Part shown: piece after piece, positions 1 through 64,000 of the stretch
Layout: the number at the start of each line of letters is the position of its first letter
Position numbering within the stretch: the first letter of the stretch is position 1
Source of the DNA: Jannaschia seohaensis
GTDB lineage: Bacteria; Pseudomonadota; Alphaproteobacteria; Rhodobacterales; Rhodobacteraceae
Assembly: GCF_900116765.1 (NCBI RefSeq)
Contig: NZ_UETC01000004.1
Location: 248,001 to 312,000, forward strand
Direction of reading: 5' to 3'
DNA: 64,000 nucleotides
Translations under genes and position numbers: made by a program
The notes under the pieces: generated by a model
Databases searched by the model: none
What the model was told of the DNA's origin: nothing
What the model saw: the letters and a program-made list of their open reading frames with translations, nothing else

Positions 1-4
1 GGTC

Positions 5-649
5 CTACTGCGCCGCGCGGGGATGCGGTTTGATGTCGATCAGGTTCGGCGTCGATCCGCTGCGTTCGAGTTCGAAGCGGCAGGGGTGGCCCGGGCTATG
101 GGCGCCGCAGCTCGTTTCGGTGCAGGTCGCATCCGCTGCGACGAGAACGTGGTAGAGACGGGCAAAGACGGCCGCGTGCCAGTGGCACAGGCAGCCCTCG
201 GACCGTTCGCCCGCGACGAGCGGGTTGTCGGCGATCTCGAAGGTCATCGGATCGACGACCCGGAACCGTCCGGAGCCGACGAAGGTCCAGGCATGGCGGG
301 CGATGGCCCGCGACAGGAGCGCCGCCGAAGGCCCCGCCGGAAGCACCCGGAGCAGGAGTTGCGCCGGACGCGGGATCCGATGGGCGAGGATGTAATCCGC
401 CGTCGCGCGGCCAGCCTCGCCGGCGAGCGCGGGGGCGAGGATCGGCTCCTCCTGGCGGAGCGTGCGATGCAGCTGCGCGGCCTGGGTCTCCGGGATCATC
501 CGCGTGCCGTCCGGCAGGTCGAATATCCCGGCCCGGGCGAGGATCTGGCCGCGCCGTTCCGGGCCGCCCAACCGGTCGAGCACCGGCAGCATCTGGAGGA
601 TGGCGTTGGGGCCGATCAGGGCGGGGCCGGACCGGACATCCTCAGACAT
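5..649 (-). CDS. bchJ: Bacteriochlorophyll 4-vinyl reductase-type protein BchJ (V4R domain)
   Basis: BchJ-type protein of 214 residues, linked to bacteriochlorophyll synthesis (4-vinyl reduction or handling of the cyclase substrate; its exact role is debated for the family). The C-terminal half has the V4R look: an HxW-containing stretch ([13 protein letters not shown]), then a Cys-rich tail ([18 protein letters not shown]). The ATG at 647-649 is chosen because reading further upstream only runs through bchE in another frame. The start overlaps the bchE stop by 8 bp, so the two are translationally coupled in the usual bchE-bchJ order. The reading frame ends at the window edge and the stop is inside the window. 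Assignment to the family is firm, the enzymatic role less so. Confidence 0.87.
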
Positions 650-2306
650 CCTCCATCTGTTGATCGCCGCCGCCGCAGACCCGGACCTCCGCCCCGTTGG
701 GCATCTTGAACGTCTGGTTGCGCTCGGCGGCGCGTTCCTTGCCCTGAGCCCGCAAGGCTTCGCGCCGCTCGGCCGCCCGGGCCGCCTTGTCCGCCGCCGC
801 TTCCCAATCGGCGGTCTGCGCCTCGGCCAGTTGACGGGTTTCGTCGAAGTGGAAATCGACGGTCGACTTGGTCTGCGGACCCCAATAGCCCGCCTTGCCC
901 AGGTCGTAGAAGGTGCGCTGGAACCCGGCCTTGAGGAAGGCATAGAGGCATCCCAGCAGATAGCGGCGGCGGAAGCCGGTGCCGCGCCAAGGATAGTGGA
1001 ACAGCGCCTTCTTGGAATAGAACCGGCGGTAATTGTTCATCACCCCGTCCAGCAATTCGCCCCGGTCCATCGCGGCGGGCTTCATGATCGGGGTGACGAA
1101 ATTGTATTTCGAGAAGTCGTAGATCTCGACCTGATCCTTGAGCTCCTGGAAGAGGGGCGTGAAGGGCCAGGGCGTATACATCGACCAGTTCGCAAGATCC
1201 GGCTGCCAGTCCCAGGCCATCTGATAGGTCTCTTCCAGCGTGTCCGGCGTCTCGTTGTCGAGGCCGACGATGAACTGCGCTTCCACCAGGATATCGGCCT
1301 CCCGCAGGAGGCGGATCGCCGTCTTGTTCTCGTCGACCTTGGTTTCCTTGTTGAAAACGTCCAGCTTCATCTGCGCGGCGGCCTCGGTGCCGAGGCTGAC
1401 ATGGACGAGCCCCGCCTTGCGGTAGAACTTCAGCAGGTCTCGGTCGCGGTAGATATCCGTCACACGGGTGTTGATGCCCCATTTGACCTTGTCGGGCAGG
1501 CCCCGGTCGATCAGCTCCTGGCAGAAGGCGACGAATTTCTTCTTGTTGATCGTGGGTTCCTCGTCGGCGAGGATGAAGAAGCCGACCCCATGGGTCTCGA
1601 CCAGGTCCTCGATCTCGTCGACGACGTCCTTGGGGTCGCGCACCCGGTAATCGCGCCAGAATTTCCATTGGCTACAGAACGAACAGGTGAAGGGACAGCC
1701 GCGCGCCAGGTTCGGGATGGCGACGCGGGTGCCGAGTGGGATGTAGATATACTTGTCCCAGTCGAGCACGGTCCAGTCGGGCTTGATCTTGGAGAGGTCC
1801 TTGACGGTCGAGGCGGCCTCGGTGGCGACGATCTCCTGCCCGTCGCGGAAGGCGAGGCCCTTGATCTTGCGCCTGTCGGCCGGCCAGCGGCCGTCTTCGA
1901 TGGCGAGCATGAGCTCGGTGCAGATTTCCTCTCCCTCGCCGCGGACGATCACATCGACCCAGGGCGCCTCGGAGAGGACTTGCTTGAACATGAAGGTCGC
2001 ATGAACGCCGCCTAGCACCCGAACCGCGTCCGGAACCACATCGCTTGCGACCTTGAGAACATCCTCCGCGCGGTAAATCGACGGCGTGATCGCGGTCACG
2101 CCCACCACATCGGGGCGGATCGCCTCCATGCGCCGCGCGAGTTCCGCGTCGTCGATCTCGTCCGTCATCGCGTCGATGAAATGGATGTCGTCGAAGCCCG
2201 ATTGCCGCAGATGGCCGGTCAGATAGGCGACCCAAGCCGGGGGCCATGTCCCGGCGATCTCCGCGCCGCCGGAGCGATAATTGGGGTGAACGAAAAGGAT
2301 GCGCAT
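642..2306 (-). CDS. bchE: Oxygen-independent Mg-protoporphyrin IX monomethyl ester cyclase BchE
   Basis: Radical-SAM, cobalamin-dependent cyclase of 554 residues that forms the fifth ring of bacteriochlorophyll without oxygen. The N-terminus ([15 protein letters not shown]) starts a B12-binding-type Rossmann domain. The radical-SAM cluster motif CPFTCSFC lies at residues 204-211 (C204, C208, C211). The later part carries BchE-like segments ([24 protein letters not shown]). The ATG at 2304-2306 is chosen because the N-terminus then matches the family; the upstream in-frame ATG would add 21 residues running through the promoter sites. It is first in an operon with bchJ. Upstream lie FnrL-like and PpsR-like sites, which fit low-oxygen expression. 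Confidence 0.95.
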
Positions 2307-2326
2307 GATGAAGTCCCCGGGACAGG

Positions 2327-2344
2327 TGTCACTATGAATAGACG
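2327..2344 (-). promoter_or_regulatory. Second PpsR/CrtJ-like site over the bchE -10 region
   Basis: TGTC-N10-GACG, one base off the PpsR/CrtJ consensus TGTC-N10-GACA. It starts 24 bp from the perfect site at 2351 and covers a -10-like hexamer (TATTCA on the minus strand, 2335-2340). Paired PpsR sites are typical of repressed bch/crt promoters. Binding is inferred from sequence only. Confidence 0.5.
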
Positions 2345-2350
2345 CTAAAA

Positions 2351-2368
2351 TGTCAGGATGGGTTGACA
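2351..2368 (-). promoter_or_regulatory. PpsR/CrtJ operator upstream of bchE
   Basis: Perfect match to TGTC-N10-GACA (TGTCAGGATGGGTTGACA), the palindrome bound by the aerobic/light repressor PpsR (CrtJ). It lies 45-62 bp upstream of the bchE start codon and overlaps the FnrL-like site by 6 bp, so repressor and activator should exclude each other. Confidence 0.7.
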
Positions 2369-2376
2369 CACATCAA
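2363..2376 (-). promoter_or_regulatory. FnrL (FNR-type) activator site upstream of bchE
   Basis: TTGACACACATCAA matches the FNR consensus TTGAT-N4-ATCAA with one change. Its centre (2369.5) is 41.5 bp upstream of a start point near 2328, predicted from the TATTCA -10 at 2335-2340. That is the class II position where FNR replaces a poor -35 box. bchE is a known FnrL target in Rhodobacter; the site here is inferred. Confidence 0.65.
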
Positions 2377-2582
2377 GCGAATCGGGGGGAGCGGGCAGAA
2401 TTCTGCGGGTGTCACTGCTGATCGGGCCCTTTGGTTGTCATTCCGCCGTGGCAAGGCGAGCCTGTAGGGGCGGGCCACCGCCGGGCGGAAAGCAAGTCTC
2501 TGGCGGTCATCGCCCGGCATGGCCGGTCCTGTAGGGGCCGGGCCCATCTCGGGGCGGAGGCAAGCGCTCATCGAGAGACAGC

Positions 2583-3401
2583 TCAGGCCCGGGGGCGAGC
2601 AGCGGTCCCCAGAGCATCGAGCCAAAGCGCGCGGAGGGCGGGCATCGCGCTCGCGCGGGCCGTTGCCAGCAGCAGATGATCGTCGATCTCTGCGACCAGC
2701 ACATCGTTCTGGACCTGACCCACGCCCGCGACGATCAGCAGGCGCCAGCGCGTGGGCGCGCCCGCCGCCCCTTCTGGCGCATTCATGCGGCTCAACAAGT
2801 CGCTGGAGACGCGAAAGAGCGCCCCCGCATCGGCCTCCGGCCCCTTGACCGGATCGACCGTGTCCCCCTGGACGATCACCGCCGATGCGATGAGATCCTG
2901 TGCCTTGTCGAGAAACCGGCGCAGGCGCGCCGCCGGTTCATCCTCTGCATCGGCGGACTGCAAGCGGGCGAGCAAGCGCTCCACCGGAAACCCGGCCCTG
3001 GTTGAGGTGCCGCCCGCGACAAGCGCCTCGGAGCGCACGGAGATGTCGCTGGCCCTGCTGCATAGGCCGGCCAGCGTCTCCTCGAATGCGGCCGCCGCAT
3101 TTTCGATCGCGGCGCTGTCGTCGCGATTCTCGAAGCCATTGGGGGCCGATGCTGCGCCGCTGGAGTCGAGGGTGGAAAAGGCCAGGAGCCGGCCCATCTC
3201 GGCATCGCAGCGCAACCGCTCCGCCCCGTCGAAGGCGAAGATCAGGCGTCGGCCGAGCATCGTGTCCGCGAGTCGCCGGAGGACGAGCGCCGCGCCCTCC
3301 GCCCCGGTGGTCAACGTCCGGCCGGTATCGGCGCCGAGCCCGTATGCCGACGCGCTGGTCAGCGCCTGCCAGAGCGCGGGTTCGGTCGCATCGCCCGCCA
3401 T
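2583..3401 (-). CDS. Unrecognised last gene of the kinase/GTPase operon
   Basis: A 272-residue protein of unknown function. I recognise no family. It is Ala-rich with no signal peptide or membrane segment. A short hydrophobic strand (TRWRLLIVAGVGQVQND) near residue 220 and a helical C-terminus are visible. The ATG at 3399-3401 follows the upstream stop after one base, so it is coupled to the Roadblock-like gene. As the last gene of an eight-gene operon it may be a partner of the GTPases or the Roadblock protein; that is inference from position only. Confidence 0.7.
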   Translation of the reverse strand: MAGDATEPALWQALTSASAYGLGADTGRTLTTGAEGAALVLRRLADTMLGRRLIFAFDGAERLRCDAEMGRLLAFSTLDSSGAASAPNGFENRDDSAAIENAAAAFEETLAGLCSRASDISVRSEALVAGGTSTRAGFPVERLLARLQSADAEDEPAARLRRFLDKAQDLIASAVIVQGDTVDPVKGPEADAGALFRVSSDLLSRMNAPEGAAGAPTRWRLLIVAGVGQVQNDVLVAEIDDHLLLATARASAMPALRALWLDALGTAARPRA

Positions 3402-3402
3402 G

Positions 3403-3777
3403 TCACGCCAGCGCCGCGCGATCGCCCGGCAGGAGATCGTCGAACACCCAGGCGGCGGCTTCGAACACATCGTCGATCGCGGCCTCGGGGGCGAGGATGC
3501 AGCCGAAGACCTCGTCGCCCTGCGGCGTTCCGCGCTGAAAGACCTGGCACCCGGTTTCCGTTGCAAGCATGGCCCGCATCATCCCCATTTCTGGCCCGTT
3601 CCCCGGCGCGGCGGAGAGCAGCCGCGCCGCGAGACCGCACAGCGCGTCCAATTCTTCCTGCGGCCATTTCAGATCGCTGTCCCAGGCCAGCACCGTGCCC
3701 GTGGACAAATCCATCAGAAGCGCAATCTCGCAGCCGGCGATCTTGTGCCTGAAGTTTCTGAGCGCGTCGTGGGTCAT
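3403..3777 (-). CDS. Roadblock/LC7-like small protein
   Basis: A 124-residue protein whose first half (AGCEIALLMDLSTGTVLAW, then a helix rich in LDALCGLAARLL) resembles the Roadblock/LC7 fold: a strand pair with 'D-x-x-TG-x-V-L-x-W' followed by an amphipathic helix. Roadblock proteins such as MglB dimerise and act as regulators of small GTPases. Lying directly downstream of three GTPase-like genes, it could be their GAP or scaffold. Family assignment is by pattern only and needs a profile search. The start is 69 bp after the upstream GTPase stop and no other gene fits in that gap. Confidence 0.65.
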   Translation of the reverse strand: MTHDALRNFRHKIAGCEIALLMDLSTGTVLAWDSDLKWPQEELDALCGLAARLLSAAPGNGPEMGMMRAMLATETGCQVFQRGTPQGDEVFGCILAPEAAIDDVFEAAAWVFDDLLPGDRAALA

Positions 3778-3846
3778 CGGCCTCCGGGAACAGCTGACCT
3801 CTGGTCTAATCCGCCCTCGTTAAAGCAAGGTTAGCGTGCGGACCTC

Positions 3847-4698
3847 TCACGCGCCGGGCTGCGCATATGCCGCGCCGCGCGGGTCGCGCCTCAGGGCGAT
3901 GCGACGCGGCTGAATGCCCTCTGCGCCGGTCCGTGGTTCCGGGGCGTCCTGCGCGCGCGTGGACGCCGCGAAGGTCACGGTGCCCGTGCGCGGCGCCTCC
4001 AGAGGCTCGACCATCTCCAGAAGGCTCGCAATGAAGGCATCCGCGCCGGAGGCGTCGAGCGCGGCCATGTCCTCGCCCGCCGCCGCCGCCGCGGTCAGCG
4101 AGATCGGCAGAACCGCCTTGAAGAGACCGTCGGTTTCGTGGCGGACGCGCGTGAGAATGCGCGCGCGGTCCGCCTCGGACGCGATCTTGTCGATCCGCGT
4201 GATGAGCAGGAGGCTGCGCTCCCGGAGCCGATCGGGCAGGCTCTCCCACAGTGTCGCTTCGGTCTGTCGCCAAGCTTGCGTCGCGGGCGTGCACCAGACC
4301 ACGCCATCGACATGCTCGATCATCCGTTCCCAGATATCCTCGGGCAGGTTCGGGTCCGAGGTGCCGGGCATGTCGATCAATTCGCAGAATTCGAGCACAT
4401 CGGCCGAGAGCGACACACAGACGGCCTGAGCGTCGCGATGAGACAGCGTCGTCAGGTCTTCGGCCGTGATCGGCTGCTCGGCGCCGTTCATGTCGATGCG
4501 TGTCATGCGGCTGCGGCCGCCACGATACCAGATCGGAGGAAGCTGTGTCGCCGTGACCTTGACCGGCGAGATGGCGTGGCCCAGCAGCAGATTGGCCAGC
4601 GTGCTCTTGCCCGCGCTGAACTCCCCCATCAAGGCGATCCGCGGGTGGCAAGGCGGATCGGCGGGCGGGGTCGCATCGGTCGGATGGTCGGTGCTCAT
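3847..4698 (-). CDS. Dynamin-like GTPase (small)
   Basis: A 283-residue GTPase of the dynamin/EngB-like P-loop group. G1 GEFSAGKST is at residues 25-33, G3 DMPGTSD at 109-115 and G4 TRID at 167-170, followed by a KxxSEADR stretch. 'GEFSAGKSTLANLLLG' is typical of bacterial dynamin-like proteins, but the length is only enough for a G domain plus a short tail (RALRRDPRGAAYA at the C-terminus). Its ATG overlaps the upstream GTPase stop by 4 bp (ATGA). With the 659-residue GTPase it may form a heteromeric pair, as seen for other bacterial dynamin-like pairs; this is inferred. Confidence 0.85.
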   Translation of the reverse strand: MSTDHPTDATPPADPPCHPRIALMGEFSAGKSTLANLLLGHAISPVKVTATQLPPIWYRGGRSRMTRIDMNGAEQPITAEDLTTLSHRDAQAVCVSLSADVLEFCELIDMPGTSDPNLPEDIWERMIEHVDGVVWCTPATQAWRQTEATLWESLPDRLRERSLLLITRIDKIASEADRARILTRVRHETDGLFKAVLPISLTAAAAAGEDMAALDASGADAFIASLLEMVEPLEAPRTGTVTFAASTRAQDAPEPRTGAEGIQPRRIALRRDPRGAAYAQPGA

Positions 4699-6674
4699 GA
4701 TGCGATCTCCATCGTTTGGGCGAGATTTTCGGATGCGTTCGACGCCCCCGCGCGCGCGAGATCGAGCAGGACCCTGCGGTTCGCATCCAGGAAATCACCG
4801 AGCGCCGCGCGCAGGGAGGCCTCGTAGCCCTTCGCATTGTCGCTCAGGAGCGTCTGGAGGATCGGCTGGGTTTCCTCGTGGATCAGGCGCTCGAAATCGT
4901 CGGCGCAGGCCTGGTAGCCCTTCCGGCGGCGCCAAAAGCGGGTCCACCAGGTGCCGCGCAGGTCGAGCGCGATGGTCTGGCCCAGCACCACGGGCGCATC
5001 GGGCGCGGGCAGGGGCGGGGCCTCCAGCATGGGCGGCGCGTCCCTCAGATCGAAGGCCTCCCGGTAGAGCGCGTTGAACTCGGCGGAGACGGCGGCCATG
5101 CCGTCGGTGCCATGGCGGCCGACCGCGCGGACATAGCGTTGAAATGCCGAGCGGAGGAGTGCGCGCAGACCGCAGGAGTCATAGCGCCAGACCGCCATCT
5201 CTCCGTGAAGTTCGAGATGCGAGACCAGCGCCACCAGGGCGCGCCGAACGAAGACCTGCCGCGCGCCGTCGACCCGCTCTTCCAAAGCCGCGTGCAACGG
5301 CCCGAGCCCGTCCGCGAACCGGCGGCGCGCCCTTTCCTCGATCTCGGAAATGGCCTCTTCCAGGGCCTCTGGCGGAATCCGGCAAACGCTGCCCGCGCCA
5401 CGCCGCGCGGCCGCGACGGCATCGGCGGTGAGAACCGAGCGATCGAGATTGCCGATCTCCACCTCGATCTCGCGCAGGAGTTGCGCGCCCGCGCCGGATT
5501 CGATGCGGGCCGCTATGATCCGGCCCAATGCGGGGACACCGGAGAGGGTCCAGGCCATGTCCTCCAGAGAGCCGAAGGCATGCTCCTCGCCGACGCCTGC
5601 CTCCGCCCAACGGACCATGGCGTCGACGCTGTCTTCGGGCAGCGCCTCGACCTGACCCGCCATCGCCTCCGCCGCCCAGGCGCCGCTCCCGAAGATGATC
5701 TCGGCATTCTCGGGGCCTTGATGTTTGCGCAGGGTGTCGAGGATCGAGTCGCGGATCTTGGGGATGTCCGATGCGGGGTCGTCCAGCTCGTCGATGCGGT
5801 TGACGAAGATGACGACATCCCGCGCGCGCAGGTTCGCGATCATCCGGATCAGGGCCAGATCGACCGTGGTCAGCGCCTGCGTCGCCGCAAGCACCATGAC
5901 GCAGAGACGGCTGCCGCGCAGCGAACTGATGGTGATCTGCTCTCGGATCATGAAAGTGTCGTTCACGCCGGGCGTGTCCCGCAGGCAGAGAGGCAGCGGC
6001 AGGCCCGGCTGCTTCAGCCACAGATCGGCCGTGCGGGTGATATCCGCAAAGCGGCCCTTTTCGCGGTCGCCGCCGGCCTCCTCCCAGAAGTCGTCGCCCA
6101 TGCAGACATAGCGTTCGACCAGAGCAGCATCGAAGCGGTCGTAGTCATGGGACTGGCCGAGCAGCATCTCAAAGCGACGGCCCAGCCGCTCGCGGGACTT
6201 GGCGCGCATCTTTTCCATCTGGGCGCGGACCTTCGCGACCTCGTCCTCCGCCCCGGCGCGGCCGGCGAGTTCGCCCAGCCGCCCGCCCTGGCGCACGAGC
6301 CGGGTCCATTCCTCTTCGCCAAAGAAGGTAAAGGTGGCGTTGGCGGTCTGGCGCTCCGGTCCCGGTTGCAGGTGAAGCCCCGTCACGACCGAGGTCCAGG
6401 GGTTGACGTCGGCGGGCAGGAGACCCTGCCACCCGGTCATCGCATTGATCAGCGTGGTCTTGCCCGCCTTGACCTGGCCGATGATGGTGACGGTCGGCTC
6501 GAAGTCGCGGATCTTGCGCAGTAGCTGCTTGGCCTTGGCGGCGATCGCGCCGTTGCCGGACGCGCTGAATTCCACCAGTCGGGCGTCGAGCGCGGACAGC
6601 CGGGCCGCCAAGGGGGCGAAGCCGGAATAGGTCTCGGTCAGCAGCCTCGAACGGATCGGATCGTCATGGTCCAT
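4695..6674 (-). CDS. Dynamin-family GTPase (large)
   Basis: A 659-residue dynamin-like GTPase. G1 GQVKAGKTT is at residues 66-74, G3 DTPGVND at 233-239 and G4 NRID at 292-295. Between G1 and G3 is a long charged helical insert (about residues 130-200). The C-terminal half is mostly alpha-helical, with a basic/aromatic patch (GTWWTRFWRRRKGYQ, near residue 580) that could touch membrane. The start at 6672-6674 is preferred over the in-frame ATG 11 codons upstream because an AAGGAG motif lies about 8 nt ahead of it. It is coupled by a 4-bp overlap to the next GTPase. Likely role: membrane-associated remodelling, inferred from family. Confidence 0.87.
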   Translation of the reverse strand: MDHDDPIRSRLLTETYSGFAPLAARLSALDARLVEFSASGNGAIAAKAKQLLRKIRDFEPTVTIIGQVKAGKTTLINAMTGWQGLLPADVNPWTSVVTGLHLQPGPERQTANATFTFFGEEEWTRLVRQGGRLGELAGRAGAEDEVAKVRAQMEKMRAKSRERLGRRFEMLLGQSHDYDRFDAALVERYVCMGDDFWEEAGGDREKGRFADITRTADLWLKQPGLPLPLCLRDTPGVNDTFMIREQITISSLRGSRLCVMVLAATQALTTVDLALIRMIANLRARDVVIFVNRIDELDDPASDIPKIRDSILDTLRKHQGPENAEIIFGSGAWAAEAMAGQVEALPEDSVDAMVRWAEAGVGEEHAFGSLEDMAWTLSGVPALGRIIAARIESGAGAQLLREIEVEIGNLDRSVLTADAVAAARRGAGSVCRIPPEALEEAISEIEERARRRFADGLGPLHAALEERVDGARQVFVRRALVALVSHLELHGEMAVWRYDSCGLRALLRSAFQRYVRAVGRHGTDGMAAVSAEFNALYREAFDLRDAPPMLEAPPLPAPDAPVVLGQTIALDLRGTWWTRFWRRRKGYQACADDFERLIHEETQPILQTLLSDNAKGYEASLRAALGDFLDANRRVLLDLARAGASNASENLAQTMEIAS

Positions 6675-6710
6675 CAGCTTTCTCCTTCGTTCGGCCCTGC
6701 GGCCCAAAAA

Positions 6711-7871
6711 TTAGGCCGCGAGCGCGTGACAGACCTCGCGCCGCATTTGGCTCAGCAACATGAGGCCCTCCGTGGCCTGCCTTGGCTGGCCCTCGATCTT
6801 GAGCAGCTGCACCAGCTCTTGGGCGTTGATCAGCTCGGCATGGAGGGCGGGGAAGGCGTCGGCAAAGGCATCGTCCGCGTCGGCGAGATCCAGCAGCGCG
6901 TCGAACGAGGCCTGGAGACGCGCGAGCACGCGGGTGGCGTCGTCCTCCGTCAGGCCGTGGCGGGGCAGGCCCCGTGCCAAGTCCCGGGCCGCGTGGCGCA
7001 TCTGCCAGACCATTCGGGACAGGGCCGCATGGACCGATGGCGATGGTGTGGCGATGGCGGCCGGTTCGGGGCGCGCGCGTTCGGATACAAGCTCGGGGCG
7101 CGCTTCCATGGCCGGGAGCGGGACGTCTGGCGCGTGCTGTTCGAGCAGGAAGGCGGCGACATCGAGATCGGCGGCGCGGGCCGTGTCGATCATGTCCGCG
7201 AGGCGCCGGCGCAGCGTCTCCACCTGAGCGGGGCAGGGCGCGTCCGCCCGCCCGTCCGCCGGCACGACGCAGGTCTCGTAGCCCTGAAACGACCCGCCGG
7301 CCCGGGCCCGGTCAAGAACCTCCTCGCCCGCGGTCGCCACCAGCAGGGCGTGGTGCTTGAGCGCGTCCGGCCCCGCCTCCCAGATCCGGCGCTCGGCTGC
7401 GTCCCAAGCGCGTGTGCACCACAGCGCGATGTCGCAGCGCTGCGCCGCCCAGGCCATCGCGGCCATCATGTCGCGCGGCGCGGCTTCGGCGGCGACGTTC
7501 AGCACCGACATGCGCTCCAGCGCGGGGTGGCTGACGGCGATATCCGCGAAGAGCACCCCAGGGGGCGCGACGAAAGGCAGATCCAGCGGCACCGTGGCGG
7601 TCTCGCCCCCCGCCAGGGTCAGCCGGGCGGCGGGCTCCGTGGCCCGGCGGAGCAGGACTGGGACGGATTGCGCGCCGGGCCGCAAGATCTCCGCCCCGGC
7701 CAGCGCGTTTACGATCGCGGCCTTGCCCGCGCCCGGCAGACCGAAGACGCCCACCCGAACGGGCGCTTCCAGCCGGTCGATCAGGCGCGCGATCCGGTCC
7801 GCCGCACGCCGTGAGAGCCCGTCCACGCGGGACAGCGCCTTAAGCTGGGAAAGGGTCGCTTGGGCCGTCAT
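6711..7871 (-). CDS. Degenerate P-loop GTPase-like protein
   Basis: A 386-residue protein that starts like the neighbouring dynamin-like GTPases (VRVGVFGLPGAGKAAIVNAL) but has lost key residues. The P-loop GLPGAGKA (44-51) has Ala in place of the Mg-coordinating Ser/Thr. The G3 position reads FADIAVSHP rather than DxPG, and the G4 position reads VATAGEE rather than N/TKxD. The C-terminal third is helical. It may bind nucleotide poorly or not at all and act as a regulatory partner of the active GTPases. The ATG overlaps the phosphatase stop by 4 bp. Whether it is a pseudoenzyme is inferred from motifs. Confidence 0.8.
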   Translation of the reverse strand: MTAQATLSQLKALSRVDGLSRRAADRIARLIDRLEAPVRVGVFGLPGAGKAAIVNALAGAEILRPGAQSVPVLLRRATEPAARLTLAGGETATVPLDLPFVAPPGVLFADIAVSHPALERMSVLNVAAEAAPRDMMAAMAWAAQRCDIALWCTRAWDAAERRIWEAGPDALKHHALLVATAGEEVLDRARAGGSFQGYETCVVPADGRADAPCPAQVETLRRRLADMIDTARAADLDVAAFLLEQHAPDVPLPAMEARPELVSERARPEPAAIATPSPSVHAALSRMVWQMRHAARDLARGLPRHGLTEDDATRVLARLQASFDALLDLADADDAFADAFPALHAELINAQELVQLLKIEGQPRQATEGLMLLSQMRREVCHALAA

Positions 7872-8776
7872 CGGACGAACCGATCCATGAAAGCCGAGGC
7901 GAATAAGGCCCGAAACTGCGCGATCCCCGCCCGGATCCGGGTGATCACGGCGGATCGGGCGGCGGGCCAGGGCATCGCCGCTCTCGGCGCGGCAAAGGAC
8001 GGGCGCGGCTTGACGACGATGACCGACACGTTGTCCTGATCCGGGTCGCCCGCGCCCGCTACGGCGTCCAACAGGGCCCGCGCGATGGCCTCGCTGGGGC
8101 AGTCTCGATGGTCGGCGAGGATTTGACGGACCTGGCCCTGCGCCAAAGCCGCCAGACCGTCGCTGGCCATCAGAAGGATATCGCCCTCGGCCAAGGCAAC
8201 CGGCTCCGCGGGACAGTCGATGCAATTGATCCGCGCCCCCACCAGCGCCGAGGTGAGGCAGCCCCTCTGGGGATGGGTGCGCGCGGTTTCCGGGTCCATC
8301 ATGCCCCGCTCGACCAGCAGGTCGATCTGGGGCGCAAGCGAGTGATCCTCGTTGAGCCGCGACAGGGCACCGTCCCGGAAGAGGTAGAGCGAGGAATCGC
8401 CCACCGACACCCAGCTGAGCCGCTCGTTCTGTAAGATGGCGGCGACGACTGTCCCGCCCATGCCCTCTTTGCCGGAGCCATCCTCGACCCGCGCCCTGAG
8501 GCTGTTATTGGCGGCATGCACGCCGTCGAGCAGGTGCCGGCGCGCCTGCTCCTGATCCAGTGGCCGTGTCAGTCCTGCGAGGGGCAGGGCGCCCGAGAGC
8601 GACGAGACGATCACCCGCGCCGCGAGGTCGCCATCGTCATGCCCGCCCATGCCGTCCGACAGCACCGCGAAGCCGTATTCGCCGTCGTCGTCGAACCGGG
8701 TGGCGACGACGTCCTCCTGACGCTCGCGGCATCCGAGGGCCACCGCGGTGGCGACATCGGCGCGCGGTTCAGACAT
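7868..8776 (-). CDS. PP2C-family Ser/Thr protein phosphatase
   Basis: A 302-residue cytoplasmic PP2C (PPM) phosphatase. Metal-binding motifs are RQED (residues 19-22) and LSDGMGGH (39-46). A later MASDGL motif and an SVI strand (NVSVIVVK) near the end of the domain complete the family pattern. About 45 residues after the catalytic domain are basic and helical, with no clear membrane segment. Its likely substrates are the kinase and its targets in the same operon. The ATG overlaps the FHA gene stop by 8 bp. Confidence 0.9.
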   Translation of the reverse strand: MSEPRADVATAVALGCRERQEDVVATRFDDDGEYGFAVLSDGMGGHDDGDLAARVIVSSLSGALPLAGLTRPLDQEQARRHLLDGVHAANNSLRARVEDGSGKEGMGGTVVAAILQNERLSWVSVGDSSLYLFRDGALSRLNEDHSLAPQIDLLVERGMMDPETARTHPQRGCLTSALVGARINCIDCPAEPVALAEGDILLMASDGLAALAQGQVRQILADHRDCPSEAIARALLDAVAGAGDPDQDNVSVIVVKPRPSFAAPRAAMPWPAARSAVITRIRAGIAQFRALFASAFMDRFVR

Positions 8777-9764
8777 CGCCCCCGGCCTTCTGACGGGTGT
8801 CCGACCAGCTGAACTCCGGCCCGCACAGGGCGACAAACCGCAATGTCGTCTTGCCGATGCGGATCTGGTCACCATTGCTCAGTTCGGTGGTCGAGACCAG
8901 GGGTTTGCCGTTCAGCCGCACGAGGTTGGACTTGCCGCCATGTCCGATCAGAACCTGGTTCTCCTCCTCGTCATAGGCGATGGAGGCGTGGTTGTTGCGC
9001 GAGATGCTGTCGTCGCCGAAATCGAGCGTCACGGTCTGATCCTCGCCACGGCCCAGGGTCGAGAGCCCGGCGGCCAGCGCAAAGGAGGTGCCGAAGCCCG
9101 GCCCGTCGATGATCACCAGGAAACCGATCGGGCATTTGACCGCCTCGGCGGTTGCCGTGGTCTGTCCGGGCGCGAACAGGTCCGGCACGAGGTCTTCGGC
9201 GTGGAAGCCCAGCAGGCGCGTTCTGACACGCCGGTTCTGAGGCGGGGCGGGCGGCGCGGTCCGGGCCGTCTCCTGCGCCGGGATCTGCGGCGCCGCTGCC
9301 GGGGCGGCCGGGCTGTCGGCGGACGCGGCGGCGACGACGCGATCCGTCAGATCGGAAAGGGAGACCTCCGGCGGCGCCTCCGGTTCTGGCCGCACCGGCG
9401 GTTCGCTGGCGGGTTCCAGGTCCCAGATCTTGCTCTCCGGCGGGGTCATGAGCGGCCCGCCCGGCACATCCGAGGGGGGCTCCTCCTCCACGATCTCTTC
9501 CGCATTCCCGTCATCTGCCATGGTGTGGAGCGGCGATTCCGGCTCCCAGTGCTGGGGCTCCTCCAAAGGTGCCGGACGGCTTGGCGGCCGTTCATGGGCC
9601 GGCGGTCTCATCGCGTCGATCGGGTCGAGCAGGACGAGCGGCTTTTGGCCCGGCGCTTCGGCGGGGAGGTCGTCGCTGACAGGCGGCGCAGCCTCCTCCT
9701 GCGGCATCTCCGGCGTGATCAGGGAGGGCCGTCGGCGCGCGACGATGTTTCTGAAGGCAGACAT
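8769..9764 (-). CDS. FHA-domain protein
   Basis: A 331-residue protein with a long Pro/Glu-rich, probably disordered N-terminal region (about residues 1-200) and a C-terminal forkhead-associated domain (about 215-315). FHA hallmarks are LGRGEDQ, SISRNNHASI and LNGKPL followed by NGDQIRIG. FHA domains bind phosphothreonine, so it should read the neighbouring kinase's output; the disordered part may itself be phosphorylated. The start is 3 bp after the kinase stop. Confidence 0.9.
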   Translation of the reverse strand: MSAFRNIVARRRPSLITPEMPQEEAAPPVSDDLPAEAPGQKPLVLLDPIDAMRPPAHERPPSRPAPLEEPQHWEPESPLHTMADDGNAEEIVEEEPPSDVPGGPLMTPPESKIWDLEPASEPPVRPEPEAPPEVSLSDLTDRVVAAASADSPAAPAAAPQIPAQETARTAPPAPPQNRRVRTRLLGFHAEDLVPDLFAPGQTTATAEAVKCPIGFLVIIDGPGFGTSFALAAGLSTLGRGEDQTVTLDFGDDSISRNNHASIAYDEEENQVLIGHGGKSNLVRLNGKPLVSTTELSNGDQIRIGKTTLRFVALCGPEFSWSDTRQKAGGDV

Positions 9765-9767
9765 GGA

Positions 9768-11126
9768 TTAATCCTCCTGGGGTTGGAGCGCGGGTTTGGT
9801 TGAGACATCGCGGCGCAACGTCAGAAATCCGGCGACCCACTGGCCGAAGCGCGAAGGCGTCCGGGCCTTGCTCGCCGCCCTGCGCCCTTGGTGGTCGGGG
9901 CCGTGCCTGGCCTTGCCTTGCGCGTGCCGCCGCCTTGCATCGGCCTCTTCCGTCTCGCGGCGCAGGGCTTCGGCGGCTTCGATCTCGGCCCGGATCTCTT
10001 CGAGGTCTCTGGTGACCTTCGCCCAGTGTTCGCGTTCCTTGGCCCGTTGAATTTCGATCGGATCCGGCCGGGTGACTTCGATGGCGGCTTCGGGTTCGCG
10101 CCTGGATTGGCTGATGCAGACCGCCGTTTCGCGCACGAGTTCCGAGATCTGGCGCCGGAGATCCTGGCCCAACTCGCCCGCTGGCGCGGGCGTCGACGCT
10201 GGCGCGCCCGAGATGGCCTGGAGCCATTCCTCGGCGCTTTTCATCCGGTCTTTCGCAAAGAGATTCAGGCATTTGTCGATCGCGGCGAGAAACGCATCGT
10301 CATAGGACGGGATGCGCCCGGCGAGCGGCTGGTAGGGATCGGGATCGTTCTGCGCCACGGCGGCCAGGCGCACGGTGCTGTTGGGCGGCGGGCATCCCCG
10401 GATCAGATGGTGGAAGGTCGCCGCCAGCGCGTAGAGATCGCTCGATTTCCGCTGGGAGCTGCCGGCCAGATAGAATTCTTGCGGCGAGTAGCCGTCCTTG
10501 ACGGTGTGAATGCGCGACAGCATCCGGGTCGCCCGTGCCGCGTTCTGGCGCGCGGCGCCGAAATCGATGAGCACCGGCATCCCGTTTGGGGCGAGCAGGA
10601 TGTTGTCCGGCGAGATGTCGCGATGCAGGATCCCGTTCTCGTGGACATAGGCCAGGGCCTTCAGCAGCTGATCGAGCAGCCGCCGCACCTCGTCGGGGCC
10701 AAGCCGGTCCGGCGTCGTCTCCAGGACGTCGAAAAGGTCGGGGCCCTCGACGAAATCCATCGCCATATAGGCGGTGCCGTTCTCCTTGAAGATCTGATGC
10801 ACGCCGACGACGTTCGGGTGTGAGAGCTGCGCCAGCGCCCGTGCCTCGCGCTCGAACAATTCCACGACGCGGCCGAAATCGACTTCGTTCGACACCGAGC
10901 GCAGGCGCACCTTGCCCTGCCTGCGGCAACACATGGAGCCCGGAAAGCACTCCTTGATGACGACCTTCCGGCCCAGGCTGTCATGGGCGAGATAGGTGAC
11001 GCCGAACCCGCCCGAGTTGATGTAACGCAGAACAGTATACTGCCCCTGGCACATCTTGGTGCCCGGCTGCAGCTCGTCCGCCATCGGAGAGGCTGCATCC
11101 GTCGCCAGAGCAGGCTCCTGTTCCAT
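9768..11126 (-). CDS. Hanks-type Ser/Thr protein kinase
   Basis: A 452-residue soluble kinase, first gene of the operon. Glycine loop SGGFGVTY is at residues 38-45, the catalytic Lys at about 58 (VVIKE), HRDISPDN at 168-175 and DFG at 188-190. The ECFPGSMCCRR stretch after the Lys is typical of one alphaproteobacterial PknB-like subgroup. The C-terminal third is a long charged region (EAAEALRRETEEADARRRH) likely to form a coiled coil. There is no transmembrane helix or PASTA domain. The ATG at 11124-11126 has an AGGAGG about 10 nt upstream; the longer in-frame start would add 41 residues with no support. Confidence 0.9.
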   Translation of the reverse strand: MEQEPALATDAASPMADELQPGTKMCQGQYTVLRYINSGGFGVTYLAHDSLGRKVVIKECFPGSMCCRRQGKVRLRSVSNEVDFGRVVELFEREARALAQLSHPNVVGVHQIFKENGTAYMAMDFVEGPDLFDVLETTPDRLGPDEVRRLLDQLLKALAYVHENGILHRDISPDNILLAPNGMPVLIDFGAARQNAARATRMLSRIHTVKDGYSPQEFYLAGSSQRKSSDLYALAATFHHLIRGCPPPNSTVRLAAVAQNDPDPYQPLAGRIPSYDDAFLAAIDKCLNLFAKDRMKSAEEWLQAISGAPASTPAPAGELGQDLRRQISELVRETAVCISQSRREPEAAIEVTRPDPIEIQRAKEREHWAKVTRDLEEIRAEIEAAEALRRETEEADARRRHAQGKARHGPDHQGRRAASKARTPSRFGQWVAGFLTLRRDVSTKPALQPQED

Positions 11127-11943
11127 GATAGCGCGGCCTCCTGTTCTTTGGGGTCGGACAATAGCTCCCGGCGCAAGGGTCGCGGGTTCGCTGAAATATG
11201 GCGCGGATTCGGCCCGAAACCTGACACGCAGGAGTCCGAGTTTTGACAAGTAAGCGGGATGTTAGACTTCTGCATTCCGCTCAAATTCAGAGTATCGGGC
11301 CAATCGCGGGCGCATCGCCGTCATCTGTTTGGCGGCGACCTTGATCCTGGCGGAGTGACGGCGCGATCGGTGATTGCCAAACGTGGCCTCGCCGTCGCGA
11401 CCCGGACAGTCGCGGCGGCGAGAGGCCTCGTTGGACAAGGCAGCCGACGCGGTCACGGCATGAAACCAGACTGATGGCTCGGCGGCCTGGGGCCGCCGAT
11501 CCCGTCGATCGATGGCCGCCCCCGGATCGCGGGTATGGCGCGGGATCCATCCTGAGGCCAACAAGGAAACATCGGAGGCCCGAGCGGTCGAGATGACCGG
11601 GCGCGCCATCGGCGATCCCCGATGCTGCTCCGTCTGCGCCAAATTGCGCGCGCGCCCGATCACCACGTGTCGGACCTCCAGCGCCGCATCGCGGTCCCGA
11701 AGCGCTACACCGCGAAGGGCATGCCTGTCTCCGTGGCCCTCAGGTGACTGCCTCCGGGGAAGGGCAAACTGCGATCAGGCCCCGATGTGTGCAACACCGT
11801 CCGACAAGCCTTGAACACGGTCTGTGTGAGGACCACGCCGATCATTTCGGCGTCGCCGGAGACTCGCCCTTCGTTCAGTTCGGGCCTTCACGCGGGGGCG
11901 TTCACATCGCTATGCCACCCAGCCGCGCGCGCGAGCCTCCAGG
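11127..11943. other. Intergenic stretch without a supported gene
   Basis: About 800 bp between the kinase start and the RTX gene stop. Short open frames occur on both strands but none has a family-like sequence, a good ribosome binding site or consistent codon use. The part next to 11126 should hold the promoter of the kinase/GTPase operon; I see no convincing -35/-10 pair. The rest could be a decayed gene that I do not recognise. Confidence 0.5.
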
Positions 11944-14900
11944 TCAGAACAGCATGACGTCGTCCAAGCCGAGAGCCGGGCGGCCCTCGAAGGTCGCGAT
12001 GATCTGTAGGCCCTCCGGTCCGTCCGGCCCGTCGATATCGACCGACAATTCCTTCGTGCGGAGCCGGAACGCGGCCAGCCCGTTATCCAGCAAGTCCAGA
12101 ACCTCGGCCCTGTCGAGTGGCCTTAAATTGATCCGGCTGTTCCCCAACCCGAAGAATTGATCGTCGAGCAGCAATTTGTCGGAGGCGTCGAAATCCGTGA
12201 TCGTGCCATTCGGCGCGACAGCGGTCCCCTGGAACGCGAAGTAATCACGGCCGGCGCCGCCCGTCATGGTGTCGTTGCCGCCACCGGAGATCAGGATGTT
12301 ATCGGCCTCGTTGCCGATCATTTCGGTCGCGCGCGCGTCGCCAAAGATCCAGGAGTTTCCGCCGCCTTCTGCGGCTTCGACACGCTCCACGCCGGTGCCC
12401 TCGACCCGGAACTTGACCCGCTGCTCAAGGATAACACTGTCGAAGCCCTCGGTGTCGCGGACCCTGTCGCGCTGGTCGTCGACGATATAGGTGTCGTCGC
12501 CCCCTCCGCCTTCCATCGTGTCGGCGCCCGAGCCGCCATTCAGGGTATCGGCGCCGGGGCTGCCTTGGAGCGTGTCGTTGCCGGCGGTGCCCTCGAGCAC
12601 GTCATCGCCCGCGACGATGATGCCTGTCGGATCGCTCACCACCCGCTCCGGCGTGCCGAACCCATCGGTATAGGAGACCTGGACCGACAGCTCCGTCCCC
12701 ACATCCTCTGCGGCCAACTCGTAGCTCTGGCCATTGGCGCCGGTGATCTCGGCCCCATTGCGCAGCCATTGGAAGGCGAAGGCGCCAAGCCCGTCCGCAT
12801 CGGTGAGCGCGTCGGTGCGCGCGACGAGGGTTTCGCGCTGCTCAATCAGGCCATCGATCGTCGGCGCACCTTCCGGCAGGTCATTGATGTTCGCGATGGC
12901 GGCCGTCTCACCGCTGACGACAGACTCGTCCGTGCCGAACCCGTCCACATAGCCGACCCGCAAGGTGATCGCCGCCCCGACATCTGCCTGCTCAAGCAAG
13001 TAGGTCTCGGCGGTCGCATCCGCGATCTCGACGCCGTTCCGGAGCCATTGGTAGCTGAACGCCCCAAGTCCGTCTTCGTCCGCGATACCGGTCGTGACCG
13101 CCGTAAGCGTTTCGCCCTGCCGCGCCGTCCCGAGGACGGAGGGACTGCCTTGAGGCGCGTCGTTGACATTCGTGACGGGCGCCCCGGCGGTGCTGACGCT
13201 GACGCCGTTCCCTCCGAACCGGTCCGACACCGTGGCGCGCAGGACGATCTCGGCGCCGACATCCTCCTGCGTCAGCAGATAGGTCTCGCCGGTGGCTTGA
13301 TCGATCTCAACACCATCGCGCAGCCAGCGATAGCGGACGGACGCGATCCCATCCTCGTCGCTCAGGCCGGAGATATCCGCCGAGAGCGCCGCCCCCTCCT
13401 GGAGGTCGCCGGTAACGGCGACACTCCCCTCCAGGGCGTCGTCCACATTCTGGACTCGGGTGAGGACGGTTCTCTGTACCTCCTCCTCCGTGCGGAAGAG
13501 GTCCGTGTAGCGGTACACGACCGAAATCTGAGTTCCGACATCTTCCTGGCCCAGCTGATAGGTGGCAGCGGTCGCGCCGGCGATTTCGACGTCATCGCGA
13601 AGCCACTGATAGGTTCCCGTCACCGAGAAACCGTCGGTATCGGTGATGCCGCCGAGATCGACGCGCAGCGTGGCGTCTTCGATCATATCGCCGGACACAG
13701 CGAGGCTGCCGGTCGGCGTGTAGTTCCGCGCCGTGTTCTCGAGCGTCAACGAGCTGCCATCGTGGAAGGTGGCAACGCGGCTGGTGTCTTGCTGAGTGAC
13801 CGTGATCTGCGCCAGTTCGGCGGCGGTGAAGGCGTTGAAATCCAACTTGTCGCGGCTGCGCTGATAATCGGTGATGACGTCGCTTCCGAAATCCGGCGCG
13901 AACACGAAGACATTGCCCTCCGAAAAGCTCGTTCCGCCCGTGAGCACATCGTCGCCAGGGCCAGCGATGAGCGTGTCGGTCCGCGAGCCTCCGATTAGCG
14001 TGTCGTTGCCGAGCCCGCCGTCGAGGTAGTCATCGCCTGAATTGCCTTCGATCGTGTCGTTGCGCGTCGTGCCGATGATACGGTCGTCGCCGTTTCCGCC
14101 CAGGATCGAGTCGGCGTTCACGTAGCCGGTGATGCCGCTCAGGTCGAAATCGCCGCCGGTCGATGTGGCGCGCAGGGGGCCTTGCGACAGGTCCAGCCGT
14201 TCGACCGAGGCCGCGGCGTCCAGACGCAGGTAGTCAAGACCGCCCGGGATCGCGAGATAGGTGTCCGTCCCCTCTCCGCCGAGGATCGTGTCCTCGCCGC
14301 CATTGCCGCTGATCGTGTCGTCGCCGCCTCCGCCCTCGAGCCGGTTGGCCTCCAAGTCTCCGATCAGCCGGTCGCCCTCGGCGCTGCCGACGAGGTTCTC
14401 GAAGCCGAGCAACGCCTCGCGATAGGGCGTCTCGAACGTGGCCACATAGCTGTCGGCCAGCGAGAGAATATGCGCGCCGGATCCCGCCACCGAGAACGTA
14501 TCGTTGCCCGCCCCGCCGTCGAACCGGTCGATGCCGGCCGATTGCACGACGAGGTCGTCGCCGCCAAGCGCCGCGATACTGTCGTCGCCGGCCGTGCCGA
14601 GGATAGTGTCGGCGTACGCGCTGCTGGCGGGGGTTGCGTCGTAGGCCGCCGCGTTCTGATAGCTCACCCACTCTTCCTCGGCGCCGCTCCCATCCCAGAA
14701 GGCGATGACGCCATCCTGGGTCGCGGCGACTACGGGCCGCAGGTTGTTGCCGACGGTGTCGTCGAGCGCGTTGCTCATGTTGGCTGGCGTCCCGAGCGTG
14801 CCGTCCTGGGCGATCGGGATCATCATCGCGTGGGCGCCGAAGACGGCGCCGTCGGGGTTGTTGGGGTCATTCACTTCGAGCGCGAGGTAGGCGCCGCCGC

Positions 14901-16260
14901 CGGGCGCCTCGGTCAGCGAGATGTCCCCATTCGACACGCTGTATTGTCCTGGCAGCGGGTTTGCCGCGGTCACGGCCCCGTCGACATAGGTCGCCAGCAC
15001 CGTCTCGCGTGTCGTGGTCAGGAAGGCGGCGGCGAAATTTCCGTTGCCAAGCGCGGCATAGTCAGCCGTCATGATGCCAACGCCCGGCTCGAAGCGGAAA
15101 AGCTCGGTATCGTTCTCCGTGCCGGTATAGGTGATCGCGCCCGTCGCTTCATCGACCGTATGATTGCGCGCGATGAGACGGTTGATCACGTCGTTGTTGC
15201 GGTCACGCAGCGTCGTGTCGAGATAGATCGAGGTATAGCCGTCCGGCAGGGCAACGGCGCCAGGGAAGAACCCGCCCAACCCGGACAGCTCGAAAGACGC
15301 GCTGTCGCGCCTTGTGCCGTCGAGGTCGACGACGGTCTCGACGAGGTGGCGTGTCGGGCTCTCCCAGGAAACTAAGAGCCGGCCGTCTTCCATCGTCGTG
15401 GCGGAAAAGCCGACCGGGGTCGTGACCGGGCCGCCCGGTGGGTCTTCGTGGACCACCAGCGCCTCGCCGCGTTCCGTGCCGTCGGCATTGAAGAGCTGGA
15501 CCTTGAGCTGCGTGAGATATTGGCTGCGGTCTCCCTGGACCGTGGTGCTCTGCTCCAGAAATGTGATCGCGAAGCCGCCGTCCACGAGCGCGGTCACCTG
15601 TCGACCGTTCGTGAGCTGCTGCTCGTAGGGATTGAAAAGTTCGCGCGTGCCAAGCCCGAACAGGTCGGAATTCAGAACGATGTCACCATCGCCGTCGATG
15701 ATGCGAAACCCCAGTTTCCCAAAGTCGGCACCGGGTTCACCGACCTGGAAAACCTTGACGACGTTTCCGTCCGACAGGCTCGCTACGGTCCGGCCCAGCA
15801 GGTTGCCGGGGCTAAGGCTTGTGATGTGCTGGACCTCGAAAGACTGCACATCGGTCTCGGCATGCCAGTCGAGAGCGCCGACGCTCAGCGTCGTGTCTGT
15901 CCCATCGGGCGCGCGCAGCGTCTCGACATCGCGCAGGAGTGTGCGACCGTTATTCTTGAGCCCGCCCAGTTGGAAGGTGCTCAGGTGCGTGAGGACGTGG
16001 GTGTAAGCGCCATACAGGATTGGATCGACTTCGTGGATCGCGAAATCCGGGACGGTGTCCTCGGGATCCGCGCCCTCGGGAATGACCACCTCGAATGTGT
16101 CGCTGCCGGCTCCGCCATCGATGCGCGCGATCCAGTCACGATTTCCGGTTCCGCTCTGGAGGATGAAGTCGTCGCCGCCAAGGGCCTGCAAGGTATCTTC
16201 GGTCCCGGCCGAGGAGAGGACGTCCGATTGCGGGGTGCCAAAGATCCTTTGGTTCGCCAT
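11944..16260 (-). CDS. Large RTX calcium-binding protein with Ig-like repeats
   Basis: A 1438-residue, acidic, Cys-poor protein, probably secreted by a type I system. It opens with a glycine-rich RTX-like stretch, then a beta-rich region (to about residue 540). RTX nonapeptides follow (GGNGDDRII, GNSGDDYLDGGLGNDTL, AGPGDDVLTGG, around 710-790). Four tandem repeats of about 93 residues span roughly 848-1220, each with an E/TDxDG-W-L-R-[ND]-x-V/AEI core. A second RTX block (GSGADTMEGGGGDDTYIVD) leads into the C-terminal 200 residues, which should hold the secretion signal. No signal peptide and no ABC/HlyD genes are nearby. A role as adhesin or surface layer protein is plausible but unproven. 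Confidence 0.88.
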   Translation of the reverse strand: MANQRIFGTPQSDVLSSAGTEDTLQALGGDDFILQSGTGNRDWIARIDGGAGSDTFEVVIPEGADPEDTVPDFAIHEVDPILYGAYTHVLTHLSTFQLGGLKNNGRTLLRDVETLRAPDGTDTTLSVGALDWHAETDVQSFEVQHITSLSPGNLLGRTVASLSDGNVVKVFQVGEPGADFGKLGFRIIDGDGDIVLNSDLFGLGTRELFNPYEQQLTNGRQVTALVDGGFAITFLEQSTTVQGDRSQYLTQLKVQLFNADGTERGEALVVHEDPPGGPVTTPVGFSATTMEDGRLLVSWESPTRHLVETVVDLDGTRRDSASFELSGLGGFFPGAVALPDGYTSIYLDTTLRDRNNDVINRLIARNHTVDEATGAITYTGTENDTELFRFEPGVGIMTADYAALGNGNFAAAFLTTTRETVLATYVDGAVTAANPLPGQYSVSNGDISLTEAPGGGAYLALEVNDPNNPDGAVFGAHAMMIPIAQDGTLGTPANMSNALDDTVGNNLRPVVAATQDGVIAFWDGSGAEEEWVSYQNAAAYDATPASSAYADTILGTAGDDSIAALGGDDLVVQSAGIDRFDGGAGNDTFSVAGSGAHILSLADSYVATFETPYREALLGFENLVGSAEGDRLIGDLEANRLEGGGGDDTISGNGGEDTILGGEGTDTYLAIPGGLDYLRLDAAASVERLDLSQGPLRATSTGGDFDLSGITGYVNADSILGGNGDDRIIGTTRNDTIEGNSGDDYLDGGLGNDTLIGGSRTDTLIAGPGDDVLTGGTSFSEGNVFVFAPDFGSDVITDYQRSRDKLDFNAFTAAELAQITVTQQDTSRVATFHDGSSLTLENTARNYTPTGSLAVSGDMIEDATLRVDLGGITDTDGFSVTGTYQWLRDDVEIAGATAATYQLGQEDVGTQISVVYRYTDLFRTEEEVQRTVLTRVQNVDDALEGSVAVTGDLQEGAALSADISGLSDEDGIASVRYRWLRDGVEIDQATGETYLLTQEDVGAEIVLRATVSDRFGGNGVSVSTAGAPVTNVNDAPQGSPSVLGTARQGETLTAVTTGIADEDGLGAFSYQWLRNGVEIADATAETYLLEQADVGAAITLRVGYVDGFGTDESVVSGETAAIANINDLPEGAPTIDGLIEQRETLVARTDALTDADGLGAFAFQWLRNGAEITGANGQSYELAAEDVGTELSVQVSYTDGFGTPERVVSDPTGIIVAGDDVLEGTAGNDTLQGSPGADTLNGGSGADTMEGGGGDDTYIVDDQRDRVRDTEGFDSVILEQRVKFRVEGTGVERVEAAEGGGNSWIFGDARATEMIGNEADNILISGGGNDTMTGGAGRDYFAFQGTAVAPNGTITDFDASDKLLLDDQFFGLGNSRINLRPLDRAEVLDLLDNGLAAFRLRTKELSVDIDGPDGPEGLQIIATFEGRPALGLDDVMLF

Positions 16261-16474
16261 AGTCTTAACCCGTCACACTGTGTTCTGTGGAGGTTTTGAA
16301 AAGCGCCGGGCAGATGTGCGCAACGCTGCGGCCACTGTTTGTATGATTTTGTTGCATATTCCTTACATCTGACCCCTCCAAAGACCTCCGCCGTCGCGCT
16401 GCCCGTAGTGACTGGCCTGCCTCGGAACAGGCCGCTTGGCGGAGCATCAAGGACCGACTGGAGGAGGTCTCGGC

Positions 16475-16735
16475 CGGGGGGCGCTGGCCCGCGCCTTCCG
16501 CTGGTAGGAGATGCTGGACTCGGGCGCGCAAGCCACCATCGCCGAACTGGCCGAGCGGGAAGGGACCGCGTCCTCTTCCATGACACGCATCCTGCGTCTC
16601 AGCCGGCCGGCACCCGGCATCGTCGAGGCAATCCTGGATGGGCGGCAGGGGCCGCAGGTGACGCTGGCGCGGGTGCTCGAGCCGTTTCCGACTGAATGGG
16701 GACTACAGCGGGAGAGCGTGACGCATAGGTCGTGA
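16475..16735 (+). pseudogene. Remnant of a recombinase-associated HTH-like protein
   Basis: The frame GALARAFRW-stop-EMLDSGAQATIAELAEREG, then a piece ending ILDGRQGPQVTLARVLEPFP, matches a small protein I recall next to serine recombinases and DUF2924 proteins in alphaproteobacterial mobile elements. A TAG at 16505-16507 stands where the family has a Gln codon, and the 5' part is out of frame, so it is dead. The naming is from memory of the family. It marks the start of the accessory region. Confidence 0.55.
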
Positions 16736-16815
16736 ACTGCCCATTGCTGACCTTGCTCGCTGACGGAGTGAAGGGCTGGGAAAGGCCCGGTGAAGCCGAT
16801 GTTTGGAGCTGCAAT

Positions 16816-18540
16816 CTACTGAAAATCGGCCAGTGACGAGGCCTTGCGCACGCCTGAGGCGAGCATGTTGATCAGGGCCGGATCAAGAAAGCGCCGCTCG
16901 AGATCGCCCGTCAATGCTTCGGGGTAGTCGGGACGCAAATTTTCTAGTTTCCCAAGGGCTTCGCTTGCACCGGTTGCATTGCCAAGGTGGCCATGGGCGG
17001 CTGCGAGAAGGACATAGGACATGTAGAAGCCGGGCATCTCTCCGAGCCGGGCTTCCTCCACGGCGCGGTCGAAGTCCCTTTCAAGGATCGCGGCCATGGC
17101 TGTGGAATGGTGCCAGACGGGCGGATGGACCGGAGACATGTCCCTTGCCTCGGCAATCAGACGCTGGCCCTCCTCCCACTCGCCGGACATCGACAGGAGA
17201 TGTCCAAAATAGGCGCGTGCATCGGGATCGTTGGGGTTGAGTTCCAGCGCCCGACGGGCCGTCTCCCGGAAGGCGGCGGTATCGCGCCGGAAGTATTGCG
17301 TCGCGGCGAGGACGCTGTGGGCCGACGCGCTGTCAGGTGCGATCTCCACGGCGCGATTGGCCGCTTCGAAGGCGCGGGACAGGGGCGGGCCCGGCGCGGC
17401 TCCCTCTCGGAATCCGTTGCGCCGCTCGTCGAGATAGATCTGCGCCAGGCTGCTCCAGACTTCGGCGTAATCGGGCGACACCCGCGTCGCGTCTTCAAGG
17501 CAGTCGCGGACGGCAGCGTGCTCCTGCGGGTCACGGAACTGCAGGTATGAGTAGAACCTGAGGACACACATGTAGCTCGCCCTGTCCGGCGCATTCTCGC
17601 CGCCGCTGTCGGAGGCTATGAGCCTCGGGATGACGCCGTCGCGCGTGGCGAGCGCGCGAGATATGGCGTTTGCCGCGTCGACTCGTACCGTCGATAATCC
17701 CTGCTCGGTGTCGGGCAGCGAGTGTTCGTCAACCCAGACGACCTGGCCGTCCGGTACCGTCAGCAACTCGAGCGTCAGCCGGGATCCGTCGACACTGTCG
17801 TGAAGGGCGCCGGAGAGCTGATAATCTGCGAGCAGTCTTTGCCCGAGCGGGATCGCCGTTTCCCCAGGCTTGTTCGCCACGGCGGTGGCCGCGCGAGACA
17901 CCACGACCAGATTGTCGAACCGCGCCAGGCGATTCACGATGTCGGCTGTCAGCCCGGTGGCGATGTAGTCCGGACTGCCCGACAGGTTTTCGATTGGCGC
18001 AACGGCCACAAGCGGGCGCTCGAATGCCGGGCTGTCCGACGAACGCGTCGACCACAGCGTGCCGGTCGCGAGGGCCAGGAACCCGACGGCACCCCCGACG
18101 ACGACCCGTCGTGAGGACCACCACGAAGAGTTGACCCGATCCAAGGGGTTTTCCTGCCCCTGGGCCGGTTTCGGCGGCACCGTTTCAACGGCCTTGAATG
18201 TTGCGAAATATGCGCCCTTGGGGATCTCGATGGTAACGCGTTCTGTCGCGCCCTCGGTCTCGAAATAGTGCTTCAGGCGCGCCCGTAGGCGACCGACTTC
18301 CACGCGAACGCGCGAGATGTCCGATGTCTCGTCGACGTCGATCCCGAACACGTCGGCGGCAATGTTCTTGCCGAGCAACTGGTCGCCTCGTCCTTCGATC
18401 GTTTCGGAGACGATGTGGCGCAACAGAAGGCGAAGGCGCTCTGATCGGGAAAATGTGTCGCTTCTCAGTACGCGCGCGAGGGCCTCCCTCAATTCGGCTT
18501 CCTGCACGGGCTTTGCGGCGACGGGGCGATCATTCTTCAT
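16816..18540 (-). CDS. Membrane-anchored TolB-like/TPR regulator
   Basis: A 574-residue protein with an N-terminal cytoplasmic domain (about residues 15-115, core SRVRVEVGRLRARLKHYF then IEIPKGAYFATF) found in a family often annotated as adenylate cyclase-like or winged-helix regulators. One transmembrane helix follows at about 145-163. A TolB-N-like segment (ERPLVAVAPIENLSG) and TPR repeats in the C-terminal half complete it. This layout suggests a CadC-like sensor regulator with a periplasmic TPR part. The ATG at 18538-18540 is chosen over an in-frame TTG three codons upstream. It is divergent from the SulP gene across a 137-bp gap, so the two may be co-regulated. Confidence 0.8.
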   Translation of the reverse strand: MKNDRPVAAKPVQEAELREALARVLRSDTFSRSERLRLLLRHIVSETIEGRGDQLLGKNIAADVFGIDVDETSDISRVRVEVGRLRARLKHYFETEGATERVTIEIPKGAYFATFKAVETVPPKPAQGQENPLDRVNSSWWSSRRVVVGGAVGFLALATGTLWSTRSSDSPAFERPLVAVAPIENLSGSPDYIATGLTADIVNRLARFDNLVVVSRAATAVANKPGETAIPLGQRLLADYQLSGALHDSVDGSRLTLELLTVPDGQVVWVDEHSLPDTEQGLSTVRVDAANAISRALATRDGVIPRLIASDSGGENAPDRASYMCVLRFYSYLQFRDPQEHAAVRDCLEDATRVSPDYAEVWSSLAQIYLDERRNGFREGAAPGPPLSRAFEAANRAVEIAPDSASAHSVLAATQYFRRDTAAFRETARRALELNPNDPDARAYFGHLLSMSGEWEEGQRLIAEARDMSPVHPPVWHHSTAMAAILERDFDRAVEEARLGEMPGFYMSYVLLAAAHGHLGNATGASEALGKLENLRPDYPEALTGDLERRFLDPALINMLASGVRKASSLADFQ

Positions 18541-18677
18541 GGATAACAATGATCCCGTTGGTTTCCGCTACGGTATCTTACGAATGGCAACCTTCCGCGT
18601 CGAGACTGATCTGCCACTCTGGCGCGTATGCTGCATTGTCGCTCTCACACATCCCGGCCGAACGGCGGCAGAAAGCG

Positions 18678-20834
18678 ATGCGCGCCGTGAAGTGGCTTTA
18701 TGCCCTGTCCTGCGGCTTGCTCGTGGGCGCCACCGCCGTGGTCTACAGCATTTCGTTCTTTGCGATCGTGTTCACGGGCGATCTTGCCACGCACGCCGAG
18801 GCCTGGGTGGGCGCATCACTGATCGCTGCCGGGGTGATGAGCATCGTCGGCGGCTTGTTCTTTTCATGGAGCGGGACGATCATGCACCCGCAGGACGTGA
18901 CGGCTGCCCTGTTGTCGATCGCGGCCGCGCATGTCGCGGCTGGACTTGCCGGCGCTGCACAGGCGGAGATCGTGGGCACCATCCTGTCGATGATCGCGGT
19001 CACGACCGTGGCTGCCGGGATCGCGGCCTTCCTGCTGGGCCGGGCCCGATTGAGCTACGTCGTTCACGCCATTCCCTACCCGGTCGTGCTCGGATTTCTG
19101 GCGGCAACCGGTTTCCTGCTCGTCCTCGGCGCGGTCGGGATGGCCATTGAACGCACCACAACGGTCTGGACTATCTCGGAAGCGGTCCGTGCCGACGCCA
19201 TCATGCAATGGATGCCCTGGCTTGCCGCCAGCGCGGTTATCTTTCTTCTGAGCCTTCGCATCCGCTCCCCCCTGCTCTTGCCGGTCTCCGTCGGCGTGAC
19301 ACTGGCGGTCTTCTATACGGTCGTCGCCGCGGGGCCCGGCCTTGCTCAAGTTCAGTCCAGTGGCGTGATGTTGGCGCCCCCGGACGGCGCGCAGGGCGCG
19401 CGTCTCGCTGTTTCGCTCTACGGCGCGGCGAACTGGTCGGCGATCACCTCGGAGCTTCCGGTGCTGATGGCGGTCGTGGGGCTTACCATCGTGGGCGGAT
19501 TGCTGAACCTGACCGGCGTGCGCTACGCGACCGGGCAGTCTCTCGACCTCGACCGCGATCTCAGGGCCATCGGCGCCGCCAATGTCGCGGGCGGCGCGGC
19601 AGGCGGACTGGTGGGCTACCCGGTCGTGAGCACCTCCTATCTTGGCTGGAGAGTTGGACTGAAGGGCCTCGGCGCCCCCGTCGCCGCTGCGGGCACCTGC
19701 GGCGCGGTCGGGCTTTTTGGCGCCGAGCTACTTGCCCTTCTGCCGAGAGGTCTCTTTGCGACGATCATCGGCTTTCTGGGTCTCGATCTCCTCGTGTCGT
19801 CCCTCAAGGCCGCCCAACAGCGCCTTTCCAGAACGGATCGCCTTCTGTTCACCGGAGTGGTGACCATGGCCGTGACCGTTGGCGTTCTTGAGGCCATGGC
19901 CGTCGGCTTCATCGCCGCCATCGTGCTTTTCGCCCGGGCCGCAAGCCAAGTGGACGTTCTGCATGCTCGGCACACCCTGGCCACAAGAACCTCCCGCACG
20001 GAACGCCCCAGCGCCGACATGCGGCACCTTGCACGCAGCGGACAGGATATCGTGATCATCGAACTCCAAGGTTTCCTGTTTTTCGGGGCCTGCACCCGTC
20101 TGCGAAGCATCGCTGACCAGGAGCTCGTGAAAGCGGGGCGCCCGCCTGACGGGATCGTCCTGGATTTCTCGCGCGTCGGCGGCCTGGACATTTCGGCCGC
20201 GCTGGCCTTCGCAGAGCTTCGAAGCCAATGTGCGACCATCGGGGTGGACCTGGTCGTGGCCGGCGCCCGGACTGCGGTGAAAGCGATGCTCGGCGCTGTC
20301 GATGCCCAGGGAAGCGACGCGATCACGTCATACGGAACGCTTGACGAAGCGCTCTTCGCTGTCGAGGAGACGCTTCTCTCCTCGACCGAGAGGCTTGGCA
20401 GGCCTCGTGGTGGCACCACTTTCCTCGACGACCTCGCAGATCTGCACCCGGGCTTCGACCCCTTGCGTTTCTGCGAGGTGACCACGGCGAAGGCGGGAAC
20501 CCGCATCCTCTGCGGACAGGACGATGCGCGGGAACTGTTCGTGCTCATTTCAGGACGCGCCCGCGCAACTCTCCGAAACGGGTCCGATCGGAGCCATGTC
20601 GTCGCCCGCTTTCTTCCGGGTACTGTCATCGGTGAGATCGCTCTATACAACGGCACCCCCCGGTCGGCGGAAGTCGAGGCAGAGACCGACTGCAGGTTGC
20701 TGCGGATCGACCGGCAGTCGATCCTCTGGTCGAACTCCGGATCCGGAGCTCTCTCGACAGACTTCCATCGACTGCTTGCCGAGACGCTGGCCAGTCGGCT
20801 TCAGCGCTACATGACATACGTGACCGAGATCTGA
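18678..20834 (+). CDS. SulP-family anion transporter with STAS and cyclic-nucleotide-binding domains
   Basis: A 718-residue inner-membrane transporter. About 430 residues carry the SulP membrane core (10 or more hydrophobic segments, with YPVVLGFLAATGF and LNLTGVRYATG). A STAS domain follows (IVIIELQGFLFFGACTRLR ... IVLDFSRVGGLDISAA), then a C-terminal cyclic-nucleotide-binding domain (LFVLISGRARATL ... GTVIGEIALYNGTPRSA). The substrate may be sulfate, bicarbonate or another anion. The cNMP domain suggests gating or regulation by a nucleotide. The ATG at 18678 is chosen because the membrane core starts there; upstream codons overlap the divergent gene. The Shine-Dalgarno sequence is weak. Confidence 0.87.
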   Translation: MRAVKWLYALSCGLLVGATAVVYSISFFAIVFTGDLATHAEAWVGASLIAAGVMSIVGGLFFSWSGTIMHPQDVTAALLSIAAAHVAAGLAGAAQAEIVGTILSMIAVTTVAAGIAAFLLGRARLSYVVHAIPYPVVLGFLAATGFLLVLGAVGMAIERTTTVWTISEAVRADAIMQWMPWLAASAVIFLLSLRIRSPLLLPVSVGVTLAVFYTVVAAGPGLAQVQSSGVMLAPPDGAQGARLAVSLYGAANWSAITSELPVLMAVVGLTIVGGLLNLTGVRYATGQSLDLDRDLRAIGAANVAGGAAGGLVGYPVVSTSYLGWRVGLKGLGAPVAAAGTCGAVGLFGAELLALLPRGLFATIIGFLGLDLLVSSLKAAQQRLSRTDRLLFTGVVTMAVTVGVLEAMAVGFIAAIVLFARAASQVDVLHARHTLATRTSRTERPSADMRHLARSGQDIVIIELQGFLFFGACTRLRSIADQELVKAGRPPDGIVLDFSRVGGLDISAALAFAELRSQCATIGVDLVVAGARTAVKAMLGAVDAQGSDAITSYGTLDEALFAVEETLLSSTERLGRPRGGTTFLDDLADLHPGFDPLRFCEVTTAKAGTRILCGQDDARELFVLISGRARATLRNGSDRSHVVARFLPGTVIGEIALYNGTPRSAEVEAETDCRLLRIDRQSILWSNSGSGALSTDFHRLLAETLASRLQRYMTYVTEI

Positions 20835-21548
20835 CCGAGCGCGTCTCGGCCTCCGAAGCGATCAATTCGTGAGCTTGCCGCGTTTGGCTTTGAGCGAACA
20901 AGCTCGCTACCAAGCGTTCCGCGCCGGTTTGATGCCTCTCTTGTCGGCACGACGGACCTTGCCCCCCCCGGAGTAGCGAAGGTTTGGGACCCGGCCTTCG
21001 TGACGAATATCAGCTCTACTGCGGCGCAGCATTCTGCCATTTGGCCGGCGCGTGGCGGACGTGCGATCTCCGTTCCATCGGGTCGAGCGCGACCAGTATC
21101 GGGATGTTCCGCCATCTCCCCCAAAAGAGACAGGTGTATCTGACACCTTGCATGCTCTGCACCAAATCTGCACAGCCATGAAGGCCGGAGAATATCGGCC
21201 CCGAGAGACCGCCTCCGCGCCTTTTGGTGCCGCTGCTCAGCGCCAACCGCACAACCTACCGGAACAACGAGAAATTCTAGCCGATGACACGTGCGGAGAA
21301 ACGGTTTCCAAGGGCAAGGGGCGGAGCGGTCGCTCGAGCACCTCGGGCGCATGGCTTGCCGATGTCTTCCCTGTGGCTCCGTACTCTCATAGTCAGGAGT
21401 CTCCGGTAAACCGGGGCGCTTCAGATCGTCGATGACCCACCTTGGCACACCATACGCAGTCGGGGACGGTCACACCATTAGACCCCCGTTACGCAACAAA
21501 GCCCCCGGCGCTTTTTAAAGTGCTACAGAACAACGGCACAAAGAAAGG
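20835..21548. other. Intergenic stretch without a supported gene
   Basis: About 700 bp with only short, mutually overlapping frames on both strands. None resembles a family I can name. Base composition becomes more AT-rich towards 21.5 kb, next to the channel gene. It may contain decayed mobile-element DNA, but I cannot identify it. Confidence 0.4.
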
Positions 21549-21995
21549 ATGACTGAGGTAATGTTTGGCCAGTTGGCGCTGGGAGGCGCGATAACGTTCT
21601 TCTCTTTGACTGGGGCCGCACTTATGTGGTGGATTTTAAACGAAGCACTCTTGTTTATGGAAGCTTGGCTGCGACGCCCTCCAAAACCGGCCAAATCACT
21701 TATCGTTGTATTGATGGCCGTCCTTGCAACTATGGCAATGATGACCTTTGGTGTATGGCTTTGGGCAATAATCTTTGTGCAAATGCTGGTCTTCAACTCA
21801 TTGGAGGAAGCCGTGTACTATTCTCTTGTTGCCTATACAACTCTGGGCTTGGGAGACGTTGTGGTTCCGCAGGATCAGCGGCTTTTGGGCGGGATGACAG
21901 GCGCAAATGGTTTTTTGATGTTTGGCCTTATGACCGCTATGTTGACCGATACTTTTCGGCATGTGCGACGAGTGCAACGAAATTTACGGGACTGA
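21549..21995 (+). CDS. Two-helix potassium-channel-like protein
   Basis: A 148-residue membrane protein with an N-terminal hydrophobic segment, a second segment (SLIVVLMAVLATMAMMTFGVW), a pore-like loop YTTLGLGDVVVP and a last helix (GFLMFGLMTAMLTDTF). TLGLGD sits where potassium channels have TVGYGD, so selectivity may be relaxed. The general form is that of ion_trans_2 proteins. An in-frame ATG at 21561 with GAGG just upstream is an alternative start; the ATG at 21549 lies directly behind AAAGG with no spacing. The gene is more AT-rich than its surroundings, which hints at transfer. Confidence 0.75.
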   Translation: MTEVMFGQLALGGAITFFSLTGAALMWWILNEALLFMEAWLRRPPKPAKSLIVVLMAVLATMAMMTFGVWLWAIIFVQMLVFNSLEEAVYYSLVAYTTLGLGDVVVPQDQRLLGGMTGANGFLMFGLMTAMLTDTFRHVRRVQRNLRD

Positions 21996-22283
21996 TGCCC
22001 TCCTGCTGGAAAGCGGCAAACGCCCTCGACCGTGTGGATAAAACCTTATCCTGACGACAGTGCCGTGATTCACGCTGCCCGACTGTGATCGGGTGGGGGG
22101 ACAGGGTATCGGGCGATCTCGCGTTCAGCGGGAAATCCGTCCCCCAAACGGATTGCTGCTCCGCCTCACCGCGAAGAGCACGACCCACCTCCGCACGAAC
22201 GGGTGGGGCCTCGCGAACTCGCACTTTGATCCTGAAAGGGAATGACGTCTGACAGGCCTACCCGGTTCAAGCGGTCTGGCGCA

Positions 22284-23210
22284 CTACAAGCCCGGAAAGT
22301 CCGCGTAGACTAGGGCATGATCACTTGCATGAGGTCCGCTATCTAACCAGAAAGGTTGAAAATTCGGCGAAATCTGTCGCACCGGCTGCATGCCTGACCT
22401 GATGATATGCGGACGGACATCTGGATACTCCTCGGCCAACCTGGGTGAGACGAAGATCCGATCGGGTCGCGAATGGAGATGCTTGTCTGGCATGTCGTAG
22501 GTCCAATCCGTTCCCGGCGTGAGCCGATCAAGTAAGTCTACCGCGAAGTTTGATTTGAGCGGCTGCAGTGCTGACCTCGACATAACGTCCGCGCGCGCCG
22601 GCTCGTTGAAGTCACCGAGAATGATCCAGCGTTCGCTCATAGGGTCCGCGAAGCGCGCCTCGACGATCTTTCGAACCGAGCGGGCTTCTGCTTCCCGGAC
22701 GAGACGTGCCTTTGCAGCGTCGGGATACGGAGCCTTGAAGTGGCAGACGAAGAGGGTGACGCTGCCAAATTCGAGCTGCAAACAATCGCGCCGAAAGATT
22801 GGACGATCGTGCAGGTCGGCGGGCAGGTCTGCCAGCCCTAGGTCGGCTCCCGTCAGTTCCGCATGGCTCGTTGTGCTGACGGGCTGTTGCCGCGACATTG
22901 CGGCGACGTTCAGACCGCGTCCGTCGTTTCCCTTGAAGCAGTATCGGTGAGGATACCCAGGCAATCCCGCCGCAAGCAGAAACCGGTCGTGGAAGAAGTC
23001 CAACGCCGCTAGGTCAAAGACCTCCTGCAGGGCGAGTATATCCGCCTGGGCGCTCGCAATGACCTTTGCCGTCTCAACCCTGTCAGCACGCGCAAGATCA
23101 GTCGGGCGAAGCATCTCCCGCCGATCCTGATCCGAAGCGCCGTCAAGCGTTGGGCGTCCGTCGCGGGTGCGAAGCCGTAGGTTCTGAAGGTTGAAGGTCG
23201 CTATTCGCAT
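22284..23210 (-). CDS. Endonuclease/exonuclease/phosphatase-family protein
   Basis: A 308-residue protein of the EEP (DNase I-like) fold. It begins with the usual first strand (MRIATFNLQNL), has the metal ligand Glu in LALQEVFD, the GDFNEP motif near residue 200, and the terminal catalytic SDHALVYADF. It has no signal peptide. It could be a phosphodiesterase, a nuclease or an inositol phosphatase-like enzyme; the sequence does not decide. It stands alone, with accessory or scarred DNA on both sides. Confidence 0.85.
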   Translation of the reverse strand: MRIATFNLQNLRLRTRDGRPTLDGASDQDRREMLRPTDLARADRVETAKVIASAQADILALQEVFDLAALDFFHDRFLLAAGLPGYPHRYCFKGNDGRGLNVAAMSRQQPVSTTSHAELTGADLGLADLPADLHDRPIFRRDCLQLEFGSVTLFVCHFKAPYPDAAKARLVREAEARSVRKIVEARFADPMSERWIILGDFNEPARADVMSRSALQPLKSNFAVDLLDRLTPGTDWTYDMPDKHLHSRPDRIFVSPRLAEEYPDVRPHIIRSGMQPVRQISPNFQPFWLDSGPHASDHALVYADFPGL

Positions 23211-23299
23211 GGCGCCTATCCCTGCACGGTGGTCAGCGTGAACTGCACCGAGCTTACTGCAATCGTCCTCTCGAAGTAGCAGGAGGAGCGCCGTGTCGA

Positions 23300-23620
23300 G
23301 TGCCCTTACATCATGGCTGGGAAACCGATGCAGAAAGCTCGCGGCGCCCTCGGACTGATGGCGGCTCGCCGCTCGCTGGGGAAAGCTTCAACGGTCGGCT
23401 CCGTGAAGAATACCTGAACGCGCACCTCTTCGGTGGTCCGCACCTTGCCCGCCGATTGACTGCGGCATGGCGCGACGACGACAACCATCACCGCTCGCAT
23501 ACGCGCCTCGACGGGCTCACGCCGCGGGAATATTTCAACAGGTCAGAGAGGGACCCAACCCGGAGCGGACTCAGCTTCTTATCGAGGACAACAAGGGGAG
23601 CGGGTCACCTGGCTTTTTCA
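23300..23620 (+). pseudogene. IS3-family transposase C-terminal remnant
   Basis: The translation ESFNGRLREEYLNAHLFGGPH ... NHHRSHTRLDGLTPREYF is the C-terminal end of an IS3-family OrfB (DDE domain; ESFNGRLR holds the last catalytic Glu). About the last 70-80 codons survive. The N-terminal part, OrfA and both ends of the element are absent. Confidence 0.8.
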
Positions 23621-23687
23621 TGCGCTACCGAAGGCAGGCCAGCTTGACCCAGGAGGCAGATCTTCCGACAGGTAAGAAATACTGAAG

Positions 23688-23876
23688 TCAGGCCTTCTGG
23701 CCCAGCGGGCTCAGCGCACGCATGAAACGAGGCATCCAGTTGAGAAGCTTGGCGACGGCTCCGCGTCGTTGCGGAGCCGCCTTGCGGTTATGAAGATCGA
23801 ATTCCTCCTGCGAAGGCAGTTTCGGTAGCAGATCGGCTTTTCTGATCTTCGTTGCACTTACCGTCATTTGACACAT
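23688..23876 (-). CDS. Possible small basic protein
   Basis: A 62-codon frame giving MCQMTVSATKIRKADLL..., ending with a helical basic segment (VAKLLNWMPRFMRALSP). An ATG three codons in is an alternative start. The Shine-Dalgarno is poor and no family is recognised. It is kept because the C-terminal part looks like an amphipathic helix and no better frame covers this 190 bp. The long in-frame extension upstream overlaps the IS5 remnant and is not real. Confidence 0.3.
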   Translation of the reverse strand: MCQMTVSATKIRKADLLPKLPSQEEFDLHNRKAAPQRRGAVAKLLNWMPRFMRALSPLGQKA

Positions 23877-24079
23877 CACTCGATACACACTCGTTACGCT
23901 CTTGCGTGTCGCCCTGGCGGGAACACGACCGCTTACTCTCATCACGATACCGGTGGGAGGCGACGCGATGAACATTACCAGTTGGTCATTTCGCCGGACC
24001 TTCCGAAAACAATTCTGGCCGCGGCGGTCGAAAACAGCAGAAACCGATGACAATCGGCCAACATTCAGGCGGTGGCAAG

Positions 24080-24560
24080 TGACCTGCATCTGGTCGTCTG
24101 TCGGTTGAAGTCCTGCGCCATGGGGCGCTAGGCTAACGGCGGCACGCTGTGCATCTTTGTCTCGACGTGACTCCGGCGGCGGTATCGTTCCGGGCCACCC
24201 TGGGACCGACGGCGGGCCTGTCCCACGATCGTCGTCTCCACAGCGCAAGGCTGAGAAATTCTCGGTACATACGGCCTTGTTTCGGGCCATGGTGACGGCT
24301 GAGATGGCCGTCCATGGCATCGCGTTGCTTCGGGTAGGATCATGGCGTGAGCGCCGCGGTCGGCAATGGCGTCATAGCATTTGCGCGTGTCCTAGGCGAC
24401 CTCGGCATTAATGCTGCTGAGCCGTTCGTCCGCTGGGATCTAGCCGAGCAGGTCCGTCAGCAATGGCACGTCGCCGATATGGTTTCCGGTGACCTCGATC
24501 GCGCGGGTTTTCAGTGGTTCCTCATTAATCCCGAGCCACCTCTGTCCCCATATCTGCTGC
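24080..24560 (-). pseudogene. IS5-family transposase remnant
   Basis: Read on the minus strand, the sequence gives WGQRWLGINEEPLKTRAIEVTG, NHIGDVPLLTDLLG, then a stop, IPADERLSSINAEVA, another stop, DTRKCYDAIADRGAHAMI and, after frame changes, RRRSHVETKMHSV and MAQDFNRQ. These follow in order the DDE domain of a common alphaproteobacterial IS5-type transposase. In-frame stops and frameshifts make it dead. The plus-strand frame at 24347-24685 is its antisense shadow. Confidence 0.8.
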
Positions 24561-24860
24561 ATATGTGTACAATGGACAGAGTGGGGAGGATCTCGCAACG
24601 TGGCGATATTGATCCGGGCCGGGGGGACTTTGCACTTTACACGCCACGGCTGTCTTCGGCAGCTATGGATCAGGCGCATGCATAGAATTGTCGCAAAAGA
24701 GAGCGAAAACGGCCCGAAAGTCGCCACCGTGCCCGCTTATTGTCCGGTCTGCAATCGGGCTTCCATGTCGTTTTCAAGGTCGAAAACAGGTACGGTCAAC
24801 TTGGCGAAATGCTCCCCTGTAATTCCCTTGCCTCGCCTTGCGCGGAACGCATTCAGTTCT

Positions 24861-25526
24861 ATGAACAACAAGGGAATAGCCGAAGACTCAGCTTCGGAGA
24901 ACCGCTTGCAGCACTGTGTGCCGGCGATCGAATTCGGTCGGGAGGAGGAGCCCCGTATTGTCGGGGGTAGGATAAAATGGTTTGATCCAGAGCGAGGCTT
25001 TGGCTTCGTGCAGTCCGAAGAGGTAGACTGCGATATACTGTTGCATGCCAACGTCCTTAGTGAGTTCGGACAAACTTCGATCAGCAGCGGAAGTCTGGTC
25101 AGGATTCTTGTTCAGGATCGCGCTCGCGGACTGCAGGCCGTCGAGTTAATCTCCGTGAAAACGCCGAACCCAGACGGCCCTGTCGGTACCGGGCATGATT
25201 TGACCGACCTCACACGGCCAGTCGACAGTTCCGTGCCCTATCTGCCCGCGCGCGTAAAGTGGTTCGATCACACGAAAGGCTTCGGCTTCGCAAACACCTT
25301 TCGCGACGACAGGGATGTCTTCCTGCATGCCAGCGTCCTGCAACGCTTTGGCTTAACCAAATTGGCGCCTGCTGAAGCGATCTGTCTGCGTGCCGTCGAT
25401 CGTGAGAACGGTCGCGTGGCCGTAGAAGTTCGGCGTTGGAACTTCCCGCCACCCACAGTCGCCCATTCTGATGCGACATCCTTGGAAGGCGATTCAAGGT
25501 CTCACCAAGACGAAGGCAAACTGTGA
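24861..25526 (+). CDS. Double cold-shock-domain protein
   Basis: A 221-residue protein with two cold-shock (S1-like OB) domains, at about residues 34-100 and 143-205. Each has its RNP1-like motif: KWFDPERGFGFV in the first and KWFDHTKGFGFAN in the second, with DVFLHASVL as RNP2 in the second and DILLHANVL in the first. Double-CSD proteins of this length are common in alphaproteobacteria and bind RNA or single-stranded DNA. The ATG at 24861 is chosen because the upstream extension is rich in Ser/Arg without family resemblance; the Shine-Dalgarno is weak. It is convergent with luxI. Confidence 0.82.
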   Translation: MNNKGIAEDSASENRLQHCVPAIEFGREEEPRIVGGRIKWFDPERGFGFVQSEEVDCDILLHANVLSEFGQTSISSGSLVRILVQDRARGLQAVELISVKTPNPDGPVGTGHDLTDLTRPVDSSVPYLPARVKWFDHTKGFGFANTFRDDRDVFLHASVLQRFGLTKLAPAEAICLRAVDRENGRVAVEVRRWNFPPPTVAHSDATSLEGDSRSHQDEGKL

Positions 25527-25604
25527 CAACGGCTGTCAGCGAGGCCCGACGCTGATGGAGAGAGGATCATCACATCTGGATGCCTCAGAAGCGTGGAAGC
25601 CGAA

Positions 25605-26270
25605 TTAGCTTATCCGGTTGAGGCGCGTCTCGATAACTTCGCCGAGTTCGGCGTCTATTCCCAATTCGGCCAGACGTCCCAGGGCGCGTTCCGCCTTGCA
25701 GCGGAAGACCGCATATTCGCGTCCATCGTCCTCGCTGACGACCGGATAGGTCAGTCGGTCGATTTGTAGCCCGACCAGAGCTGCGGTTCGCTGCAAGGGA
25801 AGAGGTGAAAGCGTGAGGAACGAGGTGCCACCCGCTTGCGTGACGATCCGGACCAAGCCATCGATGATGAGGGCCAGGCACTGCATCCTGCGAAGCCTCG
25901 ACCTTAAGTGATCGGACACAACGAGACGGGTTCCCTCCCAAGTCTTCTCTGGCGGGTAGGCCGCCGGATCGAACCCTATCGAGGGGCCTCCTGCCATGAG
26001 TCCCCGGGAGAAGTCGTTGAGCATATAGGTGTAAATGCCCCAGGAGGCATCACAAGGTTGGCAGCGCGCGCCCCCGATGACCTGCCCGCCTTCCAGGACG
26101 ATGGAGTATTTCGCCAAAGGCGTGTCATACTGGTCCATCTCCACGATCCCATCGGTCGGGAGCCGCCAGCCCAACTGGTCGACGAAGAAACTCTTCCTCA
26201 GCTTGAGAAAGTCATAGAAGGCAGACCCATGCAAATGCATGGTCGACATGTCGAACGTTACGCTGCGCAT
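25605..26270 (-). CDS. Acyl-homoserine-lactone synthase (LuxI family)
   Basis: A 221-residue LuxI-type synthase that makes N-acyl-homoserine lactones from SAM and acyl-ACP. The family's invariant residues sit at their usual numbers: R25, F29, W35, D46, D49 and R69 (in GGARC), with the WEGTRLVV segment (Glu and Arg near 101-104) present. It lies 114 bp downstream of luxR on the same strand, with a hairpin just ahead of its start. The product's chain length cannot be predicted. Confidence 0.93.
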   Translation of the reverse strand: MRSVTFDMSTMHLHGSAFYDFLKLRKSFFVDQLGWRLPTDGIVEMDQYDTPLAKYSIVLEGGQVIGGARCQPCDASWGIYTYMLNDFSRGLMAGGPSIGFDPAAYPPEKTWEGTRLVVSDHLRSRLRRMQCLALIIDGLVRIVTQAGGTSFLTLSPLPLQRTAALVGLQIDRLTYPVVSEDDGREYAVFRCKAERALGRLAELGIDAELGEVIETRLNRIS

Positions 26271-26280
26271 CTGCTGCTCG

Positions 26281-26304
26281 TGCCCTTTTTGGGCTAAAAA
26301 GGCA
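26281..26304 (-). promoter_or_regulatory. Hairpin just upstream of luxI
   Basis: An inverted repeat, TGCC(C)TTTTT / AAAAAGGCA with a 5-nt GGGCT loop and one bulged base. It ends 11 nt before the luxI start codon, where the ribosome binding site should be. It could form a hairpin that masks translation initiation, or be a lux-box-like operator. It is a structural prediction only. Confidence 0.4.
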
Positions 26305-26384
26305 GATATCTTAGGTAAATGTTAACGTCTAACCGGAGGTGAGAGCGTCATGGTCGTCAAGTGAGGTATTAATCACACAGGCGC

Positions 26385-27002
26385 TCAGAGCAGGCCGTAT
26401 CCTACCGCCAGGGAGACCGCATGCGGGGTCGTCCGCGCACCGAGCTTGTCCTTGGCGCTCCGGAGGCGCTGCTTCACGGCCCCTTCCGAGATGGAGAGCT
26501 TGAATGCGATCTCCTTGATGAGCTCTCCGTCTCTGATCGCGGCCAGGACCTCAGTCTCGGCTTCGGTGACGTCGTCCGGCGCTGTCAGATCGGAAAACAG
26601 AAGCTCCAGCCTGCGCTCGAGTTCCTTTATCTCACTCGGCTCGAACTCTCTATCGGAGCGGCAAAAATTTCCGAAGCTTCTGATGCTCGCATCTTGTTCG
26701 TCCCGGATCGAGATCGCCGCACCGAAGTTGAGGTCGTATCGCGCGGCCTCCCGCAGGACCCCGGCTGTATCAGAAATGTCGATCTCGCTCCATCGAATGG
26801 AGCCCACGTTGCAATAGACCCACCGGAGTACGGGATCCATCATCAGCAGACCCTGCTGGGTGTACTTGTGCACCCATGGGCGTGGTAGATCGTTATACTC
26901 GAATTCAGGAAGCAGGAACTCGATCCGGAAAGCGATGTAGAATCCGGCATTCGCCATCTCATCGAAACCGTAGTCCCGGATCTGGGATTCGGTGACCGTC
27001 AT
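26385..27002 (-). CDS. LuxR-family quorum-sensing regulator
   Basis: A 205-residue regulator with an N-terminal autoinducer-binding domain (about 1-135) and a C-terminal LuxR-type HTH (about 140-205, core IKEIAFKLSISEGAVKQRL). The ligand-pocket signature W43-x3-Y47-x8-D56 and W71 (IRWSEI) matches AHL-binding homologues. It lies upstream of luxI in the same direction, so it is probably its cognate receptor. It is divergent from the HTH-less paralogue, across a 122-bp gap. Confidence 0.93.
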   Translation of the reverse strand: MTVTESQIRDYGFDEMANAGFYIAFRIEFLLPEFEYNDLPRPWVHKYTQQGLLMMDPVLRWVYCNVGSIRWSEIDISDTAGVLREAARYDLNFGAAISIRDEQDASIRSFGNFCRSDREFEPSEIKELERRLELLFSDLTAPDDVTEAETEVLAAIRDGELIKEIAFKLSISEGAVKQRLRSAKDKLGARTTPHAVSLAVGYGLL

Positions 27003-27124
27003 GTCGAAGAACCTTCGGTCACAACGGCGTTGCGTCGCCTACTCCCAGTCGGATAACGAGAAGCGACGGTGGGCACAGCGCGCGTAGTATGGCCCCTCAT
27101 GAAGGTCGATCGAGGGACGAAAAC

Positions 27125-27625
27125 ATGGATAAAGCTACTCAGCTCATCGGCCTGTTCGATGGCCTCGATGAGATGAGTCCGAGCGGATACGCCATCGGGC
27201 TCCATCTCAGCTTCACGACGTCGAAGTACATCTTCCAGGCATATCCCCGTGAGTGGATGGAGGTGTACTCGCGCAAAGGTCTGATCTTGCAGGATCCCAC
27301 CATTCGCTGGGGGGTCGAGAACACCGGCGCGATACGCTGGTCCGATCTGGAGCGCTCGGACCCGGGCGGCGTCATCAACGAGGCTCGCTTGCACGGCTTG
27401 GTCGAGGGCGTCTCCATTTCGTTTGCGACAGATAGCTCCCGATCCCTGGCCAGCTTCGCCACGCCAGGCGAACGTTTCGACGACGCGACCGTGGCGGAGC
27501 TCTCCGGAAGGCTCCGCAAGATGCACGAGATCACCGCCGATATCGAAGCGGATTCTCCAGAGGACGAGCGTATCCGACGCTTCGCAGCCTCTTTGTCCGT
27601 CAGGGGATCCCACGGCGGCTCCTAA
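27125..27625 (+). CDS. LuxR-like autoinducer-binding protein lacking the HTH domain
   Basis: A 166-residue protein that aligns with the N-terminal domain of the neighbouring LuxR. It keeps the pocket pattern W44-x3-Y48-x8-D57 and W72 (AIRWSDL), but the frame ends after a short charged tail (DSPEDERIRRFAASL) with no helix-turn-helix. The ATG at 27125 has GAGGGA 8 nt upstream. Such HTH-less LuxR relatives can act as dominant-negative partners, as Agrobacterium TrlR does for TraR. It may tune the LuxR here by heterodimer formation or by sequestering the signal; that is inference. Confidence 0.85.
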   Translation: MDKATQLIGLFDGLDEMSPSGYAIGLHLSFTTSKYIFQAYPREWMEVYSRKGLILQDPTIRWGVENTGAIRWSDLERSDPGGVINEARLHGLVEGVSISFATDSSRSLASFATPGERFDDATVAELSGRLRKMHEITADIEADSPEDERIRRFAASLSVRGSHGGS

Positions 27626-27930
27626 GCCCGTCTGATGGGGCCTGCCGTCGCCCTAGGCGAAAGGTCTGCAGGTTCGTCTGGGTCGCCGAAGAAATCTATC
27701 TCTGCGGCGAGGGACAGGGTCAGACCATCGACGCGATGGGGCGGACTGGAGAGATAAGGATCTGCTTTGACGAGGCGTGTGGGCGTCCGTGGGTCGAAGC
27801 CCTCTTTGATCAAGGCGCGCGCCAGCAAGCAGGTGGCTCGCTCCAGCGCGATTATGCTAACTCCTTCTGCCCAGGCGGTCGATGTCCGCCGCCCTGCGAT
27901 GAAGGTCTCGTCGTGAAGTATCGTCAACAT
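27622..27930 (-). CDS. Possible hypothetical protein
   Basis: A 102-codon frame, convergent with the HTH-less LuxR gene (4-bp overlap at the stops). The sequence (MLTILHDETFIAGRRTST...) has a plausible amino-acid mix, but there is no recognised family and no ribosome binding site. It could be a fragment of a larger decayed gene. Confidence 0.35.
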   Translation of the reverse strand: MLTILHDETFIAGRRTSTAWAEGVSIIALERATCLLARALIKEGFDPRTPTRLVKADPYLSSPPHRVDGLTLSLAAEIDFFGDPDEPADLSPRATAGPIRRA

Positions 27931-28550
27931 CGAGCATTACCAATTTTCCGTAACTTATCGACTTGCACGCTGACAACAGTTCGACCGACATGCGGTTTCC
28001 TGGGGGCCTATTCGCGTCACAATGTTGGAGCTAACGATGCGTCAACGGCCATTCCCGGCCCTCGACTAGGCCGGGAGGGGGGTGGCCGCCTCATGCTCTG
28101 GTCCGGCCCTATCGGAGCAGAGCAGCGGAGGCCGACGTAAGCTCGCCTGTCGCCCAATCTGAAACAGAGCGTTCGTGAATATGAGTGGGGCCTGAACTTT
28201 TGGCAATGCAGCCCCGGGTCATTCCGTTTGCTAGAAAGTTCAGGCGGCACATGTTTGTAAGTGGTTATAAGTTAAGATAAGTGGTGTTCGTGTTACGGAT
28301 GCCGGACAGCCTAAGTGGTGTCGCTTCGCTGAGACAGACAGCGCCTCTAGTGAGAGGGAGCTGTTTCAAGGCGAAAGGTTCTGTCCGGTATCTTCCGTTT
28401 TGTCGCGAGTATGGTTGCAAGGAATATCGGTTAGCCAGTTGCTCGGCTTGGGTGCGCGTGGCGGGGTGAACTGTAACGAATGTTGGAGTTCCCCCGGTTT
28501 TGTGGACGGTTATGGGCTAGAGACCTCTAGTGTGCCGAGTCTGACGCTCG
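27931..28550. other. Intergenic stretch with a long inverted repeat
   Basis: About 600 bp with no supported gene. It contains a perfect 10-bp inverted repeat (CCTGAACTTT at 28191-28200 and AAAGTTCAGG at 28235-28244), an AT-rich stretch near 28.26 kb, and a run (28480-28520) resembling the end of an insertion sequence. It may be the boundary of the mobile region. Confidence 0.4.
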
Positions 28551-28862
28551 CTACCTGTTCCCCCTGATTTCGTCGAGGGCGTCGAGGGCGCGGCGTTCGC
28601 GGGCGAGGATGTTCTGGGCCGACTTGGTCCAGGTGAAGGTCTTCGGGCCGGCGTTGTGCTGGAGGAGGTAGTCGTAGATGGCAGCTTCCAGGTCGCCGAC
28701 GCTGGTGTCGCTGCCGCGCCGGATGCGCTTGGCCGTGATCTCGGCGAAGAACCGTTCGACGAGGTACAGCCAGGACGCGCTGGTCGGCGTGAAGTGCAGC
28801 CGGAAGCGCGGGTGCTGCGACAGCCAGGCCTTCACCTCTGGCGTCTTGTGGGTGTCCGGAAC
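28551..28862 (-). pseudogene. IS630-family transposase C-terminal remnant
   Basis: The frame KTPEVKAWLSQHPRFRLHFTP ... ERFFAEITAKRIRRG ... LEAAIYDYLLQHN is the C-terminal third of an IS630-type DDE transposase (the terminal catalytic Glu is in LVERFFAEI). The N-terminal two thirds are missing. The reading frame joins directly to an IS3 fragment at about 28862. Confidence 0.82.
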
Positions 28863-28925
28863 TTGTGCCGGTCGAGAAGCTCGCATTCGAAGGTGGCGAA
28901 GAAGCTTTCACACATCGCGTTGTCG
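28863..28925 (-). mobile_element. IS3-family transposase fragment
   Basis: About 60 bp coding YDNAMCESFFATFECELLDRHKFRTP on the minus strand, the 'DNAxxESFF' block of IS3-family OrfB. It is wedged between the IS630 remnant and the IS5 fragment at 28926, so at least three elements meet here. Confidence 0.7.
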
Positions 28926-28985
28926 TATGGGAGACGACCCTCGAGGCGCTCAACGAAGGCGCCGCCGAGCTCGAGCACCCGCGCG
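28926..28985 (+). repeat. IS5 transposase fragment, left direct repeat
   Basis: A 60-bp segment identical except for 3 bases to 42852-42911, in the same orientation. It codes WETTLEALNEGAAELEHP, an IS5-family transposase piece. The two copies flank 13.9 kb holding the integrase and Zorya genes. Confidence 0.8.
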
Positions 28986-29045
28986 CCGTTCCTGCGAGAT
29001 GGCAGACCCAACCCGAGACAGGGGGCAGGGCAGCCATACCCGACG

Positions 29046-29957
29046 ATGGCCCCGATCGATATTGCACGGATGGCGATGGCCCCCCCGTGCGTTCCGAAGG
29101 ACAACGCGAGGTGGTTCATTGCGTCCAGCTACGCCCAGCCCGACGCCCGGTCCCATGCTGCGCAGGCGGAGCGGGGCACGTTCTGGGCGCTGCCGGTGGA
29201 CGTCGATAGCGGCAACCCCTCGCTGGAGGCCGTGGAAGCTGCGTTGATGGCGGTCTTGGGGGACGTGCGGTGGCTGGTCTACTCCAGCCGCTCCGCCACC
29301 GAGGACGCCCGCAAATGGCGAGCCTTGGTGCCGCTGGAGGGACCCTTGCCGGGCGCTGATTACGCGGACACGCAAGCCGCCTTCTTTGCACTGCTGGACG
29401 CCGAGGGCCTTGCCTGCGATCCCGCTCTGACGCGACCCGGACAACTGATCTACACCCCAAACCGGGGCGCGTTCTACACCTACTCGCTTCGGAGCGACCC
29501 GCCGCGTCTGACATTGACCGCAAGCGCGGTGGTCCGGCAGCGTGAGGCCGACCGGAGCTTGCGCGCCGCGGCCGAGGCAGCGCAGCACGCCCGGACCGAG
29601 AGGCTGCGTCTGGAACGGCTTGAGCAGCTACGTGACGGACCATCGCCCATCGAAGCATTCAACGCGGCAAATCCGGTTCCCGATCTTTTGGCGCATTACG
29701 GGTACCTCCGGGCGGGCGCGTCCTGCGACTGGCGTAGTCCGATGCAAACCAGCAAGTCCTACGCCACCCGCGCGGCCTCCGACTGGTGGGTGAGCCTGTC
29801 CGCCTCCGACGCGTCCTCAGGCTTGGGGGCGGTTTCGAGAGCAGGCGCGGCCTACGGCGATGCCTTCGATCTTTTCGTTCACTTCGAGCACGGCGGGAAC
29901 CGCGAGACCGCATTGAGGGCCGTGCTGGCCGGACTGTGGGAGGGCGGCTCATGCTGA
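29046..29957 (+). CDS. Mobile-element replication-type protein (primase-like)
   Basis: A 303-residue protein. Its first half (PKDNARWFIASSYAQP ... GTFWALPVDVDS ... WLVYSSRSATEDARKWRALVPL) resembles a group of phage and plasmid replication proteins with a primase-type fold that are usually followed by a DUF3987 ATPase, as here. Its 5' end lies about 60 bp after an IS junction, so an N-terminal truncation is possible. The ATG at 29046 is the first that avoids the IS fragment. It overlaps the next gene by 7 bp. Confidence 0.6.
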   Translation: MAPIDIARMAMAPPCVPKDNARWFIASSYAQPDARSHAAQAERGTFWALPVDVDSGNPSLEAVEAALMAVLGDVRWLVYSSRSATEDARKWRALVPLEGPLPGADYADTQAAFFALLDAEGLACDPALTRPGQLIYTPNRGAFYTYSLRSDPPRLTLTASAVVRQREADRSLRAAAEAAQHARTERLRLERLEQLRDGPSPIEAFNAANPVPDLLAHYGYLRAGASCDWRSPMQTSKSYATRAASDWWVSLSASDASSGLGAVSRAGAAYGDAFDLFVHFEHGGNRETALRAVLAGLWEGGSC

Positions 29958-30752
29958 TCCCCATCGCGCCATCAGTTCCGGCCCCTGATCCGATGGACGG
30001 CGAGCCGGAGCCGTCTGATGCCATGGCCGTGCAGGCTGCTGACCCTAACGCTTGGCCCGCGCCGGACATGCGGCTCCTTTCGCCCGATCTGCCGCCCGCT
30101 CCGCCGCTACCGCTGAAAGACGTATTGTCGCCCCGCGCGGCCGCATGGGTCGCGGCGACGGCCGAGGGCGCGGGCGCGCCCGCCGATTATGTCTTGGCTG
30201 CGCTTCTTGCCGTGGCATCCGCCGCAATGGGCAACGCGCGTTGGGTGACGATCTGGCCGGGGTGGTCCGAGCCGCCGACCCTCTGGACGATGGCGATAGG
30301 CAACCCCAGCGCGGGGAAGTCGCCCGCCATCGCCTCCGTTCTGGCGCCCTTGGAGGCGGCGGAGCGGCCCTTGCGCCGGGAGGCCGAGGACGCGCGGGAC
30401 GCATGGGCGAAGTCCGCCAAGTTGGCGGAGGTAAAGGCGGAGGCATGGAAGGCTGCCGTCAAGGCGGCGCTGAAGAAGGGCACCGAGCCGCCGGAGTTGC
30501 CCGAGGACGCGCGCACGGGCGAGCCGCCGCATCTGCCACGTCTAGTGATCCGTGACGCCACCGTGGAGAAGGTGGGCACGATCCTGCATGCCCATGCGGG
30601 CCAAAACGTTGACGGTCACGTTGCGCACGCCGAACACGACAACCCTGCCCAACACGACGGAGGCAGACCGGAGCTATGCGCTGGACCTGCTGGAACGCTG
30701 GGGGCTGGTGGCGCCGCCCGCGCAGGGCGTTGACCTGATCGAGGATGACTGA
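29951..30752 (+). pseudogene. DUF3987-type ATPase, broken by an internal deletion
   Basis: It starts in a good DUF3987 frame, with a Pro-rich N-terminus, LAALLAVASAAMGNARWV and Walker A GNPSAGKSPA (near residue 120), up to the conserved RLVIRDATVEKVGTIL. The conserved middle of the family is missing. Sequence that looks like the true C-terminus (ADRSYALDLLERWGLVAPP) follows in another frame, ending at 30752. The straight frame ends at 30733. I infer a deletion of several hundred bases with frameshift. Confidence 0.65.
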
Positions 30753-31572
30753 CGTCTCTCCCATCGCGCTACTGAGCGGCATCATCGCCCAGGGAGGGAA
30801 GGTGGCGGCAGACAGCTATCGCGACTGCGACGGCTATGGCCCCCTCGTGACTGCGGGTCTGGTCCGACGGGAGGGACTTGTTTCGTCGGTCCTATGCGAG
30901 GCGTGCGATATTGGCCACGAAGCGCCCGTCCTCTACGAAAGTGACACCTACGGCCATGTCTGCCCCGAGGCTGGTTTCGTGCCGATGGCCCGCGGCGACC
31001 TGATCGCCATCGCGCCTGATCTTGAAGTGTTGGCGACGCAGATCGCTGGTGCGCTGGGGTGCCGCGAGCGCGCACCGCGGCACATTGGCGATGGCATCTG
31101 GCATGTCGGAACCGTGCGAACCGAGGCGGCGGACGTTGGGGTCTATTTCTGCGCGCGTTTACAGACCTCTGATGACCTGCACTTGCTGGACGCGGCATTG
31201 CGCGATCAGGTGCGCAGGCGCTTCGGGCTGGTTCTGACGGCACATGGCACGCTCCAAATGCCGGGCATGACCACAGCTCCGCTCGATCAGGTGATCGGGT
31301 TCGATGGGGCGCGCGGCTGTCTGGTCGCCGACGCCGATCCGACCACGCTCGTCAATGCTCCGATTACGCGCAAAGGTGGGCGCCCGAATCTTCATGGCGA
31401 GCGCATCAGGGCGATCATCGCGGATCGCACTACGAGCAGTCAGGCTGAGGTGGGCAATAACGCGGAAGTCCGCGCGATTCTGGCCGAATACCAGCAGAAA
31501 CACCCCAACGAACCACAGCCGTCCCGTTCAACCATCCGACGCCACCTGTCTGCCGCGCGGGGTGGTTCATAA
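30745..31572 (+). CDS. Hypothetical mobile-element protein
   Basis: A 275-residue protein of no recognised family. A possible metal site is visible (LCEACDIGHEAPVLY ... GHVCPEAGF, residues 50-76). The C-terminal 70 residues are basic and Gln/Arg-rich (RSTIRRHLSAARGG) and may bind DNA. It overlaps the pseudogene end by 8 bp, consistent with an operon with the replication genes. I recall similar proteins in alphaproteobacterial islands near an excisionase, but cannot name a function. Confidence 0.65.
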   Translation: MTDVSPIALLSGIIAQGGKVAADSYRDCDGYGPLVTAGLVRREGLVSSVLCEACDIGHEAPVLYESDTYGHVCPEAGFVPMARGDLIAIAPDLEVLATQIAGALGCRERAPRHIGDGIWHVGTVRTEAADVGVYFCARLQTSDDLHLLDAALRDQVRRRFGLVLTAHGTLQMPGMTTAPLDQVIGFDGARGCLVADADPTTLVNAPITRKGGRPNLHGERIRAIIADRTTSSQAEVGNNAEVRAILAEYQQKHPNEPQPSRSTIRRHLSAARGGS

Positions 31573-31653
31573 CTGGTCCATAACCGCGCCAGTGTTTTGG
31601 ACCACCTGCCGTTCGCCATCGTCCGCCCGCACTCAAACAAAGGAGTATGGGCT

Positions 31654-31869
31654 ATGGCGGACATCACCGAAATCTTGAACCAAGTGCCTCAGATCATGGC
31701 TGTTTCACCGAACGAGGCAGCTCGTCTGTGCAGTATCGGTCGCACGACGCTCTATGCTGCCCTGTCCTCGGGCGAGTTGAAGAGCGTTAAGATCGGTACG
31801 CGCCGTCTGATTACGTTGGAGGCGCTGCGCGAATGGTTGCAGCGTAACGAAACCGCTGGGGGCAAGTGA
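31654..31869 (+). CDS. AlpA/excisionase-type helix-turn-helix protein
   Basis: A 71-residue HTH protein: NEAARLCSIGRTTLYAALSSGELKSVKIGTRRLIT is the MerR-like fold used by AlpA and Xis-type factors ('GRTTLY ... L.S.KIG.RRL'). The ATG at 31654 has AGGAG about 9 nt upstream. It precedes a second HTH protein and the integrase, so it is likely the recombination directionality factor or a regulator of the element. Confidence 0.82.
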   Translation: MADITEILNQVPQIMAVSPNEAARLCSIGRTTLYAALSSGELKSVKIGTRRLITLEALREWLQRNETAGGK

Positions 31870-31876
31870 GGCGTAA

Positions 31877-32323
31877 ATGCCGAAGCAAGCCCGCCTGACA
31901 GGCATTAAATCGCTGCGCTGCTATACAGTGGACGAGGCGGCAGAGACGGTCGGCGTCTCTGTCCGCACCGTGCGCAACTGGATCGGGGCGGGTCTTGAGG
32001 CGATGGATGACGACCGCCCGATGCTGATCCGCGGCGATGCGCTGCAAGCTTTCATTCGGCAGCACCGCGCCCGCCGAAAGATCAAGGTCACCATGGACGA
32101 ATTCTACTGTCTTGCCTGCCGCGCGGCGCGCAAGCCCGCGGGCGGCATGGCCGACTGCACCATCCGCGAGGGGCGGGCGATGCTGACCGCGCTCTGCACC
32201 ACCTGCGAAACCGTGGTCAACAAGCCTGTGCCGGTGGGGCAGGTGCCCCTGATCGCGCGCCGCCTCGAGCTTGCAATCACGCGGCATCCGACGTCACCGG
32301 CGCCTGCTGATCATGAGGCATGA
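31877..32323 (+). CDS. Helix-turn-helix protein with Cys-rich C-terminus
   Basis: A 148-residue protein. Its N-terminal MerR-like HTH (TVDEAAETVGVSVRTVRNWI) is followed by a Cys-rich segment (FYCLACRAARKPAGGMADC ... ALCTTCETVV) that probably binds zinc. It sits between the excisionase-like gene and the integrase, 7 bp after the former. It fits as a regulatory DNA-binding protein of the element. Confidence 0.75.
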   Translation: MPKQARLTGIKSLRCYTVDEAAETVGVSVRTVRNWIGAGLEAMDDDRPMLIRGDALQAFIRQHRARRKIKVTMDEFYCLACRAARKPAGGMADCTIREGRAMLTALCTTCETVVNKPVPVGQVPLIARRLELAITRHPTSPAPADHEA

Positions 32324-32434
32324 GAGCACATTAAGGTGTTGGACAGTCTCCCCCCTGTTTTTCCGCTTCGCGTCCCCCTCCATCGGCACGCTTTCCAGCA
32401 CGCCCAAATCATGCTGACGAAAGGACCTGGTACC

Positions 32435-33478
32435 ATGAAACCCGCAGCCCGCCCGCTTGAGAAGAACGAACGCGTCAAGCGTCAGTTCATGGCGTTCCGC
32501 AAACACGCCAAGCAACTGTCCGAGAAGACGCTGGACCGTGAACTAGCCGCGTTGGAGACTTTCGATGTCTGGAACGGGCGCAAGGATTTCGCGCGCTTCC
32601 ATGTCGAATGGGCCATCGGCTTCCGCGGGCATCTGGATCAGGCCAGGGGGCGCGACGGCAGACCGTTCAGCAAATCCACCACCCGCGCGATCATGGGCAC
32701 GCTACGCGAGTTCATCCTATGGCTGTCGCAGCAAGACGGATTTCGCCGCCGCATCCGCCCCGCCGATGCCGACTACTTCCGGCTGTCCCGCCGCGACGAA
32801 GCCGAGGCCCGCGCCGCTCCCGAACGCCCCGCGCCAAGCCCGACGCAGGCACGGCGCGCGCTGTCTCTAATGCCCGCGGGGACGCCGCGCGAGATGCGTG
32901 ACAAGGCAGTGGTCGCGTTGCTGATTTTGACCGGCATCCGCGTGAAGGCGCTGGTGTCGTTGCGACTCAAACATGTCGATCTGGTCGAGAAATCGGTCAT
33001 GCAGAACCCGCGCGAGGTGGCCACCAAGTTCGGCAAGCGCATCGATACCTTCTTCGCCAAGGGGTTCGATGAGGCCGAGGTCGCGCTGGCGGCATGGATG
33101 GCGCATCTAGATCAAACCGCCCTCTACGGCCCGGACGACCCGCTGTTTCCGGCCACCGCCATCGCGCCGCGCGCCAATTCCGGGTTTGCCGCCAGTGGGT
33201 TCGAGCGCCGTCCATGGAAGAGTACGGAACCCGTCCGCCAGATCGTCCGGGCGGCATTCGAGGCCGCCGGCCTTCCCAACTACGGCCCGCACGCGTTTCG
33301 ACACATGCTGGCCCGCCACGCGGCCAAGACGGCCAAGTCTGTCGCCGAACTGGTCGCCACCTCCCAAAACCTCGGCCACACCGATGTCCTGACAACCTTG
33401 CGCAGTTACGGCCAGATCAGCCGCGAACGCCAACGCGCTCTGATCACCGGTCAAGCCGAGGATGACCTGCTTGAATGA
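32435..33478 (+). CDS. Tyrosine recombinase/integrase
   Basis: A 347-residue tyrosine integrase. Residues 1-110 carry a SAM-like DNA-binding domain (SEKTLDRELAALETFDVW). The catalytic residues are R169 (TGIR), H286 and R289 (GPHAFRH), H315 (LGHTD) and Y325 (SYGQI). The ATG at 32435 is chosen; an ATG 24 bp upstream is also possible. Its 3' end is duplicated, with about 84% identity over 62 bp, at 43320-43381 beside tRNA-Ser, which is the likely attachment site. Confidence 0.93.
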   Translation: MKPAARPLEKNERVKRQFMAFRKHAKQLSEKTLDRELAALETFDVWNGRKDFARFHVEWAIGFRGHLDQARGRDGRPFSKSTTRAIMGTLREFILWLSQQDGFRRRIRPADADYFRLSRRDEAEARAAPERPAPSPTQARRALSLMPAGTPREMRDKAVVALLILTGIRVKALVSLRLKHVDLVEKSVMQNPREVATKFGKRIDTFFAKGFDEAEVALAAWMAHLDQTALYGPDDPLFPATAIAPRANSGFAASGFERRPWKSTEPVRQIVRAAFEAAGLPNYGPHAFRHMLARHAAKTAKSVAELVATSQNLGHTDVLTTLRSYGQISRERQRALITGQAEDDLLE

Positions 33479-33514
33479 TCCGTACCGGCCTAAGCAACGG
33501 ACGCCAGGCGTGGG
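33453..33514 (+). repeat. Integrase 3'-end direct repeat, copy A
   Basis: The integrase stop region and following sequence (about 62 bp) recur at 43320-43381 with about 10 mismatches. See copy B. The gap from copy A to the sequence TGGCGAAAG (33582) is about the same as from copy B to the tRNA CCA end. Confidence 0.75.
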
Positions 33515-33904
33515 GAAAGTGTAGGAACGTCCTGCTCTGGTCTCAAAATAAGATAATAAAACAGATGTTTGAAAAATTAAGTGGCGAAAGCGAATTCCGA
33601 GTCCGAACGTTCTTCGAACTACAGGAAATTGAGAGTGAGATATCTTTCTGTCTGTGGCAGCGTGCCAGCCAGCGAGCGTGGAGGCTGTCACGATCCGAGC
33701 ACTGCCCACAGGCACATCAAGGCGGGCAAACACTTGCTGGTCTTGACGCTACTGCGCTCGGGTGCCGCACGACCAGACCAAAAGGATCGTCCAGGGGCGA
33801 CGAGCGGAAGCGACATTCCGATTCCGCGAAGGCCAACCGCATCTCGCCTCTCCTGCAAGAGCCCTCACAGATGGCCGTGACCCTCCGTGGGAAACACAGC
33901 CTTT
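33515..33904. other. Intergenic stretch after the integrase
   Basis: About 390 bp without a supported gene. It begins AT-rich (33530-33600), unlike its neighbours, and then grades into IS-like sequence. Short frames on both strands look like shadows. Confidence 0.4.
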
Positions 33905-34237
33905 TCGCAGATGCCGCCCTTTCGCGTCCGGCACCGCGTCGGCGGTGCCGAGACCGCAATACCGCATCTAGCTGAGCCGGTCTCGCACCATCTTCCCCGT
34001 CGCCTTTAGAGTCAGCCCGTGCAGGCTCTCCAAAATGAGCATCCGGGACCTGGGCACAACGTCCATATCGAGACACCCGCCCTTCGGCGAGCGCTTGCAC
34101 CCCGCGGTGTACTCCTGGTTGGGCCGGAACATCTTGAAACCCACGGCCGCGTTCAGCGTCTCCAAGGGATCGGCCCCTTCGCAGATCTCCGCTGGCCGGT
34201 CCTCAGCGCTCCAGAACCTCGCCAGCTTCTCCATCAA
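33905..34237 (-). pseudogene. IS5-family transposase N-terminal remnant
   Basis: The minus strand gives MMEKLARFWSAEDRPAEICEG ... ADPLETLNAAVGF ... MLILESLHGLTLKATGKMV RDRLS, then a stop, then MRYCGLGTADAVPDA. This is the N-terminal region of an IS5/IS1182-like transposase. The stop (TAG, complement at 33968-33970) replaces the conserved Trp of LSWMRYC, and the downstream part diverges. Confidence 0.8.
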
Positions 34238-34320
34238 TCCTGCGCCCGCTGCATCTATCGGCGTTGACTCGCGGCATCTCGCCCAGGGAGATAGGTTTCC
34301 GGAACTTTTCAGCTATGTCT

Positions 34321-34344
34321 CTGGACTCACGACGTGAATCCCAG
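34321..34344. promoter_or_regulatory. Palindrome upstream of zorA
   Basis: Imperfect palindrome centred at about 34332: CTGGACTCACG, one central A, then CGTGAATCCCAG. All but two or three positions pair. It lies about 50-70 bp before the zorA start and could be an operator or a leader hairpin. I see no strong promoter beside it; a TTGACT at about 34265 is a weak -35 candidate. Confidence 0.4.
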
Positions 34345-34391
34345 GCAGGCTTCGTGCAACAAGGCCACGACGCGCAGGAAGGAAGAAGGCG

Positions 34392-36434
34392 TTGGAGTTT
34401 ATTTTAGACATCGGATCGAAGATGTCAGATTTTATTTTCTGGGCATCATCTTTCCTGACCACCCCCCGGGCGCCCGGCTTGGTTTCGATCGGGATCTTGA
34501 TTTGGCTCCTGGTCTCCATTTTGGTTGTGGGTATCAGTTCTCACAGAAAACTGAATGCCCTCAAATGGCTAGGAGGTGAAATTCGGACTACGAAAAACGA
34601 GGCCGCGTTCGCCGCCCAGATTAACAAGATCAGTCAGCAGGCCAAAAAGGTCCGCACCCGAAGCGGCTACGCCCATATCACAGCCGCTTGGGACGAGTTT
34701 CGAGAGACCCTGATAGAGGATAAGAGCGCCGATCCACCGGTCTTGCGAAACAGTGTGCGCCCCTCGAGCTTCTTCAATCTTGAGGATCTTCATTTCGGCC
34801 CGGGGTTCTTCCGCTACATGCCAGGCCTGTTTGTGACGGTCGGGCTGTTCCTCACGTTTCTCGGACTGATCTCGGCGCTTCAGGTGATGGAGGGAGAACT
34901 GAAGAATGCTGAGGGAGATATGCGCGATGGCCTCAGCAATCTTCTAGGGGCGGCATCCGCCAAGTTCATCATGTCTCTGACCGGACTGCTGGCTTCTATC
35001 GTCTTCACTATCGTCCTTCGCTCGCTCACGGGGCGGGTGGATCGTCGGATCCACGCACTCTGCGCCGATCTTGAGACTCGATTGAGCTTCATCAGCCTCG
35101 AGGCGGTCGCGATGGAGCAGCTCGAGATCGCCCGCGGCCAGAAGGACAGCTTCCAGGAGATCGGTACAACACTTGTCGCCGAGCTAAACAATTCCATGCA
35201 AACGGAAATACCGCAGTCAATTTCCAGTTCCATCAGTACAGCGATGGCGCCGCTGCTCGACCAGGTCGGCAAGGCCGGCACCGACGGGGTCGGCCAAATG
35301 GTGACTGATCTGTCTTCACGCTTCTCGGAAGACATCGGTCGGACCCTTTCCGACGCAAGCGCGCAGCTTTCCGCCGCGGGAGATAAGATTGCGAGCCTAT
35401 CCGAACGCATGGACCGGAGCTCCGGCCAGATGGGACAGGAAATGGAGGCCTCCATAGGCAAACTCGCCAACGCGGCAGAGGATCTGTCTACCCGTCTTGC
35501 ATCCGCGGCTGAAACGACGGACGGAACCCTGAGCGCTGGCGCAGAGAAGCTCCTCGAAATTATGAACGAGACGCTCAAGGGAATTCGACACAACACCGCC
35601 GAAGGGACGGATGCACTGAAAGAGGCGGCTGCGGATATGCGCGCCTCCGCCGGAACGTTCCGCGAGGAGCTCGACGCCGCCGCTACCAGCGGATCCGAAG
35701 CGGTCCGCTCCCGGATGGAAACGGCCGGCGCCGAGGTCGAAGGGACGATCTCGGAGGCGGGCCGCGGGATGGCAGACTTGGTCACCCGTAGCGGGCAGGA
35801 CCTCCTGTCCGCAACGGACGAGTTCCGCGAAAAGATCCGGGCCGACCTGGTGGAGCCGATCACCGAGGTAGTGGACCAGTTCGACAAGTTGGCGGACCGG
35901 CTGAAAGACGGGTCCGGTCAGATCGCGACCGCGGCAGGTCACATCAAGTCCGGCGGAGAGACGACCCGGTCTGCGGCCGAAACTCTCATAGCTGCGTCGA
36001 GGGACCTGCATGCGGCCACAGGGCCGGTACGAAGCAGCGTGGAGCGGATCGAAACCGCGACTGATGGGCTCGCGAAGAGTACTGCGGAGGCCGCCGAGAC
36101 CGTCACCAAGTCTTCAAGGGAGACTGCGGAGAACGCCGCGCGGGTTCTGGATGCAGCAAAAGCCGCGCTGAGTGGGGAGCAGAAACTGATCGAGACCTCC
36201 CTCACGAAGTTGGGGGAGGCGCTGGACCATATGGAGCGCCAGCGTGAACAGATCGATGACATGGACGACAAGCTTGGCGTGGCGTTCACTCAGTTTGCCT
36301 CTCATGTCAGGACATCACTCGACACCTTCGCCGAGCATGTCCGCAAGATGAACGGCGAGCTGGCACCTGCGCTGGACACGATGCGAGAGATCGTTGACCA
36401 GGCTGAGAGGTTCCGTCCTGAGCAGAGGCGCTGA
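34392..36434 (+). CDS. zorA: Zorya type I protein ZorA (MotA/ExbB-like motor stator)
   Basis: A 680-residue inner-membrane protein. Membrane helices lie at about residues 29-49, 144-166 and 190-212, with a MotA/TolQ-like loop between. A very long Ala/Ser/Glu-rich tail (220-680) should form the helical tail that reaches into the cytoplasm in ZorA. With ZorB it makes a proton-driven motor that senses phage attack at the envelope. The frame opens with TTG at 34392 (AGGAAGGAAGAAGG upstream); the first ATG is at 34422, ahead of a poor Shine-Dalgarno, so the TTG is preferred. It is two bases ahead of zorB. Confidence 0.9.
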   Translation: MEFILDIGSKMSDFIFWASSFLTTPRAPGLVSIGILIWLLVSILVVGISSHRKLNALKWLGGEIRTTKNEAAFAAQINKISQQAKKVRTRSGYAHITAAWDEFRETLIEDKSADPPVLRNSVRPSSFFNLEDLHFGPGFFRYMPGLFVTVGLFLTFLGLISALQVMEGELKNAEGDMRDGLSNLLGAASAKFIMSLTGLLASIVFTIVLRSLTGRVDRRIHALCADLETRLSFISLEAVAMEQLEIARGQKDSFQEIGTTLVAELNNSMQTEIPQSISSSISTAMAPLLDQVGKAGTDGVGQMVTDLSSRFSEDIGRTLSDASAQLSAAGDKIASLSERMDRSSGQMGQEMEASIGKLANAAEDLSTRLASAAETTDGTLSAGAEKLLEIMNETLKGIRHNTAEGTDALKEAAADMRASAGTFREELDAAATSGSEAVRSRMETAGAEVEGTISEAGRGMADLVTRSGQDLLSATDEFREKIRADLVEPITEVVDQFDKLADRLKDGSGQIATAAGHIKSGGETTRSAAETLIAASRDLHAATGPVRSSVERIETATDGLAKSTAEAAETVTKSSRETAENAARVLDAAKAALSGEQKLIETSLTKLGEALDHMERQREQIDDMDDKLGVAFTQFASHVRTSLDTFAEHVRKMNGELAPALDTMREIVDQAERFRPEQRR

Positions 36435-36436
36435 GC

Positions 36437-37408
36437 ATGCGCAGGCTAGAGCGGAACCGGGCACGCACGGAGGAGGAGGAATCCGTTTTTGTCACGATGA
36501 CGGACATGACGATCAGCTTCCTCCTGATCATCATGATCCTGCTCGCCTTCTTCGCGACCCTGATTAACGACGAGGAGTTCGCACTTCCGGAAGTGTGCGA
36601 GAACATTCGCGATCAAGATGTAAGTCAGGATTTTTCCGCTGAAATTGTGGGCGACTGCATCGAAGAACTGGTTGACCAAGTAAAATCACTAGAGGCGAGA
36701 TTGGCTCAGGCTTCTCGGGAAAATGAAGACCTAAGGGAAGAGCTAGGACAGTTAAAGAACGAGCAGTTACCGATAGCCAACCGGCTGGAAACTTACATGT
36801 CCCAGTCCACGGAACAACGACGCGAGTTTCTCGACAAACTCCGAGAAGGGCTGCTGGTCGAGTTTCCGGAGCTTCAGGTCGTAGTCAGCCCGGAACAGGA
36901 CGCGCTCCGGTTCCAGGGGGAAGGTCTGTTCCGCAGCGGATCAAGCCGCCTTGAGCCACGTCAACGCGAAATCGTGGAAACCTTGGGTCGGCTCCTGGAC
37001 GAGACCCTTGTCTGCTTTACCCTCGGGGAAAGGGCGGAGCGTGGGCCGGATTGTAAGAGCGGAAACGCCCTAATCGAGGCGGTCCAGATCGAGGGGCATA
37101 CCGATAGCGATGGAACCGATCTTAACAATCTGCGCCTGTCAACCGAACGTGCAAACGCGACCCTGCTCGTGATGCTTGATGAAGACCGGTCTATTCTCGA
37201 ACATCAGAACCTGCGGGGGCAGCCGGTCATGTCCGTCTCCGGCTACGGGGAGATGCGGCCGATTGAAAAGAACGATACGATCGAAAGGAAGGCCGCGAAC
37301 CGACGGATCGATCTCCGGATCATTATGTACGCCCCCAGTAAAGTTATGGATGTGGAAGAGGTCGAGCGCCGGCTCGATGCGCTGCGCGATGCAGGGGAAG
37401 CGCAATGA
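36437..37408 (+). CDS. zorB: Zorya protein ZorB (MotB/OmpA-like)
   Basis: A 323-residue protein with one N-terminal membrane helix (about 24-43). An Asp (D23) lies at its start, where the MotB-like family has the proton-carrying residue. A coiled region follows (about 80-120), then an OmpA-like peptidoglycan-binding domain (about 150-315; EGHTDSDGTDLNNLRLSTERA and later NRRIDLRIIM). It anchors the ZorA motor to the cell wall. Its stop overlaps the zorC start by 4 bp (ATGA). Confidence 0.9.
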   Translation: MRRLERNRARTEEEESVFVTMTDMTISFLLIIMILLAFFATLINDEEFALPEVCENIRDQDVSQDFSAEIVGDCIEELVDQVKSLEARLAQASRENEDLREELGQLKNEQLPIANRLETYMSQSTEQRREFLDKLREGLLVEFPELQVVVSPEQDALRFQGEGLFRSGSSRLEPRQREIVETLGRLLDETLVCFTLGERAERGPDCKSGNALIEAVQIEGHTDSDGTDLNNLRLSTERANATLLVMLDEDRSILEHQNLRGQPVMSVSGYGEMRPIEKNDTIERKAANRRIDLRIIMYAPSKVMDVEEVERRLDALRDAGEAQ

Positions 37409-39627
37409 GTCTCTTTGATGCGCTTGAAAATGCGGGGCGGCTCTCGCCCCAAGCAGTTCCGGAGATTCGGTATTTGCGAGCGGCCGCTGACCGGGTGCGG
37501 GAACGCTGGCCAGACGTTCAGGTGGCCAGAACTGAGAAGGAGCGCGAGGCGCTGGCCCAAAGGCTCCGGGATCGTGTTGAAAGTGGCGATTGGGAGGGCA
37601 CCCGCCTCTCCTTCGTAGTCGCCGCGGCGTCGGCCGTTTTCGATGCGGAACGGCGGGAGCGTCCCGACCTAGCTCGGACGCGAGACTTTCTCTACGCTGA
37701 GGTCGCCGCATCAACATCCGAGACTTTCTTGTCCGGGTTGCTGCGCACTTATCTCGACAGCTACGCCCCCGAGGGTGCGCACACGACCGCGCTGGCGACC
37801 GCACTCGTCACGGCGGCGCCACGGATGAGCGCAACCGGCCGTCTCCTTCTAGACGCTGTCCCGGAACTCATGGATCCCGTGTCAGGTCCGGATCGGCTCG
37901 CGGCCCGGATGTCGAAGATGTCTGACCCTTACACGGAACTCCTCCGTCTCGGGGTTCGCAACCCGCATGGCGGCGGGTTCATGGATCTGGCCCACCTGTC
38001 CCTGACCTCTCTCGTCCGGCCGCATTTGTCCGAGCGGAACCTGATCGACTGGTATATCAAGTGGCTACGGCCACCGGGCAAGTCGGCGGGCCTCAACACC
38101 GGGGCAGAACAGTCGATAGAAGCCTTGATTGATCCCTGGTTGGAAAAAGCTCCTGCAGACGAGCTCAGGTCGTACCTCGTGGAAGCCCTGATCGAGCTCT
38201 ACGGGGACCCGCGGATCAAATCCGGGGGGGTATGGGGCGCCATTGGCGAGCGCTACATGGCAGTCGTGCACCGCTGGCTGACACGGGAAGATATGCGCTT
38301 CTTCACCGGGGTTGTGGACGCGACCCAGAAAGACCCCATGTGGCCACCGCGCCGGGACTTCTGGCTGAAGCTCTATGATGAGGGCAAGATTGACGCGGCC
38401 TGGGCGGCCTTGTCCTCTCAGGCTTTCGAGTATACCCGCCAGCACCTCATGCGTCAGGATGCGAAGAACGCCTATACCCGGGTCGGGTATCAGCAGGCGC
38501 GCCAGAACACGTCCCTCCTGATCATGAAAATCGGTAATAAGATAATGGTGGACGGGTGTCACAGCTACCGGACGCACGTGTTCGACATCGGGGACCCCAT
38601 GGCTCCGAAGCTGTTCGAGGAAGGGTATGATTGTGATCAGATCATGCGCGCCTCTGACCGTAGGGCTAGAGGTGCCTCAAAATCACACAGCAGCATCCCC
38701 TCCTGGAGCCGCTGGGTCAGGGACATGATGAACGCGGATGTTCCATGGTCGCAACAGACCCGGGCGTATACAAAAGTGTTTCGCCCGCGTCCGCCGAAAC
38801 GCAGATATGCACCACCACGGCAGCCCGTAACAGGGCGCTACACTGATCTGCAGCCAGCTGTACGCACTTTTGGCGCCGCAAACACCGATCAAGACCTGTT
38901 CAGTTCGACAGGTGCGACACGAGCATCTTCTGGTAATGGACTTATCAGTCCCGTCCGTCGAGCTGCCTCACCTCCCGCAAGTGTTGCTGCCGCAAGGCGC
39001 GTTCATCCTGATCCCTTGGGGCTAGTGAAACCCACCTCCGGTGATGCGTCCTCATTGAAACAGACCCGGTTCGCCAGCCATATGGACCGGATGATCGCTT
39101 ACGGTCCTGCGGCCGCCGCCGCGGTCCTCGCATATCTCGAGGCACCGGAGAAAGGCAGGACCCGACCAGCCCTATCGCCGAAGTCTCGAGAAGGCTTGGC
39201 ATGGGTTCGGGCGGTAAAGGGCGACCCTCCACTTCGTTTGAGAAACGCGCTGGAGTATCTGCTTCTCAACCTGAAAACGAGCGGTGTGGATCTAGATGAC
39301 CTATTCGCGTCAGCCGGTGATCCCCCTGAAGTAACGGATCAATCCGCTCGGCACGCGACCATTCCGCGAGAATCGTCGGATTCTAGCGAGCAGAAATTTC
39401 CACCGCTCCCAGATCATACCGATGGGCGCCTGGACCTGCTCCGGAAAAATGCCGATGCACTGGAGGACCTCGGGATGTGGCAGAGCACGTTCGAAGAGCG
39501 CAAGGAGTTGGCCATTGCGATAAAGCGGCTTCGATCGCAAAGCCCACATTTGCGAGCGGATCAACGCGCGAAACTCTATGCGCTCTACGAGAAGCTGCGC
39601 CTTGGCGGAAAGCGCGGACGAAAATGA
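37405..39627 (+). CDS. zorC: Zorya type I protein ZorC (EH-signature protein)
   Basis: A 740-residue soluble protein. The core (about 290-440; RRDFWLKLYDEGKIDAAW ... LLIMKIGNKIMVDGCHSYRTHVF) matches what I recall of the EH_signature domain of ZorC. The C-terminal third is less ordered and basic, ending in a helical tail (EERKELAIAIKRLRSQ). In type I Zorya, ZorC works with ZorD after the ZorAB motor is triggered. It is coupled to zorD by an overlapping ATGA at 39624. Confidence 0.87.
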   Translation: MSLFDALENAGRLSPQAVPEIRYLRAAADRVRERWPDVQVARTEKEREALAQRLRDRVESGDWEGTRLSFVVAAASAVFDAERRERPDLARTRDFLYAEVAASTSETFLSGLLRTYLDSYAPEGAHTTALATALVTAAPRMSATGRLLLDAVPELMDPVSGPDRLAARMSKMSDPYTELLRLGVRNPHGGGFMDLAHLSLTSLVRPHLSERNLIDWYIKWLRPPGKSAGLNTGAEQSIEALIDPWLEKAPADELRSYLVEALIELYGDPRIKSGGVWGAIGERYMAVVHRWLTREDMRFFTGVVDATQKDPMWPPRRDFWLKLYDEGKIDAAWAALSSQAFEYTRQHLMRQDAKNAYTRVGYQQARQNTSLLIMKIGNKIMVDGCHSYRTHVFDIGDPMAPKLFEEGYDCDQIMRASDRRARGASKSHSSIPSWSRWVRDMMNADVPWSQQTRAYTKVFRPRPPKRRYAPPRQPVTGRYTDLQPAVRTFGAANTDQDLFSSTGATRASSGNGLISPVRRAASPPASVAAARRVHPDPLGLVKPTSGDASSLKQTRFASHMDRMIAYGPAAAAAVLAYLEAPEKGRTRPALSPKSREGLAWVRAVKGDPPLRLRNALEYLLLNLKTSGVDLDDLFASAGDPPEVTDQSARHATIPRESSDSSEQKFPPLPDHTDGRLDLLRKNADALEDLGMWQSTFEERKELAIAIKRLRSQSPHLRADQRAKLYALYEKLRLGGKRGRK

Positions 39628-42600
39628 TCCAGCTGAGCTATGATCAAGACGGGGTTACCCTTGAGTTCAGGTCGCGCCAGTCCCTGCTGGACCGGCTCCT
39701 CTCACGCGGGATGGATCCGGATTTCGATCACGATAAGCGGCTGAGCTTCGCGTTGGCCGATCTACGAGCCACCGCCGAGAAGACCGGCGATCAGGTGGAG
39801 ATCGGGAGTGACCGGATTCGGCTATCTCACAGGACGCTGAGCGCGCTCTCCTCGGAGACGGCGGACGCGCTCGGTCTTCCCCCCTTGGTGGACCTCACCC
39901 TGCGCACGGACGTCATGGGCCAGATCGGCAGCCCCGATTTCCACCTGACCCATGACTGGGTCCGGGCGGGCCGCAAGCAGATCGCCCATCGGACCGGCGC
40001 GATCCTGGAGACATCGGGCGACGGGGCCGACGGGCTTCGCCGCCTTCCCGGATGGATGCTGGACGCGCTCGAGGTGGCGGACCAGTTCCGGGCCGGCTCT
40101 GACCTCGACGAGCACTGGGAGGCGCTCGCCCGTTTTAGGCGCGCCCTCGAGCCTGGGGTCCGGATGGACCAGGCCGACGCGGAGGCACGCCTCGGGATGA
40201 CCGATTTCCTCTTTGGGCTCGAGGTGACCCTGACGGACCGGTTCTCGATCAGCCCGCGGGGCGAAGACCAGTTCGCGATCATCCCGTTTCTCGGCGAGAC
40301 GGTCGAGGCCGCAGAACGTGACGGGGAGCCAATCAGCGAGGCGGAGGCGGAGCTGCAGGAGGGTCGGCTTCGGGCTTTCCAGGACAAGGCGTTCGCCCGG
40401 GGTGCCCGCCCCGCTTACAAGCTCGGCGCGCAGAGTTACCTGGTCGTGGACCCCACCGCCGCTCCGGTCCTCAAGGTGATGGCGGACATGCAACGAGCGG
40501 ATCCGGTCGCCCGGGCCGCATTCGTTCGCAACCCGCGTCAGAGGATTACGGAAGCAGTCACGGACCATCTGCGATCACGGGGCAAACTGGACGGGCTATC
40601 GCCGGCCCAGGAGCAGGAGCTGATCGAACAGGCGGCGGAGCCAGCCTTCGTCGAAACACGGGAATACTCAGAACGGGTGATCGGGCTCACCGTCTATGAG
40701 AAACCGGCGCTCGAAATCACTGGGTCCGGGACAACATGGCTGCCTGAGGCATTTACCGAAGCGGCGGCCGAGAAGATCGAGGCATTGCCCCCGGATCAGG
40801 TCGAACGGCTCATCCATCAAGTGGATGCGGCGATCGCGGCTGGGGAGCCGACGGTGAACGTTAATGGCGCGGAAATCCCAGCGACCCCGACAAGCCGCAC
40901 CGCGCTGGAGCAGCGTCTCGAAGCCATCCGCATTCGGGAAGAGCCAGAAGATAAGTCAGTGATCGAGGAGGAGGTCGATCCGCGGATCGGACCAATCATC
41001 CTCGACACCTCGGACAACCTCGAGGACCTAAACTGGGCTGCAAAGATCAGACCCCGCGCCCAGCTCGCCCCAGACACGCTTCCGGACGTGGTGAAATCGA
41101 CCCTCAAGGGGCACCAGACAGAGAGTTTTTTGTGGAAGCAAAAAGCTTGGGCTGCAGGCTTGCCCGGCATCCTGAACGCGGATGAGCAAGGGCTAGGGAA
41201 AACCCTGCAGGCGATCGCCTTTCTCGCGTGGTTGAAGGAAAACATGTCCCGCATGGAAGCCGGGCGCGCCGGGCCAGTCCTTGTGGTGGCGCCCACCTCG
41301 CTGCTTATCAACTGGGAGGAAGAGGTCGACAAACACCTGCGGGCGCCTGGGCTCGGCAACGTGGTCCGGCTCTACGGGTCAATCCTAGGAGGCAAGAAGC
41401 GACCCGGTCAGCAGGGCATCGAAACCGATAGCGGAAACGCGCTACTGGACCTGCGCGATCTAGAGGAGGCGATCGATGAGAGGCGCGGGCACCGTTACTG
41501 GGTGCTGACCACCTACACTACGCTGACGAACTACCAACACTCGCTAGCGAAGATCCCCTTCTCGACCGCCGTATTCGATGAAATTCAGTCAGTAAAAAAC
41601 CCCGTCAGTTTGCGCGCCAAGGCGGCGCTCGCGGTCAACGCGGATTTTCGGATCGGGCTGACAGGCACCCCCATTGAGAACAGTACGGTCGATCTCTGGG
41701 CAATCATGGAGCAGCTTATCCCGGGCCGTCTGGGTTCGTTGAAGGCGTTCCGAGAAAGGTTTGGGGAGCCGGCAGAGGGGAACATGCGCGAGCTCTATTC
41801 GCAAATGTTCGAGTCACAAAGCGGCCTTCCCCCGGTTGCGCTGCGTCGTCTGAAAGAGGATGTCGCCCGCGACCTTCCAGAAAAGTCGCGCCGTTTGCAC
41901 CCGCGGCTCATGCCGGAACCGCAAGCCTCTGCTTACGAGGAGGCGCGTGGAAAGCTGGCTTCCGGCACCCGTGGCAGCGCACTCAAGATGCTTCACCATA
42001 TACGGTCTGTCTCCGTACACCCGAACGCGTCGTCACCGACGGAGGACGAAACCTATATCAGCATGTCCGCCCGTCTCATGGCGGCAATGGACATCCTGCG
42101 CGGGGTGCGGGACCGGGGCGAGCGCGCGCTGGTCTTCATCGAGCACGTGAAGATGCAGCACCGGTTCATCGAGCTCACAAAACGGGAGTTCGTTCTTCCT
42201 CGTGTCGACCTGATCAACGGAAATACCCCGATCCCGCGCCGCCAAGAGATCGTGAACAGGTTTCAACGACACCTCGATCGTGATGAGGGCTTTGATCTTC
42301 TGGTGCTCGGCCCTAAGGCAGCGGGGACCGGGCTGACGCTAACGGCAGCCACGCACGTGATCCATCTGTCACGCTGGTGGAACCCGGCTGTGGAAGAGCA
42401 GTGCAACGATCGTGTCCATCGCATCGGGCAGTCCAAGCCCGTCACCGTGCACGTCCCGATGGCGATCCACCCCGGGTACCAGCACAACTCCTTCGACTGC
42501 CTCCTTCACAGTCTTATGGCCCGAAAACGGCGCCTTGCCACTTCCGCCCTCTGGCCGATGGGAGATACTGAGGAAGACGCGAGCCGGTTGCAGCAGATGC

Positions 42601-42722
42601 TCTCGGAAGGCGGTTCAGCGCGAGCTGAGCATCCCGTCTCCGCCGCTATGTCAAACATGTTCAAACGAGACGATACACCAATGGGCGCCAAAAACGCGGA
42701 CGGGTCGATCTCGTATCAGTAA
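39624..42722 (+). CDS. zorD: Zorya type I protein ZorD (SNF2-like helicase/nuclease)
   Basis: A 1032-residue SNF2-family protein. After a 500-residue N-terminal region come helicase motif I (DEQGLGKT, about 520-527), Ia/Ib (VVAPTSLLINWEEE), motif II as DEIQ (about 652-655), motif III (LTGTPIEN), and motifs V-VI (GTGLTLTAATHVIHLSRWWNP ... RVHRIGQ, about 905-935). The start overlaps the zorC stop (ATGA); a longer in-frame start lies inside zorC and is rejected. ZorD is the DNA-degrading effector of type I Zorya in the literature. Confidence 0.92.
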   Translation: MIQLSYDQDGVTLEFRSRQSLLDRLLSRGMDPDFDHDKRLSFALADLRATAEKTGDQVEIGSDRIRLSHRTLSALSSETADALGLPPLVDLTLRTDVMGQIGSPDFHLTHDWVRAGRKQIAHRTGAILETSGDGADGLRRLPGWMLDALEVADQFRAGSDLDEHWEALARFRRALEPGVRMDQADAEARLGMTDFLFGLEVTLTDRFSISPRGEDQFAIIPFLGETVEAAERDGEPISEAEAELQEGRLRAFQDKAFARGARPAYKLGAQSYLVVDPTAAPVLKVMADMQRADPVARAAFVRNPRQRITEAVTDHLRSRGKLDGLSPAQEQELIEQAAEPAFVETREYSERVIGLTVYEKPALEITGSGTTWLPEAFTEAAAEKIEALPPDQVERLIHQVDAAIAAGEPTVNVNGAEIPATPTSRTALEQRLEAIRIREEPEDKSVIEEEVDPRIGPIILDTSDNLEDLNWAAKIRPRAQLAPDTLPDVVKSTLKGHQTESFLWKQKAWAAGLPGILNADEQGLGKTLQAIAFLAWLKENMSRMEAGRAGPVLVVAPTSLLINWEEEVDKHLRAPGLGNVVRLYGSILGGKKRPGQQGIETDSGNALLDLRDLEEAIDERRGHRYWVLTTYTTLTNYQHSLAKIPFSTAVFDEIQSVKNPVSLRAKAALAVNADFRIGLTGTPIENSTVDLWAIMEQLIPGRLGSLKAFRERFGEPAEGNMRELYSQMFESQSGLPPVALRRLKEDVARDLPEKSRRLHPRLMPEPQASAYEEARGKLASGTRGSALKMLHHIRSVSVHPNASSPTEDETYISMSARLMAAMDILRGVRDRGERALVFIEHVKMQHRFIELTKREFVLPRVDLINGNTPIPRRQEIVNRFQRHLDRDEGFDLLVLGPKAAGTGLTLTAATHVIHLSRWWNPAVEEQCNDRVHRIGQSKPVTVHVPMAIHPGYQHNSFDCLLHSLMARKRRLATSALWPMGDTEEDASRLQQMLSEGGSARAEHPVSAAMSNMFKRDDTPMGAKNADGSISYQ

Positions 42723-42833
42723 CTGACCATTGAAGAAGCCGGCATTCAGTGAAGGCTGTCCTTCAACAGCAGCGTTTCCGTGCGCAGTCATCTGATGGGC
42801 TTTATTGCAGACCTCCGGCCATGCAGGAGTCAC

Positions 42834-43319
42834 GTCAAGAATCCTCGCGGTTATGGGAGACGATCCTCGAGGCGCTCAACGAAGGCGCCGCCGAGCTCGA
42901 GCATCCGCCCGACCGCTTGCAGATGATCGACAGCACGGTCGTTCGGGCGCACCAGCATGCGGCCGGCGCCAGGGGGGAGGACTCCGCGACAGGGTATTGG
43001 GCGCTCAAGAGGTGGCCAGACGATCAAGATCCACCTCCGCGCTGCAACGCGTGGGGCCTGCCGACACGCACCGACGTAACGCCGGGCCAGCTCTCCGACC
43101 ACAAGGGCTTCGGCCTCGTCATGGGCGACGATCTGCGCGCACCGCGCGTGCTGCTCGCCGACAAGGGCTACGATGCCGACCGCATCCGCGACTGGGCCGA
43201 GGCCCGCGACGCGACTCCCGTCATCCCCATGAGTCGCAACCGAAAGACCCGCGCGGGCGTCGACCGGACGTTCTACGCTCTGCGCAACCCTAGTCGAGCG
43301 TTGCTTTGGGAAGCTCAAG
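42834..43319 (+). pseudogene. IS5-family transposase remnant
   Basis: The frame reads LWETILEALNEGAAELEHP, DRLQMIDSTVVRAHQHAAG, GLVMGDDLRAPRVLLADKGYDAD and RKTRAGVDRTFYALRN, which is an IS5-family DDE transposase. Near 43289 one extra base shifts the frame: the family's NLVERCFGKLK is encoded there in the +1 frame. The 5' end is also truncated. Its first 60 bp are the right copy of the direct repeat at 28926. Confidence 0.83.
42852..42911 (+). repeat. IS5 transposase fragment, right direct repeat
   Basis: Partner of 28926-28985 (57 of 60 bases identical, same orientation). It lies within the IS5 remnant that follows zorD. Confidence 0.8.
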
Positions 43320-43381
43320 AAGCCGAGGATGACGCGCTTGATTGATCCGTACCGACCCCTTCAACAAACGCCAGGCGTGGG
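43320..43381 (+). repeat. Integrase 3'-end direct repeat, copy B
   Basis: It matches the end of the integrase gene (33453-33514) at about 84% over 62 bp, including GCCGAGGATGAC, TGATCCGTACCG and ACGCCAGGCGTGGG. It is the tail of a second, lost integrase gene, left about 70 bp from the tRNA-Ser 3' end. The rest of that gene was replaced by the IS5 remnant. Confidence 0.75.
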
Positions 43382-43451
43382 AACAGGTGTGGGAACGCTA
43401 TGCGCGGATTTCTAAATTCCGTGGTAAAATCAGGACCTTAGGGAAGGTATG

Positions 43452-43541
43452 TGGCGGAGAGACAGGGATTCGAACCCTGGGTGGGCTTGCACCCACACCG
43501 GTTTTCGAAACCGGCCCGTTCGACCACTCCGGCACCTCTCC
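43452..43541 (-). tRNA. tRNA-Ser(CGA)
   Basis: A 90-nt class II tRNA on the minus strand with a GGAGAGG acceptor start, a long variable arm (GTGTGGGTGCAAGCCCAC-like), the GGTTCGAATCC T-arm and an encoded CCA end. The anticodon loop reads TTCGAAA, giving anticodon CGA for serine codon UCG. It has its 3' end towards the integrative element, the usual attachment-site arrangement. Confidence 0.95.
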
Positions 43542-43696
43542 GCGCTCGAGTGGTGGCGCGTCTTTAGGCAAGCTCTTGGGGCGGCGCAAGCCATCCTCGA
43601 CGTGAAAGCTGCGGGTTTCACAAAATTGCGCCAGAGGGCCTTTCATTTTTCCAAATCGGGCTGTTCACTCGGTCTTGGCGATCAAAGAGGGCAGTC

Positions 43697-44560
43697 ATGA
43701 ACAAAAAGGCACGGATCGCCGCCACTCTGCTTCTCGGCGTCGCCCTCGCGGGTGGGGCTGCGCGGGCGGAGCCGCAGGCGGCTGATATCATACGGATCGA
43801 GACCATCGCGCAATCGGACCTTCTGACGGTGACCCAGATGGGCCCGCTGATGCGGATCGTGGCCACCGAGGGCGCGCGCCACGGCATCTCGCTGGAGCGG
43901 GCGCTCTTTCCCGGAAAAGGCGGCGAGGGATGGCGGCGCGAGGTCGCGCGAATCCAGGCGCCCGAGCGGCTGACGCCGTTCATCCACGAGAGCCTGGCGG
44001 AGATTCTGCGCCCCGGCGACCTCAAGAAAGCGCATGCCTTCTACGCCTCCGATCTGGGGCAGCGCATCGTCGGGCGGGAGGTCTATGCCCGGCGACAGAT
44101 GCTCGATGGGAGCGTCGAGGCGGAGGCGAAGCAGGCCTCCGCGACGCTCCTGGCCGCGGATGCGCCGCGCGCTCTGCTGATCGACCAACTGATCGACTCA
44201 CTCGATCTGGTGGCGACCAATGTGTCGGGTGGCATGAACGCGAATTTCGCCTTCTATCGGGGGCTGGCCGATGGCGGCGCCTTGGCCGAACGGCTGGCGG
44301 AGACCGATATGCTCGCCATGGTGCGCGAGCAGGAGCCGGAAATCCGCACCGCCACGCTGAGCTGGCTGCGGGCCTATCTGATGATGGCCTATACGCCGCT
44401 TTCCGACGAAGAGCTTGCCCGCTACGTGGCCTTCGCGCGCACCGATGCGGGCAAGCGCTATAACGCCGCCATGTTCGAAGGCTTCGGGCGCGTCTTCGAG
44501 AGCACCTCCTACGAGCTGGGACGCGCGGCCGCACGCTACATGGTCGCGACGGACATCTAG
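43697..44560 (+). CDS. Exported DUF2059-type protein
   Basis: A 287-residue protein with a clear signal peptide (MNKKARIAATLLLGVALAGG-AARAE; cleavage likely after ARA). The mature part is helical. The segments LKKAHAFYASDLGQRI and YVAFARTDAGKRYNAAM are two copies of the DUF2059-type 'FYxSxxGxxI' motif. Its function is unknown for the family. It is the first core gene after the tRNA and stands alone ahead of rplU. Confidence 0.8.
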   Translation: MNKKARIAATLLLGVALAGGAARAEPQAADIIRIETIAQSDLLTVTQMGPLMRIVATEGARHGISLERALFPGKGGEGWRREVARIQAPERLTPFIHESLAEILRPGDLKKAHAFYASDLGQRIVGREVYARRQMLDGSVEAEAKQASATLLAADAPRALLIDQLIDSLDLVATNVSGGMNANFAFYRGLADGGALAERLAETDMLAMVREQEPEIRTATLSWLRAYLMMAYTPLSDEELARYVAFARTDAGKRYNAAMFEGFGRVFESTSYELGRAAARYMVATDI

Positions 44561-44618
44561 GGGCTCCCGCCGCGGGGTGGGTCTTGACAGCAAGGCCGTC
44601 CCCTGCGATTGGGCTCCC

Positions 44619-44640
44619 GGGCCGCGGATCGTCGCGGCCC
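44619..44640 (+). promoter_or_regulatory. GC-rich hairpin in the rplU upstream region
   Basis: A perfect 8-bp stem (GGGCCGCG / CGCGGCCC) with a 6-nt loop. A TTGACA at 44584-44589 could be the -35 box of rplU, in which case the hairpin lies in the leader RNA. It could instead end the upstream transcript, though no T-run follows. The -10 box is poor. Confidence 0.4.
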
Positions 44641-44772
44641 ATTGCTATTTCTGTCGCCTACGGGCGGCGCCACCATGCCTCAGAGGAGGCACGCAGTCCG
44701 AGGTGCGGGGCAGGCCCGCGCGAACACCCCTAACGGGGGACCGAAGGGCGCGACTGACATAGGAGAACGGGC

Positions 44773-45483
44773 ATGTTCGCCGTTCTGAAAACCGGGGGCA
44801 AGCAGTACCGGGTCGCCACGGGCGACGTGCTGCGTGTCGAAAAGCTGGCCGCCGAGGCTGGGGACAAGGTTCAGTTCAACGAGGTGCTGATGATCGGGGG
44901 CGAGACCGTCACCGTCGGCGCCCCGACGATCGAGGGCGCGGCCGTCCAGGCCGAGGTGATCGACCAGATCAAAGGCCCGAAGCTGATCCACTTCGTTAAG
45001 CGCCGCCGCAAGCATTCGTCGAAGCGGACCAAGGGTCACCGTCAGCAGCTGACGCTGTTGCGCGTTGGTGACATCCTGACCGAGGGCGCAGGCAGCACCG
45101 GCGTCAAGGCCGCCGTGGGCGCGGGCTCCGTCTCTGGCGCCGCTATGGCCGCCGTCACCGAGGCGACCGAGGCCGCCTTGGGTGTCTCAGACACCGCCTC
45201 CGACGAAGCCAAGATCGCCGAGGCCGCGACCGCCGGCACCCGCCCCACCAACCTGCTCGAGGCTGCGCGCGGCGGTAAGGCCGACGATCTGAAGAAGATC
45301 TCGGGCGTCGGGCCCAAGCTGGAAGGGCTGCTGCACGAGAACGGCGTCTTCCACTTCGATCAGATCGCCGCTTGGGGCGACGAAGAGATCGCCTATATGG
45401 ATGACAAGCTGTCGTTCAAAGGCCGCATCGCGCGTGACGGCTGGATCGACCAGGCGAAGCAATTCGCCGCAGAACAGGAGTAA
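44773..45483 (+). CDS. rplU: 50S ribosomal protein L21 with long C-terminal extension
   Basis: Residues 1-103 are canonical L21 (MFAVLKTGGKQYRV ... RRRKHSSKRTKGHRQQLTLLRV). A further 133 residues follow: an Ala/Thr-rich linker and a helix-hairpin-helix-like domain (LKKISGVGPKLEGLLHENGV, about 176-195, then QIAAWGDEEIAYMD). L21 in most bacteria is about 103 residues. Such extended forms are seen in Rhodobacteraceae, with an end similar to that of some NuoE proteins. It is in an operon with rpmA, 6 bp downstream. Confidence 0.95.
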   Translation: MFAVLKTGGKQYRVATGDVLRVEKLAAEAGDKVQFNEVLMIGGETVTVGAPTIEGAAVQAEVIDQIKGPKLIHFVKRRRKHSSKRTKGHRQQLTLLRVGDILTEGAGSTGVKAAVGAGSVSGAAMAAVTEATEAALGVSDTASDEAKIAEAATAGTRPTNLLEAARGGKADDLKKISGVGPKLEGLLHENGVFHFDQIAAWGDEEIAYMDDKLSFKGRIARDGWIDQAKQFAAEQE

Positions 45484-45489
45484 CGAGAC

Positions 45490-45759
45490 ATGGCACACAA
45501 GAAGGCAGGTGGCTCCTCCCGTAACGGCCGCGACTCCGCCGGCCGCCGCCTCGGCGTCAAGCTGTTCGGTGGCCAGACCGCGATCCCGGGCAACATCATC
45601 GTGCGCCAGCGCGGCAACAAGTGGTGGCCGGGCGAAGGCGTGGGCCAGGGCAAGGATCACACGATCTTCGCCACGGCCGAGGGCGCTGTGACGTTCCGAA
45701 AAGGCTTCAAGGGCCGCACCTATATTTCGGTCCTCCCGGTGGCGGAGGCCGCTGAGTAA
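45490..45759 (+). CDS. rpmA: 50S ribosomal protein L27
   Basis: An 89-residue L27 with the typical N-terminus [20 protein letters not shown] and the GNIIVRQRG block. L27's N-terminal arm reaches the peptidyl-transferase centre. The rplU-rpmA pair is followed by a terminator and, further on, obgE, the usual neighbour order with an insertion of two genes. Confidence 0.97.
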
Positions 45760-45784
45760 GCCGAACCTTCATATTTCGCAGTTA

Positions 45785-45818
45785 GGGGGATCGGCGACAG
45801 CCGGTCCCCCTTTCATTT
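45785..45818 (+). terminator. Rho-independent terminator of rplU-rpmA
   Basis: An 11-bp stem (GGGGGATCGGC / GCCGGTCCCCC, one G-T pair) with a GACA loop, followed by TTTCATTT, 26 bp after the rpmA stop. Confidence 0.85.
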
Positions 45819-45865
45819 GAGCCGGAGGGCGAAATGCCCGACCACCCTCAACGCGGCCCAGCGGC

Positions 45866-46468
45866 ATGAGCGTCGCCGTGGCATCCTTCGCGGTCTTCGC
45901 CGCGAGCCAGGTCGGCACGCCCGGACCTGCGAATATGGCGTTGATGGCGACCGGGGCGCGCTTCGGCTTCCGGCGGGCCCTGCCGTTCGTGGCGGGTGTC
46001 GCGTTGGGCAAGCAACTCATCATCTGGCCCGTCGGCTTCGGCCTGATGGAGCTGGCGGCGCGCGCGCCCCTGGCGTTCGAGGCGCTCAAATGGGCGTCGG
46101 CCGCTTATATCGTCTGGCTCGCCTGGAGGGTCGCGAACATGCGCCTGGGCGAGGAGGGCGAGGCGCGGGCGCCGGGCTTTGCCGCGGGGCTGATCGTGCA
46201 TCCGCTCAACCCGAAGGCCTGGGCGATGATTACCGCCGGCTTCACCGGGTTCGTCGCCGCAGGAACGCCCACATTCGAGGCGACCCTGGCGATCGCGGCC
46301 GTCCTACTGGCCTGTCAGATCGTCCTGCATCCGCTTTGGACGATGGGCGGCGCGCTGGTTGCCCGCACCCTGCGGGGCCGGCCGGGCGAGCGCTATTTAA
46401 TGTGGACCTTGGCGGCGCTGACCGTTGCCAGCGTCCTGTTCGTGTTGTTCGGAGGAGGACCGACATGA
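45866..46468 (+). CDS. LysE-family amino-acid/metabolite exporter
   Basis: A 200-residue membrane protein with about six hydrophobic helices and the LysE/RhtB signature GTPGPANMALMATGARFGFRRAL (residues 17-39) and HPLNPKAWAM. Members export amino acids or related metabolites; this substrate is unknown. Its stop overlaps the start of the next gene by 4 bp (ATGA), so the two are co-translated. Confidence 0.88.
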   Translation: MSVAVASFAVFAASQVGTPGPANMALMATGARFGFRRALPFVAGVALGKQLIIWPVGFGLMELAARAPLAFEALKWASAAYIVWLAWRVANMRLGEEGEARAPGFAAGLIVHPLNPKAWAMITAGFTGFVAAGTPTFEATLAIAAVLLACQIVLHPLWTMGGALVARTLRGRPGERYLMWTLAALTVASVLFVLFGGGPT

Positions 46469-47031
46469 CCCCCCAGACCGCTCCGGTCCGTTTGGACCCC
46501 GCCGCGCCGCGTCCGCAGGAGAGTGTGCGGACCGACCGCTTGTCCTTGCGCCCCGTCCGGCGCTCGGACCAGGGCCTGATCGAGCTCTATGCCGGTCGCC
46601 GGGAAGTGGCCGAGATGACGACGGCCATCCCGCACCCGCTGCCGCCGGGCAGCACCGACGCCTTCGTCACGCGCTGCCTGTCGGGGGAGTCGAACGAAAC
46701 GGTCTGGGTCATGGATGCCTCCGAAGCGGGCTTGGGCGAACTGGTCGGCGTGATCTCCCTGACGCAGATGGACCGCGCGCAGGCCGAGATCGGCTATTGG
46801 GTCGCGCCGGTGGTCTGGAACACGGGGCTCGCCACCGAGGCGCTGCGCGCGCTGATGCAGGCCAACCCGCTGGGCAACAGCCACATTTTCGGCACCGTCT
46901 TTCAGGACAACCCGGCCTCGGCGCGGGTGCTGACCAATGCGGGTTTCGACTATATCGGCGAGGCGGAGGCATTTTGCGTCGCCCGCGGCGCCATCGTTCC
47001 GCAATGGACCTATATCCGTCATATGGCTTGA
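46465..47031 (+). CDS. GNAT-family acetyltransferase (RimJ-like)
   Basis: A 188-residue N-acetyltransferase of the RimJ/RimL type: TDRLSLRPVRRSD at the N-terminus, then the acetyl-CoA region (IGYWVAPVVWNTGLATEALRAL) and the later NPASARVLTNAGFDYIGE. The target could be a ribosomal protein or a small molecule. GGAGGAGG lies a few bases ahead of the ATG, which overlaps the LysE-type stop. Confidence 0.9.
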   Translation: MTPQTAPVRLDPAAPRPQESVRTDRLSLRPVRRSDQGLIELYAGRREVAEMTTAIPHPLPPGSTDAFVTRCLSGESNETVWVMDASEAGLGELVGVISLTQMDRAQAEIGYWVAPVVWNTGLATEALRALMQANPLGNSHIFGTVFQDNPASARVLTNAGFDYIGEAEAFCVARGAIVPQWTYIRHMA

Positions 47032-47053
47032 GGCGGGCCGGTCCGCCGCGTAA

Positions 47054-49190
<2,137 letters not shown>

Positions 49191-49191
<1 letters not shown>

Positions 49192-50450
49192 TGAAGGACG
49201 TGACGGACGACATTCCGGCTCTGATGGCCGAGATGGGCAAGGCCGCGCGCGCGGCCGCCGCCGAGCTGGCCTCGGCCAGCGCGGAGCAAAAGCACGCCGC
49301 GCTGATCGGCGCAGCCGAGGCGCTTTGGGCGCGTCGGGGCGAGGTGCTGCAGGCGAATGCCAAGGACATGGCCTATGGGCGCGAGAAGGATCTGTCCGAT
49401 GCGATGCTCGACCGGCTCAAGCTGGACGAAGACCGTATCCGCGGCATCTGCGACAGCCTTAAGGCCATCGCGGAACAGGCTGATCCCGTTGGAGAAGTGA
49501 TCGCCGAATGGGACCGGCCCAACGGCCTCCATATCCGCCGTGTCCGCACGCCGCTGGGCGTGGTCGGTGTCATCTACGAGAGCCGGCCCAACGTGACCGC
49601 CGATGCGGGGGCGCTCTGCCTCAAGGCCGGCAACGCGGTGATCCTGCGCGGCGGCAGCGAGTCGTTCCATTCGTCCGGCGCCATCCACGCCGCGATGATT
49701 GACGGGCTGCGGAAGGCCGGTCTGCCCGAAGCGGCGATCCAGCTGGTTCCGACCCGCGATCGCGCGGCCGTGGCTGCGATGCTCACCGCAACGGAGTTCA
49801 TCGACGTGATCGTTCCGCGCGGGGGCAAGGGGCTTGTCGGCCTCGTCCAGCGCGAGGCCCGCGTCCCCGTCTTCGCGCATCTCGAAGGGATCGTGCACAT
49901 CTATCTCGACGCCTCCGCCGATGCGGAGATCGCGCGCCGCGTCGTGCTCAACGCCAAGACCCGCCGCACGGGCATTTGCGGCGCCGCCGAGTGCCTGCTG
50001 ATCCACCGCGATATCGCGGCGAGCCTGGGCCAAGGGGTGATCGACGCGCTCCGAGCCGAGGGTGTCGAAGTGCGCGCGGGCAAGGGCTTGCATGGCGATG
50101 TTGAAGCGACGGAGGCGGATTGGGGCACCGAGTTTCTCGACATGAAGATCGCGGCGAAAGTTGTTGATAATGTTGATGATGCCATTGCTCATATCCGGAG
50201 ATACGGGTCCAATCACACGGATTGCATCATCGCATCCGACCCGGCCCCGGTCGCGCGCTTCTTCGAGCGGCTCGACAGCGCCATTCTGATGCACAACGCC
50301 TCCACCCAATTCGCCGATGGAGGCGAGTTCGGGATGGGGGCCGAGATCGGGATCGCCACCGGCAAGATGCATGCGCGCGGGCCGGTGGGTTCCGAGCAGC
50401 TCACCAGCTTCAAATATCTCGTCACCGGCGACGGCGCGATCCGTTCCTGA
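49191..50450 (+). CDS. proA: Glutamate-5-semialdehyde (gamma-glutamyl phosphate) reductase
   Basis: Second step of proline synthesis. 419 residues of the aldehyde dehydrogenase superfamily, with the NADPH region ([21 protein letters not shown]), [10 protein letters not shown], and the catalytic Cys in [15 protein letters not shown] (about 264). It is translationally coupled to proB; together they form the ProBA pathway that channels the labile glutamyl phosphate. Confidence 0.97.
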
Positions 50451-50474
50451 CCAACCCGTTAAGAGGCGACCTTC

Positions 50475-51659
50475 ATGTTCAGACGCCCCAATCTCGTGCG
50501 CCGCACGCCCTTTCCGGACTCGGTCAGCCGGGCGGTCGTGACGCCGCTCCAGCCCTCCGTCGTCTATGCGTCGCCGGATCCGAACGCGCTCGACGACCAG
50601 TATGAGGGGCGCGCGAAGGGCTACACCTATGGCCGCGAAGGGCATCCGAACGCGGATGTCCTCGCGCAGATGATCGACCGGATGGAGGGGGGGGCCGGCG
50701 GGATCGTCACCGGCTCCGGCATGTCCGCCGTCACGGCGACAATACTCGGGCTGCTGAGCGCCGGCGACCATATCGTCGGGGGCAACCAGCTCTATGGGCG
50801 GTCGCTGCGGATGATGACTCAGGATCTGCCTCGGTGGGGCATCACCTCGACCCTGGCCGATCCGACGGACCTCGCGGCGATGGAGGCAGCGATCACGCCG
50901 ACGACCAAGCTGATGCTGGTCGAAGTCGTCTCCAACCCGACGCTGCGGATCGCCGATATGGAGGGGCTGACCCGCCTCGCCCGCGATCGCGGCCTGATCC
51001 TGGTCGTCGATAACACGTTTACCACGCCTTACGGGTATCCCGCGTTCGAGCGGGGCGCCGATGTCGTGATCCACTCCGTGACGAAGTTGATGGCGGGCCA
51101 TAGCGACGTGACACTGGGCTATGTCCTGGCGCGCGATCCGGCGCGTCGGAAGGCGATCTACGACACGATCGTCACGCTCGGCCTGACGCCAAGCCCTTGG
51201 GATTGTTGGATGGCGGAGCGGGGGCTCTACAGCTTCGACATGCGGCATGAGCGCAGCCAGGCGAACGCGGCGGCGCTGGCTGAGGCCATCGCGGAGCATC
51301 CGGCGGTCAGCTCGGTGCTCTATCCGGGTCGGGCCGATCATCCCGATCACAACCGGGCGGGCGCCGTGCTGGACGGGCAGTTCGGCAATATGGTCACCTT
51401 CTGTCTGAAGGGCGGGCGGGACGCGGCGGTGGCGCTGACCCGGGCCGCGCCGCAGCTGCCCTTCGCACCGACGCTGGGCGATATCGGCACGACGCTTTCG
51501 CATCCGGCCTCCTCCTCGCATCGCGGGCTGACGCCGGAGAAGCGGGCCGAACTGGGCATCACGGAAGGGATGTTCCGCGTCTCTGTCGGCTGCGAGCCGG
51601 TGGCGCTGCTGCGTGAAGATTTCACGACGGCCCTGGATGCGGTCTCCGCCCTCGGATAG
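50475..51659 (+). CDS. Cys/Met-metabolism PLP-dependent enzyme (trans-sulfuration type)
   Basis: A 394-residue PLP enzyme of the cystathionine beta-lyase/gamma-synthase group. GGAGGIVTGSGMSAV begins the cofactor-binding domain, VVDNTFTTP contains the PLP-contact Asp, the Schiff-base Lys is in HSVTKLMAGHSDV, and the RVSVGCEP end is typical. It could be MetC, MetZ or a similar beta/gamma-lyase; the sequence alone does not separate them. It starts 24 bp after proA with a plausible Shine-Dalgarno (AAGAGG). Confidence 0.88.
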   Translation: MFRRPNLVRRTPFPDSVSRAVVTPLQPSVVYASPDPNALDDQYEGRAKGYTYGREGHPNADVLAQMIDRMEGGAGGIVTGSGMSAVTATILGLLSAGDHIVGGNQLYGRSLRMMTQDLPRWGITSTLADPTDLAAMEAAITPTTKLMLVEVVSNPTLRIADMEGLTRLARDRGLILVVDNTFTTPYGYPAFERGADVVIHSVTKLMAGHSDVTLGYVLARDPARRKAIYDTIVTLGLTPSPWDCWMAERGLYSFDMRHERSQANAAALAEAIAEHPAVSSVLYPGRADHPDHNRAGAVLDGQFGNMVTFCLKGGRDAAVALTRAAPQLPFAPTLGDIGTTLSHPASSSHRGLTPEKRAELGITEGMFRVSVGCEPVALLREDFTTALDAVSALG

Positions 51660-51682
51660 CTGACCCCAACGGAGGGGCGGCG

Positions 51683-52747
51683 ATGCGGACAGCGGACAGA
51701 TCGGACGCGGCGACGGATCTTGCGGGGCAGATCGTCGACGCGTTGATCGAGCCGGTCCTGCTGCTCGACCCGAACGGGCGGGTGCAGCGGGCCAATGCGG
51801 CGGCGCATGAGTGGTTCGGCACTTGGATCGACCGGCAATCCTATGTCAGCGTGCTCCGGCAACCGGGCCTGCTGGCGCCGGTCGAGGATGCGTTCTTTCG
51901 CGGGACGCCGGGCCATGCGCGGTTTTCCCATAGCTCCGGTGCGGTCGAGACGCTTTTCGATGTGACGGTGACGCCGCTGCGGGGCGGGGGGGCGCGACCG
52001 CGCGTCCTGCTGGTGTTCCGCGACGTCTCTGGGCGGCACGACGAGGAATCGATGCGCCGCGATTTCGTCGCCAATGTCAGCCACGAGCTCAAGACGCCGC
52101 TGACCGCGATGCGGGGCTTTATCGAGACGCTGATGGGTCCGGCGCGTGGCGACCCCGTCGCGCAGGAGCGGTTCCTGGCGACCATGGCGCAGGAGGTCGC
52201 GCGCATGAGCCGCCTCGTCAGCGATCTGCTGACGCTCAGCCGTCTGGAGGGGCTCGCGCGGCGGCGCCCGACCGAGGTGATCGACCTCAGATCGGTCTTG
52301 GCGGAGGCCGTCGAGATGCTCGGCGCCGGGGCGGAGGTCGAGGATGTCACGCTGGTCCTGGAGGCGGACACGCCCGCGCCGGTCAGGGGGGATCGCGACC
52401 AGCTGATGCAAGTGGCCAGCAACCTGATCGAGAACGCGGTCAAATACGGAGCGCGGCCGGGAGGTGTGCGAATCTCGGTCCATCGCCTCGCGCGGGAGCC
52501 GGTACTGCGCGGTCCGGCCTGGGTGTTGGAGGTCTCCGATGACGGCCCCGGCGTCCCGCCGGAGCATGTGCCGCGCCTGACGGAACGGTTCTACCGAGTC
52601 GATACCGGCCGTTCGCGGGCGCAGGGCGGCACCGGGCTGGGACTTTCGATCGTCAAACACATCGTCAACCGCCATCGCGGCCGCCTGAAGATCGAAAGCA
52701 CGCCGGGGCAGGGGACGACGGTTTCCGTCACTTTGCCAGAGGGTTAG
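51683..52747 (+). CDS. phoR: Phosphate regulon sensor kinase PhoR
   Basis: A 354-residue histidine kinase: a PAS-like N-terminus (about 15-115), HisKA with phosphoacceptor H134 (VSHELKTPL), and a HATPase domain with NLIENAVKYG, DDGPGVPPEHV and GGTGLGLSIV. No membrane helix is visible, so unlike E. coli PhoR it is probably cytoplasmic or recruited by PstB/PhoU. It lies directly upstream of the pst promoter; PhoB, its partner, is the last gene of the block. Confidence 0.9.
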   Translation: MRTADRSDAATDLAGQIVDALIEPVLLLDPNGRVQRANAAAHEWFGTWIDRQSYVSVLRQPGLLAPVEDAFFRGTPGHARFSHSSGAVETLFDVTVTPLRGGGARPRVLLVFRDVSGRHDEESMRRDFVANVSHELKTPLTAMRGFIETLMGPARGDPVAQERFLATMAQEVARMSRLVSDLLTLSRLEGLARRRPTEVIDLRSVLAEAVEMLGAGAEVEDVTLVLEADTPAPVRGDRDQLMQVASNLIENAVKYGARPGGVRISVHRLAREPVLRGPAWVLEVSDDGPGVPPEHVPRLTERFYRVDTGRSRAQGGTGLGLSIVKHIVNRHRGRLKIESTPGQGTTVSVTLPEG

Positions 52748-52793
52748 GCCGTCTCCGGGTGAACGGATTTCGCTGCCGTCATGAGGTCGCGCG

Positions 52794-52822
52794 CTGTCAT
52801 AAAACCGTTACGATCCTGTCAC
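52794..52822 (+). promoter_or_regulatory. PhoB box upstream of pstS
   Basis: Three 7-bp half-sites in an 11-bp phase: CTGTCAT (52794), CCGTTAC (52805) and CTGTCAC (52816). This matches the PhoB consensus (CTGTCAT repeats with 4-bp spacers). They end 84 bp upstream of the pstS start codon. Confidence 0.85.
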
Positions 52823-52905
52823 AAAAGCCCAACGCAGGCCTCATAGCTGCGGCGTCGAATGAGCACGGGTGTGCTCATTGAAGGACGTCAAACTCAGGAG
52901 TTGTC

Positions 52906-53940
52906 ATGTCCCTTACGAAGACCGCTGTCTCGACCATCGCCGTCGCCGCCGTCTGCGCCACCGCTGCCGCCGCGCGCGATCAGGTCCAGGTCGCCGGGTC
53001 CTCCACGGTGCTGCCCTACGCCTCCATCGTCGCCGAGGCCTTCGGCGAGAATTTCGACTTCCCGACGCCGGTCGTGGAATCGGGCGGCTCCTCCGCTGGT
53101 CTGCGCCGTTTCTGCGAGGGCGTGGGCGAGAACACGATCGACATCGCCAACGCCTCCCGGGCGATCCGGTCGGGCGAGATCGAGGCCTGCGCCGCCAATG
53201 GCGTCACCGACATCATCGAAGTCCGCATCGGCTATGACGGGATCGTCTTCGCCAGCCAGCAGGACGGCCCGGCCTTCACCGCCTTCACCCCGTCCGACCT
53301 GTTCAACGCCCTGGGCGCGCAAGTGCTGGTCGACGGCGCGCTGGTCGAGAACCCCTACACCCAGTGGTCCGAGTTCAACGCCGACCTTCCGGCCGTCGAT
53401 ATCGCCGCCTTCATCCCCGGCACCAACCACGGCACGCGTGAGGTGTTCGAGGAGCAGGTGATCGCGGCGGGCTGCGAAGCCACCGGCGCCTTCCAGGCGA
53501 TGATGGATGCAGGCATGTCCGAGGACGACGCCGAGGATGCCTGCCTCGCCGTCCGCTCCGACGGCGCGGCCGTGGACATTACCGGCGACTACACCGAGAC
53601 GCTGGCCCGCATCGACTCGAACCCCGACGGGGTGGGTGTCTTCGGCCTGTCCTTCTATGAGAACAACACCGACGTGCTGAAGGTCGCGACGATGAACGGC
53701 GTGTCGCCGTCGGTCGATACCATCGCCTCCGGCGAATACCCGGTCTCGCGCCCGCTGTTCTTCTACATCAAGGGCGCGCATATCGGCGTGATCCCGGGCC
53801 TGAAGGAATATGCCTCCTTCTTCGTGTCCAACGACATCGCCGGTCCCTGGGGTCCGCTGGCCGATTACGGCCTGGTGTCCGACCCGGAACTGGAGGCCGT
53901 TCAGGCCAATGTCGAAAACGAAGTGAACATGACCGAGTGA
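52906..53940 (+). CDS. pstS: Periplasmic phosphate-binding protein PstS
   Basis: A 344-residue phosphate-binding protein. Its signal peptide (MSLTKTAVSTIAVAAVCATAAAA) precedes the mature start RDQVQVAGSSTVLPYAS, where GSST is the phosphate-contact motif. ESGGSSAGLRRFCEG and TRAREVFEEQ-like segments give the PstS fold. A strong hairpin separates it from pstC, which would let PstS be made in excess of the membrane subunits. Confidence 0.95.
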   Translation: MSLTKTAVSTIAVAAVCATAAAARDQVQVAGSSTVLPYASIVAEAFGENFDFPTPVVESGGSSAGLRRFCEGVGENTIDIANASRAIRSGEIEACAANGVTDIIEVRIGYDGIVFASQQDGPAFTAFTPSDLFNALGAQVLVDGALVENPYTQWSEFNADLPAVDIAAFIPGTNHGTREVFEEQVIAAGCEATGAFQAMMDAGMSEDDAEDACLAVRSDGAAVDITGDYTETLARIDSNPDGVGVFGLSFYENNTDVLKVATMNGVSPSVDTIASGEYPVSRPLFFYIKGAHIGVIPGLKEYASFFVSNDIAGPWGPLADYGLVSDPELEAVQANVENEVNMTE

Positions 53941-53962
53941 GCCTGACCGCCCGCTGATATCG

Positions 53963-53990
53963 GCCGCGGCGGGAGGCCTCCCGCCGCGGC
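53963..53990 (+). promoter_or_regulatory. Perfect hairpin between pstS and pstC
   Basis: A 28-bp perfect palindrome (14-base arms, GCCGCGGCGGGAGG / CCTCCCGCCGCGGC) with no T-run. It lies 22 bp after the pstS stop. It probably attenuates transcription or protects the pstS mRNA 3' end, favouring PstS over PstCAB. Confidence 0.75.
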
Positions 53991-54038
53991 GCCCTCCGCG
54001 CGCCGCTTGGCGCGCGGCCCTGTTTTCCGGAGATCTGC

Positions 54039-55502
54039 ATGTCGCCTTTCTGGCTGATCCTCCTCGTCGCCGCGCTCGCTCTGGTCGGAGCCGTGCTGGG
54101 CCGCCGTAAGGCCATGGCTTCGGCCGGTGGGGATGCGCGCGTTCTGCACTCGCTGCCGAACTACTACGGCGCCAATGTCGCGCTGTTCGTGGCGGCGCCG
54201 GCCCTTCTGGTGCTTGCCGCCTGGATGGTGATTCAGCCGCTCGCGCTCGACGGCCGCGTGTCGGCGATGATCCCGGAGACCGCCTATGAGGATGCCGGCG
54301 CCCTGAACCTGCTGATGGCGGATGTCCGGCGGATCGCCGAGGGGCTCGACCTCGCGGTGGAGCAAGGGGCTTTGACCGCCGCCGAAGCCCGTGCCGCGCA
54401 GGCCGAGGATCTGCGGGCGCGCCTGGCCGAGATCGGCGTCGCCGTGGGCGCGGAGATCGACCCCTCCACGCTTGTGGCGGCGCAGGGCCTGCGCATGCTC
54501 GACGCGCGGGCCGATCTGGTTCGGACGGTCGTGATCCTGGCGCTTGCCGCGGCGGGCTTCGCGTTCACCTATGCGCGGACGAACGCCAGCTATCGGGCGC
54601 GCAACTCGGTGGAATTCGCGATCCTGCTCTTGCTCATCGGCGCCTCGACCATCGCGATCCTGACGACGCTGGGCATCGTTCTGTCGATGCTGTTCGAGAC
54701 GCTCAACTTCTTCCGCCAATACCCGGCTTCCGAATTCTTCTTCTCGCTCACCTGGGACCCGAGCTTTTCCGGTCGCGGCGGCGCTTCGACGCTGGGCATC
54801 CTGCCGCTGCTCTGGGGCACGCTCTATATCTCGATCATCGCGCTAATCGTGTCGGTGCCGATCGGTCTCTTCTCGGCGATCTACCTGTCGGAATATGCGG
54901 GCAAGCGTTTTCGCGGCTTCGCCAAGCCCCTCCTGGAGGTCCTGGCGGGCATCCCGACCATCGTCTACGGCCTCTTCGCGCTGATTACCGTCGGTCCGCT
55001 CCTGCGGGACGCCATCGCCTCGCCGCTGGGCCTGGGCAACTCGGCCTCGTCGGTGATGACCGCGGGGCTGGTCATGGGGATCATGCTGATCCCCTTCGTC
55101 TCCTCGCTGTCGGACGACATCATTAACGCGGTGCCGCAGGCGATGCGGGACGGCTCTTACGGGCTAGGCGCGACCCAATCGGAGACGATCCGTCAGGTGA
55201 TCCTGCCCGCCGCGCTGCCGGGGATCGTCGGCGCCATCCTTCTGGCCGCCTCCCGCGCCATCGGCGAGACCATGATCGTCGTGCTGGGGGCGGGAGCTGC
55301 GGCCAAGATCGACGTCAATCCGTTCGAGGCGATGACGACCGTCACCGTGAAGATCGTCAGCCAACTGACCGGCGACACGGACTTTTCCTCGCCCGAGACG
55401 CTGGTGGCCTTTGCCCTGGGTCTCACCCTGTTCGTCATGACGCTGGGGCTGAACGTCCTCGCCCTCTATATCGTTCGCAAGTATCGGGAGCAGTACGAAT
55501 GA
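54039..55502 (+). CDS. pstC: Phosphate ABC transporter permease PstC
   Basis: A 487-residue permease with about six core helices and the ABC-permease EAA loop (MRDGSYGLGATQSETIRQVILPAALPGI). It is longer than the usual 300-320 residues through an N-terminal extension (about 1-190) with two extra helices and a coiled segment, as seen in other alphaproteobacteria. It shares 4 bp (ATGA) with pstA. Confidence 0.93.
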   Translation: MSPFWLILLVAALALVGAVLGRRKAMASAGGDARVLHSLPNYYGANVALFVAAPALLVLAAWMVIQPLALDGRVSAMIPETAYEDAGALNLLMADVRRIAEGLDLAVEQGALTAAEARAAQAEDLRARLAEIGVAVGAEIDPSTLVAAQGLRMLDARADLVRTVVILALAAAGFAFTYARTNASYRARNSVEFAILLLLIGASTIAILTTLGIVLSMLFETLNFFRQYPASEFFFSLTWDPSFSGRGGASTLGILPLLWGTLYISIIALIVSVPIGLFSAIYLSEYAGKRFRGFAKPLLEVLAGIPTIVYGLFALITVGPLLRDAIASPLGLGNSASSVMTAGLVMGIMLIPFVSSLSDDIINAVPQAMRDGSYGLGATQSETIRQVILPAALPGIVGAILLAASRAIGETMIVVLGAGAAAKIDVNPFEAMTTVTVKIVSQLTGDTDFSSPETLVAFALGLTLFVMTLGLNVLALYIVRKYREQYE

Positions 55503-56851
55503 CCGACGCCACTGCCGAGACCCCGCGCCGCGGCTCCGGTACCGGCTCCCTGATGGTGCCCGACGCGCGGACCGCGAAGCGCAACGCCCGGGAAAAGCGC
55601 TTCCGCCTCTATGGTCTGGTGGCCGTCTGCACCGGCATACTGATGCTGGCCCTGCTGCTGACCTCGATCCTGAGCGCCGGCCTGTCGGCCTTCCGCCAGA
55701 CGACGATCCAGGTCGAGGTGCCTCTCGTCGCCGAGCGGCTTGACCCGGAAGGCAACCGCGATCCGGCCCAGATGGCCAAGGTCACGACCTTCGGCTATGC
55801 GCCCTTGCTGCGCGATGCGCTGATAGGGACGATCGAGAGCGCGGGCATCGAGACCGAACTCGACCCCCGCGCCATCGCCGATATGGTCTCCGACGAGAGC
55901 GTGGCGCAGCTGCGGGCCTTCGTCCTGGCCAATCCCGGCGTGCTGGGCCAGACGATCCCGGTGGAAGTGCTTGCCTCGGGCCGCATCGACGGCTTCTTCA
56001 AGGGCCGCGTGACCTATCAGACGGCCGAGCTCGACAAGAACATCTCGCCCGAGCAATTGCAGCTCGCCGAGGCGCTGCAGGAGGCGGGCCTGCTGGCGAC
56101 CGGCTTCAACTGGCGTTTCATCACCGCGCCGGACGCCTCCACAACCCGTCCCGAGGCCGCCGGTTTGGGCGTGGCGATCCTGGGCAGTTTCTACATGATG
56201 CTGGTCGTGCTGGCCCTGGCGCTGCCCATCGGCGTCGCGGCCTCGATCTATCTCGAAGAGTTCGCACCGCAGAACAAGTTCACCGACCTGATCGAGGTGA
56301 ATATCTCGAACCTGGCCGCCGTGCCCTCCATCGTGTTCGGCATCCTGGGTCTGGCGATTTTCATCAACTTCGCGGGACTGCCGCAATCGGCGCCCATCGT
56401 CGGCGGGCTCGTCCTGACGCTGATGACCTTGCCCACGATCATCATCGCCACGCGCGCCTCGCTCAAATCGGTGCCGCCCTCGATCCGCAGCGCGGCCCTG
56501 GGGCTCGGCGCGTCCAGGATGCAGACGGTGTTCCACCACGTCCTGCCCTTGGCGATGCCTGGGATCCTGACCGGCACGATCATCGGTCTGGCGCAGGCCC
56601 TGGGCGAAACGGCGCCGCTGCTGCTGATCGGGATGGTCGCCTTCGTACGCGAATACCCCGGCGCCCCCTGGGAGGGCGGTCTCTTCGACCCGGCCACGGC
56701 GCTGCCGGTGCAGGTCTACAACTTCACCCAGCGGTCCGACCCGGCCTTCGTCGAGCGCGCCTCGGGCGCGATCATCGTGCTGCTGATCTTCCTGCTCATC
56801 ATGAACCTCGCGGCGATCTTCCTGCGTCGCAAGTTCGAGCGCCGCTGGTAA
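55499..56851 (+). CDS. pstA: Phosphate ABC transporter permease PstA
   Basis: A 450-residue permease with the EAA-type loop ([27 protein letters not shown]) and a six-helix core in the C-terminal half. It has a periplasmic domain insertion between the first helix and the core, matching the enlarged PstC. It forms the PstSCAB importer with its neighbours. Confidence 0.93.
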
Positions 56852-56865
56852 AGGGGGGCGAGACG

Positions 56866-57663
56866 ATGAACGATATGCGATTTACGGAGAGGACCGTGGC
56901 CACAGACGAAGTGAAGATCGCCGCGAAGGGCGTGCAGGTCTATTACGGCGACACCCACGCCATCAAGGACGTGACCATCGACATCGCCGACAAGACTGTG
57001 ACCGCCTTTATCGGCCCCTCGGGCTGCGGCAAGTCGACCTTCCTGCGCTGCATCAACCGGATGAACGACACGATCCCGTCCGCCCGTGTCGAGGGCGACA
57101 TCCGGATCGACGGCGAGGACATCTACGACAAGCGCGTGGATCCGGTGCAGCTGCGGGCCAAGGTGGGGATGGTGTTCCAAAAGCCGAACCCGTTCCCTAA
57201 GTCGATTTATGATAATGTCAGCTACGGCCCCAAGATCCACGGCCTCGCCCGCAACAAGGCGGAGCTCGACGAGATCGTAGAGACGTCGCTGCGCCGTGCC
57301 GCCCTTTGGGACGAGGTCAAGGACCGTCTCGGCGCGCCGGGCACCGGGCTTTCGGGCGGGCAGCAGCAGCGCCTCTGCATCGCCCGGGCCGTCGCGACCT
57401 CGCCTGAGGTTCTGCTGATGGACGAGCCGTGCTCGGCGCTCGACCCGATCGCGACCGACCAGGTCGAGAACCTCATTCACGAACTGCGCGAACGCTACAG
57501 CGTCGTGATCGTCACCCACTCCATGTCGCAGGCCAGCCGCGTCAGCCAGCGCACCGCCTATTTCCACCTCGGCGAGATGGTCGAATACGGCGACACCGGC
57601 GATATTTTCACCAACCCCAAGGACGAGCGGACCGAGAATTACATCACCGGTCGGATCGGATAG
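56866..57663 (+). CDS. pstB: Phosphate ABC transporter ATP-binding protein PstB
   Basis: A 265-residue ABC ATPase: Walker [10 protein letters not shown] at 50-58, signature LSGGQQQR at 162-169, Walker B VLLMDEP at 182-187 and a switch His in [10 protein letters not shown]. The PstB-specific [17 protein letters not shown] is present. It lies 14 bp after pstA. Confidence 0.97.
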
Positions 57664-57667
57664 GATC

Positions 57668-58390
57668 ATGCACTCCAACCCCCATATCTCCGCTGCCTTC
57701 GACCGCGATCTGGAGGCGATCCAGGCGCTCATCATGAAGATGGGCGGGCAGGTCGAGGAGGCCGTGGCCGCGGCCGCGCGCGCCCTCGTCGAGCAGGACG
57801 CGGATCTCGCGGCTCAGGTCCGTGCCGGCGACCGCGTCATCGACGAGATGGAGCATCGCGTGAACGAAGAGGCCGCGCGCCTCATCGCCCTGCGGCAGCC
57901 CATCGCCTCGGACCTGCGCACCGTGCTGACGGTCTTCCGGATCTCCGCCGCGCTTGAGCGGATCGGCGACTATGCCAAGAACATGGCCAAGCGCACCGAG
58001 ATCATCATCGAACTTCAGCCGGTCGACGGGGGAGCGCACTCGCTCCGCCGGATGTCGCGGGCGGTGGAGGGCATGCTCAAGGACGTGCTGGACGCCTATA
58101 TCCAGCGCGACGCCGCGCTGGCGGAGGACGTGCGCGACCGCGACGCGGAAATCGACCAGATGTATAACGGTCTCTTCCGCGAGTACCTGACCCACATGAT
58201 GGAAGACCCGCGCAACATCACGGCCTGCATGCATCTGCATTTCATGGCCAAGAACATCGAACGCATGGGCGATCTGGTCACCGGCATCGCCGAGCAGGTC
58301 ATCTATCTCGTCTCCGGCGAACTCCCCGAGGACGATCGCGCGAAAGCCGACAAGACCAGCACCCCAGCAGGCGGTGCGCCGAGCCAATGA
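57668..58390 (+). CDS. phoU: Phosphate signalling protein PhoU
   Basis: A 240-residue all-helical PhoU with the two three-helix repeats (DRVIDEMEHRVNEEAARLIALRQPIASDLR and a second copy). It represses PhoR signalling when phosphate is plentiful. The start is 4 bp after pstB, and its stop overlaps phoB (ATGA). Confidence 0.96.
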   Translation: MHSNPHISAAFDRDLEAIQALIMKMGGQVEEAVAAAARALVEQDADLAAQVRAGDRVIDEMEHRVNEEAARLIALRQPIASDLRTVLTVFRISAALERIGDYAKNMAKRTEIIIELQPVDGGAHSLRRMSRAVEGMLKDVLDAYIQRDAALAEDVRDRDAEIDQMYNGLFREYLTHMMEDPRNITACMHLHFMAKNIERMGDLVTGIAEQVIYLVSGELPEDDRAKADKTSTPAGGAPSQ

Positions 58391-59076
58391 GCGGGCAGCC
58401 CTGCGTCCTCGTGGTCGAGGACGAGGCGCCGCAGCGGGAGGTGCTGGTCTACAACCTGGAGGCCGAGGGCTATCTCGTCCAACAGGCGACTTCCGGCGAT
58501 GCCGCCTTGGAGATGGCGCGCGAGGACGCGCCCGACCTCATCCTGCTCGATTGGATGTTGCCGGAAGTGTCGGGCATCGAGGTCTGCCGCCGGCTGAAAT
58601 CGGCCTCCGAGACCCGCGGTATCCCCGTCATCATGATCTCGGCCCGCTCCGAAGAGGTGGACCGTGTCCGGGGGCTTGAGACGGGGGCGGACGACTATGT
58701 GGTCAAGCCGTATTCGGTGGTGGAGCTTATGGCCCGCATCCGCACCCAGCTGCGCCGGGTGCGCCCGGCATCGGTGGGAGAGGTGCTCGAATTCGGTGAT
58801 ATTTCCGTCAATTCCGAAGAGCACCGCGTGTTCCGCGAGGGGCGGGAGCTGCATCTGGGCCCGACTGAGTTCCGGCTGCTGACCACCTTCATGGAGCGGC
58901 CGGGCCGCGTCTGGTCGCGGGACCAGTTGCTCGACCGGGTCTGGGGGCGCGACATCTATGTCGACAGCCGCACGGTGGATGTCCATGTCGGCCGCCTGCG
59001 CAAGGCGCTGCGGGGCGCGACGGGCACCGACGACCCGATCCGCACGGTGCGCGGCGCGGGCTACGCGCTCGGATGA
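58387..59076 (+). CDS. phoB: Response regulator PhoB
   Basis: A 229-residue OmpR/PhoB-type regulator. The receiver domain has the acidic VEDE (10-13), phosphoacceptor D55 (LLDWMLP) and Lys in VVKPYS. The C-terminal winged helix ends VDVHVGRLRKAL ... IRTVRGAGYALG. It is the last gene of the pst block, so a PhoB box ahead of pstS gives positive feedback. Confidence 0.96.
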   Translation: MSGQPCVLVVEDEAPQREVLVYNLEAEGYLVQQATSGDAALEMAREDAPDLILLDWMLPEVSGIEVCRRLKSASETRGIPVIMISARSEEVDRVRGLETGADDYVVKPYSVVELMARIRTQLRRVRPASVGEVLEFGDISVNSEEHRVFREGRELHLGPTEFRLLTTFMERPGRVWSRDQLLDRVWGRDIYVDSRTVDVHVGRLRKALRGATGTDDPIRTVRGAGYALG

Positions 59077-59192
59077 CCGCCGGGCCAGATGCCGTCCGAG
59101 GCATTCGGCCCGGCGCCTCTCGCGCTCCCGTTGACCGCCACTCAGGACGGCCCTATCCCTGAACTCCAACGCCACGGCCACGGAGCCAAGCC

Positions 59193-60575
59193 TTGAAGGT
59201 CATCATCTGCGGCGCGGGGCAGGTCGGCTGGCAGATCGCCCGGCACCTCGCCGGTGAGCGCAACGACGTCACCGTCGTCGACAACAATCCCAGCCTCGTG
59301 AACCGCGCCACCGACACGCTGGACGTGCAGGGCATCACGGGCTTCGCGTCCTATCCGAACGTGCTGGAGCGGGCCGGGGCCGAGGACGCGGACATGCTGA
59401 TCGCCGCGACCCATTCCGACGAGGTGAACATGGTGACCTGTCAGGTCGCCCATTCGGTCTTTACGGTGCCGCGCAAGATCGCGCGCCTGCGCGCGCAGTC
59501 CTATCTCAGCGCGATGCGCTCCGATCTCTACCGGCGCGACCACATGCCGATCGACGTCGTCATTTCCCCCGAAAGGGAGGTGGCCGAGGCCGCGCTGCGC
59601 CGGCTGCGTGCGCCCGAGGCGTTCGATATCGAAGAGTTCATGGACGGCCGCGCGCAGCTCATCGGCCTTCAGCTCGACGCCGCTTGCCCGGTCCTGGACA
59701 CGCCCCTGCGCCAGCTCTCGGAGCTCTTCTCGACCCTGCGCGCCGTCGTGGTCGGCGTCCGCCGCCCCGGCGGTCGCCTTTTCGCGCCAAGCCCTAAGGA
59801 CCAGCTTCAGGCCGGTGATCAGGTCTATGTCCTGACCCATACCGGCGATCTGGCCCGCACCCAGGAGATCTTCGGCAAGTCCGCGAAGCGGGCCGAGCGG
59901 GTCGTTCTGATCGGCGGCGGCAATGTCGGCTTGACGGTGGCCAAGGCCTTGGAGGCCAGCCCGGAACGCGTCCGCGCCAAGATGATCGAGCGCAACCGCT
60001 CCTGCGCCGAACGCGCCGCCGAAGCCCTGGAGCGGACGATCGTGCTCTCGGGCGACGGGCTCGACATCGAATTGCTGCGCGAGGCCAATATCGAGCGGGC
60101 CGACGCCGTCCTCACGGTCACGGACGACGACAAGACCAACCTGCTTGCGGCGGTGCGGGCCAAGGCGGCCGGGTGTTCCAAGACGGTCGCGCTGATCAAC
60201 GACCCGACCCTGGTGCCGCTGATGGGGCCGCTCGCCATCGACGCCTATGTAAACCCGCGCCAGACTACCGTCAGTTCGATCCTGCGCCATGTCCGTCACG
60301 GGCGCGTGCGCAACGTCTACTCCATCGGCGACGCCGAGGCCGAGGTGATCGAGGCGCAGGTCATGTCCACCTCGCCTCTGGCCGGACGCCGCATCCGCGA
60401 CGTGACATTTCCGGAAGGCGCACTGATCGGCGCCATCGGCAAGGAGGACGGGCGCGTCCTGCGGCCGCAGGGCAGCACGCTTATCGAGGAAGGGGACACC
60501 GTGGCCATCTTCGCGCTGGCCGCCGACGTGCCCGAGGTCGAGCGGCTGTTGCAGGTACAGGTGGATTTCTTCTGA
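59193..60575 (+). CDS. trkA: Trk potassium uptake NAD-binding protein TrkA
   Basis: A 460-residue peripheral protein with two RCK/TrkA-N Rossmann domains (first GAGQVGWQIA, second GGGNVGLTVA) and two TrkA-C domains. It binds NAD(H) and controls the TrkH pore. It uses a TTG start at 59193 with GGAG 8 nt upstream; no ATG fits the conserved N-terminus. Its stop overlaps the trkH start by one base (TGATG). Confidence 0.94.
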   Translation: MKVIICGAGQVGWQIARHLAGERNDVTVVDNNPSLVNRATDTLDVQGITGFASYPNVLERAGAEDADMLIAATHSDEVNMVTCQVAHSVFTVPRKIARLRAQSYLSAMRSDLYRRDHMPIDVVISPEREVAEAALRRLRAPEAFDIEEFMDGRAQLIGLQLDAACPVLDTPLRQLSELFSTLRAVVVGVRRPGGRLFAPSPKDQLQAGDQVYVLTHTGDLARTQEIFGKSAKRAERVVLIGGGNVGLTVAKALEASPERVRAKMIERNRSCAERAAEALERTIVLSGDGLDIELLREANIERADAVLTVTDDDKTNLLAAVRAKAAGCSKTVALINDPTLVPLMGPLAIDAYVNPRQTTVSSILRHVRHGRVRNVYSIGDAEAEVIEAQVMSTSPLAGRRIRDVTFPEGALIGAIGKEDGRVLRPQGSTLIEEGDTVAIFALAADVPEVERLLQVQVDFF

Positions 60576-62113
60576 TGCCCGATCTGGCCGCCGGCGCCCG
60601 TCGACGGGCCGGGGGGCTGCCGCTTCTGGTGAAGCTCGCGGGCGGCCTTTCCGCGTCGATGACGGTGCCCGCCGGGCACGCGCTCTATTACGGGCGGATC
60701 GGGGACGCCCAAGCCTTCGGTCTCTGGGCCGCGATCCTGATGGCGCTGACCGGCGCGATGGCACTGGCGACGGCCCGCAACCAAAGCAGCAACCCGACAC
60801 GCAGCCATCTCGTCGCGCTGCTCGGGGCGTTGGCGCTCTTGCCCGCCCTCGCGGCCTTGCCTCTGAACGAGGCGGTGTCGAACACGCGCTTCGTCAACGC
60901 CTATGTCGAGATGGTCATGGCGGCGACCACCACCGGCGGCACCCTGTTCGCGCCCGAGCGGCTGTCGGAAAGCGTGCATCTCTGGCGCGCCCTGGTGGCC
61001 TGGCAGGGGGGGCTGCTGATCCTGGTGGCGGCGGTCGCCATCCTGGCGCCTTTGCGGTTGGGCGGGTTCGAGGTCACCTATTCGGCCCGGTTCGGGCAGA
61101 GCGCCCGGCTCTCGACCGAGGATCAGAGGGCCGATCCGGAGCGCCGGGTGGCGCGCTATTTCCGCGCCATCGCGCCGGTTTATGCAGGGCTGACGGTCTT
61201 GCTCTGGCTGCTTCTCTACGGCGCGGGCGATACCCCGACGCGGGCCGCGATCCATGCGATGTCGACCCTGGCGACCTCGGGGATCACCGCCGGAGGCGGC
61301 CCGGCCGAGGCCCCCAGCGGCATCGGCGGCGAGATCATCATCTTCGCCTTCCTCGCCTTCGCCGTGTCGCGTCAAGTCTATTCCGGACACCTGCCCAGGG
61401 ACCAGGTCGTGCGCCTTACCCAGGATCGGGAGATCCGCATCGCCCTGATGATCATCGTGCTCGTGGCCGCGCTGCTGGTCTCGCGCCATTTCCTCAGCGC
61501 GCTGGAACTGACGACCGAGACCGACGCGCTCACCGCGCTTCGCGCGGTCTGGGGGACGGTATTCACGGTGCTGTCCTTTCTGACGACGACCGGGTGGGAG
61601 TCGGCGGATTGGGACACGGCGCGCAACTGGTCCGGGCTCGACACGCCGATCGTTCTCTTGATGGGACTTGCGCTGTTCGGCGGCGGGATCGCGACCACCG
61701 CGGGGGGCGTGAAGCTGCTGCGGATCTACGCGCTCTATGAGCATGGGCGGCGGGAGATGCACCTGCTCGTCCATCCCCACGGGATCGCGGGCGGCAGGGT
61801 CCGCAGCTCCATCCCCATGCGGGGGGTCGAGGCGGCCTGGGTCTTCTTCATGCTCTTCGCCATCACCCTGGCCGCCGTGACCCTGCTGCTGGCGGCCACG
61901 GGGCTCGATATGTCGAACGCGATGATCCTGGCGGTCGCGGCGCTGACGACCACGGGACCCCTGGCCGATATCGCTTTGGGCACCGGTCCCGCCACCGGCG
62001 TCGGCACCCTCTCGGACGCGACCAAGCTCATCTGGGCGGCGGCCATGGTGCTGGGCCGGATGGAGGCCCTGGCCCTGATCGCGCTGTTCAACCCCGACTT
62101 CTGGCGAAATTGA
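60575..62113 (+). CDS. trkH: TrkH-family potassium uptake protein
   Basis: A 512-residue membrane protein with pore loops AATTTGGTLF, ATSGITAGG, FLTTTGWES and LTTTGPLAD, one per MPM repeat of the Trk/Ktr family. The ATG at 60575 overlaps trkA. The longer in-frame start would lie inside trkA. The gene product forms the pore and TrkA the gate. Confidence 0.93.
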   Translation: MPDLAAGARRRAGGLPLLVKLAGGLSASMTVPAGHALYYGRIGDAQAFGLWAAILMALTGAMALATARNQSSNPTRSHLVALLGALALLPALAALPLNEAVSNTRFVNAYVEMVMAATTTGGTLFAPERLSESVHLWRALVAWQGGLLILVAAVAILAPLRLGGFEVTYSARFGQSARLSTEDQRADPERRVARYFRAIAPVYAGLTVLLWLLLYGAGDTPTRAAIHAMSTLATSGITAGGGPAEAPSGIGGEIIIFAFLAFAVSRQVYSGHLPRDQVVRLTQDREIRIALMIIVLVAALLVSRHFLSALELTTETDALTALRAVWGTVFTVLSFLTTTGWESADWDTARNWSGLDTPIVLLMGLALFGGGIATTAGGVKLLRIYALYEHGRREMHLLVHPHGIAGGRVRSSIPMRGVEAAWVFFMLFAITLAAVTLLLAATGLDMSNAMILAVAALTTTGPLADIALGTGPATGVGTLSDATKLIWAAAMVLGRMEALALIALFNPDFWRN

Positions 62114-62253
62114 CGGCAACCGGGGCGGAAAGCGGCAGGCTGCGCACAATCCACGTGCGACAGGGGTAGATGTTTCGTGATTCGACCCTCATAAACGGCT
62201 CAAACGCAACCAGGACGGCCCAGCCAAGGGCCGCAGAGACAACGGGACGGCAC

Positions 62254-62502
62254 ATGGCCTCGGACAAGCAGAACCTTCAGGACGCCTTCCTCAACCATGT
62301 CCGCAAGACAAAGGTGCCGGTGACGATCTTCCTGATCAACGGCGTCAAGCTGCAGGGCGTCATCACCTGGTTCGACAATTTCTGCGTCCTGCTGCGCCGC
62401 GACGGGCAATCGCAGCTTGTCTACAAGCACGCGATCTCGACCGTGATGCCGGCGCAGCCGATTCAGCTCTATTCCGGCGAGGGCGATTCTGACGGGGCCT
62501 GA
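62254..62502 (+). CDS. hfq: RNA chaperone Hfq
   Basis: An 82-residue Hfq: the Sm1 motif ([28 protein letters not shown]) and Sm2 ([10 protein letters not shown]) are complete, followed by a short acidic tail. The ATG at 62254 is chosen over an in-frame start 28 codons upstream. It couples sRNAs with mRNAs. It overlaps or abuts hflX, the usual neighbour order. Confidence 0.97.
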
Positions 62503-62557
62503 GACGGGACATTCGACCGAGGCGCGCCCCACCCGCGCCTACGTCCTGCATCCCGAC

Positions 62558-63865
62558 ATGCGCGGGGGCGACCGATCCGGCCGCGACCCCCGCTTGGCCC
62601 TCGAAGAGGCCGTGTCCCTGGCGCATGCGCTGCCGGGCCTCGATGTCGTGGGCTCCGACGTGGTTCGCCTGCCCAAGCCGCATCCCGGGATGCTGTTCGG
62701 CTCCGGCAAGGTGGAGGAGCTGCGCGCGCTGATCGAGGCCGAGGAGATCGAACTGATCCTGATCGACGGCTCGGTCAGCCCGGTGCAGCAGCGCAACCTG
62801 GAGAAGGCGTGGAAGGTCAAGCTGCTCGACCGGACCTCCCTGATCCTGGAGATCTTCGCCGATCGCGCCGCCACCCGCGAGGGCGTGCTCCAGGTCGATC
62901 TCGCCGCGCTCAGCTACCAGCGCACGCGCCTCGTGCGCGCCTGGACCCATCTGGAGCGGCAGCGCGGCGGGCTGGGCTTCGTCGGCGGCCCGGGCGAGAC
63001 CCAGATCGAGGCGGACCGCCGTGCCATCGACGAGCAGATGGTCAAGCTGCGCCGCCAGCTCGACCGCGTGGTCAAGACCCGGGAGCTGCATCGCGCGGCG
63101 CGCGCCAAGGTGCCTTATCCAGTCGTGGCCCTGGTGGGCTACACGAACGCGGGCAAGTCGACGCTGTTCAACCGCCTGACGGGGGCGGAGGTGATGGCCA
63201 AGGACATGCTCTTCGCAACGCTCGACCCGACGATGCGGGCGGTGACGCTGTCGGCGAAGGGCACCAATCCCTTCGACGTGATCCTGTCGGACACGGTGGG
63301 CTTCATCTCGGACCTGCCGACCCAGCTCGTCGCCGCCTTCCGCGCGACCCTGGAGGAGGTGCTGGACGCCGATCTGATCCTGCATGTCCGCGACATCTCG
63401 CATCCCGAGACGGAGGCGCAGGCCCAGGACGTGGAGTCGATCCTGGAGGCACTTGGCACCGACGAGTCCATCCCGCGGCTGGAACTCTGGAACAAGGTCG
63501 ACCGGCTGGACCCCGCCGAGGCAGAGGCCGCCGCGAACCGGGCCGCCCGCCGCGACGACGTCTATCTGGGCTCGGCGGTGACGGGGCAGGGGCTCGACGC
63601 GCTGCTTGCCCGGATCGGGGCCGAACTCTCGGAGGTCACGGAGGAGACCACGCTGACGCTCCCCTTCGCCGAGGGCCGGGCGCGGGCCTGGCTGCACGAC
63701 CAGGGGGCCGTGCTCTCGGAGGAAGTCACCGAGGAGGGCACGCGGCTGTCGCTGCGCTGGACCGCACGCCAGGCGGACCGCTTCGCGGCCAGTTTCCCCG
63801 GGCTCATAGACCGTCCCGTGCCGACCCCGGCCCCGGCCGCGCCGCCGACCCGATGGGAACCTTAA
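62558..63865 (+). CDS. hflX: GTPase HflX
   Basis: A 435-residue ribosome-associated GTPase from the first ATG: N-terminal HflX domain (LFGSGKVEELRALIEAEE, GGPGETQIEADRR), then the G domain (GYTNAGKST, near 190; DTVGFISDLP; NKVD). The sequence before the ATG (RPTRAYVLHPD) looks like the natural N-terminus, and the frame is open back into the hfq stop region with only ATT or CTG as possible start codons (62486, 62489). The true start may therefore be non-canonical and about 24 codons upstream. Function is sure, the start is not. Confidence 0.95.
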   Translation: MRGGDRSGRDPRLALEEAVSLAHALPGLDVVGSDVVRLPKPHPGMLFGSGKVEELRALIEAEEIELILIDGSVSPVQQRNLEKAWKVKLLDRTSLILEIFADRAATREGVLQVDLAALSYQRTRLVRAWTHLERQRGGLGFVGGPGETQIEADRRAIDEQMVKLRRQLDRVVKTRELHRAARAKVPYPVVALVGYTNAGKSTLFNRLTGAEVMAKDMLFATLDPTMRAVTLSAKGTNPFDVILSDTVGFISDLPTQLVAAFRATLEEVLDADLILHVRDISHPETEAQAQDVESILEALGTDESIPRLELWNKVDRLDPAEAEAAANRAARRDDVYLGSAVTGQGLDALLARIGAELSEVTEETTLTLPFAEGRARAWLHDQGAVLSEEVTEEGTRLSLRWTARQADRFAASFPGLIDRPVPTPAPAAPPTRWEP

Positions 63866-63876
63866 CCAAGCATTAA
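63862..63876. promoter_or_regulatory. CtrA-like binding site after hflX
   Basis: TTAA-N7-TTAA, the CtrA consensus half-site pair, lying within a perfect 8-bp inverted repeat (AACCTTAA / TTAAGGTT) that includes the hflX stop. It is likely to belong to the gene beyond the window's right edge. It could also act as a weak hairpin. Confidence 0.5.
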
Positions 63877-64000
63877 GGTTAACGCGCCCGCCCCCTCATC
63901 ACGGGTTCACAAATACTCAAATCCCGACCGACGTCCCAGGCGCGGGCCTCGGCCGGGGAGACACCGCTCTGCCATACCGCAAGCCGGCCATCCGGATCGC
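63877..64000. other. Right-edge intergenic sequence
   Basis: No gene is visible in the last 124 bp. The next gene probably starts outside the window. Confidence 0.4.

Follow-up and report, generated by a model that had tools for sequence, protein, structure and literature searches.

An eight-gene operon of Jannaschia seohaensis joins a Ser/Thr kinase, an FHA protein and a PP2C-family phosphatase to a large and a small dynamin-like GTPase (DLP-L and DLP-S), a paralogue of the smaller one, a Roadblock-like protein and a protein of no recognised family. It is a new combination built from known modules, and an accessory system with a patchy distribution in Rhodobacteraceae. Searches of the open-licence literature returned no published description of this eight-gene combination, in keeping with an earlier note on this DNA that knew of no described system with the set. 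Dynamin-like GTPases reshape membranes in other organisms; to our knowledge, little is known about the regulators of the bacterial ones. The operon would allow phospho-control of bacterial dynamins to be tested directly in bacteria that can be cultured, and would provide a bacterial case of a Roadblock-like protein encountering a dynamin instead of a Ras-like GTPase. Its marker, gene 8, is matched in about 30% of the sampled Rhodobacterales genomes (89/292), representing 36 of 112 genera.

Operon layout

The window is the whole stretch of 64,000 nucleotides that was analysed (J. seohaensis GCF_900116765.1, contig NZ_UETC01000004.1, 248,001-312,000, forward strand); coordinates count from its start. 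The eight genes proposed as one operon do all run in the same direction, one behind the other on the minus strand, from 11126 to 2583 (Table 1). Five of the seven junctions are overlaps or gaps of at most 3 bp, as claimed: kinase-FHA (gap of 3 bp), FHA-PP2C (overlap of 8), PP2C-gene 4 (overlap of 4), DLP-L-DLP-S (overlap of 4) and gene 7-gene 8 (gap of 1). The remaining two are gaps of 36 (gene 4-DLP-L) and 69 (DLP-S-gene 7). A scan of window positions 1-16500 gave no Rfam match at gathering thresholds.

Table 1. Genes of the operon, in order of transcription, and one motif of DLP-L.
Feature	Length	Position	Strand	Basis or remark
Gene 1, Ser/Thr protein kinase	452 aa	9768..11126	-	PF00069 1.7e-31
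Gene 2, FHA protein	331 aa	8769..9764	-	PF00498 5.5e-9
Gene 3, PP2C-family phosphatase	302 aa	7868..8776	-	PF13672 (PP2C_2) 9.5e-9
Gene 4, DLP-S paralogue	386 aa	6711..7871	-	hhalign with DLP-S profile
Gene 5, large dynamin-like GTPase (DLP-L)	659 aa	4695..6674	-	Dynamin_N 7.7e-10
DLP-L Trp/Arg-rich motif, LDLRGTWWTRFWRRRKGY	residues about 570-588	4911..4967	-	W576, W577, W581 in 61/61 loci
Gene 6, small dynamin-like GTPase (DLP-S)	283 aa	3847..4698	-	Dynamin_N 5.3e-12
Gene 7, Roadblock-like protein	124 aa	3403..3777	-	hhalign against Robl_LC7 alignment
Gene 8, unrecognised protein, marker of the system	272 aa	2583..3401	-	no recognised family

Synteny and distribution

Synteny rules out a chance cluster. 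With DLP-L alone as bait, 30 of 40 loci carry all eight genes in identical order and strand; nine others are broken off by a contig end, and one (L077) is without kinase, FHA protein and phosphatase. With gene 8 alone as bait, the same eight genes stand in the same order at 26 of 37 non-duplicate loci, which come from 40 chosen by hand down the match list, a non-random sample, after L144, L145 and L146, whose contigs equal those of L077, L072 and L042 in length, were dropped as duplicates. Because the profiles of genes 4 and 6 cross-match, these were counted as two small-GTPase slots and separated by position. Co-occurrence in conserved order, the check named beforehand, is thus very strong. 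At three gene-8 loci (L164, L168, L169) no DLP-L was seen; the dynamin therefore appears dispensable in some places. DLP pairs of a more distant kind also occur without the remaining genes. Residue conservation was read from 61 complete eight-gene loci, and at the level of sequence the protein families, the catalytic and nucleotide-binding residues, the gene order and a largely joint inheritance are all supported.

The distribution is patchy and in part on plasmids, and the J. seohaensis genome holds a second complete copy. Outside the Rhodobacter family, gene 8 has one marginal match in the sampled genomes. Patchiness and plasmid carriage would suit an anti-phage or abortive-infection module with dynamins that, once infection has set in, harm or shield the membrane. 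PADLOC includes LeoA, which is dynamin-like, as well as MADS- and PD-T4-6-related kinases, and its models match the kinase (mad6, 2.4e-50) and DLP-L (LeoA, 4.8e-9). These matches, however, are to the G domain and the kinase domain, and with the NCBIfam MAD6 model the score is 140 bits, short of the 460-bit cut-off; for LeoABC and MADS, several genes at full score were not found, only partial kinase and G-domain matches. Of 104 flanking proteins selected, 78 were scanned (26, including sensor genes, were omitted by hand; 25 of 71 families are listed), and a single one of the 78 matched a PADLOC model at 1e-15. Neither the scanned flanks nor the narrow taxonomic range of gene 8, practically confined to one bacterial family in the sampled genomes, supports defence; there were no matches in phage or viral collections, and the ligand-binding envelope proteins of one operon subtype (see below) give no hint of phage. 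A defence role is improbable. Viral origin or viral cargo was likewise rejected, since neither viral contigs nor phage records gave a match.

An aid to photosynthetic membrane remodelling (intracytoplasmic membranes) would account for a position beside bchE, a bchE-like gene lying 213 bp downstream of the operon. At genome level, Photo_RC is found in 49 of 89 genomes with gene 8 and in 70 of 203 without it (p 0.0012), but the association is gone at genus level (19/36 versus 32/76, p 0.32), and the adjacency, which the earlier note allowed might be chance, probably is. Reaction-centre matches are absent from 40 of the 89 carriers, the reaction-centre genes are on a different contig from the operon, and five annotated plasmid neighbourhoods hold no photosynthesis genes. 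A photosynthetic role is thus very unlikely and, like defence, disfavoured.

Kinase, FHA protein and phosphatase

The kinase, FHA and PP2C assignments pass profile searches with their key residues intact. Across the 61 loci, the kinase motifs HRD and DFG occur in 98% and 100%, respectively, and T182 with the FHA residues, as well as D22, D41, G42, D206, D248 and N249 of the phosphatase, are kept in 61/61. The phosphatase also matches NF033484 (1.7e-40, yet under the curated cut-off of that model). Together, the three proteins form a putative kinase-PP2C-FHA module resembling the T6SS threonine phosphorylation pathway (TPP). By a simple hydropathy calculation on the usual scale, the method behind all membrane segments given here, the window kinase has no predicted membrane segment.

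The T6SS pathway (PpkA, PppA, Fha1, TagQ-T; PMC4348357) also combines a kinase, an opposing phosphatase and an FHA protein, and has upstream signal-transduction proteins, which may be compared with the ligand-binding proteins of the transmembrane-kinase subtype. The output here would be a dynamin pair, not a secretion apparatus, and the features annotated in five plasmid neighbourhoods include no T6SS structural genes. The GAP1-N2 GTPase systems of actinobacteria (PMC7159879), described as conflict systems of multicellular bacteria, are likewise linked to a PP2C phosphatase and an active kinase. Those, however, have a standalone vWA in place of FHA, and the words ‘dynamin’ and ‘roadblock’ are absent from the main text of that paper.

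The closest PDB relatives of the FHA protein are GarA/OdhI (2kfu, 2kb3). From residue 189 onwards, the alignment with GarA covers the segment ahead of the FHA domain and the domain itself; Thr182 sits in an invariant TRxxGF motif immediately ahead of the FHA domain, a few residues before the aligned part and outside the HMMER alignment. Unlike GarA/OdhI, the protein has a much longer, Pro-rich N-terminus, and a metabolic-enzyme target is not implied.

Dynamin-like GTPases

Both dynamin calls hold in profile searches (Table 1). Each protein has a Dynamin_N G domain with P-loop, G3 and G4 motifs, as expected of bacterial dynamin-like proteins; the P-loops of DLP-L and DLP-S are each kept in 61/61 loci, and the two genes are neighbours in all 61. 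Their best PDB matches are different chains of one structure, 5owv (chain A for DLP-L, 1.1e-13; chain C for DLP-S, 4.1e-9). This is the Campylobacter jejuni membrane-tethering pair Cj-DLP1/Cj-DLP2 (PMC6104087), whose two partners fit the chain lengths and likewise comprise a large and a small dynamin-like GTPase side by side. The published operon differs in putatively including an HcpA-like gene, and kinase, FHA, PP2C and Roadblock go without mention in the available portion of that paper. Cj-DLP2 has 614 aa versus 283 aa for DLP-S, which is hardly more than a G domain, and the window operon adds a third, degenerate copy. DLP-L also weakly matches NF007368 (CrfC of E. coli; 2.4e-6, far under cut-off). 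Its Trp/Arg motif is a candidate membrane contact.

Gene 4 had been called a degenerate P-loop protein. Its P-loop is indeed degenerate in the window (GLPGAGKAA), and GxxxxGK[ST] is present at 34 of the 61 loci; more exactly, the protein is a paralogue of DLP-S (hhalign probability 99.8%, E 1.4e-27, 209 columns). In Pfam it has sub-threshold GTPase matches only (MMR_HSR1 0.094).

Roadblock-like protein and gene 8

The Roadblock call for gene 7 stands in part. It fails in Pfam: PF03259 matches none of 49 family members, even at E 1, and Pfam Robl_LC7 has no match in 60 related genomes; the PDB gave no convincing match by sequence. Support comes from the profile-profile comparison with Robl_LC7 (29 of 30 loci used, L096 being dropped since its frame was not recovered): hhalign probability 54%, E 1.3e-4, 115 collinear columns, with 0 of 150 permutations as good. 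Against single Robl subsets, the values are only 0.2-24%, and the subsets reach 93-99% among themselves. The deep gene-7 alignment excludes frames of at least 180 aa. With this moderate support, gene 7 is probably a Roadblock protein. MglA/MglB, a system that sets polarity, similarly places a small Roadblock-like protein beside a small GTPase; the GTPases of the operon, in contrast, belong to the dynamin family, with no Ras-like MglA among them.

Gene 8, immediately behind gene 7 in all 61 complete loci, is as unrecognised as first described: Pfam gave nothing for the window protein and nothing convincing for the family, and the best PDB match is no better than E 0.17. A second Roadblock protein was considered and rejected (hhalign probability 0.4%).

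Transmembrane-kinase subtype and flanking genes

One operon subtype has a transmembrane kinase. PBP-OmpA, LysM/SBP or PilJ-type proteins occur in the fetched stretch of 12 of 19 such loci versus 0 of 51 with a soluble kinase, the query proteins having themselves been drawn from transmembrane-kinase loci; at the other 7 of 19, none of the sensors searched for was found. At 8 loci of one clade, mreB follows immediately downstream of the operon, on the same strand and no more than 230 bp away; just 12 loci, all from related genomes, showed mreB at all. The commonest flanking family occurs in at most 14 of the 94 loci examined, and therefore no fixed effector gene is apparent.

Proposed mode of action

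The membrane-remodelling reading still appears to be the best. In its specific form, to which we give slightly less than an even chance, dynamins paired as in Campylobacter act at the inner membrane under the control of a Ser/Thr phospho-switch. The kinase/PP2C pair would set the phosphorylation state of the FHA protein, and this state would control the heterotypic DLP-L and DLP-S pair. By phosphorylating the invariant Thr182, the kinase may toggle the FHA protein between self-bound and open forms, as in GarA/OdhI, so that it binds or releases the GTPases. DLP-L would contact the bilayer, perhaps via the Trp/Arg motif, and would tether or reseal membrane once the G domains of DLP-L and DLP-S have paired. 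In the window locus, the degenerate gene 4 protein may compete with or hold DLP-S, and a scaffolding or activating role towards the GTPases could fall to the Roadblock-like protein and gene 8. A periplasmic or peptidoglycan signal would be the input in the transmembrane-kinase subtype; the window kinase looks soluble.

In favour count the order kept in both bait sets, the near-invariance of key residues over 61 loci, the matches to different 5owv chains and to GarA/OdhI, the sensors at 12 of 19 transmembrane-kinase loci and the place upstream of mreB in one clade. It is synteny alone that suggests a coupling of the phospho-switch half to the dynamin half. Against the model count a window kinase without membrane segment, the 7 of 19 loci without searched sensors, a DLP-S reduced to its G domain beside the longer Cj-DLP2, the loci without DLP-L (L164, L168, L169) or without kinase, FHA and PP2C (L077), and the distant DLP pairs that stand alone.

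More speculatively, the operon might encode an undescribed class of bacterial membrane machine: Ser/Thr phosphorylation via a GarA-type FHA switch would gate the assembly of a dynamin heteropair, with tuning by a Roadblock scaffold and a third, catalytically dead GTPase related to dynamins; in one subtype, ligand sensors anchored to peptidoglycan would drive it across the inner membrane. This is rather doubtful; if true, bacteria would have an equivalent of the eukaryotic dynamins that are regulated by phosphorylation.

Dynamin-like GTPases can also be soluble signalling proteins, which further counts against the model. In E. coli, RdcA/RdcB (YjdA/YjcZ, CrfC) activates the cyclase DgcE; as far as the available text of PMC6510439 goes, the operon has just two genes, for a dynamin-like GTPase and for a small partner to which no relatives are known. 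The GTPases here could similarly be a soluble signalling hub, forming with the kinase, the FHA protein, PP2C and the Roadblock-like protein a switch that recruits an effector or positions growth machinery (MreB, for example), much as polarity is set by MglA/MglB. The weak match of DLP-L to the same E. coli family, the bare G domain of DLP-S beside a Roadblock-like partner, the eight loci upstream of mreB and the three gene-8 loci without DLP-L all fit, and this alternative is a real if unlikely one. Standing against it are the restriction of mreB to related genomes, the want of a fixed effector gene among the flanking families and, on the side of membrane remodelling, a DLP-L with the length of membrane DLPs and an invariant Trp/Arg motif.

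Organisation of the operon and its conservation

The operon comprises eight genes, arranged head to tail: a kinase, an FHA protein, a PP2C phosphatase, gene 4, a large and a small dynamin-like GTPase (DLP-L and DLP-S), the Roadblock-like gene 7 and gene 8. The tight packing described in the earlier note is confirmed; at five of the seven junctions, neighbouring genes overlap or lie at most 3 bp apart. In the window copy, Pfam matches support the kinase (1.7e-31), FHA (5.5e-9) and PP2C_2 (9.5e-9) assignments and two Dynamin_N proteins (7.7e-10 and 5.3e-12); genes 4, 7 and 8 have no match above the cut-off.

Coordinates of the operon copies and neighbouring features (window positions unless a fetched locus is named)
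Feature	Position	Strand	Remark
Eight-gene operon	11126 to 2583	-	window copy
Radical SAM + B12-binding protein	642-2369	-	213 bp downstream of operon; called bchE in the earlier note
RTX (HemolysinCabind) repeat protein, 1438 aa	11944-16260	-	upstream of kinase, same strand, 817 bp off
Second eight-gene copy	L008 4552-18473		transmembrane-kinase subtype
Two proteins without Pfam match	L077/L144 6742-7671, 8170-8967		at the expected kinase/FHA/PP2C place
mreB after gene 8	L059 7656-8690; L063 14577-15614; ten more loci	operon's strand

Conserved-order co-occurrence in other genomes, which the earlier note had proposed as a check, was found with two baits. A search of 84,980 species genomes with DLP-L alone retrieved 40 loci, all presumably Rhodobacterales, going by genus or family names. 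The complete set, in the same order and strand, is present in 30 of these; nine are cut by a contig end, and one (L077, a rumen MAG) is without kinase, FHA and PP2C. L077/L144 (a rumen Loktanella MAG) retains a small GTPase, DLP-L, DLP-S, the Roadblock-like gene and gene 8. For the gene-8-only bait, 40 places were hand-picked among matches in Rhodobacterales genomes, and removal of three duplicates left 37; the core order occurs in 26, ignoring solute-binding genes inserted in L153. Genes 4 and 6, whose profiles match each other's gene, are distinguished by position in these counts.

Among the 11 remaining gene-8 loci, two end at contig ends (L160, L181), and L162 has no recognised kinase. Three loci (L164, L168, L169) have no recognised DLP-L; they contain the kinase, the FHA protein, a small GTPase and gene 8. 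Type II loci (L170, L176, L183; L180 and L177 are similar) show a rearranged order of DLP-L, DLP-S, gene 7 and gene 8, followed by more GTPase genes and a kinase; here FHA and PP2C may sit outside the stretch fetched. PBP-OmpA genes lie inside or next to the operons without DLP-L. Plasmid-borne copies occur in Leisingera and Ruegeria, some of them split and rearranged (L026, L028), and each of the 18 plasmid records that DLP-L matched is typed as non-mobilizable. Some more distant DLP pairs occur on their own, with the rest of the set absent (L037-L041, and L029 within its record); the pair therefore looks like the wider unit in this family, with the eight-gene set as one assembled version.

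Inheritance and taxonomic range

The window's genome has a second Dynamin_N pair on a different contig, in a locus (L008) where the whole eight-gene set is found in unchanged order; a PBP-OmpA protein comes next, along with two PilJ-family relatives. Gene by gene, the two copies share just 15-42% identity, and they differ in kinase type (soluble in the window, transmembrane in L008). For the first six genes, the four nearest relatives of the window copy are L042, L043, L044 and L046; for gene 7, L079 ties with these in identity, and for gene 8, the most divergent gene, the top relatives are L043, L042 and L046. For seven L008 genes the closest relative comes from one of the transmembrane-kinase loci L148, L150, L157, L158 and L171; the exception is the kinase, which is closest to that of L163. 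For every gene, identity values across 61 loci correlate with the DLP-L values (Spearman 0.48-0.70; species relatedness not removed).

Gene 8 matches (E 0.001) occur in 89 of 292 Rhodobacterales genomes and 36 of 112 genera, two of the 89 being weaker than 1e-5; such a match alone is no proof of the whole system. Among 240 genomes of the class, only the own genome and one marginal match (76 positions, 3e-4) were found, and among 249 of the phylum four matches, every one within the same family. The three samples overlap, and as just a handful of top-ranking candidates was scored in each genome, remote members could have escaped the search. DLP-L is present in 10 of 60 relatives, own genome counted; outside the family its profile finds nothing but short generic G-domain stretches. 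No match was seen in viral contigs (pattern scan) or in 50,697 phage records.

Signalling proteins and dynamin-like GTPases

Across 61 complete loci, the window included, the kinase motifs HRD (98%) and DFG (100%), the PP2C ligands D22, D41, G42, D206, D248 and N249, and the FHA residues G238, R239, S255, R256, H259, N280 and N285 are conserved. The N-terminus of the FHA protein is long and Pro-rich with few conserved positions; directly ahead of the domain, T182, R183, G186 and F187 are invariant (61/61). Among solved structures, the closest FHA proteins are GarA, whose alignment starts at residue 189, shortly after T182, and OdhI. Both bind their own phosphothreonine; the entry title 'Rv1827 pThr 22' is in keeping with this.

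Both GTPases keep the P-loop in all 61 loci, and DLP-L has invariant W576, W577 and W581 within a Trp/Arg-rich stretch. Their best PDB matches are 5owv chains A (DLP-L) and C (DLP-S), which, judging by chain length (732 and 614 aa), would be DLP1 and DLP2. According to PMC6104087, Campylobacter Cj-DLP1 (84.5 kDa) and Cj-DLP2 (71.2 kDa) form a membrane-tethering 2:2 tetramer, and heterotypic G-dimerisation is required for hydrolysis.

Genes 4 and 7

Profile-profile comparison aligns gene 4 with DLP-S over 209 columns (probability 99.8%, E 1.4e-27), including a common W-C ... W pattern, and the P-loop GxxxxGK[ST] is present in 34 of 61 loci. By sequence, gene 4 is thus a small-GTPase paralogue that has degenerated in roughly half the loci; the motif is missing from the window copy.

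The Roadblock call for gene 7 found no backing in Pfam (Robl_LC7 in 0 of 49 family members) and some in profile-profile comparison with 29 Robl_LC7 domains. The score rose from 26.5 (probability 25%) with 45 sequences to 30.1 (54%, E 1.3e-4) with 83, over 115 columns collinear end to end. None of 150 column permutations scored as high (best 20.1), and the reversed profile gave 11.6. Counting against the call, true Robl subsets reach 93-99% against each other; gene 7 reaches 0.2, 24, 6.5 and 0.4% against single subsets. Gene 7 is likely, though unproven, to be Roadblock-like.

Proposed mode of action

The operon may best be read as a phospho-switch that would drive a dynamin pair. This reading is drawn by analogy with the threonine phosphorylation pathway, in which phosphorylation of Fha1 triggers T6SS assembly and PpkA is opposed by PppA (PMC4348357); the output here would be a dynamin pair rather than T6SS assembly. 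The chief rival would be a soluble GTPase signalling hub, modelled on RdcA/RdcB, which activates DgcE (PMC6510439). The sequence data are compatible with either reading. For the phospho-switch reading, anatomy and conservation are observed, and we infer every coupling step.

No description of the kinase/FHA/PP2C/dynamin/Roadblock combination was found in open-licence literature. The nearest design found there is the GAP1-N2 system, which combines a GTPase with a kinase, PP2C and vWA (excerpts of PMC7159879); excerpts of PMC7016017 name dynamin and FHA in separate contexts. We class the operon with the bacterial paired-dynamin operons, extended here by a phospho-signalling module and, probably, a Roadblock protein.

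Genomic neighbourhood and kinase subtypes

The commonest flanking family occurs at 14 of 94 loci; identified flanking genes include ABC and TRAP transporters, mreB, PBP/OmpA-, LysM/SBP_bac_3- and PilJ-type sensors and metabolic genes. Just one of 78 scanned flanking proteins matches PADLOC at 1e-15, so the flanks do not support the defence module suggested earlier. Of the 89 gene-8 carriers, 49 have reaction-centre genes, vs 70 of 203 non-carriers (p 0.0012); by genus this association is gone (19/36 vs 32/76, p 0.32), and a role in photosynthesis is therefore not supported either. In the window's genome, these genes sit on another contig (C16), so the bchE-like gene stands apart from them.

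By simple hydropathy, the kinase is at least 600 aa long and has a predicted membrane segment in 19 of 74 loci; in 51 no such segment is predicted, and four are ambiguous. One extracytoplasmic kinase part has a PDZ match (3e-4) slightly below the cut-off. Within the fetched stretches, PBP+OmpA, LysM or SBP_bac_3, or PilJ proteins accompany 12 of 19 transmembrane-kinase vs 0 of 51 soluble-kinase loci; the nominal p of 5e-9 is overstated, since the query proteins came from transmembrane-kinase loci and loci are non-independent. In the transmembrane-kinase subtype, these sensor proteins tie the operon to the envelope. The mreB gene follows gene 8 in 12 loci of the Silicimonas/Boseongicola group, a single clade, in eight of them within 230 bp, an arrangement that brings to mind the mycobacterial pknB-rodA-pbpA-pstP-fha cluster.
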